IMG/VR virus record: IMGVR_UViG_3300050191_000196
Span: 1 to 44,111 of that record
Direction: 5' to 3' (one strand)
Length of the DNA: 44,111 nt
DNA from: a virus
In this document: piece after piece, positions 1-44,111 of the stretch
How the letters are laid out: each line of letters begins with the position of its first letter
Numbering within the stretch: position 1 is the first letter of the stretch
Program-made: the position numbers and the translations under genes
The notes under the pieces: model-generated
The model's database searches: none
Seen by the model: only the letters and a program-made list of their open reading frames with translations
Told to the model about the DNA's origin: nothing

Positions 1-99
1 ATGGTGATGATGTTCTTTACCGGCCACTTCGTAGCGCGTCGCGTCGCCATGTGCTTCGGCCGGCTGCAGCCATCCTTCCTCAACCAGCGTCTGGATGTT
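1..99 (-). pseudogene. Fur-family regulator C-terminal fragment, running off left edge
   Basis: Read on the minus strand from about 99 down to 1, the frame gives a stretch resembling the end of the winged helix and the metal-site hinge of Fur/Zur/PerR proteins: IQTLVEEGWLQP, then DATRYEVAGK, then EHHHH at the edge (12-1 reads CAT CAT CAC CAT). In Fur proteins this region follows TVYRN and leads into the His-rich metal site. Upstream in the same frame (100-300) the reading is Gln/Arg-rich and shows no Fur N-terminal helices in any minus-strand frame I read, so the gene looks truncated or recombined. The rest lies outside the window. A chance resemblance over about 33 residues is possible. Confidence 0.45.
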
Positions 100-360
100 T
101 GGGTGCTTCCCGACGCCTGGCGACGCGCGAGCCGCGGTCTGGTGCTGTCTCTTGGACTCGTCGGCTTTTTGCTGATCCTGTGTCTCACAAGACTGGTCGG
201 CGCGCTGGCGTAGAAAAGGCGCTCCGGCGCACCGGGCAAGATCGACCCAAAATACAGTGGAAAATCTCCATTGATGCGTACAGTCCAATGCGCTCATGGA
301 CACGAATTGCGAGGGCCAATCGGCAGCGATCGAACTAGCAGGAATGGGGAAACACCCGTC

Positions 361-1314
361 CTATGCCAGTAGTTCCAACTGACTGGACTTCAGTGCGCAT
401 TGCTGAACGGGGAGCTTGCGAGCTGCCGTCCGTTTGATCTTGGGAAGATGACGAAGGAGGATCGATAGCGCAATATGATCGGCACTTGCGTGATGTACAA
501 ATGCGGTGTCGGCTGTCCACCTCGCTCCTGCAATTGGTCTGGTCGTAAGGTTGGGTGCAAGGGCGATTTTCTCATCAACAAGCGCGAGACCACAGCCGCT
601 TTGGACCATCATTTGGATGTCTGCAGGAGTTGCGGCAAGGCAAGATGCCTCCGGACGAATTCCGATCTCCATCAGCATTTCCATCAGGCGATGATGTGCT
701 GCGGGGTGAGTCTCCGGATCACGGAAGACCTTGAGCCGACCGGCCAGTTCGGAGGGCTCAATTTCTCTGACTGCAGCCAACGGATCGTCTGATCTCATGC
801 AGACTACGAGGGGATCGGACGCAATGTGCGAGACGACCCAATTTGCCCCGGTCACAGGCAAGGGGAGAATGGCAGCGTCGAGTGATTTCTCTTCCATTCT
901 GTGAAGCAGTTGAACTGGGTGACCGCCAGTCATTTGCATCGGACTGCCAGGAAACAGGCGGGCGTACGCCTGCCGCAACGATTGCAGGACATCTGGATTG
1001 ATAAAAGACGACAAGCCCATTCTCAAAACGGGGATTTCTCCTCGATCCAGTGCACGGGCCGCGTTGACGACTTCGTCCCGAAGTTCGAGTGCCTCTTGCG
1101 CGTAGGCATAGAGCATCTGCCCCGCAGGTGTCAGTGAGATGCCCTCCCGACGCCGGACGAAGATCCGAACTCCGATCCCTTCTTCGAGTGCGATGACCTG
1201 TTGACTTAGTGTGGGCTGGGCCAGGAAAAGCCGCTCTGAAGCGCGGGTGAAATTGGCTGTTTCCGCAACAGCCACGATGTACTTCAGGAGCCTGTATTCA
1301 AGAAGGTCCGACAC
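361..1314 (-). CDS. LysR-family transcriptional regulator
   Basis: A 317-aa protein read from GTG at 1314. Residues about 6-65 form the LysR winged helix-turn-helix (NFTRASERLFLAQPTLSQQV, then LEEGIGVRIFVRR and LTPAGQ), a classic LTTR recognition segment. The remaining 220 residues fit the periplasmic-binding-like effector domain (a segment near 95-300 with GLSSFINPDVL and AAILPLPV). Length is normal for the family. It is transcribed away from the HTH gene at 1609, and a perfect inverted repeat lies about 110 bp upstream in the shared intergenic region, where LysR proteins usually bind. The effector cannot be told. The start is supported by a TGGAG-like ribosome site about 10 bases upstream. 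Confidence 0.9.
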   Translation of the reverse strand: MSDLLEYRLLKYIVAVAETANFTRASERLFLAQPTLSQQVIALEEGIGVRIFVRRREGISLTPAGQMLYAYAQEALELRDEVVNAARALDRGEIPVLRMGLSSFINPDVLQSLRQAYARLFPGSPMQMTGGHPVQLLHRMEEKSLDAAILPLPVTGANWVVSHIASDPLVVCMRSDDPLAAVREIEPSELAGRLKVFRDPETHPAAHHRLMEMLMEIGIRPEASCLAATPADIQMMVQSGCGLALVDEKIALAPNLTTRPIAGARWTADTAFVHHASADHIALSILLRHLPKIKRTAARKLPVQQCALKSSQLELLA

Positions 1315-1420
1315 GGCTTTGACTCCAGGGGTTGGCGGTTTTGGTCAGAAGCTCATCGCGCTGCTCCTGTGGGAATCAAGGGCAGAATTAGAGTCCGTTG
1401 ATTCGAGTGTGGTGTCAATC

Positions 1421-1438
1421 GGGTACCTCCAGGTACCC
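1421..1438. promoter_or_regulatory. perfect inverted repeat, candidate operator
   Basis: GGGTACCT-CC-AGGTACCC: two perfect 8-bp arms around a 2-bp centre. It sits in the 294-bp region (1315-1608) between the LysR gene and the HTH gene. No T-run follows, so an operator is more likely than a terminator. I see nothing else firm in 1315-1608. Confidence 0.4.
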
Positions 1439-1608
1439 ACACGCGGTACGCGTCACCGTGTTCGCAATAGACAAAACCAATAGTGCTATTGGTGCAAAGT
1501 CTTGGACAGCTTGTCAAAATCGCTGCACGCTTGAGGAAGTCTCGGAGCTTACCCTAGCGCGCGGTCTCCGATTCCGATAGAGAAACGAATTCTCTGACAG
1601 GAGGAACT

Positions 1609-1851
1609 ATGGCTCAGGGAGTGGAAAAGCTGCTCTATTCTCGGCGAGACGCTGCCCGCGCGTTGAGCCTCAGTGTACGTTCCATTGACTACCTGATCTA
1701 CACGGGACGGATTCCGACGCGGCGCGTTGGCGGAAAGATTCTCATTCATGTGACCGACGTCCGCCGCTTTGCGAAAACAGATCACCCAGACTTTGTTCGT
1801 GTCCCACCCCGTAGCTGCGCGCAGTCATCGGATCACCGGAAGAGTGCTTGA
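1609..1851 (+). CDS. small helix-turn-helix, excisionase-like DNA-binding protein
   Basis: An 80-aa protein with a strong ribosome site (ACAGGAGG) placed just before the ATG. Residues about 7-50 fit the MerR-like/excisionase HTH family (HTH_17): LLYSRRDAARALSLSVRSID, then YLIYTGRIPTRRVGGK and a short wing ending HVTDVRRFA. Such proteins act as recombination directionality factors or simple repressors. It lies 210 bp before the end of the ABC-3C operon, with an integrase 4 kb to its right, so a role as excision factor for that integrase is plausible but inferred. The C-terminal 25 residues look unstructured. The stretch 1852-2062 holds no gene I can support. Confidence 0.7.
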   Translation: MAQGVEKLLYSRRDAARALSLSVRSIDYLIYTGRIPTRRVGGKILIHVTDVRRFAKTDHPDFVRVPPRSCAQSSDHRKSA

Positions 1852-2062
1852 AAAAGCCCAGATTCCGAATCGAAGTTAACAAGCTGTTACATGATCCGTC
1901 TGGAAAAACCTTCAAATGTAGTCGAAAGGCTTCCCGGTACCTGGCAGCTATAAACGAGTGCCTCGGCGATGTGGCGTGAATCCACTACCATTCCAAACGA
2001 CGTGGGCGTTTACCGGTACTCACCCGACCAGCGCCCCCGGCTATGCGACAGGTCGACCTGTT

Positions 2063-3982
2063 TCAGTCTGCAATCTGCCACTCCTCGGGGACCATGCCCT
2101 TTCCGCCTCGCCATCTGGCCACGACTGCTTCCCGGAACCATTCCTCATTTAGGTCTGCGTGGTCGGTTACGATCAATTGGAGCTTCCCTTCGAGCTCGGC
2201 AACACGAGCGAAGAGCCATTCATACATCTGTTTCACTTTTAAACGATCGTCCTCGTTTGGGTCGTCGTGTTGGTCGGCTGGATAGTAGACCTGCGAGATC
2301 TGATCCAGCATCAGGAAGGCCGGAACGGGCCGCTCTCGATTTGCGAACCACCTGTGCAGGCCGAACAAGGCGAGCAGGTGATTGCCAAGTGCATTAGTGC
2401 CCGGCCCCATTCTCCCCATTGTTATCGCGCCATTGGGAGTGTCCGCCACAACTGTTAGTCTCCGGGCGTCGAATCTATGGGGACGACCGCTGTATTCAAT
2501 ATCGAGGTCTCTCGACCAATTCGTTAGCGGCGCGGAGACCAAGTTGGAGACGGAAGTGAGGTCAAGGTCGAAATCATCCTCGCCTAGCTCTTCTTCCAGG
2601 ATTGTGATGCGTTCCTCGAGTTCCTCGAGGAGCGCCTTCAGGTCCTTTTGCTCTTCCTTTGTATTCAAGCCCTCTAGGTAGAGGCTCACGCGCCCGACGG
2701 TTTGCGATCTTCGGGTATCAAGCTCACGGAGCTCTAGCAGCTGTGCATTCTGAGCGAGGGCAACTTCAATTTGGCTGTCTTTGTCGCGGATCTTCTGCCT
2801 CAGGATAGACATTTCGTTGTTGCGCTCCGCGATGATACGGTCGAGCCGAGCGCGTTCCTTCGATACCATTTCCAGTTGTGAGCTCACTTCTGCGAACGCC
2901 TGATTGAGTTCCCCAGTCGTTGGCGACTCTTCTGAGAGTAGGCTTTGACATAGCGGACAATGAACCCCCTCATCGCTGCTCTTCAGAAGGTCGATGCTTT
3001 GGAGACGCACACGCTGTTCAGAAATCTCATCCGCGAAGAGGGATTGGGAGCCCGCGAAAGCATTCATTGCGTCCAATGATGTACTCAGATTGCGGTAAGC
3101 TGCGAGCAATTCGCTCCGCTCTTCCTGTATGCGGTCAACGGCAAGCCCCGAGGGATACTCGTTTCTGTCTGGCCGCCATTCCGCGATCTGCTTGAGGATG
3201 CGGACTACAATCTCGTGCTCATCCGGAATCGCAGTATTCGTATAAATGCCGAGCTCTTGAGCTGCGGCCACGAGTGATTTCCCCCGAGCTAGAGCTTCGC
3301 GCCTCAGCCATTCATCTTCTTCAAGGCGCCGCCGGAGTCGAGCGGCTTCTCTTCGGAGACTGCGAAGTTCCTCCTGCTTTCCAAACCGGCTCGCTTTCAC
3401 AACACCCATGAAGAAAGGAAGGGTGTCTTTAATGGTTTGTTGCATGAAGGGGTTCTCTTTTTCCCGGTGAAAAATGAATGAAGGTGAGGCCACTTCGTCT
3501 TGTCTTTGGAATAAATAAGGCCAAGTGTGTTTGAAATTCGCTTCCAAGGGCTGGCGCGTTGACCCCTCAGGGGGGACGAAGAGATTGTCGGTTATGCCTA
3601 CGAGATCTGCCAGTGTCGCGATCAAGCCATCTATATCTACTGTTCTTCTCAGGTTCACCAGGGCGGGAAGGTTCAAGTCGGAGCCGATCTCTAGGTAGAT
3701 TTCAGAGCTGGTTCCTGCTCCCCCGGGCGGGTTTCGCCGTGCGATGAAGGCTTGGGTCTGACCAATCTGAAGCAGTAGTCCATACCACTCCACATAACTC
3801 CTTATCACGCTTCCGTCTGAAATCTCGCACTCGCCCTTCCCAAGGCAATACTCGACAATTTGAAGCAACGCGGTCTTCCCGGTTCGACGCGAGCCTGTAA
3901 AGATGTTTACTGCGCCTGTCCGCAGATTCCACCGCTCGATTGCCCCGGACTTGGAGTAGATGGCGACTGACAGAATCTGCAT
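2063..3982 (-). CDS. ABC-three component system ATPase (DUF3732, SMC/Rad50-like)
   Basis: A 639-aa protein. The Walker A loop is GSRRTGKT at residues 30-37. Residues 205-460 are charged and coiled-coil-like, broken at 342-345 by CPLC, a Rad50-like zinc-hook motif. A signature-like segment (MGPGTNALGNH) lies near 525-535, the Walker B-like FLMLDQISQVYYP at 556-568 and IVTDHADL at 604-611. This is the hallmark layout of DUF3732 ATPases of ABC-3C systems. The frame stays open further upstream, but those residues run inside the preceding gene; the ATG at 3982 overlaps that gene's stop as TGATG, which argues for translational coupling. By family it should be a DNA-bound sensor or motor controlling the partner proteins. 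The function here is inferred. Confidence 0.88.
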   Translation of the reverse strand: MQILSVAIYSKSGAIERWNLRTGAVNIFTGSRRTGKTALLQIVEYCLGKGECEISDGSVIRSYVEWYGLLLQIGQTQAFIARRNPPGGAGTSSEIYLEIGSDLNLPALVNLRRTVDIDGLIATLADLVGITDNLFVPPEGSTRQPLEANFKHTWPYLFQRQDEVASPSFIFHREKENPFMQQTIKDTLPFFMGVVKASRFGKQEELRSLRREAARLRRRLEEDEWLRREALARGKSLVAAAQELGIYTNTAIPDEHEIVVRILKQIAEWRPDRNEYPSGLAVDRIQEERSELLAAYRNLSTSLDAMNAFAGSQSLFADEISEQRVRLQSIDLLKSSDEGVHCPLCQSLLSEESPTTGELNQAFAEVSSQLEMVSKERARLDRIIAERNNEMSILRQKIRDKDSQIEVALAQNAQLLELRELDTRRSQTVGRVSLYLEGLNTKEEQKDLKALLEELEERITILEEELGEDDFDLDLTSVSNLVSAPLTNWSRDLDIEYSGRPHRFDARRLTVVADTPNGAITMGRMGPGTNALGNHLLALFGLHRWFANRERPVPAFLMLDQISQVYYPADQHDDPNEDDRLKVKQMYEWLFARVAELEGKLQLIVTDHADLNEEWFREAVVARWRGGKGMVPEEWQIAD

Positions 3983-4482
3983 CACGGTTTCAGGCCTAGC
4001 ATGAAGTAAATGGTGGACGTTCCGCCAGACCGCGCGAACCAGCGGCCGAGAAAGCGCGCTTTTCCAATCATCTCCTGCGTCATTGAACTGGCTCGTTCTA
4101 ACTCGGCGGTTGAACCGATCCGGCGCGGTACAGCGCTCACGAGTTGGGCTGAGTTGACTGCTAGCGCTCTCCTTTGGAGGCAAAATACCAGGGCCTCTCG
4201 GGTCAGTGCTAGGGAGTTTCGGACGCTGTCGGCCAGACCGACTCTGACGTAGGGGTGTTCCGCGATCCACCCGGCGATCGAGGCTGCTGCGTTATTGGGT
4301 AGGGAGGCGCGAAATAAGGTGGGCGTAGACAATGGCAATATCAGGAAGGCGAGAGGTAATGGCATGCCGTGGCCTGCGACATCTTCATATTCTTTTGCGG
4401 CCCTTGCGAGCAGGATTCCGCAATAGGCAGGGTTATGGAGACAGCGGTAGTCTCTCGGTCGGTCAAGCCAGCTATTTGCCAT
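3982..4482 (-). CDS. ABC-three component system middle component
   Basis: A 166-aa protein resembling the middle-component families of ABC-3C systems: an N-terminal stretch with RPRDYRCLHNPAYCGILLAR (residues 8-27), then GHGMPLPLAFLILPL (38-52), a helical centre with HPYVRVGLADSVRN and a C-terminal helix rich in Met/Phe. In known systems this small protein sits between the CTD component and the ATPase and is thought to bridge them. It starts 11 bp inside the upstream gene and its stop shares one base with the ATPase start, so all three are one operon. No catalytic residues are evident, in keeping with an adaptor role. Confidence 0.8.
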   Translation of the reverse strand: MANSWLDRPRDYRCLHNPAYCGILLARAAKEYEDVAGHGMPLPLAFLILPLSTPTLFRASLPNNAAASIAGWIAEHPYVRVGLADSVRNSLALTREALVFCLQRRALAVNSAQLVSAVPRRIGSTAELERASSMTQEMIGKARFLGRWFARSGGTSTIYFMLGLKP

Positions 4483-5731
4483 CAGCGTCGACTCGTTTCA
4501 TCAAAATTGCGAAGTCGGGGTGCCAGCCGACTTTCAATAGGTCCGCCAAGATGTGGTACGAACCGCGCATGATGAATGGCTCCGCGCATCCAGGCCGAAG
4601 CAATATTTGCTGCTGTAGGGTCCTCCCGTATATTTTCCTTCCGGTCTTCGGCTTGTCTGTGCCATCACATTCCTGCTTCTCGGCCTCAAAAAGTTCCAAC
4701 CATGTTTCGTATAGACGCCGCTCGAAAGTTTTCAATTCTGCTTCGTGGACTATTTGATCGTCGATCCATCGTCCGCGTTGCCGCGTGGCTCGATAGTAGT
4801 CCAGCATGGCGAGGGAGACTCTCGCCGGGGGTAGCGCTATGTGCTGCAGCTGCTGTACGAATTGCGCCTCCTTATACGTATTGGGGTCTGGAAGTGCCTC
4901 TTCTGCAAAATCGATGGGGAGGTTGTCAAGGCGAAACTGCTCACGAAGATCAGCGAGAGCTGCCTCTAGCTCGGCGCCTGAGATTACTCGGCGCGCACGC
5001 ATGAGCTGCTCGACAACGGCTTCGAACCACCAACCTTGAATTCTAGTGGCAAACGCGTCGATCATTGCGGGTGCCGTCGCAATACGAAGTTCCTGGCGAA
5101 GCAGGTTCAACACCTGAATCATCCCCGGGGATTTGTCCATCACGTAAATCGAGCGGACGAGTTGGCTGCGGCGCGTCTTCGGGAGCCTCATGAATTCTTG
5201 ATAGGCGCTTTGGTTTGAGGCGCTCCGCGAGCTCTCAGTGACTCCTTCGAGGATGCCGAGGGCTTTAGTGTGATTGCGCCCTTCAAGCCGAAGGTAAGAC
5301 GCGGCACTTCCGATCGGAGCTTCTGCTGTAGTGAGAAGCGTTAGGCTAGTCGATTGCGGGTTCAGTGCGCCGACGCGGAACTGTTCGGCCCAGACCCTTA
5401 GAGTCTTCCAGAGATCCGTGCTTGCGTCTGACAGGCTCTTCGTCGAGACTAGCTTCGTCTGGAGTTGCTCCAGCACATTTCCGCCCGATTGGAAGGCGAT
5501 GTCATCGAAGTTCTCGAGGGTTACCGTCGCTCCCGGGTCAGTCTTGATCCTCCGCAAAAGCAGCACGAGGGCCATGCGGACCTGGTAGAGATAGCCGAGC
5601 ATTGGCGCAGAAGCATCGAATTTGCTCGTTGATGACACGGTCGAAAGAATAATACAGGGATAGGTGACCCTAAGCTGAGTATCTTCATATCTTTCTGAGT
5701 ACGGGCTCGGCTTTTCGGGCCGGCGCGACAT
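4472..5731 (-). CDS. ABC-three component system C-terminal-domain (CTD) protein, possible nuclease-like effector
   Basis: First gene of the ABC-3C operon, 419 aa from ATG 5731; a TTG at 5752 would add seven residues. Residues about 40-110 (MLGYLYQVRMALVLLL, then ENFDDIAFQSGG and LEQLQTK, then LSDASTDLWKTLRVW) resemble the N-terminal domain of ABC-3C CTD proteins and of DUF4297/Cap4-like nuclease domains, where an Asp followed by a Q-x-K motif forms the active site. The C-terminal end (RGSYHILADLLKVGWHPDF) is the diagnostic CTD motif. In such systems this protein is the probable effector or target-recognition subunit. Nuclease activity is inference. A 131-151 bp spacer separates it from the divergent integrase. 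Confidence 0.8.
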   Translation of the reverse strand: MSRRPEKPSPYSERYEDTQLRVTYPCIILSTVSSTSKFDASAPMLGYLYQVRMALVLLLRRIKTDPGATVTLENFDDIAFQSGGNVLEQLQTKLVSTKSLSDASTDLWKTLRVWAEQFRVGALNPQSTSLTLLTTAEAPIGSAASYLRLEGRNHTKALGILEGVTESSRSASNQSAYQEFMRLPKTRRSQLVRSIYVMDKSPGMIQVLNLLRQELRIATAPAMIDAFATRIQGWWFEAVVEQLMRARRVISGAELEAALADLREQFRLDNLPIDFAEEALPDPNTYKEAQFVQQLQHIALPPARVSLAMLDYYRATRQRGRWIDDQIVHEAELKTFERRLYETWLELFEAEKQECDGTDKPKTGRKIYGRTLQQQILLRPGCAEPFIMRGSYHILADLLKVGWHPDFAILMKRVDADGK

Positions 5732-5882
5732 CGTGGAATTCAGGATTGCCAAGTTCGTCAGTCAATCCTCCCATACGATTCTTGGCCAACAACAGTTAGA
5801 TACGCACAGACAAACGTGATCGGCTCCATAGCTAGAGCAACGGATTGTCTGGTAACCTGACGCTGGCAAGGAATTCCGAATC

Positions 5883-7064
5883 ATGCCCCGCAAACCCAAA
5901 GAGCAAAAACACAAAGGCGTCTTCGAAAGGGTGAAGGGGTCGAACATCTGGTGGATCCGCTACACGAACGAGCAGGGCAAGCGGGTCACCTCCAAGGTCG
6001 GAACTTTCGCGGCGGCCGTACATGTTTACGATCAGCGCACGGCCGCTATTCGGCTGGGCGTACTCCTTCCTCACTCGCCTCGGCGCGGCGTGAAGTTTTC
6101 CGAGCTGGTGACCGACGCGATCAATTTCGCCGAGAAGCATCACCGCGCCTCGAAGGATTTCAAACAGCGGGCGAACCTCGCTGTTGAGGCGTTCGGCGAC
6201 CGCGCGGCCGAATCCATCACCACGCGGGAGCTGCAGGACTGGGTCGACCAGATGGCGGACGAACGGGACTGGACAGGAGGCACGCGGAACAGGTTCAAGT
6301 CCACCCTGAGCACGGTCTTTCGGGAGGGCATGAGGGCCGGCAAGATCAAGGTCAACCCGGCCCGGCTAGTCCGGCGTTCGAAGGAGGCGCTGGGACGGGT
6401 CCGGTTCCTGTCCTACGAGGAAGAAGCCCAGCTCCGCAAGGCCATCGCGGCGACGCTGCCCGGCCGGATCAAGGACGAAGGCGAAAGTGCATTCGCTCAG
6501 CTCGACATCGCCCTCCACACCGGGATACGCAAGTCGGAGCAGTTTACGGCGACATGGGATCAGGTGGATCTCGAAAAGGGGTACATCTATCTCTCGATGA
6601 CCAAGAACGGCTCGGACCGGTTCGTCACGCTCAACAGTGCCGCCGCAGAAGTTCTTAAGCTGCTCAAGAAGCGCCACGAGGAGCTTGGCCTGCCTTCGGA
6701 TTCCACCCTGTTCCATTCGAAGCGTGACGGGCTGATCAAGAACCCCCGCAAGTGGTTCGCCACAGCGCTCGAGCAGGCTGAGATCGAGGGCGTCACCTGG
6801 CACACCCTGCGGCACACCTTCGCTAGTCGTTTAGTGATGGCTGGGGTAGACTTGAAAACAGTGCAGGAACTCATGGGACACAAGACGATCGCGATGACCG
6901 CTCGGTATGCCCACCTCGCCCCGACGCACAAGTTACGGGCGCTGGAGACCCTGGTTCGTCCGGGGTCGGTTTCGGTACAAAGTGGCTACAAATTGGCTAC
7001 CAACGCCAAGAAGGCCGCGAGGGGTAGAAAACTAAATAGCCTTCAACTTGTTGAATCTAAATAA
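5883..7064 (+). CDS. tyrosine-type site-specific integrase (island integrase)
   Basis: A 393-aa protein with a complete tyrosine recombinase active site: R216 (TGIRKSEQ), K241 (MTKNGSDR), H307-x-x-R310 (WHTLRHT), H333 (MGHKT) and nucleophile Y342 (ARYAHL). An Arm-type DNA-binding start (residues 10-60) and a SAM-like core-binding domain (about 68-165) precede it. Ribosome site AAGGAA lies about 9 bases before ATG. The stop is 14 bp before tRNA-Lys, so this enzyme very probably uses that tRNA locus. It is divergent from the ABC-3C operon and may mobilise it. It shares little with the second recombinase at the right end, which keeps a Tyr where this one has His307. Confidence 0.93.
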   Translation: MPRKPKEQKHKGVFERVKGSNIWWIRYTNEQGKRVTSKVGTFAAAVHVYDQRTAAIRLGVLLPHSPRRGVKFSELVTDAINFAEKHHRASKDFKQRANLAVEAFGDRAAESITTRELQDWVDQMADERDWTGGTRNRFKSTLSTVFREGMRAGKIKVNPARLVRRSKEALGRVRFLSYEEEAQLRKAIAATLPGRIKDEGESAFAQLDIALHTGIRKSEQFTATWDQVDLEKGYIYLSMTKNGSDRFVTLNSAAAEVLKLLKKRHEELGLPSDSTLFHSKRDGLIKNPRKWFATALEQAEIEGVTWHTLRHTFASRLVMAGVDLKTVQELMGHKTIAMTARYAHLAPTHKLRALETLVRPGSVSVQSGYKLATNAKKAARGRKLNSLQLVESK

Positions 7065-7073
7065 GTTGAATCT
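7042..7073. repeat. TTCAAC/GTTGAA repeats between integrase and tRNA, candidate att or arm sites
   Basis: TTCAAC-TT-GTTGAA is a perfect inverted repeat at 7042-7055, and GTTGAATCT occurs twice as a direct repeat (7050-7058 and 7065-7073). They overlap the last integrase codons and stop six bases before the tRNA. Short repeats here are typical of integrase binding, but this is inference. Confidence 0.35.
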
Positions 7074-7078
7074 GATGT

Positions 7079-7154
7079 GAGCTCGTAGCTCAGTTGGTAG
7101 AGCAACGCCCTTTTAAGGCGTGGGTCCTGGGTTCGAGTCCCAGCGGGCTCACCA
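7079..7154 (+). tRNA. tRNA-Lys(TTT)
   Basis: A full 76-nt cloverleaf: acceptor GAGCTCG pairs with CGGGCTC (one T-G wobble), D-stem GCTC/GAGC, anticodon stem ACGCC/GGCGT around loop CTTTTAA (anticodon TTT, lysine), T-stem CTGGG/CCCAG with TTCGAGT loop, discriminator A and an encoded CCA. It is intact, so any element inserted here has restored the gene. The integrase lies just 5' of it and the prophage begins 3' of it. Confidence 0.97.
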
Positions 7155-7316
7155 CTTCCTCGCTCTTCCGCCCGCTCCTGCGTGCGATGCGCGCTCCGGT
7201 CTCCCACCGGGACGACGTCGGCAACGTATCGTGGGCCGTTGTCCGACATCGACCAGGCTCGAGATCGGAGCGCGCCTCGCGACCCTCTCGCCCTCATCCG
7301 GCGGAAAGAGAGTCGC

Positions 7317-7931
7317 ATGCAGCCCACTTCTGCTTCAGCTTCGGTTCCCGTTCCCGCGCGTTACAACCCTCCTCCTCCTTCGGCCGCCTTCCTCGAGGCT
7401 CTCCAGTCGCACTGGGTCACGCGGTTGCGTCATTACGCGCGCCGCCTCGCTGAAAGGGCCATCGCGCAGCCGCTCTCGGGCCTCTCCGGCACCGGTCAGT
7501 GCACCGAATGCGGAGCGGCCTCGCGCAGCCACGGCGAGATTCGCCACTTCGACGGCTGCGCGGCCGGCCAGGTGCTCCACGCCCTCGACCGGCTGGCCGA
7601 ACCCGTCGTCGTTCACTCGGGCTCGGACCTTTCCGCGCTCGTCTTCGAAGCTCATGCGCTCGCGCTCTCGCAGATCATGCAGTACAGCCATCAGTCCATG
7701 CGGAGGGCTGTCTGTCAGGAGTGCTCGGGGCGGCTCGATGAATCGCTGATCATCGGTCACACCCGCGAATGCCGCGCCGGACGGGTGCTGCGGCGCCTCC
7801 GGACGCTGATGGCGCTGGCTGGGGAGCGCGGGTCCGATGCTTCCTTGTCGGGCGCGGATTTTGCCGCGGAGCCCGATTTTGCCGCGCGCGTCGAGCAGGT
7901 GCGCAGTGCCGCCCAGGGAGGTTCCCGATGA
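7317..7931 (+). CDS. phage early protein with two copies of a CCHC zinc-finger-like motif
   Basis: A 204-aa protein; ATG 7317 is preferred over an upstream ATG because it follows a purine-rich GAAAGAG and excludes a low-quality leader. The motif C-x2-C-x11-H-x3-C followed by AGxVLxxL occurs twice: CTECG...HFDGC near residues 59-78 and CQECS...HTREC near 125-144. The equal spacing says the protein arose by internal duplication of one zinc-binding unit plus helix. No enzyme domain is seen. It opens the phage early operon and its stop overlaps the ParB start as ATGA. Likely a DNA- or protein-binding accessory factor; the exact role is unknown. Confidence 0.75.
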   Translation: MQPTSASASVPVPARYNPPPPSAAFLEALQSHWVTRLRHYARRLAERAIAQPLSGLSGTGQCTECGAASRSHGEIRHFDGCAAGQVLHALDRLAEPVVVHSGSDLSALVFEAHALALSQIMQYSHQSMRRAVCQECSGRLDESLIIGHTRECRAGRVLRRLRTLMALAGERGSDASLSGADFAAEPDFAARVEQVRSAAQGGSR

Positions 7932-9643
7932 CGGCCGCTGCTGCGAAGGTTCAGGCCATCTCCGCGGCCGGGCCCGTTGTGTCGGGCTCCGGGCTCAGTA
8001 TCCGCACGCTGCCCCGGGTGGCGCTCCACGCTGCGCCCTGGAATGCGCGGACTTCGTTTGATGAGGACGCGATGAGGGGGCTGTGCGCCTCCATCCGGGA
8101 GCATGGCATCCTGGTACCGCTGATCGTGCGGCCGCTGCCCTTGCCGCATCTGCACAGCTCGAAGGAGGCCGACGCCGACGTCGACGGCTATGAAATCGTG
8201 GCTGGGCACCGCCGCTTCCTCGTGGCCTCGGAGCTGAAGATCGAGGAACTGCCCTGTGACGTGCGCAGGCTGAACGATCAGGAGGCGCGGGAGATTGCGC
8301 TGACCGACAACCTGCAGCGCTCCGACCTTTCGGCGCTCGAAGAGGCGGAAGGTTATCAGCAGATGTTCCAGCTTGCGGGCGATGCGGGTCGCAAGCTTAC
8401 GCCGGCCGATGTGGCCGCGAAGGTGGGCAAGCCTGAAGCGCATGTGCGGCTGCGGCTGCGCCTCTTCTCCGCCGAATCTCAGGTCCGCGAGGCGCTGCGC
8501 GCCGGATCGATCCAGCTGGGGCATGCTCTGGAGCTCGCGCGGCTGGAGCCGGCAGTCCAGAAGCAGCTCCTTCATTGGTTGCTCTTCGAGCAGTATGGCG
8601 CGGGCGCAGAGTCGAAGACAAAACGCAGGGACGTCCCGAGCCTCGCGGAGCTGAGACGGCATATTCAGGATGAGATTCTGCTCGATCTCGCCAAGGCGCC
8701 TTTCTCAACCAAAGATCCGGAGCTGGTGAAAGCGGCCGGCACCTGCGTCGACTGCCCGAAGCGCACCGGCAACAGCCGGCTGCTTTTTGCCGATGTCAAG
8801 CAGGGGAGCCTCTGCACGGATCCGCCCTGCTACGCGCAGAAGCTGGCGCGGCATATCGATATCGCCGTCGAGGAACTGACGGCGAAGGGGACGAAGGCCG
8901 TTCGCATCTCCGAACACTGGGGGCGTGCGAAAGGTCTCAGTGCGGACGTGCTGACCTCGCAGCAATACATGGAGCTTAGCTCCCGCGCCATCAATCCGAC
9001 GCAGCCGTGTCCGTCGCTTGCCGTCGGCATTTACGTCGACGGATGCAGCCGCGGGAAGCAGCAAAAGGTCTGCCTCGACCAGAAATGCAAAGTCCATCAC
9101 CCGGCGTATACGCGCAGCGCGGCCGGGCCCGCCGACAAGGCGCGCAAGGCGAAGGCGGCTGTAGAGAAAGCCTGCCGGCGACGCATCTTTGAGCAGGCAG
9201 TGAAGCGGCTCGAAACCAACGTCTCCGTCGAGGAGGCTGGTCCGCGGCTGCTGGCGCTCCGGATGATGGAGGCGAACCGCAACGGCCTCGTCGCGCTGAC
9301 CGATCTGCTGGGCTGGCCGAAGGGTGTCGCGGCGTATGACGGCTCGAAGAAGCTGGCGGCGGAGCTGCTGAAAGTCTCGGCCGGCCGCGCCATCGCCATC
9401 GGCCTGCTCGCTTCCGTCGTCGATCAGCTGACGGTGCATGAGTATGCGCTCGGCAATAAGCCCGAAGATCTGCACGCAGTGGCTGACCAGCTCGGCGTCA
9501 AAGTGGCGAAGGTGCGCGCGGCGGTCACCGCCGAGTTTGCCGCGAAGAAGAAAAAGGCGCCCGTGAAAAAACAGCGCGGCGAGGATGCCGTCTTTGGCCA
9601 GAAGGCCGCAAGGTCTCGAAAGAAGCAGAAGGCGGCCGCATGA
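7928..9643 (+). CDS. ParB/RepB/Spo0J-family protein with C-terminal zinc-binding part
   Basis: A 571-aa protein from ATG 7928, which overlaps the previous stop. The ParB N-terminal domain spans residues about 25-125 (IREHGILVPLIVRPL, YEIVAGHRRF at 89-98, TDNLQRSDLSALEEA at 126-140); the GHRRF motif corresponds to the CTP-binding GxRR box. A KorB-like HTH lies near 157-180 (LTPADVAAKVGKPEAHVRLR). Cysteines 273, 276, 296 and 301 may bind zinc. No ParA partner is present, so segregation in the usual sense is unlikely; lone phage ParB-like proteins are thought to act in genome handling, silencing or as nucleases. The Lys/Ala-rich tail is basic. Confidence 0.88.
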   Translation: MTAAAAKVQAISAAGPVVSGSGLSIRTLPRVALHAAPWNARTSFDEDAMRGLCASIREHGILVPLIVRPLPLPHLHSSKEADADVDGYEIVAGHRRFLVASELKIEELPCDVRRLNDQEAREIALTDNLQRSDLSALEEAEGYQQMFQLAGDAGRKLTPADVAAKVGKPEAHVRLRLRLFSAESQVREALRAGSIQLGHALELARLEPAVQKQLLHWLLFEQYGAGAESKTKRRDVPSLAELRRHIQDEILLDLAKAPFSTKDPELVKAAGTCVDCPKRTGNSRLLFADVKQGSLCTDPPCYAQKLARHIDIAVEELTAKGTKAVRISEHWGRAKGLSADVLTSQQYMELSSRAINPTQPCPSLAVGIYVDGCSRGKQQKVCLDQKCKVHHPAYTRSAAGPADKARKAKAAVEKACRRRIFEQAVKRLETNVSVEEAGPRLLALRMMEANRNGLVALTDLLGWPKGVAAYDGSKKLAAELLKVSAGRAIAIGLLASVVDQLTVHEYALGNKPEDLHAVADQLGVKVAKVRAAVTAEFAAKKKKAPVKKQRGEDAVFGQKAARSRKKQKAAA

Positions 9644-9939
9644 TCGATCGCGTCGTGGTGCAGGAGAATGTCGCGCAGGCGTGGCCCGCGGGTGTCTGTC
9701 ACTACTGCGGCATCGCGGATGCCGCAGTCGACGGGGACCGGGTCTGCTGGCTGGGGCGGCAGCGCAACGTCTGCAATCGCGTGGGATGCGTGCGCCGGTT
9801 TTCGGCCGATGTCAACGCCCGGGTCCGCGCGCTCGATCGGCCGAAGCGCAAGCGGACGCCGGCGGAGATTCACGAGATCAAGATCGAGGAACGCCGTGCG
9901 CGCCGGCGGCAGCAGCGCGGGAAAGGCAAGGTCGCATGA
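9640..9939 (+). CDS. small Cys-rich phage protein
   Basis: A 99-aa protein overlapping the end of the ParB gene (ATGA). It carries CHYC near residues 20-23 and two more cysteines (VCNRVGC) near 45-50, a likely four-Cys zinc knuckle, followed by an Arg/Lys-rich helix (IKIEERRARRRQQRGKGK) that probably binds nucleic acid. No named family is recognised. Its place in the overlapping early operon supports it as a true gene. Confidence 0.7.
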   Translation: MIDRVVVQENVAQAWPAGVCHYCGIADAAVDGDRVCWLGRQRNVCNRVGCVRRFSADVNARVRALDRPKRKRTPAEIHEIKIEERRARRRQQRGKGKVA

Positions 9940-10184
9940 GTCCGCGTACAGGTTCGGTGGTCTCGATTTCGGTGGGTCGCGATGATGCGCGCATGCTGCG
10001 TCCGGGAACGCTCCGGCGCTGTCCCGCGCGGAGGGCGACGGATCAACCACGGTTTTCGGTCTCGCCTCCCTACGTGATGACCTGGATCGTTCTTTCGATG
10101 ATCTGCCTGGCGGTGATCGTGGGCGTGCCGCTCGGCCTGTGGGTGCTCGGCAGGCTGGCGTTCGCGGCAGTTATGGGTAAGTAA
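9936..10184 (+). CDS. small single-pass membrane protein
   Basis: An 82-aa protein from ATG 9936, overlapping the previous stop by ATGA. The first half is polar and basic; residues about 47-78 form one hydrophobic segment (MTWIVLSMICLAVIVGVPLG onwards). An internal ATG at 10076 would give a minimal 36-residue membrane peptide. The frame is also open upstream inside ParB, but that part is a shadow. Function unknown; small early membrane proteins in prophages often act in superinfection exclusion, which is only a guess here. Confidence 0.6.
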   Translation: MSPRTGSVVSISVGRDDARMLRPGTLRRCPARRATDQPRFSVSPPYVMTWIVLSMICLAVIVGVPLGLWVLGRLAFAAVMGK

Positions 10185-10213
10185 GCAGTAGTCATAGTAA
10201 GGAGGAGGTTAGT

Positions 10214-10519
10214 TTGGCGCAGGAAAAGCAGGCTAAGTTAAAGTATGTGATCGTTCGCACTTACTCAGCCGGCGTCTTTGCGGGTACTCTCGCATCGCGC
10301 GACGGCAAAGAAGTGGTGCTCACAGATGCGCGGCGGCTCTGGTACTGGGCCGGCGCGGCATCGCTCTCGCAGCTCGCAGTCGCGGGAACGTCCCGCCCGA
10401 AGGACTGCAGATTTCCGGTTGCCGTGCCCTCGGTCACGCTCACCGAAGCCATCGAGATCCTCGACGTTACCCCGGCGGCTGAGGACTCGATCAAGGCTGT
10501 GCCGGTATGGCAGAGCTGA
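10214..10519 (+). CDS. DUF6948 family phage protein
   Basis: A 101-aa protein starting at TTG, supported by the strong ribosome site AAGGAGGAGG a few bases upstream. The sequence fits the DUF6948 family found in phages and mobile elements: YVIVRTYSAGVFAGTLASRD near residues 11-30, then RRLWYWAGAASLSQLA (41-56) and LTEAIEILDVTPAAEDSI, ending VPVW. The family has no assigned biochemistry. Its last 13 bases overlap the start of the Gly-X repeat ORF, so the two are co-translated. Confidence 0.82.
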   Translation: MAQEKQAKLKYVIVRTYSAGVFAGTLASRDGKEVVLTDARRLWYWAGAASLSQLAVAGTSRPKDCRFPVAVPSVTLTEAIEILDVTPAAEDSIKAVPVWQS

Positions 10520-10809
10520 TCCGCGCCGGGTCCGGGTCCGGGGACGGGTACGGGGACGGGTACGGGGACGGGTCCGGGGACGGGTCCGGGTCCGGGTCCG
10601 GGGACGGGTCCGGGTCCGGGTACGGGGACGGGTCCGGGTACGGGTCCGGGTCCGGGTCCGGGTCCGGGTCCGGGTCCGGGTCCGGGTCCGGGTCCGGGGA
10701 CGGGGACGGGTACGGGTACGGGTCCGGGGACGGGTCCGGGGACGGGGACGGGGACGGGTACGGGTACGGGGACGGGGACGGGTCCGGGTACGGGTACGGG
10801 GAGGAATAG
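10507..10809 (+). CDS. Gly-Ser/Asp/Tyr dipeptide-repeat protein
   Basis: A 100-aa ORF: seven ordinary residues (MAELIRA), then 91 residues of strict Gly-X alternation where X is only Ser, Asp or Tyr, then EE and stop. Codons are almost fixed: GGG for Gly, TCC for Ser, GAC for Asp, TAC for Tyr. The start overlaps the DUF6948 gene. The reading frame stays open through 91 repeat codons and ends cleanly, and proteins of this low-complexity kind recur near DUF6948 genes in phages as far as I recall, so translation is plausible. It would be flexible, acidic and aromatic, with a phase-separating or adhesive character. The alternative is a pure DNA repeat that happens to be open. Confidence 0.55.
   Translation: MAELIRAGSGSGDGYGDGYGDGSGDGSGSGSGDGSGSGYGDGSGYGSGSGSGSGSGSGSGSGSGDGDGYGYGSGDGSGDGDGDGYGYGDGDGSGYGYGEE
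10528..10800. repeat. degenerate hexanucleotide tandem repeat GGG(T/G/T)(C/A)C
   Basis: 273 bp built from the hexamers GGGTCC, GGGGAC and GGGTAC, about 45 units in mixed order with no other variants seen. Runs of one unit (for example nine consecutive GGGTCC near 10639-10698) alternate with mixed parts. The G-tracts of three to four every six bases on the plus strand could also form G-quadruplexes. Length is likely variable by slippage. Confidence 0.95.
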
Positions 10810-10904
10810 CTTTGGCCGAAGAAGTCACCATCATCGGCTGAGCCCTGGGCGCTGACCCCGCTAACACGCTTTACTCCCTAAACGTTCGGGGAAGAGGTCT
10901 GTCT

Positions 10905-11384
10905 TTGAAAGCGCTCTCGTTATGGCAGCCCCACGCACAGGCGATCGCGCTTGGGCTGAAGCGTTGGGAAACCCGCGACTGGCCAACGCGCTACCGTGGG
11001 CCGCTCGCGATCCACGCGGCGCAGCGGCCGTGGAAGGATGCCGGTGAGTGGCACCGTGAAGCGCGGCAGCGGATCGACCGATCGATCGCGCAGTATGGGC
11101 CCGTGAACTGGGCCTTCGGCGCGGTGGTCTGCGTCGCCGACGTCGTCGACTGCGTACGTACGAGCGAGCTGCGGCGATGGCTCGACCCGATTGCCGCCTT
11201 CTGGGGTGACTTCTCGGACGGCGCGGAAGGCAAAGGCCGCTGGGCCTTCACTCTGACCAACGTGCGCGTGCTGCCGCAGCCGGTTCCCTGGCGCGGTCAA
11301 CAGGGATTCTTCGACGTGGATCTGGACGGCATCGCGATGGCTCGCGATACCGCGACGCTCCCGCTGTTTCCGGTGGAGGGGTGA
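10905..11384 (+). CDS. ASCH domain-containing protein
   Basis: A 159-aa protein from a TTG start, chosen because the family begins MKALSLWQPHAQAI at exactly this point and GGGGAAGAGG precedes it. The ASCH fold (residues 1-135) shows LKRWETRDWPTRYRGPLAIH and a late RWAFTLTNVR strand. ASCH proteins bind RNA or modified nucleosides; some act as amidohydrolases on N4-acetylcytidine. Phages carry them often, of unknown purpose. Its stop shares one base with the next start. The 95 bp before it (10810-10904) hold only a nine-codon reading after the repeat ORF. Confidence 0.88.
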   Translation: MKALSLWQPHAQAIALGLKRWETRDWPTRYRGPLAIHAAQRPWKDAGEWHREARQRIDRSIAQYGPVNWAFGAVVCVADVVDCVRTSELRRWLDPIAAFWGDFSDGAEGKGRWAFTLTNVRVLPQPVPWRGQQGFFDVDLDGIAMARDTATLPLFPVEG

Positions 11385-11731
11385 TGAAGCCGATAACGAG
11401 GTATGTGTGCGGACTGCTGTTCGACGATGAGGGACAAAGACTCGCTCTGATCCAGAAACGGAAGGGACCAGAGGCCGTCGTCGGCCGCTGGAATGGGATC
11501 GGCGGCAAATGTGAAACGGGATCGGCGGGTCAGCACGCCTTCAGCTCCGAGCATCTCGCTCTGGTGAAAACGATGGAGGAGGAAGAGGTCGCCGTGTGGC
11601 CACTGACCGCCGAGAGCTGGTCGGTACTCAATGTGATGCCGAATCTGCGCTGGATTGTTCCGCTGGCGAATGGTCATAAGGACGATCATGTCTGGATTTA
11701 CGAGGTCATCGAAAAGGAAGTCTTCGCGTGA
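11384..11731 (+). CDS. Nudix-hydrolase-like protein with divergent Nudix box
   Basis: A 115-aa protein. The start TRYVCGLLFDDEGQRLALIQ and GRWNGIGGKCE match the Nudix fold's first strands and loop, and TMEEEEV supplies the acidic helix. The classic box G-x5-E-x7-R-E-U-x-E-E-x-G-U is only partly kept: the Arg-Glu pair appears replaced and the usual Gly near the end is Val. It may hydrolyse modified nucleotides weakly or be a binding-only relative. ATG 11384 overlaps the ASCH stop; a GTG directly before is an alternative. Confidence 0.72.
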   Translation: MKPITRYVCGLLFDDEGQRLALIQKRKGPEAVVGRWNGIGGKCETGSAGQHAFSSEHLALVKTMEEEEVAVWPLTAESWSVLNVMPNLRWIVPLANGHKDDHVWIYEVIEKEVFA

Positions 11732-12006
11732 GCGGGAACCGCAAGCCGTGGGACCTGACCTCGACGCACGCGCTCGAAGGCGCGGCGGAATGGGTGCGCA
11801 AACGCGCGGACGCGACGCTGGTGCTGATCGTGCGCGGGAAGGACTACGTCTTCGTCGCCGCGCCGGAAGTGACGCCCGAGCAGGCCTACGACGCGGCGCT
11901 GTTCACCTTGCCGGATGCGCTCGACGGACTGCGCGTGGAACGGAAGAAGCGCGAGGAGGCGGCCACGCGCAAGAGGGCCGCGGAGATTGCGGGATTGCCG
12001 CGATGA
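11728..12006 (+). CDS. hypothetical phage early protein
   Basis: A 92-aa protein starting at GTG 11728 inside the previous stop (GTGA). Residues 20-60 suggest an alpha/beta fold (WVRKRADATLVLIVRGKDYV, then FVAAPEVTPEQAYDAAL); the C-terminal 30 residues are a charged helix. No family is recognised. The tight overlap with both neighbours supports it as real. Role unknown. Confidence 0.65.
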   Translation: MSGNRKPWDLTSTHALEGAAEWVRKRADATLVLIVRGKDYVFVAAPEVTPEQAYDAALFTLPDALDGLRVERKKREEAATRKRAAEIAGLPR

Positions 12007-12185
12007 GAAAGCCGCAGGGGCGCGAGGTTGGGGCGCGGCGGCTCCGCTGGGCGGCCTTCGTGGTGATGCTGGCAGTGTTGTTCTACCTCGAGCAGTGGTT
12101 CGGGGATATGGCGATGGGCGCGGGCGTCGGCCTGTGCTGCCTCGCGGGGCTCGTGGGACTCACGCTGGGAATGGAGAGACCGTGA
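12003..12185 (+). CDS. small two-helix membrane protein
   Basis: A 60-aa protein from ATG 12003 overlapping the preceding stop. A basic start (about 15 residues) is followed by two hydrophobic stretches: WAAFVVMLAVLFYL near 16-29 and GAGVGLCCLAGLVGLTLG near 39-56. An inner-membrane hairpin is expected. The frame continues upstream as a shadow of the previous gene. No function can be given. Confidence 0.6.
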   Translation: MRKPQGREVGARRLRWAAFVVMLAVLFYLEQWFGDMAMGAGVGLCCLAGLVGLTLGMERP

Positions 12186-12628
12186 CGTTTTTTAGCCAAT
12201 GGATGGACCGATGGCGGAGGCGCAACGTCGCGGCCATCGGCTATCGCTTCGGCGATGCGCCGACGTCGGAGGAGATGGCTGCGGCCTACGCGGCTGAGCT
12301 CGGAGGTGCGCCGCCGGCTGAACTGGCCTTCGCCCAGGTAACGCCGCTGAGCGCCGCACAGACGCAACGGCTGCTGAAGCTGGTCGAGGAATGCGGCGAG
12401 GTTGCGCACGGCGCGCTGAAGATCCTGGCGAGGGGCTACGACGACTGCGTTCGGGGCGGCAGGGGACCGACGCGGCGGACGCTGCTTGAACGCGAGGTTG
12501 CCGATTTGTCGGCTGCCGTGTCGGCGCTCTACCGGCCGGGTGAGCTGCAGCTGCGTGAGGTTCGATTCTGGGAGCGCCGCAAAACGGCGTCGACGACAGG
12601 CAGCGTGGAGAGAACGCGGGGCCAGTGA
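12182..12628 (+). CDS. MazG-like nucleotide pyrophosphohydrolase family protein
   Basis: A 148-aa protein from GTG 12182 (GTGA overlap). Residues about 59-120 match the all-alpha NTP pyrophosphohydrolase pattern: LLKLVEECGEVAHGALKIL gives the E-E-x2-E metal motif, and LEREVADLSAAVSAL supplies the second E-x3-D helix. Phage MazG-like proteins hydrolyse (d)NTPs or house-clean alarmones during infection. With the Nudix-like and ASCH genes it forms a nucleotide-metabolism cluster. The N-terminal 50 residues are not recognised. Confidence 0.75.
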   Translation: MTFFSQWMDRWRRRNVAAIGYRFGDAPTSEEMAAAYAAELGGAPPAELAFAQVTPLSAAQTQRLLKLVEECGEVAHGALKILARGYDDCVRGGRGPTRRTLLEREVADLSAAVSALYRPGELQLREVRFWERRKTASTTGSVERTRGQ

Positions 12629-13614
12629 ACAGCGAAGACCGGCGGACCCTCCGCGTCCGGGACAAGCGGAAACCGGGGCACTGCTGGCAGGATAACGAGC
12701 TCTACGACGTTTTCCAGCCGGTGATCGGGGCGCAGGCGACGCATATTTTCGCTGCGATGACCCGCTGGGCTTTCGGGCATCGGGTGGAGATGGGCGTGCG
12801 CGAGATTGCACTCGAATCCGGGACCAGCCGCAGCACGGTGCAGCGCGCCATGCTGGCCATGGAGAAGCTCGGGATGCTGCGCATTGCCCGGGGCAGCGGT
12901 ACGGCCGCGTCGGCCTACGATCTGCTCGATCTCAAGGAGTCGGCCGTCGCGCTGGGCGCGGAATGGAACGCGCAGCGGTCGTCGCATGTCCTGGCTCCGG
13001 AGCGTGCGCGAATGCTTCGGGCTGAACTGAAGCGTAGTGTCCCCCAAGGGGACACTACCAACTGTGGAAATCTCCCTGTGGAAACCACCGTTAGTGTCCC
13101 ACAGGGGGACAGTAGTGGGACGCTAGTGTCCCAAAAAGAGGGGTCTAGTGTCCCACACAGAGACCGCATATCCTCTTATAGGACAAAACACAAAACTACA
13201 AGACTACCCTCCCCTACCCCTCCCTGCGAGGGAGGGGCGCGGCGCGCGGACTCCGACTCCGCAACTTCCGGGCTACGACCCCGGAGCGCTGGCGATGGGG
13301 AAAGGCACCGAGCGGACTCCGACTCCGCAACTTCTGCGCTCCGACCGCAGATCGATGCCGTGATGCAGGGCTGCCGCTTCTCGGCCAAACGTCTGCGCAA
13401 TGTGATTGCCGAGCAGCTGCAGGGCGCTGTGGATCGTGGAAAGCCGGCGGCGTCCGCGTCGCTGCGCATGATCGAGCAGTGGAAGCGGTTTTGCGCAGGC
13501 CGGGCGCTGCTGCGCTACGACTGGGGTGCGGCGAAATTCTTCGCGGAGGGCCACTGGGACGAGGATTCCGAGCAGTGGCCGTGGAATGAGCGCATGACGC
13601 GGAGGCGCCTGTGA
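12625..13614 (+). CDS. phage replication initiator (O-like) with embedded origin
   Basis: A 329-aa protein from GTG 12625. Residues about 20-105 form a winged-helix domain (VFQPVIGAQATHIFAAMTRW, then EIALESGTSRSTVQRAMLAM and LGMLRIARG) like phage and plasmid initiators. Residues about 135-245 are a low-complexity linker encoded by iterons and repeats: SVPQGD occurs twice and ADSDSATS twice. The C-terminal part (about 248-329) is helical and probably recruits helicase or host factors. Lambda O has the same arrangement, with origin iterons inside its own gene. No phage helicase follows, so host DnaB loading is expected (inference). Confidence 0.75.
   Translation: MNSEDRRTLRVRDKRKPGHCWQDNELYDVFQPVIGAQATHIFAAMTRWAFGHRVEMGVREIALESGTSRSTVQRAMLAMEKLGMLRIARGSGTAASAYDLLDLKESAVALGAEWNAQRSSHVLAPERARMLRAELKRSVPQGDTTNCGNLPVETTVSVPQGDSSGTLVSQKEGSSVPHRDRISSYRTKHKTTRLPSPTPPCEGGARRADSDSATSGLRPRSAGDGERHRADSDSATSALRPQIDAVMQGCRFSAKRLRNVIAEQLQGAVDRGKPAASASLRMIEQWKRFCAGRALLRYDWGAAKFFAEGHWDEDSEQWPWNERMTRRRL
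13035..13200. other. putative phage replication origin: iteron cluster plus AT-rich tract
   Basis: TAGTGTCCC occurs exactly four times on the plus strand (13035, 13092, 13124, 13146) and once inverted (13049-13057), with two one-mismatch inverted copies (13106-13114, 13117-13125). The first pair makes a 10-bp-arm palindrome at 13035-13057. Directly downstream, 13165-13200 is markedly AT-rich against GC-rich surroundings, like a DNA unwinding element. Position inside an initiator gene matches lambda-type origins. Confidence 0.7.
13217..13334. repeat. hairpin and 23-bp direct repeats in the initiator linker
   Basis: CCCCTCCCT-GCG-AGGGAGGGG is a perfect 9-bp hairpin at 13217-13237. It is followed by a 23-bp direct repeat starting GCGGACTCCGACTCCG at 13246-13268 and 13312-13334. 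The unit encodes ADSDSATS each time and preserves the frame. It may be an inserted dispersed repeat or part of the origin. Confidence 0.75.
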
Positions 13615-14081
13615 GGCCGCGCAAAGTGCTGCTGCTGCTCGATGACGAGGAGACGCGCCGCCGGGTGCGGGTTTTCGTTCTCCAGACGCGCGGGAAATAC
13701 CGCGTGCTCTGCGGCGCGAAGCTGCCGCGGCTGCGTTCGGCGCGCGTGGAGGACCTGCTCTGCCGGGCGAAAGTGGCCATCGTCGACCAGGCGCGCGGCG
13801 GAGTGCAATTGTGCGCGAAGCTGCAACGCATGCTGACGGGCATTCCGGTCCTGCATCTCGCGGGGCCCGACGGGCTGCCGAAGACGACAGCCGCCATCGT
13901 GCGCCGGCGCAATCGAAGAGACGAAGGGGAGATGGCTGGTTTCCTCAACGATGTGCGGATTTTAGCGACGCGCAGGCGTGGCCCGAAAAAGGGCACACAC
14001 GCGTCATCGCAAAAGAAGCCTGCGGGCAGCGTGCGACCGCGAAACGAAAAATCCGGACGCGAACGGAGCCGCCGCACGTGA
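13611..14081 (+). CDS. degenerate response-regulator receiver-like protein
   Basis: A 156-aa protein from GTG 13611 (overlaps the previous stop). Residues 4-95 follow the CheY fold: KVLLLLDDEETRRRVRVFVL gives strand 1 with acidic pair D11/D12, AKVAIVDQ places D59 at the usual phospho-acceptor strand, and GIPVLHLAGPDGLPK resembles strands 4-5 with a late Lys91. The switch Thr/Ser appears lost (LHLAG). The 60-residue tail is basic and may bind DNA. No kinase is encoded nearby. It may be a phosphate-independent regulator or a decoy; both are guesses. Fold assignment from pattern only. Confidence 0.55.
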   Translation: MRPRKVLLLLDDEETRRRVRVFVLQTRGKYRVLCGAKLPRLRSARVEDLLCRAKVAIVDQARGGVQLCAKLQRMLTGIPVLHLAGPDGLPKTTAAIVRRRNRRDEGEMAGFLNDVRILATRRRGPKKGTHASSQKKPAGSVRPRNEKSGRERSRRT

Positions 14082-14854
14082 GGCCAGCTGTGGGAATCGA
14101 ATGCCGGCGTTGCCGGGAGGAAAAACAGCATCGATGCCAGGCGCAGATCTTCGACGACGGCATTCCGCTTTGTCTGCCTTGTGCGGACGATCTGCCATGC
14201 GTGATCGATCGCGTAGGCGCGCCCTCGGAGCCTGCCGGGGAGCCGACACTGTACGAGCCTGAGAGTGGGTTCGTGCCGCCGCCGGTGATTCATCGCACGC
14301 CGGAGGAGCTCGGCATTCCCGCAGTGGTCCGCGTGGCGGGGAATCATCTGCATCTCTGGGTTGAGGCATCGCCCGCGGTGGCGGAAGAGAGAAACAGAAA
14401 GTTTGCAGCCGACCTCGAGGAGATCGCGGCTGCGAGCGCTCGAAGAAAGTCAGCGGCGGATGACGCCGTAGAAAATCTCGCGGCGCAGTGTGACCGCGAC
14501 GAAGACGAAGACGGAAAGGAGAACGCGATGATTTCGGACGAACTGAAACAAGCATGTCTGCGCGATGCGGAGACGATGAAGCTGCGTGAGGTCGCGAAAA
14601 AGCATGGTGTGGGGAAGTCGACGATCATAAAATGGCGACGCGATGCCGGGCTGGAGAAGAAGCCATCCCTGGGCAGGCCGAGGGCCTCGCGAAGCGGCGC
14701 AACCGACGCCATGATCGACACCAGCGCTCCTCGCGTAAATGTTTCGCTCGAGCTGACGCCGGCCGAAGCGCGGGCGCGGCTCGAAAAGCTCACGCCTGCA
14801 CAGATGGCGATCGCGCTCAGTGCGGTGCTGCAGGCATCGCTGCGGGAGGCGTGA
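14078..14854 (+). CDS. zinc-finger plus helix-turn-helix phage protein
   Basis: A 258-aa protein from GTG 14078 (GTGA overlap). N-terminal cysteines (CRRC near residue 10, CLPC near 32) suggest a zinc ribbon. Residues about 155-187 hold a homeodomain-like HTH (TMKLREVAKKHGVGKSTIIK, then WRRDAGL) as in Hin/transposase-type domains, and the end has LELTPAEARARLEKL. A good ribosome site (GGAAAGGAG) before ATG 14528 could start a separate 108-aa HTH protein, so the gene may make two products. Probably a regulator; no target known. Confidence 0.65.
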   Translation: MRPAVGIECRRCREEKQHRCQAQIFDDGIPLCLPCADDLPCVIDRVGAPSEPAGEPTLYEPESGFVPPPVIHRTPEELGIPAVVRVAGNHLHLWVEASPAVAEERNRKFAADLEEIAAASARRKSAADDAVENLAAQCDRDEDEDGKENAMISDELKQACLRDAETMKLREVAKKHGVGKSTIIKWRRDAGLEKKPSLGRPRASRSGATDAMIDTSAPRVNVSLELTPAEARARLEKLTPAQMAIALSAVLQASLREA

Positions 14855-14855
14855 A

Positions 14856-15089
14856 TTGTCGAGGAAGAAAACGGACGAGCAGCTGCGCGTCGACGAGCAG
14901 ATCGGGCGCCGGATTGAAGGGCTGAGAAAGGCACGCTCGATGAGCGCGGTCGATCTCTCGCGTGAGCTGGGGATCGGTCGTAGCCGGCTGTATAGCTATG
15001 AGTCGGGGAAAAGCGCATGTCCGGCTGCACTCCTCGCGAAAATTGCCGCCGCACTGGATGTGGGGGTCGGTTTTCTCCTAAAACGCTGA
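14856..15089 (+). CDS. XRE-family helix-turn-helix regulator
   Basis: A 77-aa protein; TTG 14856 is the first in-frame start after the previous gene. Residues about 18-75 form a Cro/CI-type HTH (IGRRIEGLRKARSMSAVDLS, then RELGIGRSRLYSYESGK and LAKIAAALDVGVGFLLKR). It ends the early operon and lies just before a promoter-like region, so it could act as a Cro-like or late-switch repressor. It is the best phage repressor candidate in the window, though it is not divergent from the early genes as CI usually is. Confidence 0.82.
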   Translation: MSRKKTDEQLRVDEQIGRRIEGLRKARSMSAVDLSRELGIGRSRLYSYESGKSACPAALLAKIAAALDVGVGFLLKR

Positions 15090-15142
15090 GGAGGTTGAAC
15101 CCTACGCCAAAATGGGGGTTTTTCGATGTATGACTCAATTTC

Positions 15143-15191
15143 TTGCGTTTTTGTCCGCCGCTGGTTATGGTGAGCGACAGAATTCAATTCT
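15143..15191 (+). promoter_or_regulatory. sigma70-like promoter and small palindrome
   Basis: TTGCGT (15143-15148) and TATGGT (15166-15171) are 17 bp apart, in an AT-richer stretch after the XRE gene. Eight bases downstream AGAATT-C-AATTCT (15179-15191) is a perfect inverted repeat where an operator would be expected. It may start the lysis/late transcript or a short RNA. Confidence 0.45.
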
Positions 15192-15245
15192 TACAATTTT
15201 GCCGGTGCAGAAAGCCGGACAGTGTGCAGCGTGTGAGGCTGCAGG

Positions 15246-15289
15246 ACGGCCAAAGACGCAGTGGGCGTGTCTCTGGCCGTTTTCTATTT
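15246..15289 (+). terminator. hairpin with T-rich tail (terminator or attenuator)
   Basis: ACGGCCA at 15246-15252 pairs with TGGCCGT at 15274-15280, with further AGAC/GTCT pairing inside, followed by TTTTCTATTT. It lies between the candidate promoter at 15143 and the gene at 15311, so it would end a leader RNA of about 105 nt unless read through. Confidence 0.5.
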
Positions 15290-15310
15290 GCTCCGGAAGG
15301 GGAACGCGCG

Positions 15311-15739
15311 ATGCGGGTGTGGCGGGATGCGCGGACGACGAACCAGCTCATGCTGTACGGCTGGAACACGACGCTGGGTTGGCGCATCGTACGGAGTATT
15401 CATCCGCGTGAGGGACGGCTCGGGGTTGAATGCGGCAGGATGCGCGAGGTGCGCGAGCAGTTTACGAATAAGCTGCTTGGCTATCAGATTCTCGGCGCCA
15501 GCGAGCAGCGCGGCGACGTCGATCTTCCATCGCTGTCCTCGAGCGCATCGATCTCGCTGCGGGAAATGCAGCTGAACTCGGGCGAAGCGGGCAGCTCGCG
15601 CACACGCGGGCTTAGCGAGGATCGCCGCCTGATGCGCAAGGTTCCCGAAGACGCCGTCGAGCGCGCGGAGCGGAAGATTCAGGTGTTTCCCTTCGTCGGC
15701 GCGGCGAAAGGCGACATTCTGCGAGCGTGGCCGAAGTGA
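15311..15739 (+). CDS. hypothetical phage protein at start of lysis region
   Basis: A 142-aa protein from ATG 15311, chosen because GGAAGGGG precedes it and because the frame upstream (open to 15143) crosses the hairpin and promoter. Residues 10-60 have aromatic and basic content (LMLYGWNTTLGWRIVRSIH); 85-110 are Ser-rich; the rest is charged. No family recognised. Being the first gene after a promoter and hairpin, it might be a late regulator, but nothing in the sequence proves this. Confidence 0.55.
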   Translation: MRVWRDARTTNQLMLYGWNTTLGWRIVRSIHPREGRLGVECGRMREVREQFTNKLLGYQILGASEQRGDVDLPSLSSSASISLREMQLNSGEAGSSRTRGLSEDRRLMRKVPEDAVERAERKIQVFPFVGAAKGDILRAWPK

Positions 15740-15765
15740 TTCACGCAGGAGGGCCGGGAGATTCC

Positions 15766-15969
15766 GTGGATTTTCTCGCAGTCAGCAGCCGGTCGCACCT
15801 CAGGAACGCGGTCGAGCCGAAGGTCTGCGAATACTGCGGCGAAAACTTCTGGCGTCCGGTGCCGGAGCTGGCGAAGCTCGGCCAGAAGACCTGCCCGGGA
15901 TGTCAAAAGCAGGTTGACGAACTGGCAGCGGCGCGCGAGGCGAAGAAGCCGGTGCGGAGGGTTGCGTGA
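15766..15969 (+). CDS. small zinc-ribbon protein
   Basis: A 67-aa protein from GTG 15766, where GGGAG sits five bases upstream; a GTG at 15727 overlapping the previous gene would add 13 residues. It has CEYC and CPGC spaced for a single zinc ribbon, then a charged helix (VDELAAAREAKK). Phage genomes carry many such small zinc proteins; role unknown. The stop overlaps the next GTG start. Confidence 0.6.
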   Translation: MDFLAVSSRSHLRNAVEPKVCEYCGENFWRPVPELAKLGQKTCPGCQKQVDELAAAREAKKPVRRVA

Positions 15970-16196
15970 CGACAAGCGTGGTCGCAACGCTGATCGGCAT
16001 CACACTCAGCTTTTTTGGGCACCTCGCGATCGCCGTGTACTACTACGGCCGGATGTCGGAGCGGGTGGCGAATCACAGCCGCTGGCTGACCGACCTCGAA
16101 AAGACGGTCAACGAACACGGCACGCGCATCTCGCGCCTCGAGGGACGAGAAGCGCGCAGTGAAAGCCGCGAGCAGCGCTGGGACGGAGGAGCCTGA
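15966..16196 (+). CDS. membrane-anchored coiled-coil protein, lysis-associated (XhlA-like)
   Basis: A 76-aa protein from GTG 15966 (overlapping the previous TGA). Residues 4-27 are one membrane segment (VVATLIGITLSFFGHLAIAV) and residues 30-70 a charged coiled coil (MSERVANHSRWLTDLEKTVN, then EHGTRISRLEGREAR). This layout is seen in haemolysin XhlA-like and spanin-like lysis proteins. It is directly before the endolysin, which supports a lysis role, inferred from layout and place only. Confidence 0.6.
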   Translation: MTTSVVATLIGITLSFFGHLAIAVYYYGRMSERVANHSRWLTDLEKTVNEHGTRISRLEGREARSESREQRWDGGA

Positions 16197-16199
16197 CGA

Positions 16200-16673
16200 A
16201 TGGCGTCGCTTGAGCAGCTGCAGTTTCTCGATCGCGTTCACAGTGCGGCGCGCCTGGCGAATCACGTCTGGCCTGAATATGCGGCGTGCGAAGCGGCGCT
16301 CGAAACGGCGTGGGGAACGAGCCAGCTCTACATCCGCGGGAACAACATCTTCGGCGAAAAGCAGCACGTCGATCCGGTGTTTCTGACTCTGAAGCTGCCC
16401 ACGCGGGAGATGCAGGCTGGACAGTGGGTCACGGTGCAGGCCGATTTCATCTGGTTTCCGAGCGCGAATGAGTCGTTCGTGATGCGGATGAAGACACTGC
16501 GACGGCTCGGCTATCCCGAGTATGCGAACGCGCTGGCGGCGTCGACGGGCGAAGAGTTCGTGACGGAAGTGTCAAAGCGCTGGTCGACGGATCTGGAGCG
16601 CGCGGCGAAGGTGCTGGCGATTCACAGCGCGCACAAAGACGTCCTCGCGGCGGCGGTAAAGGAGCAGGTATGA
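16200..16673 (+). CDS. GH73-type glucosaminidase endolysin
   Basis: A 157-aa protein of FlgJ/GH73 type. EYAACEAALETAWGTSQLY (residues 26-44) contains the family catalytic Glu (E35 in ALETAWGTS), and RGNNIFGEK (46-54) is the conserved N-x-F-G-x-K substrate loop. The domain fills the protein; no signal peptide or cell-wall-binding tail is seen, so export needs the holin. It should cleave the GlcNAc-MurNAc backbone. Place between a TM protein and a two-TM protein fits a lysis cassette. Confidence 0.87.
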   Translation: MASLEQLQFLDRVHSAARLANHVWPEYAACEAALETAWGTSQLYIRGNNIFGEKQHVDPVFLTLKLPTREMQAGQWVTVQADFIWFPSANESFVMRMKTLRRLGYPEYANALAASTGEEFVTEVSKRWSTDLERAAKVLAIHSAHKDVLAAAVKEQV

Positions 16674-16876
16674 AAAACGCACCGGCAGCGTTGTATTCGC
16701 TGATTTTCATTCTCATCGGTGTCGGCGTGATGGCGCTGCCGATCTGGATCCACACGCCGTCCGTTGCAGCCGATCTCAGTAAAACGGGCGGTCTGCTGGT
16801 CGGCGCCGGACTGCTGGCGTATCAGCAGGCCGACAAGCCACAACAGCAGCAGTCCCCTACAACGCCGGCGAAATAA
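16670..16876 (+). CDS. two-TM holin candidate
   Basis: A 68-aa protein overlapping the endolysin stop (ATGA). Two hydrophobic segments (LYSLIFILIGVGVMALPIWI near 8-27 and GGLLVGAGLLAYQQ near 40-53) and a polar Gln/Pro-rich tail match small class II/III holins. Function is inferred from size, topology and adjacency to GH73. It could instead be an antiholin. Confidence 0.6.
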   Translation: MKNAPAALYSLIFILIGVGVMALPIWIHTPSVAADLSKTGGLLVGAGLLAYQQADKPQQQQSPTTPAK

Positions 16877-16896
16877 ACGCCGGCGCAACGGCAACA

Positions 16897-17208
16897 ATGG
16901 CAACCGCCGCAGATGCGGCAGAAAGCAGCATGGCAATGGCAAACATCGCAACGGTAGTACTGAGCGATATCGAGATCGGCGCCGAAGATCTCCTGAAGAT
17001 TTTCTCGAAGGTGCAAAAGGCCGCGCCGCAGGCGCTGGCGTCGCTGGGCGTGTTCGCTGCGGGGGTCGACAAGGCAGTTGGCGACGTGGCCTCCGGAGCC
17101 GCTTCGCCGGCAACGCTGACTATTGCGCTGCCCTCTGACATCTCCGATCTGAAAGCGGTTTGGATCGACGCAAAAGCGGCGCTTGTTGCGCTCGGGATCA
17201 AGCTCTAA
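16897..17208 (+). CDS. hypothetical phage protein
   Basis: A 103-aa protein; start uncertain, with other ATGs at 16930 and 16936 and no clear ribosome site. It is Ala-rich and mostly helical (IEIGAEDLLKIFSKVQKAAP, then LASLGVFAAGVDKAV), with a C-terminal IDAKAALVALG. No enzymatic motif. Between the holin candidate and a membrane-anchored protein it may belong to the lysis cassette. Confidence 0.6.
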   Translation: MATAADAAESSMAMANIATVVLSDIEIGAEDLLKIFSKVQKAAPQALASLGVFAAGVDKAVGDVASGAASPATLTIALPSDISDLKAVWIDAKAALVALGIKL

Positions 17209-17222
17209 GGCGGAAAAGCCTA

Positions 17223-17951
17223 ATGTCTCGCCTCTTGCTCGTTGCCAAAACAGCGCTGCTGCTGGCTGCCGCGGCGCTGTTTGCTTCGCTGGCTGTCTTC
17301 GTGTGGACATTGCGCAGTGCGGTAAACGCCGTGCGCGCCGATGTCCACACGTTGACGGTTACAACGGGCCAACAGGAAGCTGGGTTGATTGGCGAAGTTC
17401 ACGGCGTCGCGTTGGACGTTCACAGTGTCGGGGCAGATCTGCGCAAGGTTGCGGGCGACGCGCATGCGGTCCTGCGGTCTGCAAACGGCGCGGTTGGTCG
17501 GGTGAACGTCACGCTGGATACGATCAATCGTCCATGCGGAGGTGGGCAGGCTTGCGGCACGCTGGCCGACGTGTCAAGGCTCCTCAACACGTATCGCGGA
17601 ACGGCGGGTCAGATTGAGACCGCGCTGAATCACGAGAACAAGCTGCTTGATGGTCGCGATGCGCAGGAGAACGATCTCTACAACAAAGCCAGCGCGGCGC
17701 TGGCTGGCTGGCCGGCGCTGGAGCAGAATGCCAGTGCGTCATTCACCGATCTCGATGTGATTCTTAAGAACGGGGGCGCGTTGTCGGGCGATCTGTATGC
17801 GCGGTTGCATCCGATCCTTGTGCCGCCACCATGCACGGGATCGTGGTGCTGGATGAAGCGTACGTGGCCAGTCATTCGCGGTGGCAGTGAACTGGCTGAG
17901 CCCGGATACTTCTTCGTGGAACTGCTCAAAGCCGTGGACGTTGTGCGCTGA
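17223..17951 (+). CDS. membrane-anchored phage protein with helical ectodomain
   Basis: A 242-aa protein from ATG 17223; upstream codons overlap the previous gene and are not needed. Residues 5-30 are a signal-anchor (LLLVAKTALLLAAAALFASL). The following 110 residues are helical with hydrophobic heptads (VRADVHTLTVTTGQQEAG, VGADLRKVAGDAHAVLRSAN) and the middle and end contain Cys pairs (CGGGQACG and CTGSWC) fitting an oxidised periplasmic domain. It resembles MCE/spanin-like helical proteins in form only. A lysis or envelope role is likely but unproven. The stop overlaps the HNH start. Confidence 0.65.
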   Translation: MSRLLLVAKTALLLAAAALFASLAVFVWTLRSAVNAVRADVHTLTVTTGQQEAGLIGEVHGVALDVHSVGADLRKVAGDAHAVLRSANGAVGRVNVTLDTINRPCGGGQACGTLADVSRLLNTYRGTAGQIETALNHENKLLDGRDAQENDLYNKASAALAGWPALEQNASASFTDLDVILKNGGALSGDLYARLHPILVPPPCTGSWCWMKRTWPVIRGGSELAEPGYFFVELLKAVDVVR

Positions 17952-18331
17952 TGCCGAGTGCGGCGAAGCGTCCATGCGCGCGGCCGGGCTGTCCAAACCT
18001 GGTGAATCGTGGTTACTGCGCAACCTGCGGTCCGCGGTTCAGTTCGCGCGCTCTGACTGAGCGGCAGCGGCCAAGCGCTCACAGGCGCGGTTACACGCGC
18101 AGATGGGCGGCCTACAGTCGGGCGCGGCTGCGGCGGCATCCGCTGTGTGTCGGATATCCGCTGGGCGTGCACGGCGAGCGCATCGTATCGGCCACGGTGA
18201 CGGATCATATCGAGTCGGCGGCGGCGCATCCTGAGCTGTTCTGGAAGGAAGAGAATCATCAGTCGCTGTGCGATGACTGTAACAAGCGGAAAGCAATAGA
18301 GTTAGAGGGCGGACTGGGCAGAGGGGGATAG
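17951..18331 (+). CDS. HNH endonuclease (packaging-associated)
   Basis: A 126-aa protein starting within the previous stop (TGATG). Four cysteines near the N-terminus (C9, C14, C23, C26) bind zinc. The HNH core is VTDHIESAAAHPELFW (D85-H86), ENHQSLC (N102-H103) and CDDCNKRK, where the final His of many relatives is Asn111. Small HNH proteins of this kind sit just before TerS in cos phages and work with the terminase to cut the genome ends (known for HK97 gp74). The same place here suggests this role. Confidence 0.87.
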   Translation: MPSAAKRPCARPGCPNLVNRGYCATCGPRFSSRALTERQRPSAHRRGYTRRWAAYSRARLRRHPLCVGYPLGVHGERIVSATVTDHIESAAAHPELFWKEENHQSLCDDCNKRKAIELEGGLGRGG

Positions 18332-18561
18332 GGGGTCGAAATCTCTGGCGACCTCTTGCCGCAGACCGCTTGTCAAGCGCATTTTTACGTCCACAAAATA
18401 CAACATTTCAGGCCAAGTGGTCTGGAATCAGAACTCTTGGCGCATCGACGGGCCGAATAGCCCGCAAGCAGCCGTAGACGCCCCGCAGACGCGCTGCTGC
18501 GAGGGCGACGCCTTCGAAAGGGGATCGGAAGCGCAGGCCAGGCAAAGAGTGGTGACCTGAA
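18332..18561. other. 230-bp non-coding region between HNH and TerS, candidate cos region
   Basis: Opens with G-tracts spanning the HNH stop (GAGGGGGATAGGGGGTCG, 18321-18338). CGCTTG-T-CAAGCG at 18367-18379 is a perfect short palindrome, followed by an AT-richer stretch to about 18410. No ORF fits. The placement between HNH and TerS is where cos and TerS-binding sites lie in HK97-like phages. Exact ends cannot be told. Confidence 0.4.
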
Positions 18562-19032
18562 ATGTCCAGACCGCGCACACCGACCGCAGTCCTCGAACTG
18601 AAGGGAGCCTTCCGTAAGAATCCCAGGCGCGGCGAGGATCGCGCGCTCGAACCGCAGGCCTCGGGGCATCTGGAATCGCCGGCGTGGTGGAACGTGAGCG
18701 AAGGCGACTTTCATTTCGTGGAGTACTCGCGTTACCTGGCGATCTGGAAAGAGACCGTAGCCGTTTGCTGGTGGCTGACGCCGGCCGAAGCTGGCCCGCT
18801 GGTTACCTACTGCAAGCTGAAGGATAAGGAAAACCGCAACGCAGCGAAACCGGCCGATCTGAGCAACCTGATCAAGCTGTTTCCGATTTTGGGGATGACG
18901 CAGGATGGACGAGCCAAGTTCCGGGAGCGCGGCGAGCAGGACCTCGCCAAAGGCGGCCCGAAGGCGCCGCGCGCGCAAGGCGACGAGTGGGGAGACATCG
19001 CCGGCGAAGCCGAGCGTCTCCGCGTCGTCTGA
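18562..19032 (+). CDS. terS: terminase small subunit (P27-like)
   Basis: A 156-aa protein beginning MSRPRTPTAVLELKGAFRKN, the conserved opening of P27-family small terminases, followed by basic residues, then helices (YSRYLAIWKETVAVCWWLTP near 55-74) and LSNLIKLFPILGMTQDGRAK near 100-120. It should bind the phage DNA at the packaging site and deliver it to TerL. It follows the HNH gene by a non-coding gap likely to include cos, and overlaps TerL by 128 bp. Confidence 0.85.
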   Translation: MSRPRTPTAVLELKGAFRKNPRRGEDRALEPQASGHLESPAWWNVSEGDFHFVEYSRYLAIWKETVAVCWWLTPAEAGPLVTYCKLKDKENRNAAKPADLSNLIKLFPILGMTQDGRAKFRERGEQDLAKGGPKAPRAQGDEWGDIAGEAERLRVV

Positions 19033-20764
19033 GCGCAACTACGCCGAGATCGCGCATCGTTATGCGCGCGACGTCGTCGCCGGTTCGGTTCTGGCCTGCA
19101 AATGGGTGCGCCTGGCCTGCCGGCGTCACCTTAAGGATCTCGCGAAGTCGCGAGAGAAAAAGTATCCGTACCGTTTCGAGCCGGCTCGCGCGAATCTGCC
19201 CTGCCGCTTCATCGAGCAGTTGCCGCACACGCGCGGCCAGTGGGCGCGCGTGCGGCGTGGGCATTCCAACCGCATCCGGCTCGAGCCGTGGCAGATTTTT
19301 ATTGTCTGCGCAATCTTCGGCTGGATCGATAAGACAACCCGCTTTCGCCGCTTCGCCGAGGCCTACATCAAGGTGCCTCGAAAAAACGCGAAGAGTACTC
19401 TCGCTGCGGCCATCGGCCTTTACATGCTGGTGGCCGATGGCGAATACGGCGCCGAGGTTTATTCGGGCGCCACAAAAGAGAAGCAGGCCATGGAGGTCTT
19501 TAAGACCGCATGGCGCATGGTCAGGAAGACGCCGGCGCTGGAAGATTATTTCGGCATCGAATCGGCGATTAAATCGCTGTATCGCCAGGAGGATGGCAGC
19601 AAGTTCGAACCGCTGGTCGGAGATCCCGGAGACGGGGCCTCGCCCAGCTGCGCGATCGTCGATGAGTACCACGAGCACGATACTTCGACCCTGCACGACA
19701 CGATGCAGACCGGGATGGGCTCCCGCGAGCAGGGTCTGGTTATCGACATCACCACGGCCGGCAGCAAGATCGAGGGCCCGTGTCACATCCTCGAGAGGGA
19801 CGTGGAGAAGGTCCTCGACGGCCTGGTCGAAAACGATGCGCTGTTCGGCATCATGTATGGCATCGACCTTGAGCCCTACGAGTGGGACGGCGTCACGGTC
19901 CCGGCGGATGACTGGAAGACGGAGGTGGCGCTTCGCAAGGCGAACCCGAACTGGGGCGTGTCGGTATTTGAGTCCTTCCTGCAGAAGCAGCTGCGGGAAG
20001 CGATCCAGAGCGCTCATAAGCAGAACACGTTCAAAACGAAACACGAGAACGTGTGGGTTAATGCCGCCCGTGGCTATTACAACGTCGAGGCGTGGCGGCG
20101 CTGCGGCGATGCCAGCCTGAATCTCGACCAGTTCCGGCGTCAGGCGTGCTGGGAGGGGACCGACCTCGGAGCGAAGGACGATCTGGCCTCGCGAGTCAAA
20201 GTGTTTCGCCGCGTAGTCGAAGGCGTGGTGCACTACTACGTGTTTGGCCGGCACTACGTGCCGATGGATCGGGCTATGGATGGAGACCATTCCCATTACG
20301 AACGCTGGATCAGCGATGGCTGTCTGCAGGCGCATCTCGGTGCGGAGATTCAGCTGGAAGTGATTCAGAAGGAAATCGAAGCGGAGCCGGCGCTCTTCAA
20401 TTTCCAGTGCCTGGCGTTCGACCCGTGGGGCGCGTTGCAGATGCAGCAGGAGCTCGGGCAGAAGTTTGGCGAGGACGTTGTGTTGAGCATTCCGCAGACC
20501 GTGCAGTTCCTTTCCGAGCCAATGAAGGAGATCAATGCCGCAATGCTGGCCGGCCGGATCCATCACGACGGCGACCCGGTGCTGGCGTGGGCTATTTCGA
20601 ATGTGATCGCGCGCGAGGATAACAACGAGAACGTTTTTCCGCGGAAGGAAAAGAGCGGCAATCAGAAGATCGATCCGCACAGCGCGTTGCTGAATGCCAT
20701 GAACCGCGCCATGGTGCAGCAGCGCAGGTCGGTATATGAAACCCGGGGGTTGCTCACGGTATGA
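18905..20764 (+). CDS. terL: terminase large subunit
   Basis: A 619-aa packaging motor. The ATPase has a variant Walker A (PRKNAKST, residues 158-165) and Walker B IVDEYHEH (251-258). The RNase H-like nuclease has D420 (EGTDLGAKDD), D506 (AFDPWGA) and D555/D557 (HHDGDPVLAW). It cuts concatemers and pumps DNA through the portal. ATG 18905 is the only in-frame ATG before the conserved part and forces a 128-bp overlap with TerS; the first 42 residues are Arg/Ser-rich and not conserved-looking, so a downstream non-ATG start is possible. Confidence 0.95.
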   Translation: MDEPSSGSAASRTSPKAARRRRARKATSGETSPAKPSVSASSERNYAEIAHRYARDVVAGSVLACKWVRLACRRHLKDLAKSREKKYPYRFEPARANLPCRFIEQLPHTRGQWARVRRGHSNRIRLEPWQIFIVCAIFGWIDKTTRFRRFAEAYIKVPRKNAKSTLAAAIGLYMLVADGEYGAEVYSGATKEKQAMEVFKTAWRMVRKTPALEDYFGIESAIKSLYRQEDGSKFEPLVGDPGDGASPSCAIVDEYHEHDTSTLHDTMQTGMGSREQGLVIDITTAGSKIEGPCHILERDVEKVLDGLVENDALFGIMYGIDLEPYEWDGVTVPADDWKTEVALRKANPNWGVSVFESFLQKQLREAIQSAHKQNTFKTKHENVWVNAARGYYNVEAWRRCGDASLNLDQFRRQACWEGTDLGAKDDLASRVKVFRRVVEGVVHYYVFGRHYVPMDRAMDGDHSHYERWISDGCLQAHLGAEIQLEVIQKEIEAEPALFNFQCLAFDPWGALQMQQELGQKFGEDVVLSIPQTVQFLSEPMKEINAAMLAGRIHHDGDPVLAWAISNVIAREDNNENVFPRKEKSGNQKIDPHSALLNAMNRAMVQQRRSVYETRGLLTV

Positions 20765-20943
20765 AGTTCGACCTCGAGGACGCGCTGCTGCTGCTCGGCG
20801 TCGCTTCGGTTGTCGCTGGAATCGCTCTCTGGTCGCGTCCGGCGGCGCTGGTGGTCTTTGGAGGCTTCTGTCTCCTCGCGGTGGTTCAGATGGAGCGCGG
20901 CGTCCGCGCGCGAAAGGCGAAGAGTGGGTCTGCTGACAAGTAA
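20761..20943 (+). CDS. small two-TM protein between TerL and portal
   Basis: A 60-aa protein, ATGA-overlapped with TerL. Two hydrophobic segments (ALLLLGVASVVAGIALW and ALVVFGGFCLLAVVQM) with a basic tail. Its last 20 bp overlap the portal start. Many siphophages have a small membrane protein here; role unknown. Confidence 0.6.
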   Translation: MKFDLEDALLLLGVASVVAGIALWSRPAALVVFGGFCLLAVVQMERGVRARKAKSGSADK

Positions 20944-22555
20944 GCTCGGCTTTCGGGCGCTGAGCCTCGAAGATCCGGCGCAGCCGCTGCTTCCTTATTC
21001 GGCGCTCTTCGAGTCTCTCGGCCTCGGGCGTTCCGATGCCGGCGTGCTGGTCAACGAGAAGCAGGCGATGCGCATCACCACAGCCTTCGCCTGCGTCTCG
21101 ATTATTTCGTCGGACCTGGCGGCGCTGCCGCTGCCGGTGATGCAAAAGATGCCGGATGGCACGGTGCGGGAGGCGACTGAGCATGCGCTCTACGACATGC
21201 TTCAGAATGCGCCCAACGAGCACATGACGGGCATGGGCCTGCGCTCGGCGTGGATCGCTTCCATGCTGGGCTGGGGCAACGGCTATCTCTTCATTCGTCG
21301 CGATGGCGCCGCTCGCGCGCGGGCGCTGGTGCCTCTGGCTTCGGAACGTACGAGTCCGGTGCTGCTGCCGGTGAAGGATGAGAAGGGTAACGCCAAACGC
21401 AAGCTCTACTACGCGACGTCGGCCACCGACAGCGGCCAGGTGATGTACATCGATCCCGACGATGTGCTGCATCTGCCCGGTCTGTCGTATGACGGTTACG
21501 TCGGCATGTCGCCGATCCAGACCTGCAAGAACGCCTTCGGGCTCGCCATCGCCGCGGAGAAGTTTGGCGCGCAGTTGTTTGGCAACGGTGCGAAGGCCTC
21601 GGGAGTCTTGTCGCATCCCGGCCAGCTGGGAACGGAGGCATTCGAAAACCTGAAGAAGTCGATCCGCGAGATCCTCACCGGCGAGAACGCGTTGCGGCCG
21701 CTGGTGCTCGAAGAGGGGATGACGTGGGAGCAAACCACCATCAACCCCAACGACGCGCAGTTTCTGGACACGCGGAAATTCCAGCGCGAGGAGATTGCCT
21801 CGCTCTATCGCGTCCCCATGCATTTGCTGCAGTCCCTCGAGCGCGCGACCAACAACAACATCGAGCATCAGTCGCTCGATTACATCCGCTACTGTTTGCG
21901 GCCCGTGGCAGTTAAAACCGAGCAGGAGATCAATCGCAAGCTGCTCAGGCCTCCATATTTCGTGGAGCACGATTTCAACGCCTTCCAGCGCGGCGACTAC
22001 GCTTCGCAGGTCGCGGGCATGATGCAGCTCCGGCTGGGCGGCGTCTACAGCGCCAACGACTGCTTCAAGCAACTGCGGCAGAACCCTATCCCAGCCTCCG
22101 CCGGCGGCGACATTCGCATCGCTCCGCTGAACACGATTCCGCTCGAGCAACTCCTGAGCGAAGCGGCTGGAGACGCGGCGCCGGCGGACGAAGAGCCGAC
22201 TACCGATGCGGCCGGCGGCGAGGCGATCACCGATGTCCGCCGCGGTCGCGTGGTCAATGTCTACCGGAGACTCTTTCGCGACGCCATCGGCCGTATCGCG
22301 AACCGTAAAAAGAAGGATGCCGAAGCAGCCTATCGCGCCCTGCAGCCGGTGATTGCGTCGATGGCCGAAGCGGTGATGGCGATGTATTACGCGCCGGATG
22401 AAGAGGTGAAGAAAAATGCCGAAACTGAAAGTTCCCGCATCGCGCGCGACCTGGCCGCGACCTGCTCTGAATGGCGGCCGGATCAGGCTGCAACCCTCGC
22501 CACAACCGCAACCGAAGAAGCCTACACCGCGCTCCATCGAGCGCTGATCGGATAG
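20924..22555 (+). CDS. portal protein, HK97 family
   Basis: A 543-aa protein from GTG 20924, where GAAAGG lies seven bases upstream; the open frame before it is a shadow. The core matches HK97-type portals: NEKQAMRITTAFACVSIISS, then GLSYDGYVGMSPIQ, FGNGAKASGVLSHPG and ASLYRVPMHLLQSLERATNN, IEHQSLDYI. The last 150 residues are acidic linker then helices. It forms the dodecameric vertex through which DNA enters and to which the connector binds. Placement between TerL and the head protease is standard. Confidence 0.95.
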   Translation: MGLLTSKLGFRALSLEDPAQPLLPYSALFESLGLGRSDAGVLVNEKQAMRITTAFACVSIISSDLAALPLPVMQKMPDGTVREATEHALYDMLQNAPNEHMTGMGLRSAWIASMLGWGNGYLFIRRDGAARARALVPLASERTSPVLLPVKDEKGNAKRKLYYATSATDSGQVMYIDPDDVLHLPGLSYDGYVGMSPIQTCKNAFGLAIAAEKFGAQLFGNGAKASGVLSHPGQLGTEAFENLKKSIREILTGENALRPLVLEEGMTWEQTTINPNDAQFLDTRKFQREEIASLYRVPMHLLQSLERATNNNIEHQSLDYIRYCLRPVAVKTEQEINRKLLRPPYFVEHDFNAFQRGDYASQVAGMMQLRLGGVYSANDCFKQLRQNPIPASAGGDIRIAPLNTIPLEQLLSEAAGDAAPADEEPTTDAAGGEAITDVRRGRVVNVYRRLFRDAIGRIANRKKKDAEAAYRALQPVIASMAEAVMAMYYAPDEEVKKNAETESSRIARDLAATCSEWRPDQAATLATTATEEAYTALHRALIG

Positions 22556-22557
22556 TC

Positions 22558-23430
22558 ATGAAGACTTCGATTCGCAAACCCGTCTTTCGCGCGTCGCTGC
22601 AGTCCGATGGGACGCTCGAGCTCCTCGTCTACGAGGAAATCGGCGAAAACGTCTGGTTCGGCGGCGGCGTCACCGCGAAGACGGTGAAGCAGCAGCTGGA
22701 TCAGGCGGGACCTTACTCGCGCATGGCTGTTCGTATCAATTCGCCGGGCGGCGACGCCTTCGAAGGGATTGCGATTCACAATTTGCTGCGCGCCCAGGGC
22801 AAACCGATCGATGTCTACGTGGACGGAATTGCGGCCTCCGCGGCCAGCGTCATCGCCATGGCCGGCGACACCCGCACGATGGGCTCGGGCGCCATGATGA
22901 TGATCCACAACGCCTGGTGTTCCTGCACGGGCTACGCCGATGACATGCGCCATATGGCCGACACATTGGATAAAGTGTCGGGCGCCGTTGCCGAGACCTA
23001 TGTCAAGCGCGCCGGGCTGAGCGAGAAATCCGCCCACGATCTCATGGACGCCGAGAGCTGGCTCAGTGCCGAGGAATGCGTGAAAAACGGCCTCGCTACG
23101 GCGATCGCCGAAGACGATGAGAATGACGATGCGGCCATGGCGCTCGCACGCAGCTTCAAATCGCTCACGCGGCTGGCGAAGCTGCCGGAAAAGCTCCGCG
23201 TCGATGCCGAAGATGGCGACGATGCCTGCCAGTGCTATTGCGCGCCCTGTCAGGATGGACGCTGCAACGAATGCGAGTGCCGGGGTTGTGATGCCGAGAA
23301 CTGCGGAGCGAATAACTGCAGCTGTGCCGGCGCCTCGAACAATAACACCGAGAAGCCGGCGGAACGTGTACCGGCTGATTTCAGCGTGCTCGAGGCTGAG
23401 CTAGGGCTGATCGAAGCGAACAACCGCTAA
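22558..23430 (+). CDS. ClpP-like (S14) head maturation protease with Cys-rich tail
   Basis: A 290-aa protein from ATG 22558. The ClpP fold has the oxyanion-type SPGGDAFEG (62-70), catalytic Ser94 in DGIAASAAS, His117 in MMMIHNAW and Asp near 161-164 (DLMDAESWLSAEEC). It should process capsid delta domains and scaffold during head maturation. Residues about 222-265 contain eleven cysteines spaced one to four apart, with Asp/Glu/Asn between, an unusual metal-binding-like addition. The protease is the usual gene before HK97 capsid. Confidence 0.93.
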   Translation: MKTSIRKPVFRASLQSDGTLELLVYEEIGENVWFGGGVTAKTVKQQLDQAGPYSRMAVRINSPGGDAFEGIAIHNLLRAQGKPIDVYVDGIAASAASVIAMAGDTRTMGSGAMMMIHNAWCSCTGYADDMRHMADTLDKVSGAVAETYVKRAGLSEKSAHDLMDAESWLSAEECVKNGLATAIAEDDENDDAAMALARSFKSLTRLAKLPEKLRVDAEDGDDACQCYCAPCQDGRCNECECRGCDAENCGANNCSCAGASNNNTEKPAERVPADFSVLEAELGLIEANNR

Positions 23431-23553
23431 CCCAAAGTTCAAAGCGTCCGGCCGCACAACCGCTCGCTGCCGCGAGCGACGGGCGAACGCGTGCGTGGCA
23501 ACCGGCGCCCGGGCGTCGGCGGGCCCGCCACACTCGAACGGGAGAAAAGGCGA

Positions 23554-24906
23554 ATGAGTAATAAGAATGCGCTCCGTGAGAAACGGAATCGTGTGGCGAC
23601 GCAGATGCGTACGCTGCTGGACGCGATCAAGAAGGACGATCGCGGGCTGAACACCGAAGAGCGGACCCGCTGGGCTGCGATGACGGACGAGATCGATGGT
23701 GTCGACCAGGCGATCAAGGCGGAAGAGCAGCTGACCACCATCGAGACTTCGCTTGGCCGGATCGACGAAACCGAGATCGTGCCGGCTTTCGACGAGGTGC
23801 GCGCCAGCCGTGCCGGCCGCGTGGGCCGCAAAAAAGACAACAGCCCGCATGCGCTTGCTTTCCGTAAATGGGCGCGCGGCGGCATGGAGTGCCTCGAAGC
23901 GGCCGAGCAGCAGCTGATGCGCACCCGGTTCGTATCAAACAGCGGCAGCGGGATCCAGAACGCCCAGACCATCGCCACCACCGGAGGCGGTTACCTGATT
24001 CCGCAGGGTTTCAGCTACATGCTTGAGGAAGCGCTGAAATTCTTCGGCGGCATCCTCGGGGAGGTCGACGTCTTCGAGACCGCCACCGGAGCACCGCTGC
24101 CCTGGCCGACGGATAACGACACGGCGCAGATGGGCCGGATCCTCGCCATCAACACGCAGGCCACCGAAACCGATATCACCTTCGGTCAGGTGACATTCAA
24201 CGCCTACATCGGCTCGTCGGACATCATTCTGGTGCCGATCGCGCTGATCGAGGACGCTTTCTTCGACATGGACGCGTATCTGGCCCGCAAGCTGGGAACG
24301 CGCCTGGCGCGGCAGGTCACCTATTATGGCACGCTGGGTTCCGGCTCCAGCCAGCCCACCGGGCTTTCGGTGGCCACGATCGCCGCGGGGAATACGACGC
24401 AGGGTGCGACGGGCGAGACCACGAGCTGCGTCTACAACGACCTGGTCACCACGATGCACCTCGTCGATCCGGCCTACCGCCAGTCGCCGAGCTGCAAATG
24501 GACGTTCGCTGACTCGACGCTCAAAGTGTTGCGCAAGCTGGTGGACGGGAACAATCGTCCACTGTGGCAGCCCGGCCTCACCGCCGGCTTCGGTCAGCCC
24601 TGGCCGGAGACGATCCTCGACAAGCCGTATGTCATCAATCAGAGCGTTGCGGCCATGGCCGCCAGCGCCTACCCGATCCTCTTCGGCGACCTGAGCAAGT
24701 TCAAGGTGCGGATCGTCACGGCGTCGGCTCCGGACACAGTCAGCGACAACTACGGCAAGATCGCCCGCGGCGTCACCATGATGCGGCTGGTCGAGCGCTT
24801 TGCCGATTACCTGCAGGTCGGCTTCACTGGCTTCCTGCGGTATGACTCCAACCTGATCGACGCCGGCACGCACCCCATCGGTGCGTTCCAGAACTCCGCG
24901 TCGTAA
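23554..24906 (+). CDS. major capsid protein, HK97 fold
   Basis: A 450-aa protein from ATG 23554 with ribosome site GGAGAAAAGG. Residues 1-110 are a charged coiled-coil delta domain (LREKRNRVATQMRTLLDAIK, then ERTRWAAMTDEIDGVDQAIK) that would be removed by the upstream protease. From about residue 140 the HK97 fold appears: TTGGGYLIPQGFS, EVDVFETATGAPLPWPTDND, then GTGSGQPTGL-like YGTLGSGSSQPTGLS and LYADLSKF-like PILFGDLSKFKVRIV. It ends FLRYDSNLIDAG...AFQNSAS, normal for the family. Confidence 0.95.
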   Translation: MSNKNALREKRNRVATQMRTLLDAIKKDDRGLNTEERTRWAAMTDEIDGVDQAIKAEEQLTTIETSLGRIDETEIVPAFDEVRASRAGRVGRKKDNSPHALAFRKWARGGMECLEAAEQQLMRTRFVSNSGSGIQNAQTIATTGGGYLIPQGFSYMLEEALKFFGGILGEVDVFETATGAPLPWPTDNDTAQMGRILAINTQATETDITFGQVTFNAYIGSSDIILVPIALIEDAFFDMDAYLARKLGTRLARQVTYYGTLGSGSSQPTGLSVATIAAGNTTQGATGETTSCVYNDLVTTMHLVDPAYRQSPSCKWTFADSTLKVLRKLVDGNNRPLWQPGLTAGFGQPWPETILDKPYVINQSVAAMAASAYPILFGDLSKFKVRIVTASAPDTVSDNYGKIARGVTMMRLVERFADYLQVGFTGFLRYDSNLIDAGTHPIGAFQNSAS

Positions 24907-24923
24907 ACCGCAATTCAACCGAG

Positions 24924-24957
24924 GGGAGGCGGTAGCCGGAAACACGGGCCGCCTCCC
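24924..24957 (+). terminator. stem-loop after capsid gene
   Basis: GGGAGGCGG (24924-24932) pairs perfectly with CCGCCTCCC (24949-24957) around a 16-nt loop, 18 bp after the capsid stop. No T-run follows, so it may stabilise the capsid mRNA 3' end or weakly attenuate rather than terminate. Confidence 0.6.
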
Positions 24958-24999
24958 GACTTCGCTCCCACATGCAGGTTTTCAAGGGGGGGAACACAA

Positions 25000-25239
25000 A
25001 TGAAGATCAGGATCCTGCAATCGATCGCGGGCCACGCGGAGCCTCGCTACGGCCTTGCTGATTTCTCTTTCCCGCCAGGCGCCGTCGTTGACGTCCAGGA
25101 GGACCTCGCGAAGGCCTGGATTGCCTCGAAAATCGCGCTGGCCGCGGACGGCCGCGACAAGCTGACTATGCCTGTTGAGGTCTACAGGCTTGAGCCGGAA
25201 AAGCCGGCGCAGGGCGACCTGCAGGTCACCGAGGCTTAG
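25000..25239 (+). CDS. small head-region protein
   Basis: A 79-aa protein with ribosome site AAGGGGGGG before ATG. A compact start (MKIRILQSIAGHAEPRYGLA, then FSFPPGAVVDVQEDLAKAWI) resembles small phage proteins between capsid and connector with an SH3-like GxVVDV segment. Many HK97-like phages have such a gene, sometimes annotated as a Rho-like N-terminal or head-fibre piece. No firm function. Confidence 0.65.
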   Translation: MKIRILQSIAGHAEPRYGLADFSFPPGAVVDVQEDLAKAWIASKIALAADGRDKLTMPVEVYRLEPEKPAQGDLQVTEA

Positions 25240-25362
25240 CGATGTCAATCACTGGATCATCGAGTCAGGCTGGGCGCCGCGTGCGCGGTTTTGGAAAAAT
25301 ACAGCGTCTATGCTTCTGCGCAATCAGAAGTTCAAAACAACGGAAGCGTTAGACAACTGGAT

Positions 25363-25560
25363 TCACGATGTGATGAAGATTGCTTGGGCCTGTGGTGGAC
25401 TCACGCCGATTTGCAAAGAGCGAGATTGTGGACCTGCTTCGCCTCGTGGATCGGAGTATTCGAGAATCAAAATCAAAAGCATCTCGCGATAGATCAGAGT
25501 CTCATATCCGGTCAGCGGACAAACGATAACGTTTCCGTCCTGGTCGAGTTCGAGCGGCAT
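25363..25560 (-). CDS. minus-strand moron gene inside the head module
   Basis: A 65-aa protein from ATG 25560 on the minus strand, with a strong ribosome site GGAGGT nine bases upstream. The end (ILEYSDPRGEAGPQSRSLQI, then GVSPPQAQAIF) looks like small phage proteins with a strand followed by a TPxQA-type helix; no function is known. It is the only minus-strand gene I support between 7.2 and 42.6 kb, and 25240-25600 is visibly less GC-rich than its neighbours. Both points mark a late-acquired moron. The plus-strand readings of 25240-25606 have no convincing gene. Confidence 0.6.
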   Translation of the reverse strand: MPLELDQDGNVIVCPLTGYETLIYREMLLILILEYSDPRGEAGPQSRSLQIGVSPPQAQAIFITS

Positions 25561-25606
25561 TGGGACTTACCTCCGCGCAACAGCCTAACAAACAGAGGAC
25601 TATCAG

Positions 25607-26506
25607 GTGGCGTTTCTTACTCTTGTTCAGCCGGTCCAGGAGCCGGTGTCGCTCCCGTGGATGAAGAACTATCTGCGCCTCGATGCGACCCTTACGGCCG
25701 ACGATGAGCTGATCAGTTCACTCATCAGGGCAGCGCGGGAGTGGGCTGAGAATTTCTGCGAGCGGGCCTTCGTTTTCCAGACAAAACGCCTGCTCATGGA
25801 CTTCTTTCCGGGCTATGTCGACTTCAAGCTGGCTGGGCAGCGGGTCAGCTCGCCCTTTGTTTCCGGCTCGAACGCGATTCTGGTGGGGATCCGTTATGCC
25901 ATCGCGCTGCCGTGGCCGCAGGTGCGCTCGATCGTCGAGTTTCTGTACCAGGATCAGAACGGAGCTTCGCAGTCGTTCACGGTTCTTAACAGCAACAGCG
26001 ATCCGACCGATGACGATCTCGATCCGAACTTCTACTGCATTCAGGATCTCGATTCGCAGCCGGCGCGGCTGATGCCGCTCTTCGGCCAGATGTGGCCCGT
26101 GGCGCGCGTCGTAGCCAACGCCGTCCAGGTCGACTACGTGACCGGCTACTGGGGCTCGATTCCGGTTTCGGTAGTGAATGGATCGGCCGAGCTGACGTCG
26201 AGCTTCATTTTTCTGCCGCGCGATGTGGGCGCGGCGATCGCCATTCCGGGAGCTGCGCCGGGGACGGCCGGCTCAGTTCTCAATACCACCATCGCGGCGG
26301 TGAACTCCGAGGGTGCCGCGACCCTCGCGGCGAATGCCGGGGCGACGATCGCGACTACGACGGACTTCGGCGTCTTGCCGCATTCGATCCGCTCCGCCAT
26401 CACGCTGCTGGTTTCGCATTGGTACGAAAACCGCGATCCGGATCAACAGGACATTCCTTTCGCGGTCAAGGCTTTGCTCTACCCCTACCGGGATTTGAGG
26501 CTCTGA
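25607..26506 (+). CDS. gp6-like head-tail connector with an inserted beta module
   Basis: A 299-aa protein from GTG 25607. The first 60 residues (EPVSLPWMKNYLRLDATLTA, then DDELISSLIRAAREWAENFC) and the end (RSAITLLVSHWYENRD) are typical of gp6-like connectors, normally about 190-230 aa. Residues about 195-255 hold an Ala/Thr-rich segment (LPRDVGAAIAIPGAAPGTAG, then LNTTIAAVNSEGAATLAANA) that resembles repeats from tail-spike start domains. It joins portal to head-closure protein. Confidence 0.85.
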   Translation: MAFLTLVQPVQEPVSLPWMKNYLRLDATLTADDELISSLIRAAREWAENFCERAFVFQTKRLLMDFFPGYVDFKLAGQRVSSPFVSGSNAILVGIRYAIALPWPQVRSIVEFLYQDQNGASQSFTVLNSNSDPTDDDLDPNFYCIQDLDSQPARLMPLFGQMWPVARVVANAVQVDYVTGYWGSIPVSVVNGSAELTSSFIFLPRDVGAAIAIPGAAPGTAGSVLNTTIAAVNSEGAATLAANAGATIATTTDFGVLPHSIRSAITLLVSHWYENRDPDQQDIPFAVKALLYPYRDLRL

Positions 26507-26510
26507 CGCC

Positions 26511-26888
26511 ATGCCGCCACCGAATGCGCGCGCTGCCGAGCGTTATCTCATCGTCGACGCCGGCGAGCTGCGGCATCCGATCACGATCAAGTCGCCGTCG
26601 TCGACGCCAGGTCCTTATGGCGCCTCGGTGACACCGTCCAGCTGGACGGAAGTGCGGCAGACATGGGCGGCGATCTACACCGCGGGCGGCAGGGAAACAT
26701 CGCAGGCTTCGCAGCTGGTCTCGGAAGTCTCGCACGTCGTAAAGGTGCGCTGGTCGCCAGCGGTGCTGAAGGCCGGCTACCAGGTGGCCTTCGGGTCACG
26801 TACCTTCACGGTGCTCTATATGGAAAACGTGCTCGAGCGCAACCGTGTGCTGCTGCTCTATTGCAAGGAAGTCGACGGGGCGCAGTAG
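26511..26888 (+). CDS. head closure protein (SPP1 gp16-like)
   Basis: A 125-aa protein with the head-tail adaptor pattern: GELRHPITIKSPSSTPGPYG (18-37), WTEVRQTWAAIYTAGGRETS (45-64) and HVVKVRWSPAVLKAGYQVAF (75-94), ending in VLLLYCKEV. The beta-barrel closes the DNA exit channel below the connector. Length and order are standard. Confidence 0.85.
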   Translation: MPPPNARAAERYLIVDAGELRHPITIKSPSSTPGPYGASVTPSSWTEVRQTWAAIYTAGGRETSQASQLVSEVSHVVKVRWSPAVLKAGYQVAFGSRTFTVLYMENVLERNRVLLLYCKEVDGAQ

Positions 26889-27305
26889 ATGGATATCGAT
26901 GCTGGCATCACTGCATTGCTGGCTGGAAACAGCGGCGTCAAGGCAAATCTGAAGTCAGGCGGCGAGGCCTCGATTTTTGACGGTGTCGTTCCCGAGGACG
27001 TCGCGGCGTACCCATGTCTCGCCTATCAGTGGGTTGGCGGCAGCAATGATCCGGGGCTGACCACGGCCGGGCCGCGGCGGTCGCGCCTGCAGGTTGATTG
27101 CTGGGGTCTCGATAAGGCGCAGGTGATCGCGCTCGCCAACGCGGTGGCTCATTTGCTCGACGGCTATAACGGCACGCTGTCGGACGGCACGAATGTACTT
27201 GCCTGCTGGATCATCAACCCGCCCGGCGTCGACTTCTTCAGCGGTGACTCGCGTTTCCGCCGCCGCATGCTGGAGTTTTACGTGCTTCACAACTTCACCC
27301 CGTAA
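26889..27305 (+). CDS. tail terminator/completion protein (DUF3168-like)
   Basis: A 138-aa protein directly after the closure gene with no gap. It has an N-terminal helix plus VPEDVAAYPCLAYQWVGGSN (34-53), SRLQVDCWGLDKAQVIALAN (65-84) and RRRMLEFYVLHN at the end, fitting gp17/DUF3168 proteins that cap the tail tube and join it to the head. Confidence 0.82.
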   Translation: MDIDAGITALLAGNSGVKANLKSGGEASIFDGVVPEDVAAYPCLAYQWVGGSNDPGLTTAGPRRSRLQVDCWGLDKAQVIALANAVAHLLDGYNGTLSDGTNVLACWIINPPGVDFFSGDSRFRRRMLEFYVLHNFTP

Positions 27306-27320
27306 AAGGAGACAACGCAC

Positions 27321-27764
27321 ATGACCTACACAAACACCCAGGCGCAGGCTGGCCGGGGAACGACTCTGTCGATTGGCACGGGGACGCCTGTGCCGATCGG
27401 CGAACTCGACGATGTTCCTCTCGACCTGCCGGAGTGGATGACGGACGACGCCACCAACTTCGAGTCGGGGCAGGACGAGGAATTCATCACCACCATTCGC
27501 AAATCGATGGAATTCACCGTCACCGGCAACCGCGTGAGCGCGGACGCCGGCCAGGTCGCAGTGCAGACCGCCTATGGGGCCGGCACGCTCTCATCCTTCA
27601 CGCTGCAGTTACTGAAGAATGCATCGCAGACGACGACGGGCGACAAGTACATCTTCAGCGCTCTCGTGCTCAGTCAGTCATTCAAGATCGAGACCACAAA
27701 GAAGATTACCTTTGCGATGAAGCTGAAGACGTCGGGACCGGTCACGTTTACGGCCGGCAGCTAA
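27321..27764 (+). CDS. major tail tube protein
   Basis: A 147-aa protein with ribosome site AAAGGAG. It starts with GRGTTLSIGTGTPVPIGELD (12-31) and has a core strand with SMEFTVTGNRVSAD and a late TKKITFAMKLKTSGPVTF, typical of siphovirus tail tube proteins with an Ig-free single domain. A strong terminator follows, as expected for a highly expressed structural gene. Confidence 0.87.
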   Translation: MTYTNTQAQAGRGTTLSIGTGTPVPIGELDDVPLDLPEWMTDDATNFESGQDEEFITTIRKSMEFTVTGNRVSADAGQVAVQTAYGAGTLSSFTLQLLKNASQTTTGDKYIFSALVLSQSFKIETTKKITFAMKLKTSGPVTFTAGS

Positions 27765-27802
27765 AGGGCATCTCTCTCCGGGGTGAAGTTAGCAACTGAC
27801 AA

Positions 27803-27830
27803 GGGGCCGGGCATCCGGCCCCGATCTTTT
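27803..27830 (+). terminator. rho-independent terminator after tail tube gene
   Basis: GGGGCCGG-GCAT-CCGGCCCC is an 8-bp perfect GC stem with a tetraloop, followed by GATCTTTT. It lies 38 bp past the tail tube stop and just before the ribosome site of the chaperone gene, so it would lower expression of downstream genes. Confidence 0.85.
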
Positions 27831-27844
27831 GGAGAAAATGTGGT

Positions 27845-28255
27845 ATGGCAAAAAAGAAGAGTAACTCGGCCGCGCGTGTGATCGCGGATGGTGTGGCGGA
27901 TACAACATTGCCGAAGACTCCGGTGACGATCGGCGGCAAGGTCTACAATCTCTGTTTCGACCTTGGAGCGTTGGCGGAAGCCGAGACGGCGATCAATGCA
28001 GAGCTGCTGAGACGCACGCCGCCGCAGCACTTGAATCTTCTGGTGGCATTGCCGGTGCAGGACCTGGCCAGCACGCGAGTCGCATTTGCGGCCGCTGTGC
28101 GCAAGTTTCATCCGAAACTTGGATTTGACGAGGCGATGGGAATGCTGACCCTTGAAAATGTGTACGATGCTCAGCTCGCTATTCGCGCAGCTTGGGATGC
28201 TTCGGCCGCGCCGCAGCAGGACCGGTCTCCGGACCCTCCGCAACCCGGGACATAA
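27845..28255 (+). CDS. tail assembly chaperone (G-like)
   Basis: A 136-aa protein following the tail tube gene. VTIGGKVYNLCFDLGALAEA (27-46) is the typical start of these chaperones. The C-terminus (APQQDRSPDPPQPG) is Pro/Gln-rich and disordered, where the ribosome shifts frame in most siphophages. It coats the tape measure during tail assembly. Confidence 0.82.
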   Translation: MAKKKSNSAARVIADGVADTTLPKTPVTIGGKVYNLCFDLGALAEAETAINAELLRRTPPQHLNLLVALPVQDLASTRVAFAAAVRKFHPKLGFDEAMGMLTLENVYDAQLAIRAAWDASAAPQQDRSPDPPQPGT

Positions 28256-28644
28256 ACCGGGAACTGACGTGGACCGGTTGCTGGGCGTTTGCGCGGATCC
28301 GGCTTGGACTCACTAAGGAGGAGTTTTTTAATCTCACCCCGGCGCTCTATTTGATGCTGTATCGGGAGTGGGAGCAGAAGCAGAGGGAAGCACGGACCAT
28401 GCTCGCGCTGATGAGGATGGATATTATCAACTTCAGCATGTGTCATCCGAAGAAGCCGGTGCAGTTAGGCGACTTATTGCCCGAGAGGGCGCGGGAATCG
28501 GCGAGGATGACGGTCTCCACGCGCGGGCCGGTGAAGATGACGGCGTGGCGGCGGAGGGAGGTGGCGAACGGCTGGCGCGCGTTCATGGGCAGCGGTTTGG
28601 CCGGCTATACGACAGTGGAAACGGCGGTGCCCGAAAAGTTGTAG
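28192..28644 (+). CDS. tail assembly chaperone extension (T-like), probably by -1 frameshift
   Basis: An overlapping ORF in the -1 frame relative to the chaperone gene. From about 28246 it encodes a domain with TWTGCWAFARIRLGLTKEEF, NLTPALYLMLYREWEQKQ and a charged helix, as in T-like extensions of lambda-type chaperones. The only start codon (TTG 28192) has no ribosome site, and the 64-bp overlap sits at the disordered end of G, so expression as a G-T fusion is likely. I could not find a perfect X-XXY-YYZ heptamer; ACCCGGG at 28242-28248 near the end of G is the nearest candidate. Confidence 0.7.
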   Translation: MGCFGRAAAGPVSGPSATRDINRELTWTGCWAFARIRLGLTKEEFFNLTPALYLMLYREWEQKQREARTMLALMRMDIINFSMCHPKKPVQLGDLLPERARESARMTVSTRGPVKMTAWRRREVANGWRAFMGSGLAGYTTVETAVPEKL

Positions 28645-28693
28645 TGCTCTCCTAATCCATCGTGCTATCCTGGCGGTTCCGGGGAGGTGGAAG

Positions 28694-28867
28694 ATGCCCG
28701 ACTTGTGGTTAGAGCAGCAGAATGAGGCGTTCGCACGGCGGGGATTAGCAAAGGAAGCTGTGCGTCGCCCGGTGACGTGGGGCGGCGTTTTCGGCGCCGT
28801 AATTCTGGGCAACGTGGCAACGGTCTTGATCGCGGCGGCGGTTTGGGAGCTGTTGCGGCTGATCTAG
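28694..28867 (+). CDS. 57-aa membrane protein before the gp10-like gene
   Basis: ATG 28694 follows a strong GGGGAGG ribosome site. The protein has an amphipathic start (MPDLWLEQQNEAFARRGLAK), then a membrane segment (WGGVFGAVILGNVATVLIAA) and ends LLRLI. It is too small to compare with families. Good initiation signals and clean hydrophobic profile support it. Confidence 0.6.
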   Translation: MPDLWLEQQNEAFARRGLAKEAVRRPVTWGGVFGAVILGNVATVLIAAAVWELLRLI

Positions 28868-28894
28868 CGGTGAAAAAGCAAAAAAGAGAAACAC

Positions 28895-28981
28895 ATGCGT
28901 AACATCATGAAACAACTGTTCGCTGTTCCGCTGTCTTCTGGTTTTCTCGCGGACAGCAGTAACCTTGAGTTCAAGGGTTGA
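28895..28981 (+). CDS. 28-codon small ORF before a terminator
   Basis: ATG 28895 with AAGAGA upstream encodes MRNIMKQLFAVPLSSGFLAD plus eight residues and ends 7 bp before a terminator hairpin. The promising ribosome site and position are the only support; it may be a leader peptide or noise. Confidence 0.3.
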   Translation: MRNIMKQLFAVPLSSGFLADSSNLEFKG

Positions 28982-28985
28982 GAGA

Positions 28986-29007
28986 AAGCCGCCTGCGGGC
29001 GGCTTTT
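28986..29007 (+). terminator. terminator hairpin T1, followed at once by a ribosome site
   Basis: AAGCCGCC-TGCG-GGCGGCTT then TTCTGTTGGAG. The trailing GGAG serves as ribosome site for the gene at 29026. Same design as the hairpins at 32052 and 32220. Confidence 0.75.
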
Positions 29008-29025
29008 CTGTTGGAGTCAAAGCGC

Positions 29026-29520
29026 ATGCCGATGAGCGCGAAGGTGACGGGTTTTCCGGAGCTGCAGGGAAAGGCGCGCCTCCTGCGCGAGGCCGTCCGC
29101 GATCGCATCGCCAAAGATGCGGTGAAAGCCGGTGCCGCTGTCATTCTGGAAGCGATGCTCGAAGGCGCACGGGTGGCAGCGACCGCGCCGACGCCGGAGA
29201 GCACGGCTGCGGCGGTCGGTGCGCTGCGCCATGGCATTCGGGCTACCTCGCCTCGCGTCGATAAGCTGGGCTTTGTCTCGTCACTGATTGGCGCCGCGAA
29301 GCGGGTCGCCTATCTTGCGCGCTGGATCGAATACGGCCATCGTCTCGTCAAGGGCGGCAAATCGCGCGTCGGCCTCAAAGGTAAATACGAGCCTGGCCGC
29401 CAGATCGGTGTGGTGCCGGCGTATCCGTTTTTGCGGCCGGCTTACGAAAGAACGGAGCGCGCATCGCTCGATGCTTTTGCTGAGACTGCGCGCACAGAGA
29501 TGCGGGAGGTTCTTCGCTGA
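29026..29520 (+). CDS. HK97 gp10-like minor protein, displaced into the tail module
   Basis: A 164-aa protein from ATG 29026 (GGAG nine bases upstream; ATG 29032 also possible). It has the HK97 gp10 family pattern: ELQGKARLLREAVRDRIAKD (11-30), AGAAVILEAMLEGA, an internal WIEYGHRLVKGG and AYPFLRPAYERTE near the C-terminus. Such proteins usually lie between closure and tail terminator genes; here it is between the tail chaperones and the tape measure. One base of its stop is shared with the next start. Confidence 0.8.
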   Translation: MPMSAKVTGFPELQGKARLLREAVRDRIAKDAVKAGAAVILEAMLEGARVAATAPTPESTAAAVGALRHGIRATSPRVDKLGFVSSLIGAAKRVAYLARWIEYGHRLVKGGKSRVGLKGKYEPGRQIGVVPAYPFLRPAYERTERASLDAFAETARTEMREVLR

Positions 29521-32003
29521 TGGGAAGCATGGGCACGCTCGGGACCGTTAACGCTCAGTTCGCGGCTGATACGAAGCAGTTCGACGCCAGTCTTTCCAGC
29601 TCGGAGGCCAGAATGGCGGCGGCTGCCAAGAAAGCGGAGCAGCTCGGCCAGGCTGTCACGCAGCTCGGGGCGGCATCCGATCGCGCGGCGACTGCGCAGG
29701 AGCGCGCTTCGGAGCGGGCGCGGCGCGCGTGGCAGCAGGAACTGATCCAGCAGGATCGCGCCATTCAGGCGGAGCAGGAAGCCGCGCGCGCGAAGGAACT
29801 GGCGGCGCTCAAAGCTGACATCCTCTCACGGTCGCTTGAGAAGCAGGCCGGCGCGCAGAATGCAGTCAATACCGCGGTAGAACATGGCGTGCCGCAATAC
29901 GCGGCCGCGAGCGCGGCGGTGCGAGCTCTCGAAGGCGGCATGAACAACAACGTGCGCGCCGCAGAACGGTTTCTCTCGACGACGCTAGGCCTCGGGCCTG
30001 CGTTGCAGGTGCTGTTTCCCGTCGCTGGCGGCCTCGCGTTCATGGACATCCTGATCCGGATGAGCACGAAGATTATGGAGATCGCCCAGAACTGGGAGGG
30101 AGTGAAGGATGCTGAGAAGGACGCGCTCAGCGCGCTCGAGAAGACGGATACGGAGGGTATCCGCCAGGCATCGGAGCATTCCGGGTTGATTCGCGAGCAG
30201 CAGATGGCGATGGTGGGGCTAAGCGTGCCGCGCGAAGGACGTGCCGCCGCGGAGCAGGCTGTATCGGCGCGCTTTGATATAGCGGATGCGAAAACGAAGC
30301 TCAGTGATCTGCAGTCGCAGATAGATTCGGGTAACGCTCAAATAAGAGCCCTCGATCTTCAGCGGCGATCGCAGCAGACGCAGTTGGTCACGAAATATGG
30401 TACCGCGCCCGGCCAGTTCGACCCAACGAAGGATCCCGTGTCAGTCTATGAGCCGACGAATGACGCAGATTGGGCGCGCGGGAAGATGGCAGAGATCGGC
30501 GATGCTATGGAGACGGCCTCGCGAGAGAAGCGAAATGTCCAGCAGCAGATCCTCACCCTGCAGGCACAGCAGCGATTGCAGCTGAAAGAGGCGCAGGAGG
30601 GAGCCGGCCGCGGCGAGCGGCGTGATGCCACGCAACAAATGGGCACCTGGCGTCAGCAGCTCGAAGCGCAGAAAGCCGGCCATACGATGACGCTTGACGA
30701 TGAGGCGGCTTACTGGCAGAAGCTCGCGGACAGCGTGAAGCGCGGGTCGGTGCTCTACAACTCCGCCCTGATGGAGGCAAACAAGGCTCGGACGGAAAGC
30801 CTCAAGCAATATCAGAGCGCATTTATCGCGAGCGTGCTCTCCGACGCGGAGGCGCGGCGTCAGGCGCAGGAACAAAGTCAGCGCGTCAGCGAGAATCTGC
30901 AGGAGAATTGGGACGCGGCCAACGCCCGCGATCGCGAGGAGGCGAAGGCGATCGAGGAGAGCGCATCCCGGGCCTTCGAGGCCGCCGAGCAGCAGAGGAA
31001 AACGGCCGATCGGCTGGCGGAGGAAACGATCAAGCTCCGCGAGGCCTCCGGACAGCTCTCCCGCGCCGGGGCAGCGCAGGCGCTGGCTACAATCCATCAG
31101 GAAAGTTTTGCCAGCTGGTCCGCGGCTGCCACGTCATTTTCGGCGCAGTTTCCCACCGCGGCGTTGCCGGGCGGCGCGCAGACGATGCGCGAGTATGAGA
31201 CGCAGGCCGCGCAGGATGAAGCCGCGCAGGAGGCAACGACGGCGCTGGGCGCCTTGCGCGAAACAACAGACAAGCTAACACAGAGCTTTCTCGATCTCCC
31301 GGCGCATCTGCAGCAAATGCTTGTCGCAACCGTCAACGGCTTCAACGGCGCGTTTTCGAGCGCGGTGATGGCTCCGGCGCGCAGCGGCCATGAATACCGG
31401 CAGGGGATTACCAGCGCGATGGGTGGCCAGTTCCGCACCGCCGGATCACGGGGTCTCGATGCAGCGCTGCAGATGGGCGAGGGTGGTCTGCTGAAGACGC
31501 TCGGTTTCGGCAACCCGAAATCGAAACCGGATGGTACGGCGGGCAATCCGCTCTGGGTCCGCATGGCGCAGGCGGCTGCGGGAGTTTCCGGATTATCAGG
31601 ACTGGGAAGCCTGTTTTCCGGCGTGGCGAGTGATGCCGGCGCAACGACACCAGGCAGCTCACTTGGCATGATCAACACGGCAATGTCGCTGGCGACAGAG
31701 ATTCCCATGTTCGCGTCCGGCGGTGCGATTCCGTCGAATATGCCGGCGATCGTGGGTGAGCGCGGGCCGGAGCTCTTCATGCCGACGTCGTCGGGCAGGA
31801 TCATTCCAAACGACCAGCTGGGCGGCGGCGGCAAGAGCGGGGACGTGCACTTTCATATCGACGCGCGCGGCGCGACCGATCCGGCTGCGGTGCAGTTCTC
31901 CATCGATCGCGCGCTGGCTAAATACGATCGTACGTTTCAGACGAAAGCTGTAGCCTCGATTCGAAATTACAATCGCGGCGTAACGGGTACCGCGAGGGTT
32001 TAA
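29520..32003 (+). CDS. tape measure protein
   Basis: An 827-aa protein, the second largest of the tail set. The first 140 residues and 220-560 are long helical coiled-coil stretches rich in Ala, Gln and Glu (SEARMAAAAKKAEQLGQAVT, for example). A hydrophobic segment near residues 158-185 (LGLGPALQVLFPVAGGLAFM) may insert in the membrane during DNA entry. Near the C-terminus GERGPELFMPTSSGRIIPND is the hallmark GE-x-GPEL motif. It sets tail length and guides the tube; about 0.15 nm per residue would give roughly 120 nm. Confidence 0.93.
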   Translation: MGSMGTLGTVNAQFAADTKQFDASLSSSEARMAAAAKKAEQLGQAVTQLGAASDRAATAQERASERARRAWQQELIQQDRAIQAEQEAARAKELAALKADILSRSLEKQAGAQNAVNTAVEHGVPQYAAASAAVRALEGGMNNNVRAAERFLSTTLGLGPALQVLFPVAGGLAFMDILIRMSTKIMEIAQNWEGVKDAEKDALSALEKTDTEGIRQASEHSGLIREQQMAMVGLSVPREGRAAAEQAVSARFDIADAKTKLSDLQSQIDSGNAQIRALDLQRRSQQTQLVTKYGTAPGQFDPTKDPVSVYEPTNDADWARGKMAEIGDAMETASREKRNVQQQILTLQAQQRLQLKEAQEGAGRGERRDATQQMGTWRQQLEAQKAGHTMTLDDEAAYWQKLADSVKRGSVLYNSALMEANKARTESLKQYQSAFIASVLSDAEARRQAQEQSQRVSENLQENWDAANARDREEAKAIEESASRAFEAAEQQRKTADRLAEETIKLREASGQLSRAGAAQALATIHQESFASWSAAATSFSAQFPTAALPGGAQTMREYETQAAQDEAAQEATTALGALRETTDKLTQSFLDLPAHLQQMLVATVNGFNGAFSSAVMAPARSGHEYRQGITSAMGGQFRTAGSRGLDAALQMGEGGLLKTLGFGNPKSKPDGTAGNPLWVRMAQAAAGVSGLSGLGSLFSGVASDAGATTPGSSLGMINTAMSLATEIPMFASGGAIPSNMPAIVGERGPELFMPTSSGRIIPNDQLGGGGKSGDVHFHIDARGATDPAAVQFSIDRALAKYDRTFQTKAVASIRNYNRGVTGTARV

Positions 32004-32047
32004 TCGGGCTCGGTCGGTTTAGGCGTGGAGAAGGCATCCGCAGCAGC

Positions 32048-32090
32048 ACCGAAGCTCCGCCACGGCGGGGCTTTTCTGTTGGGAGTTACT
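32048..32090 (+). terminator. terminator hairpin T2, 43-bp repeat copy 1
   Basis: AAGCTCCGCC (32052-32061), AC, GGCGGGGCTT, then TTCTGTTGGGAG. It is the first of two near-identical 43-bp copies (the other at 32216-32258, two differences). The 125 bp between copies contain a 26-codon reading at 32099-32179 (ITNPAAQEFFEKLANG...) that lacks ATG/GTG/TTG and would need ATC as start. Confidence 0.75.
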
Positions 32091-32215
32091 AACTCTGCAT
32101 CACGAACCCGGCGGCCCAGGAATTTTTCGAGAAGTTGGCGAACGGGTACGTATACCTCGATTTCACGCCTGCCGATTGAGACGGGGTGGGCGCCTAACTG
32201 CGTTATTGCACTTTA

Positions 32216-32258
32216 ACCGAAGCTCCGCCACGGCGGAGCTTTTCTGTTGGGAGCTACT
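32216..32258 (+). terminator. terminator hairpin T3, 43-bp repeat copy 2
   Basis: AAGCTCCGCC-AC-GGCGGAGCTT (perfect 10-bp arms, 32220-32241), then TTCTGTTGGGAG. The GGGAG is the ribosome site for ATG 32262. It differs from copy 1 at two positions only. Confidence 0.8.
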
Positions 32259-32261
32259 TCC

Positions 32262-32585
32262 ATGCGGCGTTTCGCCCTTGCTGCGCTGATGGCCACTGCG
32301 TTGTTCCTGCGCGGCTGCACGCCGATCCCCTGCTTTGCGGACGACGCTGCGAAACCCGCGCTGACGCCGGCGCAGGCGCTCGAGCGGCTGCGGGCGGACG
32401 ATGCCGGCGTCGTTGCCCGGCAAAAGGAAATGCAGGCGCTGATCTTCGAGTTTCGCTTCGCCGAATGCGAGCGGGACTGGCACCAGACGCCGCTCTGGAA
32501 GCGGCTTGCAAAGTATCACGCGAAGGATCCGTGCTGGGCGGTGGTTCGCCGCGCGGAGAAGGTTCCCAAAGGAGTTGCACCATGA
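32262..32585 (+). CDS. small exported protein in the tail region
   Basis: A 107-aa protein from ATG 32262, preceded by GGGAG from hairpin T3. Residues 1-26 are a signal peptide (MRRFALAALMATALFLRGC, then TPIPCFADDA; cleavage perhaps after FA). The rest is charged and helical (ALERLRADDAGVVARQKEMQ, then FRFAECERDW). No family recognised. A secreted protein between tape measure and tail fibre is unusual for a virion gene; it may act in the periplasm. Stop overlaps the next start. Confidence 0.65.
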   Translation: MRRFALAALMATALFLRGCTPIPCFADDAAKPALTPAQALERLRADDAGVVARQKEMQALIFEFRFAECERDWHQTPLWKRLAKYHAKDPCWAVVRRAEKVPKGVAP

Positions 32586-34102
32586 AAAAGGCCCTCCCCC
32601 TTCTTGCATTCGTCTTCATCCTGGCAGCCTCCTGCGGCGAGCGCACGTCGGCCGCAAAATCGTCACCTGTTGCGCCATCGGCGCTGACGGTGCCGGTCTC
32701 CGGATCGATACTCGGGCCCACCGCCATGTTCACCTTCACAGCTAACAGCAAGATCGAGCAGTATCAGCTCTGGATCGGGACGGCTTACCACACCGACAAC
32801 GTCGCCGAATTCAATTTCGGCAGCACAACGGCAGCGTCGATCTCGAAGACGGTCACCAATCTGCCGCAGAACGGCGCCACGCTCTATGTGCTGATCGGCT
32901 CGGATATCGGCGGGACCTGGCAGGAAACGTACTCGACCTTCACTGAAGGAACGCAGGCTCCGCCGGCGCCGACGATTCAGTCAGTCTCCTGCGCGTCCGC
33001 CGCGATCGCGAGCGGTGGCACCGAGGCCTGCGGGGTGACGCTGACGGCGGCGGCCACGGCAGCTTCGCTGGTCACGCTGAGCTCGAGCAGCGGCAACCTG
33101 ATCGTTCCGGCTTCGGTGTCGGTGGTCGCCGGCGTCCAGAATGTCGCGTTTACGGTGACGGCGGCTGCGGTGACCGCGGCCACGCCGGCAACGATCACGG
33201 CGCAGCTCAATGGCACGGCGACCTTCGCGCTGACCATTGAGGCGGCCGCAGCGCCGACGCTCACGCTCAGCTCCTCGAGCCTCGCGTTTGGCAGCGTCGC
33301 CGAAGGTGAGACGGCCGAAGGCGGCGTGACGCTCTCCTCGACCGGGACGTCCGCCGTCACGATTACCGGAATCACGGTGACGGGCAGCGGAGCGTTCAGC
33401 GTCGCAGGCGTCACGGCCGGATCGACGATGCCGCCGGGCGCGACTGCCTCGCTCGATGTGACGTTTGCACCCACGGCGACGGGAGCGGCGACGGGTTCGG
33501 TCGCGATCGCGAGCAACGCCGGGACGAAAACGGTGACGCTGAGCGGCACCGGAACGCCGCCTCCGGGAACGCTCGCCGCACTCAGTTGCGCAGCGGGCAC
33601 GTTTGTGGGTATGGGAGGCTCCGATACCTGCACGGTGGGCCTGACGGCCGCTGCGGGCGCTGGCGGCCTGGTTGTTGGGCTGTCGAGCAGCTCCGCCGCG
33701 GTCACCGTTCCCGTCTCCGTTACGGTCGCCGGCGGTGCGTCGACAGCGACCTTCACAGCGACGGCGTCGACGGTGACAACGCCGACAACGGTAACGCTGA
33801 CCGCGGCGGCCGGAGGCCGGACGCAGACGTTTGCGATCGGCCTGACGCCTCCATCGAGCTATCAGGTCGATCTCACCTGGGCCGCGCCATCGTCGTCGGC
33901 CGATCCGGTTGCCGGCTACATCGTCTACCGCGCCACCGGGACGGGCAACTACGAACCGCTTTTCACGACGCCGGTGACGGCGCTCGCTTTCAATGATCTG
34001 AACGTCAGCGCGGGGACGACCTACGACTACGAGGTCACCTCCGTCGACGCCGCGGGCAATGAAAGTGTGCCGTCGAGCGTCTACACGGCCGCCATCCCTT
34101 AA
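32582..34102 (+). CDS. predicted lipoprotein with choice-of-anchor-D and fibronectin III-like domains
   Basis: A 506-aa protein from ATG 32582 with ribosome site AAAGGAG. It begins with a lipoprotein signal (MKKALPLLAFVFILAASC; lipobox LAASC). Further domains: Ig-like Ser/Thr-rich modules near 135-220 and 370-440, an ASPM-SPD-2-Hydin domain near 225-325 (LTLSSSSLAFGSVAEGETAE) and a fibronectin III-like end (YQVDLTWAAPSSSADPVAGY onwards, 415-506). Such domains are common in Acidobacteria surface proteins. In a prophage it could modify the host surface or serve as tail decoration; export argues for the former. Confidence 0.75.
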   Translation: MKKALPLLAFVFILAASCGERTSAAKSSPVAPSALTVPVSGSILGPTAMFTFTANSKIEQYQLWIGTAYHTDNVAEFNFGSTTAASISKTVTNLPQNGATLYVLIGSDIGGTWQETYSTFTEGTQAPPAPTIQSVSCASAAIASGGTEACGVTLTAAATAASLVTLSSSSGNLIVPASVSVVAGVQNVAFTVTAAAVTAATPATITAQLNGTATFALTIEAAAAPTLTLSSSSLAFGSVAEGETAEGGVTLSSTGTSAVTITGITVTGSGAFSVAGVTAGSTMPPGATASLDVTFAPTATGAATGSVAIASNAGTKTVTLSGTGTPPPGTLAALSCAAGTFVGMGGSDTCTVGLTAAAGAGGLVVGLSSSSAAVTVPVSVTVAGGASTATFTATASTVTTPTTVTLTAAAGGRTQTFAIGLTPPSSYQVDLTWAAPSSSADPVAGYIVYRATGTGNYEPLFTTPVTALAFNDLNVSAGTTYDYEVTSVDAAGNESVPSSVYTAAIP

Positions 34103-34147
34103 CGGAAGCTCGAAACCCTTTTCGAAACCCTCAAGGAGACTCTCGCG

Positions 34148-37100
34148 ATGAAACATTTCTGGATCCGCCTTCTGGCGGCGCCGCTGCTGTTCTCGTCGGC
34201 TTTCGCGCAGACGGGCTGGGTCACGATGACCGGCGCGAACCTGACGGATGCGACCGGCGCGCCGATCTCAAATGGGACGGCGTGCTGGCAGGTGACGACG
34301 AACGCGGGGACGCCGATCGGCGTGCATGTGGGCGGGAGCTCCGGCGGACAGACGGCGACGCGGCCGCCCTGCGGCCCGGTGAACAACGGCGCGCTGGTGG
34401 GAGCCTGGCAACAGGCGGATCCTACAGCGGCCGGAACGAATCTGATTCCGGATCCCGTGATCACCGGTTTCACCTCGTGGACGAATCCCGGCGCGGCGTG
34501 GGAGATCGGGAGCGGCGCGAATCTCGGCACCTCGCCGGTGAATGGCCTGACCGCGCAGGCGGGCGCATCGGGAACGACGCAGACTTCGATCGCCGGACCG
34601 ATCACGGTGACGCCGGGTCAGGTGTACACGTTCAGCGGCTTCATCATTCTGAGCTCGGGCGGAGTCGGTTCGGGCGAGTGGGTGATCGGCGGTTCGGGGC
34701 TGACCACGATCTACGCTTCAGGAGGCCTGGCCAGCGGCCCGAACGGCACGGTGCGTCTCCAGTTCGTCGTACCGGCGGGTGTCACGCAGGTCTACGTCGG
34801 TGCCGACGTTGCCGCTGCTACGATTCCGAGCGGGCAGACGCTCAGCTTCGCGCGGCCGCTGCTGCAGGCTGGCGCGAGCCAGCTTCCGGACGTCAATCTG
34901 TCGACGCCGCAGAATGCCTGCATGCAGCTGACGGTCACCGACAACACTTCCGGCAATACGCTGCTGGGCGGCCCGGGTTCGGGCTATAGCTGCGTGCAGC
35001 CGCAGTACACGCTGAGCTCGCCGCCGATGAGCTGCGCCGCGGGGGTCTGCAATCTCGACAGCTATCTTCCCACCACGACACCGCAGGTCGCCCAGACCAC
35101 GGGGCCGACCGGGCCCGCCGGTCCCGGCATCAACTACGTCGGTAACTGGACGGCGAACACCGCCTACGTCGCCAACGATGTATATACCGAGAGCGGAACG
35201 AACTACGCGGTGCTGAGCGCCTACACCTCGGGCTCGACCTACGGGTCGACGGACACGGCGCATAACACGACGTTCACCATCACCGACGCCACGGCGCGCT
35301 CGGAGGCAAGCTCCGCGCAGGCGACCGCGAATGCAGCGCTGCCGCTCGCCGGCGGCACGATGAGCGGTCCTCTGAATGGGCCTTCCCTGAATCTGAGTGT
35401 GGTCTGCGCGAACACGTCTTCCGATGTGACCAACATCAACACAGCGCTTGCCAGCGCGCTCGCAACCAGCGCGCCGACGCACGTCTCTGTCTATGGCGTT
35501 ACCTGCGATCTCCCTTCGACTCTCGTTATCGGGAGCAACACCTGGCTGGATGTGTCTCCGACGACGACCATGACGGGGACCACGTATGGGGCACACCTGA
35601 TCGAGACGTACGCTTCCAATTACGGGGTGAATCGCAGCACGACGGATGGAGCATCCACTGCGTCCAGCTCTACGATCACGTCGGCAACGATCAATTGCAC
35701 CACCGCGGATGTCGGCCGCCCCTTCCGGTTGAGCACTGCCGGGCAGCCGGCAGAAAGCTACAGCGGGCTGACCGGCTACTGGCTGACGCCCGATCTATAC
35801 GGGCATGTTGTTTCCTGCAACAGCACCACCTCGTTCCGGTCGGACGTCCCCGCCTATGCGACAACCAGCGCGCAAACCCTCAAATTCTATAACTGGGACA
35901 CGAACATCAAGATCACGGGAGGCATCTGGTATCGCAGTTACGCGAACGCGGGGAACAACATCATGAACATGGTTCGCGTGAACGGCCTGTTGATTCAGGA
36001 CGCTGTCTTTAATTCCCCGTCGAACACCACCGGCAGCCTGGGCGGTCTCTACGCCATACAAATGGCGGATGCAAACCAGGTACGCGTGGATAAGGTCACC
36101 ATGCCCTTCGTTCTTTCCGATGGCGTCCATCTGGACGGTCCCGATGTGGATGTGTCCATCACGAACCTTGTGGCCAACACGGGGGACGACACAGTCGTGA
36201 TCACCACGAGGGACTGGGCCGGACCATCCGCCCTACTGGAAACCGGCGCGAATGAGATTTATGGAAGCGTGTATGGATGGCATCTGGACGGCATCCACGG
36301 TAGCTCCCGCACCTCGCTGGTCCGCTTCGGATCCACGCAGGGGCTATCCGTCAAGCACGTTTCCGCTCACGATATTTACGCCAGCTCGCCAAGCGGCGGA
36401 GTCATCACCGCAGACGATCCCTTTTTTGGGGGTGGTTTTACAGACGATATCGTGATCGACGGCGTGGGCGGTCAAATTACTTCTGTATCCCGCAACGAGA
36501 ACGTGTTCCAGAGTACGCAGACGAACGTCGGCGACATGGTGCTGAAGAACATCGATTTTTCGCAGGCCAACATTTCCTGCTGCAACGCGATCGTGGTAAT
36601 GGGAAACAGCCCCAACGCGAACGCCACTCTGAACAGCGTGATGGTCGACGGACTGAAGGGAACCCTCGTGAACGGGGCAGTTCAATCAGCCGCGGTCTAC
36701 GTATCGCAGAACGCTACGGTGAAGAATCTGACGGTCGCTAATGCCGACGTCACGATGAGCGGGTCCACCACCAACGCGCTCCCGTTCGTGGATGTAGAGA
36801 AGGATCCAACGGGGCTCGGCGTGACGAGGCTCTCTAACATACGGATTACGTGTGCGGATTCCACGACCGCCTACCCCATCGGTTGTTACGGCCTGGCTCT
36901 CAACACGAACCTCGTCAGCGGCGCTGCGTATCATGCGGTCTATCTCGACAATGTGAGGATGACGGCGACGGGCGGTAGTTCCATGGTGATGCTGTACGGC
37001 GAGCCGGCTCCCCTGAGTCTGCTGCAGGTTAACAACGTGGACCTTACGTTCGATGAAACTACGCAGTCGGAAGCAATCTGGCTTTACAATCCCGGCGCGT

Positions 37101-37795
37101 TGTCTCTCGGTCAGTTCAATAATTTCTCGCAGTATTCCGGGCGTGACTTCTTCTGGCCAGGGAGCCGCGGCACGTTTGGGCCGATTCAGTTCTCGAATCT
37201 AAGTGTCAATGGGACCTATATCTTTTGCGATTGCACCAGCGCAGCGGATATAACCTTCCACGGGGCGGTTGTCAACGCGAGCTACGTGGTCAATAACTAC
37301 ACCGGCTATGGCGGCAGCGGGTCGATCTACATCCGCGGGTCCGGGTTTTCGACAACCGGGACACCTCTCATCAACAACAGCTTCCCGCTGCACGTCATCA
37401 ATGAGGACTTCCCCGGCGATCTGTCGCTGGAGACGGCGCCGGCGGTGGGCGACAAGATATTCAACACGAACACCACGTACGGCCCGAACGCTCCGATGAT
37501 GTACGACGGATCGCACTGGCGGCCGATCGCGGGCGGATTTCACGCGACGACGGGCAGCATCGGCGGCTCCTCGGTGGCATCGGGCGCGTGCGCGACGGGC
37601 AGCGTGACCATCAACGGCGCGGCGGTGGGAATGAATGCATCGGCGGCTCCCGCCACGTCGACCACGCCGGGCGCATTCTTCACGGTCAGCGCGGGGCCGA
37701 TCACGACGGCGAACACGGTGCCCGTCAATGTCTGCAATCAGAGCGCGGGAGCCTTGACGCCGACCGCGGCTACCTACACGGTCACGGTGAACTGA
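34148..37795 (+). CDS. large beta-helix tail fibre/spike-like protein with a signal peptide
   Basis: A 1215-aa protein with ribosome site AAGGAGA. Residues 1-20 read as a Sec signal (MKHFWIRLLAAPLLFSSAFA). Then an N-terminal Ig-like part, a jelly-roll-like region (about 95-240), a short collagen-like TGPTGPAGPG (near 320), a Trp/Tyr module (WTANTAYVANDVYTESGTNY) and a long parallel beta-helix (about 415-1130; IKITGGIWYRSYANAGNNIM, ITNLVANTGDDTVVITTRD). The C-terminal 90 residues are Thr/Ala-rich strands. It would bind or degrade surface glycans; catalytic residues cannot be assigned. A signal peptide on a tail fibre is odd. Confidence 0.8.
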   Translation: MKHFWIRLLAAPLLFSSAFAQTGWVTMTGANLTDATGAPISNGTACWQVTTNAGTPIGVHVGGSSGGQTATRPPCGPVNNGALVGAWQQADPTAAGTNLIPDPVITGFTSWTNPGAAWEIGSGANLGTSPVNGLTAQAGASGTTQTSIAGPITVTPGQVYTFSGFIILSSGGVGSGEWVIGGSGLTTIYASGGLASGPNGTVRLQFVVPAGVTQVYVGADVAAATIPSGQTLSFARPLLQAGASQLPDVNLSTPQNACMQLTVTDNTSGNTLLGGPGSGYSCVQPQYTLSSPPMSCAAGVCNLDSYLPTTTPQVAQTTGPTGPAGPGINYVGNWTANTAYVANDVYTESGTNYAVLSAYTSGSTYGSTDTAHNTTFTITDATARSEASSAQATANAALPLAGGTMSGPLNGPSLNLSVVCANTSSDVTNINTALASALATSAPTHVSVYGVTCDLPSTLVIGSNTWLDVSPTTTMTGTTYGAHLIETYASNYGVNRSTTDGASTASSSTITSATINCTTADVGRPFRLSTAGQPAESYSGLTGYWLTPDLYGHVVSCNSTTSFRSDVPAYATTSAQTLKFYNWDTNIKITGGIWYRSYANAGNNIMNMVRVNGLLIQDAVFNSPSNTTGSLGGLYAIQMADANQVRVDKVTMPFVLSDGVHLDGPDVDVSITNLVANTGDDTVVITTRDWAGPSALLETGANEIYGSVYGWHLDGIHGSSRTSLVRFGSTQGLSVKHVSAHDIYASSPSGGVITADDPFFGGGFTDDIVIDGVGGQITSVSRNENVFQSTQTNVGDMVLKNIDFSQANISCCNAIVVMGNSPNANATLNSVMVDGLKGTLVNGAVQSAAVYVSQNATVKNLTVANADVTMSGSTTNALPFVDVEKDPTGLGVTRLSNIRITCADSTTAYPIGCYGLALNTNLVSGAAYHAVYLDNVRMTATGGSSMVMLYGEPAPLSLLQVNNVDLTFDETTQSEAIWLYNPGALSLGQFNNFSQYSGRDFFWPGSRGTFGPIQFSNLSVNGTYIFCDCTSAADITFHGAVVNASYVVNNYTGYGGSGSIYIRGSGFSTTGTPLINNSFPLHVINEDFPGDLSLETAPAVGDKIFNTNTTYGPNAPMMYDGSHWRPIAGGFHATTGSIGGSSVASGACATGSVTINGAAVGMNASAAPATSTTPGAFFTVSAGPITTANTVPVNVCNQSAGALTPTAATYTVTVN

Positions 37796-37801
37796 GCCTC
37801 G

Positions 37802-38452
37802 ATGCAGACCATCACCATCAACGGCATGAGCTACAGCCTCGTGACCATGCCGGGCTCGCCCGGGCCGGCCTCGATCGAGATGGGCTGGAACGATCTCGTC
37901 TCGCTCGAAATGTCGCCTTATACGCTGCAGCAGCAGACGCAGCAGTGGCCGGGCGCCGACTGGTGGGATGCGAAGGTGACACTGCCGCCGATGAACGCCG
38001 CCACGGCCGCACAGTGGAAGGCGTTTCTCGCGGATCTGCGCGGGCCGCTCAATGTCTTCGAGCTCGGCGACCCGACCCAGCCGCATCCGCTGGGCAACAT
38101 CGGCGCCTCGAATCCGAAGATCGACAGCGGAGGTCCCTATCTCGCCACGCAGACCTCGATCGGCACAGTGGGCTGGGCCGCGAATCAGGCGGGTGTGCTG
38201 CTGAAGGGCGATCTGTTTCAGCTTGGCTATCGGCTGCACATGGTCGTCGATGGGCAGGTGAATTCGAACTCGGCCGGCGCAGCGACGTTCTCAATCTGGC
38301 CCTCGCTGCGCGAATCGCCGGCAGCGGGGACGCCGCTCACGCTCAAGTGGGCAAAGGGTCTCTTTCGCCTGCCGGTCGGGCGGCGCGGTTTCTCCGCCTC
38401 GCCGGCGCAGGCGATCCGCATTGGCAGCTTTCCCTGCATCGAGGTTCGATAA
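37802..38452 (+). CDS. distal tail / minor tail protein
   Basis: A 216-aa protein from ATG 37802. MGWNDLVSLEMSPYTLQQQT (27-46), QQWPGADWWDAKVTLPPM (47-64) and FLADLRGPLNVFELGDP (75-91) match a tail protein common in siphophages with lambda-like tips. The C-terminal half is beta-rich. It probably forms the ring below the tube. The stop overlaps the next start as TAATG. Confidence 0.75.
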   Translation: MQTITINGMSYSLVTMPGSPGPASIEMGWNDLVSLEMSPYTLQQQTQQWPGADWWDAKVTLPPMNAATAAQWKAFLADLRGPLNVFELGDPTQPHPLGNIGASNPKIDSGGPYLATQTSIGTVGWAANQAGVLLKGDLFQLGYRLHMVVDGQVNSNSAGAATFSIWPSLRESPAAGTPLTLKWAKGLFRLPVGRRGFSASPAQAIRIGSFPCIEVR

Positions 38453-39015
38453 TGCCGCGCGATCTTGACACTACGCTGGCCGCCGATCTGGCCGGGCCGA
38501 ACTTCCAGCCGGTCCTTCTCGCCTCGCTCGCCTTCCGTTCGCAGACGGTGCATTACTGGAGCGGCCGCGGGTCGCTGGTGTGGAATGGCATGACCTTCGA
38601 GGGCATCGGCACAGTGGGTCGCATGGGCGCGATCGGCGCCGGAACGGCGGAGGTCGGCGAGACGGGAACGACGCTCGAGGCGAGCGGCCTCGATGCGAAT
38701 CTGCTGGGCGAGACGATGACCGATATTCAGATGGGCGCGCCGGTCTCGCTCCGGCTGGGCTCCTGGCAGAATGGCGCGCTGCATGGAACCCCATATCTGC
38801 TGTGGCAGGGCGGCATGGGCCAGCCGGTGATTACGCCCGACCCGCAGAAGTTCTCGATCGTGCTGGCGCTGCAGACGCGCATGGCGCAGCTCTCACGCCC
38901 GACCTTACGCCGCTACACGGCCGCCGATCAGCGGCTCTATTACCCCACCGACACCGGCTTCAACTGGGTCGAGATCCTCGACGACATCGCCGTGCTCTGG
39001 GGCCAGAAAAACTAG
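38452..39015 (+). CDS. DUF2163-like tail tip protein
   Basis: A 187-aa protein from ATG 38452. AFRSQTVHYWSGRGSLVWNG (27-46), MTFEGIGTVGRMGAIG and TGTTLEASGLDANLL are typical of DUF2163/gp12-like baseplate hub proteins; the middle has VSLRLGSWQNG. It should assemble with the NlpC/P60-like protein and the large tip protein that follow. The upstream open frame (in the fibre and distal protein) is a shadow. Confidence 0.8.
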   Translation: MPRDLDTTLAADLAGPNFQPVLLASLAFRSQTVHYWSGRGSLVWNGMTFEGIGTVGRMGAIGAGTAEVGETGTTLEASGLDANLLGETMTDIQMGAPVSLRLGSWQNGALHGTPYLLWQGGMGQPVITPDPQKFSIVLALQTRMAQLSRPTLRRYTAADQRLYYPTDTGFNWVEILDDIAVLWGQKN

Positions 39016-39017
39016 CC

Positions 39018-39521
39018 ATGGCCGCGATCGTGACATCCGCCGCTGCTGCGGCGGCGCAGAAGCTCGTCCGCACCGCGCACTGGGCGACGCGCGAGTATCA
39101 CCGCTTCCTGCTCGCGCGCGCGAAGACTCCGTTTGCCTGGGGCACGAACGACTGCGCCAGCTTCGCCGCGGATGGCATCCTCGCCATGACCGGGGTCGAT
39201 ATCGCCGCCGCGTTTCGCGGGAAGTACACGGACGAGGCCTCCGCGCTCGCGGCGATCAAAACGATTGCCGGAGGCGCAACGATTGCCGACGCGGCCGCAT
39301 GGTGCGCCGCGCAGCATGGCCTTCCGGAATGGCAGCATCCGCTGCTCGCGAAGCGCGGGGATCTCGTGGTGTTCACGGCACCGGGGATCGGCGGCGAGCG
39401 CCAGCTGCAGGCGGGACTCGTGCACCTCACCGGCCGCCACGTGGTCGCGCCTGGAGATAAGGGTCTCAGGCTCATGAAGGTGGCCGGGGCCGCCACGATC
39501 CTGCGGAGCTGGCATGTCTAA
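39018..39521 (+). CDS. DUF6950/NlpC-P60-like tail tip peptidase
   Basis: A 167-aa protein from ATG 39018. WGTNDCASFAADGILAMTGV (residues 41-60) contains the presumed catalytic Cys of the papain-like fold; GDLVVF near 117-122 and GLVHLTGRHVVAPGDKGL near 133-150 supply the His region. Such proteins locally cut peptidoglycan peptides as DNA enters. It overlaps the next gene by eight bases. Confidence 0.8.
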   Translation: MAAIVTSAAAAAAQKLVRTAHWATREYHRFLLARAKTPFAWGTNDCASFAADGILAMTGVDIAAAFRGKYTDEASALAAIKTIAGGATIADAAAWCAAQHGLPEWQHPLLAKRGDLVVFTAPGIGGERQLQAGLVHLTGRHVVAPGDKGLRLMKVAGAATILRSWHV

Positions 39522-42500
39522 AGCGATTGCCGGTGCAGCGATGCTCGGCGGTGCGATCGGTTTGAGCGCGTTGGCGGCTTTCGTCGATCCGGCGCTCATT
39601 GCGAGCCCCTTCTACGACAAGGCGATCCTCGCGCTCGCCATGGGCGGCATCAGCATGGAGGCGGGCGCCATCGCGCAGGCGCTGACGCAGCAGCGCGGGA
39701 TGAACATCACCACGCGGCAGCCGGCGCAGCCGCGCCAGATCGTCTATGGCTGCCAGCGTGTGGGCGGGGTCATGGTCTACGAATCGACCACCGGCGGCAA
39801 AAACGACCAGTACAACATGTGCATCGTTATTGCGACACACCAGATTCAGGCGATCGAGGCTCTCTATCTCGACGGGCGCAAGGTGTACTGGAATTCAGGC
39901 ACCGGCAATACCACGCGCAACGGATACAACTTTGGCGGGTCGGCCGCCACGTCGGGCGGGATCGACGGCAGCGGCACTTACATCGGGCCCAACGGACAGC
40001 ATTACAACTTCGGGACGCTGGTCTACTGTGAAGCGCGTTTTGGCGATCAGGCGGAGGGCGACGTCATCGGCGGCTTCACCGCCAACGATCCGAACTGGGC
40101 GGCCAGCGCCTCCGGCAGCCCGTGGCTGGGCGGCTGCGCGTATGTCTATCTCAAAATCGAATACGACGCGGCGATGTTCCCGCAGTTTCCGGAGATCCGC
40201 TTCACCATCCACGGCAAGGAGGACATCCTCGATCCACGCACCGGCCTCACCGGCTACACGGAGAACCCGGCGCTGATTGTCAATGACATCCTCACCGGGG
40301 CCGCCTGGGGACTGGGCGACAGCACGGTCAATCGGGCGCAGCTGATCGCCGCGGCGAATGTCTGCGATGAGACGCTGAGCTGCGCGCCGACCGTAGCTGA
40401 CCCCGCAGGCTCGCTCACCGAAGCGCGCTATGCCGCCAGCTGGCACTACGACACCTCGACGCCGCCGGGCGAGGCGATCAAAGTTTTTCTCGAAGCGATG
40501 GGCGGCCGCCTGACGCGCACGGGCGGGGAGTGGTTCATCTGGCCGGCTTACTGGCAGGGTCCGACCGCGGCCTGGGACGAGAATGTCCTGCTGGAGCCGC
40601 CGAAGTGGAACCCCTACCGCAAGCCGGACGAACTGATCAATCGGGTCAACGGCACCTACATCGCGCCCAACTACCCCTACAACATCGCCGGCGATCTCTA
40701 CGATGCGAACGGCTGGTACAACGGCTCGATCCAGAACAACTTCCCGTTCGCTTTCCAGCCGACCAACTTCCCGCAGTATGCGGCCGACACGCTGCACGGC
40801 TACGCGGGCGACCAGTACCTCAACGAGGATTCGGGTGCCACCAGCGTCTGGAGCTCGGCGACGTCCTATATCGCCGGCGCCGTGGTGCTGGCCGGGACCA
40901 GCAATGAGCAGATTTTTCTGGCGGTCGAGGCCTCGACCAACGTCGCGCCGTTCTCCTCCGCCGTCACCTGGAATGCGCTGATCGCTTACACCACCGGCGC
41001 TCAGGTCACCTACAACGGCACCCTCTACACGGCGCTTGCGTCGACCACCGGCAACCGGCCGGACATCTCGCCCACCGAGTGGCAGGTGTCGCCCTGGATC
41101 CCGTACGGCAATCAGCTGCCGCTCGAGCTCGAGCTGAAGGCGGTGCTGTCGGTTTCGCAGGCGCAGCGCCTGGCGAAGCTTAAGCTGATGCGCAACCGCC
41201 AGCAGGGTATGGGCGCGCTCAAGATGAAGGTCGCCGCCTACACGATGGAGGCGATCGACGTTTTCACGATGAGCTTTGCCCAGTTCGGATGGTCGGAGTA
41301 TCTGCTCGAAGTCGCCGGCGAGCCGCAGTTCGCGCTCGAGGAAGGCGAGGTGGACGAGGAAGGCAGGATCGTTTCCGCACCGCATTTCACGGTGACGGTG
41401 CCGGTAGCGGACACCTCGTCGACGGTCTACGAGTGGTCGATCACCGAAGAGCTGACCGTCTACGATGTGCCTTCAGTGCTGACCGGGGCCTCCTCGACGC
41501 CGCTCGCGCCGACCAGCATGACGCTGACCTCGGGCGCCTCGACGGCGGTGATCGGCGCCGATGGCCAAATTACGCCGCGGGTGCTGGTCGAGTGGACCGA
41601 TCCGCCGGACGGGTTTGTCACCGATATCCAGATTCAGTTCCGCACCGCCGGAAGCGGATCCTGGCAGAATGGCGGCTCGATCCCGGTTGGCCTCGGACAG
41701 GGCTACGTCACCGGCGTGGTGGCCGGACAGGCCTACGACTTCCAGATCCGCTCGGTGCGCGCGAACGGCGCCGTCTCACCCTGGGTGCAGGATCTCGACT
41801 ACACGGTCAGTCTGGTGCTTTCCGTCTCGGCGACCAGCGGGCAGATAGTGGCGCCGCCCGGCACGCTGGTCGCGCAGGCGCTGTCGGGCGGCACGGCGCA
41901 GATTCTGGTTGCGAACTTCAGCTGGACTCCGGCCGGAACCACGCTCAATTTCACGCCCAGCCCCTCGACGCTCACAGGCCTCGCGCAGGGGCAGCTCTAC
42001 TACGTTTACTTCATCGATCCAACCTATGCCGGCGGCAACATCACGCCCATCGCGACCCAGAATGCCGGCGACTTCCTGAACAAGGTCGGGTATCTGCTGA
42101 TCGGGTCGATCGTGACGCCGACCTATACGCCGCTCTACCGGCCGTCAGGTTCAAGCGATGTGGGCGCGCAGTCGACGTACGCTCCCGCCAGCGCCTACGA
42201 CGGCAACATCTCGACCGCGGCGCTGGTCTCCGGCAACTGGAGCAATTTTTTCAGCTTTGAAACCTTTCTCGGAGACTGCATCTGGAGCGGGTTTCCGGCC
42301 ATTGCGCTTGGAGCCGCGGCGAACCTGAATGTAACGCTCCAGCCGCTGGGCACGGGCGGATCGAGCGGGACGACGGGCACGATCACCGTGATCGCGCACG
42401 TCGGCGGGACGTCGTCGACGCTTGGCACATTTACGGCGGCCGCCGCGACGCAGACCCTGCAGCTCAGCCTGGCCTCGGGAACGAATCTGGGCACGGTCAG

Positions 42501-42594
42501 CCTCGAAGTGCAGGCGACCTCGACCAACGCGTCGCCGCCGGCGAACGGCAGCGGTAACGTCGCGGCGTATGTGTACGAGGTCTGGGTGCAGTGA
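39514..42594 (+). CDS. tail tip / host specificity protein (J-like) with sugar-binding-like inserts
   Basis: A 1026-aa protein. An N-terminal hydrophobic helix pair (residues 4-60) is followed by the conserved tip domain (PRQIVYGCQRVGGVMVYEST, 75-94; YVYLKIEYDAAMFPQFPEIR). Residues about 445-530 have two CBM5/12-like units (YIAGAVVLAGTSNEQIFLAV and YTTGAQVTYNGTLYTALAST). A fibronectin III-like region follows (about 660-770; PRVLVEWTDPPDGFVTDIQI), and the end is beta-rich for receptor contact. The last gene of the tail operon; defines host range. Confidence 0.87.
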   Translation: MSKAIAGAAMLGGAIGLSALAAFVDPALIASPFYDKAILALAMGGISMEAGAIAQALTQQRGMNITTRQPAQPRQIVYGCQRVGGVMVYESTTGGKNDQYNMCIVIATHQIQAIEALYLDGRKVYWNSGTGNTTRNGYNFGGSAATSGGIDGSGTYIGPNGQHYNFGTLVYCEARFGDQAEGDVIGGFTANDPNWAASASGSPWLGGCAYVYLKIEYDAAMFPQFPEIRFTIHGKEDILDPRTGLTGYTENPALIVNDILTGAAWGLGDSTVNRAQLIAAANVCDETLSCAPTVADPAGSLTEARYAASWHYDTSTPPGEAIKVFLEAMGGRLTRTGGEWFIWPAYWQGPTAAWDENVLLEPPKWNPYRKPDELINRVNGTYIAPNYPYNIAGDLYDANGWYNGSIQNNFPFAFQPTNFPQYAADTLHGYAGDQYLNEDSGATSVWSSATSYIAGAVVLAGTSNEQIFLAVEASTNVAPFSSAVTWNALIAYTTGAQVTYNGTLYTALASTTGNRPDISPTEWQVSPWIPYGNQLPLELELKAVLSVSQAQRLAKLKLMRNRQQGMGALKMKVAAYTMEAIDVFTMSFAQFGWSEYLLEVAGEPQFALEEGEVDEEGRIVSAPHFTVTVPVADTSSTVYEWSITEELTVYDVPSVLTGASSTPLAPTSMTLTSGASTAVIGADGQITPRVLVEWTDPPDGFVTDIQIQFRTAGSGSWQNGGSIPVGLGQGYVTGVVAGQAYDFQIRSVRANGAVSPWVQDLDYTVSLVLSVSATSGQIVAPPGTLVAQALSGGTAQILVANFSWTPAGTTLNFTPSPSTLTGLAQGQLYYVYFIDPTYAGGNITPIATQNAGDFLNKVGYLLIGSIVTPTYTPLYRPSGSSDVGAQSTYAPASAYDGNISTAALVSGNWSNFFSFETFLGDCIWSGFPAIALGAAANLNVTLQPLGTGGSSGTTGTITVIAHVGGTSSTLGTFTAAAATQTLQLSLASGTNLGTVSLEVQATSTNASPPANGSGNVAAYVYEVWVQ

Positions 42595-42695
42595 GAGATT
42601 GGGGTTGAGTGAGACGGAAAGGAGGCCGCGGACGATTCGCCAGAGCGTAAGTGAACAGGGCGGCGCGTCACGAACCTGAGCCGGGACGCGCCGCT

Positions 42696-42860
42696 TCAGA
42701 CGCCTTCCTTCTGAGCCAGCGCCCGCAGCGCGAGGCGCACGATATCGGCGCGCGATTGCACGCCGGTCTTCTTCTGCAGTCTGTCGAGCAGCCGGACGTC
42801 GTCGGGGGTAAAGCGGATGGGAAAAGCGAGGTTCGGTTTCGGATCGGGGCGCGGCTTCAT
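42696..42860 (-). CDS. ribbon-helix-helix regulator
   Basis: A 54-aa protein from ATG 42860; a longer start at 42893 would run through the operator-like palindrome. The strand (NLAFPIRFTPDDVRLLDRLQ) plus two helices (KTGVQSRADIVRLALRALAQ) fit CopG/Arc-type repressors. It is divergent from the right-hand integrase, so it likely controls it and itself. It is one of only two minus-strand genes in the phage part. Confidence 0.7.
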   Translation of the reverse strand: MKPRPDPKPNLAFPIRFTPDDVRLLDRLQKKTGVQSRADIVRLALRALAQKEGV

Positions 42861-42881
42861 GCGGTTTTCAGCATAACACAC

Positions 42882-42891
42882 GGTATATACC
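42882..42891. promoter_or_regulatory. palindrome GGTATATACC, candidate operator
   Basis: A perfect 10-bp palindrome in the 93-bp intergenic space between the ribbon-helix-helix gene and the integrase, in AT-rich sequence where both promoters must lie (a second GTATGTAC-type half follows at 42894-42901). RHH proteins bind short palindromes of this size. Confidence 0.45.
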
Positions 42892-42953
42892 ACGTATGTA
42901 CTATGTAACTGAACCGCCCGACGCCCTATGCTTGATCCGGAGGACGGCTGTCA

Positions 42954-44111
42954 ATGGCGCGGAAGATGCTTGCCCGAGGCGCGGCGGATGGGTATACCCG
43001 AGAAGCTCATACGCCGGGGCACCGCGACTGCTCGGCCTGCGAAAGGGCCCGCATCGTGGAAACGACGCCGCTGACGCCTGCGCTGACTTTCGGCGCGGCC
43101 TTCGATCTGTGGATTGCGCGCCGGGTGATCGATCACGCCGGTCTGTGGTCGAATGCGCGCTATATAGCGCCGCGTACTGAGCGCGATCTCCGTCAGTACG
43201 CGCGGGCGGCGGAGAGATTTCTGGGCTTGCTGCGTCTGGAAGAAATTCATCCCGGGCATCTGCGCGAATACCAGCGGGCGCGGGCGGTCTGCGACAAAAG
43301 TGTCGCCGACTGGGAACAGCCGGCGGGTGCGAACCTGATCCGCAAGGAGGTGCAGTTGGTCCGGAGAGTGCTCTCGGCCGCTGGCGCCTGGACGCGGCAT
43401 CACGACGAAGCCTGGGAGCCGCTGCAGGGTGTGCATTCGGACGTGGGCCGGGCGATGACGCCGGAGGAGCAGCACCGGTTTCTGTATATGGCGCAGTCGC
43501 GCGAGGAGTGGCGCGTGGTGTACTGCTGGGCGCTGATCGCGCTCCAGACGACGGCCGCGACCAACGAGCTGCGGGCGCTCCGGATCGGCGATGTGTTTCT
43601 GACGCAGGGGACGATCCAGATTCGGTCGGAAGGCGCGAAGAACAAGTTTCGGGTTCGGACCATTCCGCTGCAGACGCCCGAAGTGGTCTGGGCGCTCGAG
43701 CAGCTGGTGGCGCGGGCGCACGCATTAGGGGCTTCGGGCCCGCACTGCTATCTGTTTCCGTTCCATCGCACGCAGAAGCAGTACGATCCGCTGCGTCCGA
43801 TGACGGTCTGGGGGATCCGGCGGAGCTGGGAAGCAGTCCGGTCGGCGGCGCATCTGGACTGGCTCAGGCCTTACGATCTGCGGCACACGGCGATCACGCG
43901 GATGGCGGAGGCCGGGGTGCCGATTCATGTCATCATGTCGTTTGCCGGTCATATGAGCCAGCGGATGCAGCTGCACTATACGAGCATCAGCATGGCGGCG
44001 AAGCGGGAGTGGGCGGGGCGGACATGGGCGGGGACGGCGCAGACGCCGAAGAAGCCGGCGGGAAGCGTGGGCCTCGGGCGTCGCTGGTCGGACCGGATGG
44101 GGATGGGGTGA
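42954..44111 (+). CDS. tyrosine recombinase, probable prophage integrase
   Basis: A 385-aa protein ending at the last base of the window. It has a Cys-containing start (HRDCSACERA, 23-32), SAM-like domain (about 45-155) and catalytic domain with R207 (NELRALR), K229/K231, Y307-x-x-R310 (PYDLRHT), H333 (AGHMSQ) and nucleophile Y342 (LHYTS). The first His of the HxxR motif is Tyr, a known variant in some tyrosine recombinase families. With the phage genes to the left and its place at the far end, it most likely integrates the prophage; attR should follow just after it. Confidence 0.88.
   Translation: MARKMLARGAADGYTREAHTPGHRDCSACERARIVETTPLTPALTFGAAFDLWIARRVIDHAGLWSNARYIAPRTERDLRQYARAAERFLGLLRLEEIHPGHLREYQRARAVCDKSVADWEQPAGANLIRKEVQLVRRVLSAAGAWTRHHDEAWEPLQGVHSDVGRAMTPEEQHRFLYMAQSREEWRVVYCWALIALQTTAATNELRALRIGDVFLTQGTIQIRSEGAKNKFRVRTIPLQTPEVVWALEQLVARAHALGASGPHCYLFPFHRTQKQYDPLRPMTVWGIRRSWEAVRSAAHLDWLRPYDLRHTAITRMAEAGVPIHVIMSFAGHMSQRMQLHYTSISMAAKREWAGRTWAGTAQTPKKPAGSVGLGRRWSDRMGMG

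Follow-up and report, generated by a model that had tools for sequence, protein, structure and literature searches.

Why should a siphovirus of an uncultured group place, between the genes of its virion operon, short hairpins that run directly into the ribosome site of the gene behind? The question is raised by the record IMGVR_UViG_3300050191_000196, a viral DNA of 44,111 bases that was analysed over its whole length and is called the window here. A siphovirus late region is present in the window, and among its late genes we identified those for the large terminase, portal, protease, capsid, connectors, tail tube, a chaperone-like protein, a tail-completion protein, tape measure and distal tail protein. 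A first-pass annotation made from the sequence had described three hairpins of one design, each fused to the ribosome site of the next gene, and had proposed that they isolate downstream genes and set their translation, and that two of them, as near-copies, mark a mobile or recombinogenic unit.

Three U-tailed hairpins in the virion operon

The three GC-rich hairpins lie on the coding strand around the tail-completion and tape-measure genes (Table 1), and all are followed by TTTTCTGTTGG(G)AG, with an interrupted U-tract (TTTTCTGT). Unit 1 leads into the tail-completion gene and unit 3 into a lipoprotein-like gene. Behind the SD-like site of unit 2, no ATG, GTG or TTG opens a plausible gene at the right distance; the description of hairpin units carrying the next gene's ribosome site thus holds for the hairpins and tails of all three, and for the gene start behind units 1 and 3 only.

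Table 1. Hairpin units, near-copies and adjoining reading frames in the window
Feature	Position	Strand	Remarks
Small membrane-type ORF, 57 aa	28694..28867	+	5' of unit 1
Unit 1 hairpin, GAAAGCCGCC-TGCG-GGCGGCTTTT	28984..29007	+	hairpin and U-tract rule, folding
Unit 1 U-tract TTTTCTGTT into SD GGAG (29013-29016)	29004..29016	+	start ATG 29026
Tail completion / Neck1-like gene (phrog_5)	29026..29520	+	3' of unit 1; family match
Tape-measure-like gene	29520..32003	+	between units 1 and 2; family match
43-bp near-copy A	32048..32090	+	41/43 identical to copy B
Unit 2 hairpin, AAGCTCCGC-CACG-GCGGGGCTT, one G-U pair	32052..32073	+	folding
Unit 2 U-tract and orphan SD-like GGGAG	32072..32085	+	without start codon behind
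Relic reading frame, 26 codons, without start codon	32099..32179	+	resembles C-terminus of 94-aa post-tape-measure gene in L154; weak
43-bp near-copy B	32216..32258	+	41/43 identical to copy A
Unit 3 hairpin, GAAGCTCCGCC-ACGG-CGGAGCTTT region	32219..32242	+	folding
Unit 3 U-tract and SD GGGAG (32249-32253)	32240..32253	+	start ATG 32262
Lipoprotein-like gene, 107 aa	32262..32585	+	3' of unit 3; without family match

Allowing up to 3 mismatches, CTTTTCTGTTGGGAG occurs at three sites in the window, against a mean of 0.44 in 100 shuffles, none of which reached three. When one stem and U-tract rule was applied to the whole 44 kb, the U-tailed hairpins of the coding strand were exactly units 1-3, and the opposite strand yielded two, one of them unit 1 read backwards. 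The folding energies of units 2 and 3 are clearly better than those of shuffled sequences (z -3.7 and -4.0), and that of unit 1 is not (z -1.2). A generic terminator scanner missed all three, and its 9 terminator-like sites in 25000-36000 amount to no excess over the 8.2 expected. A terminator score of the d'Aubenton Carafa form is positive for all three units (7.8, 13.4 and 14.5), the T-phi terminator of T7 scoring 11.6. The case for the units is carried by their relatives more than by single-sequence energy.

Recurrence of the layout in related phages

Relatives found through alignments of the distal-tail and tail-tube proteins, designated here by L numbers, share the architecture of the window. 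A query with the tape-measure protein alone yielded no relatives, the distal-tail alignment yielded none in bacterial genomes, and a distant nucleotide search gave no match in named phages. In L024, whose tail tube is 80% identical, AAGCCGCCTTTCGGGGCGGCTTTCTTATTGGAGG stands before the tail-completion gene and AACAGCTCCGCTCACCGCGGGGCTGTTCTTTTGGGGGAG...ATG after the tape-measure gene. L026 has units at both junctions, but its tail-completion gene lies 5' of the first unit and its tape-measure gene follows 3'; L046 carries one unit before the tail-completion gene and another before the chaperone gene, behind an extra gene. An extra gene likewise precedes the unit of L028, the more distant L020 has one unit, before the tail-completion gene, and L027 has a unit at neither junction. 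The ORF just 5' of unit 1 matches ORFs in the same place in L110, L030, L128, L026 and L039 (E 0.001-0.4). As judged from these loci, the sequences of the units vary while their layout is kept; gene content beside the units differs as well, which would be expected at operon seams anyway.

At the same late-operon junctions the units of relatives often take the form GCCGCC-loop-GGCGGC-TTTTCTATTGGAG-N4-9-ATG, the tail TTTTCTATTGGAG being the common one in the clade, and so compact a consensus of hairpin, U-tract, SD and start could serve for finding operon seams in metagenomic phages. A search with the core motif GGCGGCTTTTCTRTTGGAG gave 35 matches in 34 viral contigs, every one of them followed, 4-9 nt on, by an ATG that opens an ORF; under the stem rule applied, pairing is complete in 30 of the 35, the other five sharing one sequence, and the reversed motif pattern had no match in the same viral collection. 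Bacterial and archaeal genomes totalling 257 billion bases contained 13 matches to the core motif, in 12 contigs. One of these matches is unit-like, in an Acidobacteria MAG contig (L163), where the unit precedes a tape-measure-like gene (24% identity over 434 aa); we treat this contig as a lead only toward the host.

The exact tail GCTTTTCTGTTGGGAG was found in 17 viral contigs. On folding, a GC hairpin clearly precedes it in L006 and in L009/L012/L015, which have one sequence in common; the case of L004 is uncertain, and the remaining 12 contigs seem to match by chance. Because few of these contigs carry the tail behind a GC hairpin, the variant of the window is a rare one. In a Clostridia MAG (L159, 3543-3587) both strands carry the tail motif about a single hairpin, and the site is a perfect large palindrome beside an apparent tRNA gene end.

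Strand, spacing and position of the units

Hairpins were counted over 103 homology-fetched loci and the window, near-duplicates being collapsed, and were scored for an SD-led ORF start 14-28 nt behind the stem. Such a start lies behind 32 of the 69 coding-strand U-tailed hairpins, as against 39/1048 hairpins without a U-tract (Fisher p 2e-23, a value that overstates independence, the loci being related by descent), 1/31 U-tailed hairpins of the opposite strand and 1019/31200 random coding-strand positions. The recurrent design of hairpin, U-tract, ribosome site and start, which the absence of further copies would have called into question, is therefore upheld and is strand-specific in the related phages. 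As for occurrence outside them, a U-tailed hairpin was followed by a start in 1 of 11 cases in 17 unrelated viral contigs and in 1 of 12 in 12 bacterial contigs, controls whose size does not allow the conclusion that the layout is less frequent in other phages.

The junction behind the tail-tube gene could be followed for at least 2.5 kb in 55 of 78 tail-tube loci, the other 23 being too short and some of the 55 being near-identical contigs. A fused unit is present there in 18, a U-tailed hairpin outside the rule in 13 and neither in 24; on the opposite strand of the same stretches a fused unit appears in 1/55.

The homology-fetched loci and the motif search together provided 53 non-redundant units, and in all 53 the start lies 16-24 nt after the stem, although a range of 14-28 nt was searched. 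The terminator score is positive in 48. Recognisable genes follow 36 of them (tail completion 14, chaperone 8, tape measure 7, fibre 4, distal tail 2 and lipoprotein 1, the last being the window's own case), and 17 are unclassified. At fully packed junctions about 19-27 nt separate the upstream stop from the stem, a distance that is unreliable where the longest ORF ending nearby is not the real gene. An asymmetric placement that would tie the unit to the downstream gene alone was considered and dropped; both sides are short at many junctions, and minimal packing suffices. In the 12 nt before GGAG, T content is 0.45 at 23 starts behind hairpins and 0.21 at 309 other starts. Without a U-tract, hairpins show hardly any enrichment before starts, and U-rich sequence is lacking before other GGAG-led starts, so that the U-tract would seem to belong to the function.

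Comparison with known systems

The temperate Escherichia phage HK97 has a similar arrangement. Within the first 20 kb its record (AF069529) annotates, as putative, seven coding-strand terminators, the ends of which lie 5-13 nt upstream of the starts of late genes (protease, gp6, major tail, chaperone, tape measure, I and J). The chaperone and tape-measure junctions are unit positions in the window's clade as well, but the HK97 sequences are unrelated, their tails are mostly longer, pure T runs, and the terminator before the chaperone gene has no T-tract. In T7 (V01146), T-phi consists of a hairpin, TTTTTT, GCTGA, AAGGAGG, a spacer and ATG, with termination at 24210 and the gene 11 start at 24228; it stands between capsid and tail genes, as the window's units stand between virion genes. 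T-phi is described as inefficient at stopping T7 RNA polymerase (PMC3276506). It acts on the phage's own polymerase, however, and T7 has one such unit where the window has three. In phiKMV 18 nt separate the end of an annotated terminator from the start of gp33, and AGGAG lies within them. In LUZ100 the capsid gene is followed directly by what appears to be a strong terminator, and RNA sequencing showed sequential read-through over the late termination sites (PMC10134795); both phiKMV and LUZ100 are podoviruses that have their own RNA polymerase and belong to a different host group.

The layout of the units is thus already known from HK97, T7 T-phi and phiKMV, and, going by the sequences compared, what the window's clade adds is a shared consensus. 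These observations extend to a new siphovirus group an arrangement known from the records of those phages. Among the open-licence PMC papers that literature searches brought up, no title or abstract opening names the unit of this clade, a result that leaves room for an earlier description.

A proposed role in late transcription

An intrinsic terminator fits the anatomy of the units, since its release point would fall just before the SD. We give a probability of roughly 0.7 to the reading that the units are internal, leaky intrinsic terminators of the late operon, the release point of which abuts the next SD. Each would then place stop and start signals in one compact gap inside the virion operon: some polymerases would release their transcript at the unit, and in the transcripts of those reading through the next ribosome site would follow the hairpin by about 8-10 nt. 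The amount of mRNA would then probably fall in steps, from the tail-tube region to the chaperone, tail-completion and tape-measure genes and from these to the fibre genes. Such a fall would offer a simple, testable explanation of how these uncultured viruses may balance the tail tube, chaperone, tape measure and fibre proteins made from one operon, and the isolation of genes and the setting of downstream translation, as proposed in the first-pass annotation, are plausible as a putative role of the units.

Leakiness is suggested by the lack of promoter-like sites in 25000-36000, where a scan for sites of the sigma-70 type, which may not be the host's, found none. One long late transcript is likely for this reason, and the downstream genes probably depend on read-through or antitermination. 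Because strong termination without a nearby promoter would starve these genes, the terminators would have to be leaky or antiterminated.

The E. coli terminator tR2 is described as nearly silenced close behind a stop codon, variable near 18 bp and maximal beyond about 30 bp (PMC4824070). By analogy, the terminators of the window's clade may be partly suppressed by trailing ribosomes. It is a speculative and unlikely extension of this analogy that the unit is a translation-coupled read-through gate, in which the short stop-to-stem gap would let the trailing ribosome partly silence the terminator and the clade-specific consensus would be tuned for the gate; the dosage of each tail gene would then depend on translation of the gene before it.

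Termination could also be reserved for the prophage, the terminators being silenced in lytic growth by phage antitermination and acting mainly to insulate virion genes from stray host transcription. The window virus is probably temperate, because its record contains two integrase genes; a temperate life, its occurrence in HK97 together with the same layout, and the likelihood of a single long late transcript all favour this account. We nevertheless consider it improbable: no antiterminator family was recognised among the proteins scanned, which represent part of the ORFs and among which such proteins are easily missed, and the terminators favour junctions between virion genes, a preference that suits dosage control.

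Alternatively, the hairpins might act after transcription, shielding mRNA ends or insulating the ribosome site from upstream structure or ribosomes, with the U-rich stretch as a ribosome-binding enhancer and termination incidental. The footprint of an initiating ribosome roughly sets the nearest position that a hairpin can occupy, and the uniform spacing of the 53 units places their stems close to this position; U-rich bases directly 5' of the SD would also agree with such a role. It is made distinctly improbable by the hairpins without a U-tract, which precede starts hardly more often than random positions do, and by the ordinary base composition before other GGAG-led starts, both of which point to the combination of U-tract and hairpin that a terminator requires.

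A local duplication in the window

Two of the units are 43-bp near-copies, as had been claimed. Of their 43 bases 41 are identical, and the flanks bear no relation to each other (7/30 and 6/30 bases match); because the match ends with the copies, exactly one unit's length appears to have been copied. The relic reading frame enclosed by the pair matches the L154 gene weakly in pairwise comparison (E 0.62 over 23 residues), with agreement in position and motif; the 94-aa protein of L154 itself matches phrog_6978, a phrog of unknown function, and a hairpin with TCTTTTTTGGGGGG, its pairing judged by eye, precedes the fibre gene of that locus. Behind unit 3 the window has two genes more than L024 and L026, in which the lipoprotein-like and Ig-like genes are absent between the tape-measure and fibre genes; extra genes at a late-operon seam that relatives lack are one trait of a phage moron, an inserted gene that brings a promoter and a terminator of its own, although 25000-36000 yielded no sigma-70-like site and the host's promoters may be of another type. 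From these sequences we infer that the pair probably arose by local duplication of one unit around a small gene that has since decayed, accompanied by gene turnover.

That the units in general are recombination seams, or a mobile repeat that moves genes into and out of the operon, is very unlikely indeed: the near-copies around a gene relic, the two extra genes of the window, the single ones next to units in L028 and L046, and the changed place of the tail-completion gene relative to the unit in L026 would agree with it, but stems and tails differ between the units of one phage (L039, L061 and L128), the near-identical pair was seen in this window only, and the dispersed near-identical copies of a short REP- or MITE-like repeat were not found in bacterial genomes, where a single core-motif match is unit-like, so that the mobile unit of the first-pass annotation was not borne out.

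Several other features were recorded in the window and in a relative. The two integrase genes are different from each other; that at 5883-7064 directly adjoins a tRNA-Lys gene (7079-7154), and that at 42954-44111 runs off the right end. The gene at 7769-9643 encodes a protein of 624 aa in which a ParB N-terminal domain and a ParB HTH domain were recognised. In the relative L020, behind the tape-measure gene (9152-9186), a long palindrome, TGTTCCACGTGGCAC-GGTTT-GTGTCACGTGGAACA, occupies the place of a U-tailed hairpin, and its halves resemble the bacterial parS (ParB) site. At 10466-10860 a reading frame of the window contains an array of an approximately 12-nt repeat, with 22 overlapping copies in register. 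Finally, the N-terminal part of the window's 1215-aa fibre-like protein (34148-37795) has its matches in L028, the nearest relative, in two distinct genes that neighbour each other (2996-3238 and 4560-5483), a split that suggests a duplication or insertion affecting the fibre gene.

Follow-up and report, generated by a model that had tools for sequence, protein, structure and literature searches.

Why should a tailed phage give its tail fibre a signal for export from the cytoplasm? The usual view is that a tailed phage assembles its entire particle in the cytoplasm, and tailed-phage fibres are not otherwise known to be assembled elsewhere. The window analysed here, an IMG/VR virus record of 44,111 bases, belongs to a temperate siphovirus-type phage, and a first-pass annotation placed three consecutive tail-region proteins with signal peptides at 32262-37795. 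Both the coordinates and the three signals proved right when the sequence was re-examined, and we agree that export is unusual for a tail fibre. The three genes, referred to as g1, g2 and g3, lie in the following setting:

5883-7064, integrase, within the window
16200-16673, glucosaminidase endolysin, signal peptide absent
from 18905, terminase
from 22558, head protease
from 23554, major head protein
29520..32003, plus strand, tape measure protein of 827 aa (PHROG 5062, tail length tape measure, E=1.6e-4), the 5' boundary of the cassette
32262..32585, plus strand, g1, predicted exported protein of 107 aa, Sec signal at residues 1-26
32582..34102, plus strand, g2, predicted lipoprotein of 506 aa, signal at residues 1-17 and lipid Cys18
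34148..37795, plus strand, g3, fibre of 1215 aa with 18 Cys in the mature chain
37802..38452, plus strand, Dit, distal tail protein (PHROG 1302, E=3e-28)
38452..39015, plus strand, tail protein (PHROG 2048, E=3e-26)
from 39018, NlpC-like protein, recognised from sequence
39514..42594, plus strand, tail tip hub (PHROG 5616, E=1e-43)

The tape measure protein is 40% identical to those of loci L002-L004, and the hub is 76% identical over its full length to that of L003, although the fibres of these two phages differ. Relatives of the phage point to hosts among the Terriglobales (Acidobacteriota), since a relative of the same module sits in the genome of Silvibacterium bohemicum S15 (L090). Besides the integrase listed above, a second tyrosine-recombinase-like gene (42954-44111; Pfam Phage_integrase, E=2e-17) is found at the record edge; the record may hold pieces of two elements, or the phage may carry two integrases. 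PADLOC gave no match to a defence system. Between the tape measure gene and g1, a 43-nt direct repeat (95%) at 32048-32090 and 32216-32258 includes a GC-rich hairpin (AAGCTCCGCCACGGCGGAGCTT), and a similar hairpin-like run also occurs upstream of the L002 and L005 fibre genes.

Signal peptides were assessed by rule and by eye. The signal of g1, MRRFALAALMATALFLRGCTPIPCFA, would be cut before DDAAK at an AxA-type site (FA|DD), leaving a mature part with two cysteines; g1 was also considered as a lipoprotein, and this was rejected because the arginine at -2 relative to C19 breaks the lipobox pattern PROSITE PS51257. The ATG of g2 overlaps the g1 stop, and its leader, MKKALPLLAFVFILAAS, is followed by CGERT; the sequence LAAS|C (residues 14-18) fits PS51257, and g2 is therefore a predicted lipoprotein. 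As the first-pass annotation had proposed, g2 bears Ig/SPD-2/fibronectin-like domains: an ASPM-SPD-2-Hydin (ASH) Ig domain at residues 225-324 is significant in Pfam (HYDIN_VesB_CFA65-like, E=4e-8; ASH, E=4e-7), and a fn3-like region at 423-498 is sub-threshold (E=1.4e-4). In g3, the classical signal MKHFWIRLLAAPLLFSSAFA is cut before QTGW and is of the textbook SPI type. A misannotated g3 start was considered and rejected because of the strong Shine-Dalgarno sequence (AAGGAG) upstream of the ATG and the agreement of homologues. In the rest of the window, no further called gene convincingly joins a charged n-region, a hydrophobic core and a cleavage site; the hub and a ParB-like protein, flagged by a loose signal rule, were judged to be false positives, and this rule was not used as a rate because it flagged hub proteins and other likely false positives. 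This confirms that the three adjacent signal peptides are real and beyond chance, since the window is otherwise devoid of convincing signals and the fibre signal is functionally conserved, though divergent in sequence, in dozens of distant homologues.

Alignment of g3 with the fibres of L003, L005 and L006 defined an N-terminal anchor domain of ~130 aa that directly follows the signal. In g3 itself this domain is split by an insert that most homologues lack:

34148..34207, plus strand, Sec signal peptide, assigned from sequence, function kept in homologues
34208..34402, plus strand, anchor domain part 1, residues 21-85, including C46 and C75, from homologue alignments
34403..34882, plus strand, inserted CBM4/16-like jelly-roll, residues 86-245, from Foldseek
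34883..35071, plus strand, anchor domain part 2, residues 246-308, including C258, C282, C296 and C301, from alignments
35135..37792, plus strand, variable C-terminal module, probable beta-helix tailspike, from a weak model

AF2 pLDDT is mostly 84-92 at residues 21-60 of the first anchor part and lower beyond, and 81-94 across most of the second. The insert, modelled with low to moderate confidence, has CBM4/CBM16 structures as its best PDB matches in Foldseek (E=5e-6), and the L007 homologue has a weak Pfam CBM_4_9 match. No homologue of the C-terminal module was found in the whole-fibre scan of viral contigs, which returned no relatives, and g3 has no significant Pfam match and no PHROG match. 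The beta-helix proposed in the first-pass annotation is plausible, though weakly supported: AF2 modelling of the C-terminal 821 residues from a single sequence reached a mean pLDDT of 45, and the PDB matches of this model are mostly tailspikes, all non-significant (E of at least 0.15).

The anchor domain proved to be the trait by which relatives could be traced. No match was obtained by tblastn of the fibre N- and C-termini against INPHARED phages, by a first scan of genome contigs for fibre relatives, or with the anchor profile against PDB sequences, and a match in a Cytophagales locus (L091) was spurious. Scans of viral contigs with anchor alignments yielded 46 and 25 loci, and the domain was found in 31 of 397 Terriglobales genomes and in 4 of the 396 Acidobacteriota genomes sampled; S. 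bohemicum S15 has a full-length fibre copy within a tail module. Capture of a common host secreted protein is not favoured, because the anchor is this rare and lies in phage tail modules wherever the context is recognisable (L126, L137 and L138 fall outside this set). Among 74 distinct copies from viral contigs and genomes, 60 have a signal peptide, with a positively charged and hydrophobic leader of divergent sequence, a signal-peptidase-type site and usually a Shine-Dalgarno sequence upstream. The other 14 start just past the would-be cut, with M-PTGYT or M-AGYT at its exact position. Homologues that start after the hydrophobic segment, which the first-pass annotation had named as grounds for abandoning its reading, do exist (L006, L018, L037, L068, L082, L070, L072, L073, L101-L104, L110); these are the very copies that lack the C258/C282 pair.

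The cysteines are the strongest evidence that the signals work. In signal-bearing anchors, cysteine numbers were even in 56 and odd in 4 of the 60 as counted, in a count that left out six distant or oddly ended copies whose domain end was unrecognised by the script, and all 60 are even after inspection: in L046, L048 and L089 the partner cysteine lies just upstream of the cut, and in L055 a signal-peptide cysteine had been included. Signal-less anchors have one cysteine in 11 cases and two in 3, and the C258/C282 pair in none, with C258 kept alone in L104. In the viral set, C258 (model column 76) is present in 45 of 46 signal-bearing copies versus none of 8 signal-less ones, and C296 and C301 occur together in 41 of 46 versus 0 of 8, never singly. 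Loss of C258 is generally accompanied by loss of C282 (L094, L116-L120), and the optional pair C46/C75 is gained and lost together; in L108 and L115 the fixed pairings are broken, with totals still even. When mature fibres are taken over their full length, with C-termini that mostly differ in fold, the count is even in 26 of 30 signal-bearing versus 2 of 6 signal-less cases; non-fibre proteins of the same loci are split between 41 even and 43 odd. Cysteine density falls from 1.9 per 100 aa in signal-bearing fibres to 0.9 in signal-less fibres and 0.5 in the non-fibre proteins. The cysteine counts of g1 (two in the mature part) and g2 (the lipid cysteine and four others, in two pairs of similar spacing) agree with a disulfide pattern.

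On a tree built without the cysteine columns, the signal changes three times and C258 changes three times; a single signal-less clade was not rejected (p-AU 0.105), which gives one to three signal losses. Few independent changes thus underlie the association between signal loss and cysteine loss, a limitation that does not apply to the parity evidence. The simplest reading of paired cysteines is disulfides, and therefore real export, and the missing C258/C282 pair in signal-less copies corroborates a working signal in the others. It is very likely that the signals work and that these fibres fold with disulfides outside the cytoplasm.

Where an exported fibre would act is suggested by its neighbours. 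Where the context is recognisable, the fibre gene lies between the tape measure and Dit genes or beside the hub gene. The g3 stop is separated from the Dit start by 6 nt, a spacing that recurs in L005, and no promoter-like site was found in a scan for E. coli-type promoters. In close phages the hub and Dit are 68-87% identical and the fibre is conserved in its anchor only, so that a conserved N-terminus carries swapped C-terminal modules; the distal modules of homologues (SGNH esterase, beta-helix, collagen, LamG) are typical of fibres and tailspikes. Neither in the window nor in L090 could a further fibre gene be recognised. A role as receptor-binding proteins of the virion is favoured by the late tail operon, by the swapped C-termini beside a conserved hub and Dit, and by the homologues without a signal at the same locus, for which assembly in the cytoplasm is the only possibility.

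We therefore favour, with a probability of roughly 0.6, the reading that g3 is a receptor-binding fibre or tailspike of a phage-specific family that would be exported by Sec, folded with disulfides in the envelope and docked on the tail at lysis. The first-pass annotation had raised a fibre attached outside the usual path as one option, and it is the one favoured here. Under the proposed mechanism, the fibre would be made with a signal peptide and exported by Sec, would acquire its disulfide bonds in the envelope, and would stay periplasmic or surface-held through late infection; holin and endolysin would then mix the compartments, the anchor domain would dock on the tail tip, and virion assembly would end outside the cytoplasm. 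Probably the fibres would be added to the particle only when the cell bursts or later. P22 tailspikes and T4 fibres attach in vitro, which suggests that docking at lysis is feasible. The difficulty is that a fibre located in the periplasm has to meet virions once the cell has lysed, or else stays caught in the envelope. The broader proposition that a tailed-phage lineage completes its virion outside the cytoplasm, by secreting fibres that undergo oxidative folding in the periplasm and attach at or after lysis, stands at about even odds. Our search of open-access papers found no description of tailed-phage fibres exported by Sec.

The main rival is surface display without a virion, as for the MAT fibres of Bdellovibrio. 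In this case, the infected cell or lysogen would display the exported fibre or release it, and the fibre might bind or cleave glycans, make cells adhere, hide receptors or capture competing phages. Signal peptides and paired cysteines, the lipoprotein encoded next door by g2 and the CBM-like insert in g3 would all suit such a role, and MAT fibres share with the family a signal, a conserved ~130-aa beta domain and diverse tips (PMC10769870). However, g3 belongs to a late tail operon, 6 nt before Dit and with no E. coli-type promoter recognised, the anchor keeps to phage tail modules wherever these can be recognised and is scarce in Acidobacteriota genomes, signal-less homologues at the same locus would remain cytoplasmic, no outer-membrane anchor was recognised in g3, and the window offers no other recognised fibre gene. 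The lysogen surface role put forward in the first-pass annotation is thus less likely than a virion role, given the late tail gene coupling and the signal-less homologues, and we regard it as unlikely, though the most serious competitor.

A much less probable explanation is that the fibre is assembled in the cytoplasm as usual, and that its hydrophobic N-terminus is either a remnant without function or serves inside the cell for docking or as a membrane tether. Virion proteins are normally cytoplasmic, and homologues without the segment exist; phage DGR proteins have likewise been described as lacking signal peptides (PMC6199706), in agreement with the usual rule. Against this, the full n/h/c signal architecture is maintained in 60 of 74 copies despite divergent sequence, and even, pairwise-conserved cysteines are confined to signal-bearing copies.

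The first-pass annotation had also treated the three genes as one system, which finds no support because no relatives of g1 and g2 were found in the loci collected and the fibre occurs without them. Relatives of g1 were absent from a scan of viral contigs and from the approximately 90 loci tested, and relatives of g2 were absent by tblastn from the approximately 90 loci fetched; the fibre is present without both genes in L090, L005 and L007, among others, and in L007 the g1/g2 interval is occupied by a second fibre instead. A moron cassette expressed in the lysogen, whose three products act together at the surface, is therefore the most doubtful of the alternatives: the genes are adjacent, g1 and g2 overlap, all three products are predicted to be exported and the hairpin-containing repeat lies upstream of g1, but neither g1 nor g2 was found in any of the related phages examined, the interval is filled differently in L007, and g3 is coupled to Dit. 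Most likely, the exported products of g1 and g2 are accessories specific to this phage, envelope or superinfection-type extras and not parts of a conserved machine, and of the three genes only the fibre appears to belong to something general.

In several related loci, at least two fibres share the exported anchor and differ in their distal modules (L003 14429-15725; L007 2729-4088; L014, L015, L029, L047, L055). Prophages L129, L130 and L135 combine signal-bearing fibres with a GTA-like tail module (DUF2460/DUF2163-like, NlpC and hub proteins, judged from sequence), and the habit therefore appears to cross phage groups. Next to the fibre, L003 (8263-8649) and L061 (8606-8974) encode a small protein that likewise starts with a signal-like segment; the two copies are 54% identical, and the L003 copy has no Pfam or PHROG match. 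Tail-adjacent genes with signal-like N-termini in which the anchor was not recognised are also present (L047 9485, L071 9415, L076 8890, L130 6901, L135 9415). These genes suggest that export of tail-region proteins is a wider habit of these prophages.

If this phage-restricted fibre family of Acidobacteriota is indeed routed through Sec and gains disulfides, then either assembly of a tailed phage can finish outside the cytoplasm, where disulfides and perhaps glycosylation become available to the fibres, or phages secrete tail fibres for use at the cell surface. S. bohemicum S15, a cultured lysogen with a copy of the family, makes the question directly testable.

Among known systems, the fibres and tailspikes of tailed phages (P22/HK620/Sf6, collagen-like) have the same arrangement of a conserved N-terminal anchor with exchangeable C-terminal modules (beta-helix, esterase or lectin in the known proteins), and the same place next to the tape measure, Dit and hub genes; unlike the g3 family, they are cytoplasmic and without signal peptides. 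Filamentous phages resemble the family in that pIII and pVIII are virion proteins with signal peptides that are assembled at the envelope, but inoviruses are extruded through the envelope without lysis, and pIII and pVIII are unrelated to g3. The Lys44 endolysin of phage fOg44 is exported by Sec before lysis (PMC6116005), and exported endolysins thus show that Sec serves tailed phages for the export of late proteins; these are lytic enzymes, whereas the g3 family consists of fibres. The closest architecture found, by analogy, is that of the Bdellovibrio mosaic adhesive trimer (MAT) fibres, which by their description (PMC10769870) are surface-displayed and likewise join a signal and a ~130-aa beta-rich domain to diverse tips. 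The genes for MAT fibres are bacterial and their products stand on the surface of the bacterium, whereas the g3 family belongs to phage tail operons, includes signal-less members and has paired cysteines; the family could thereby bridge phage fibres and exported bacterial fibres such as MATs.
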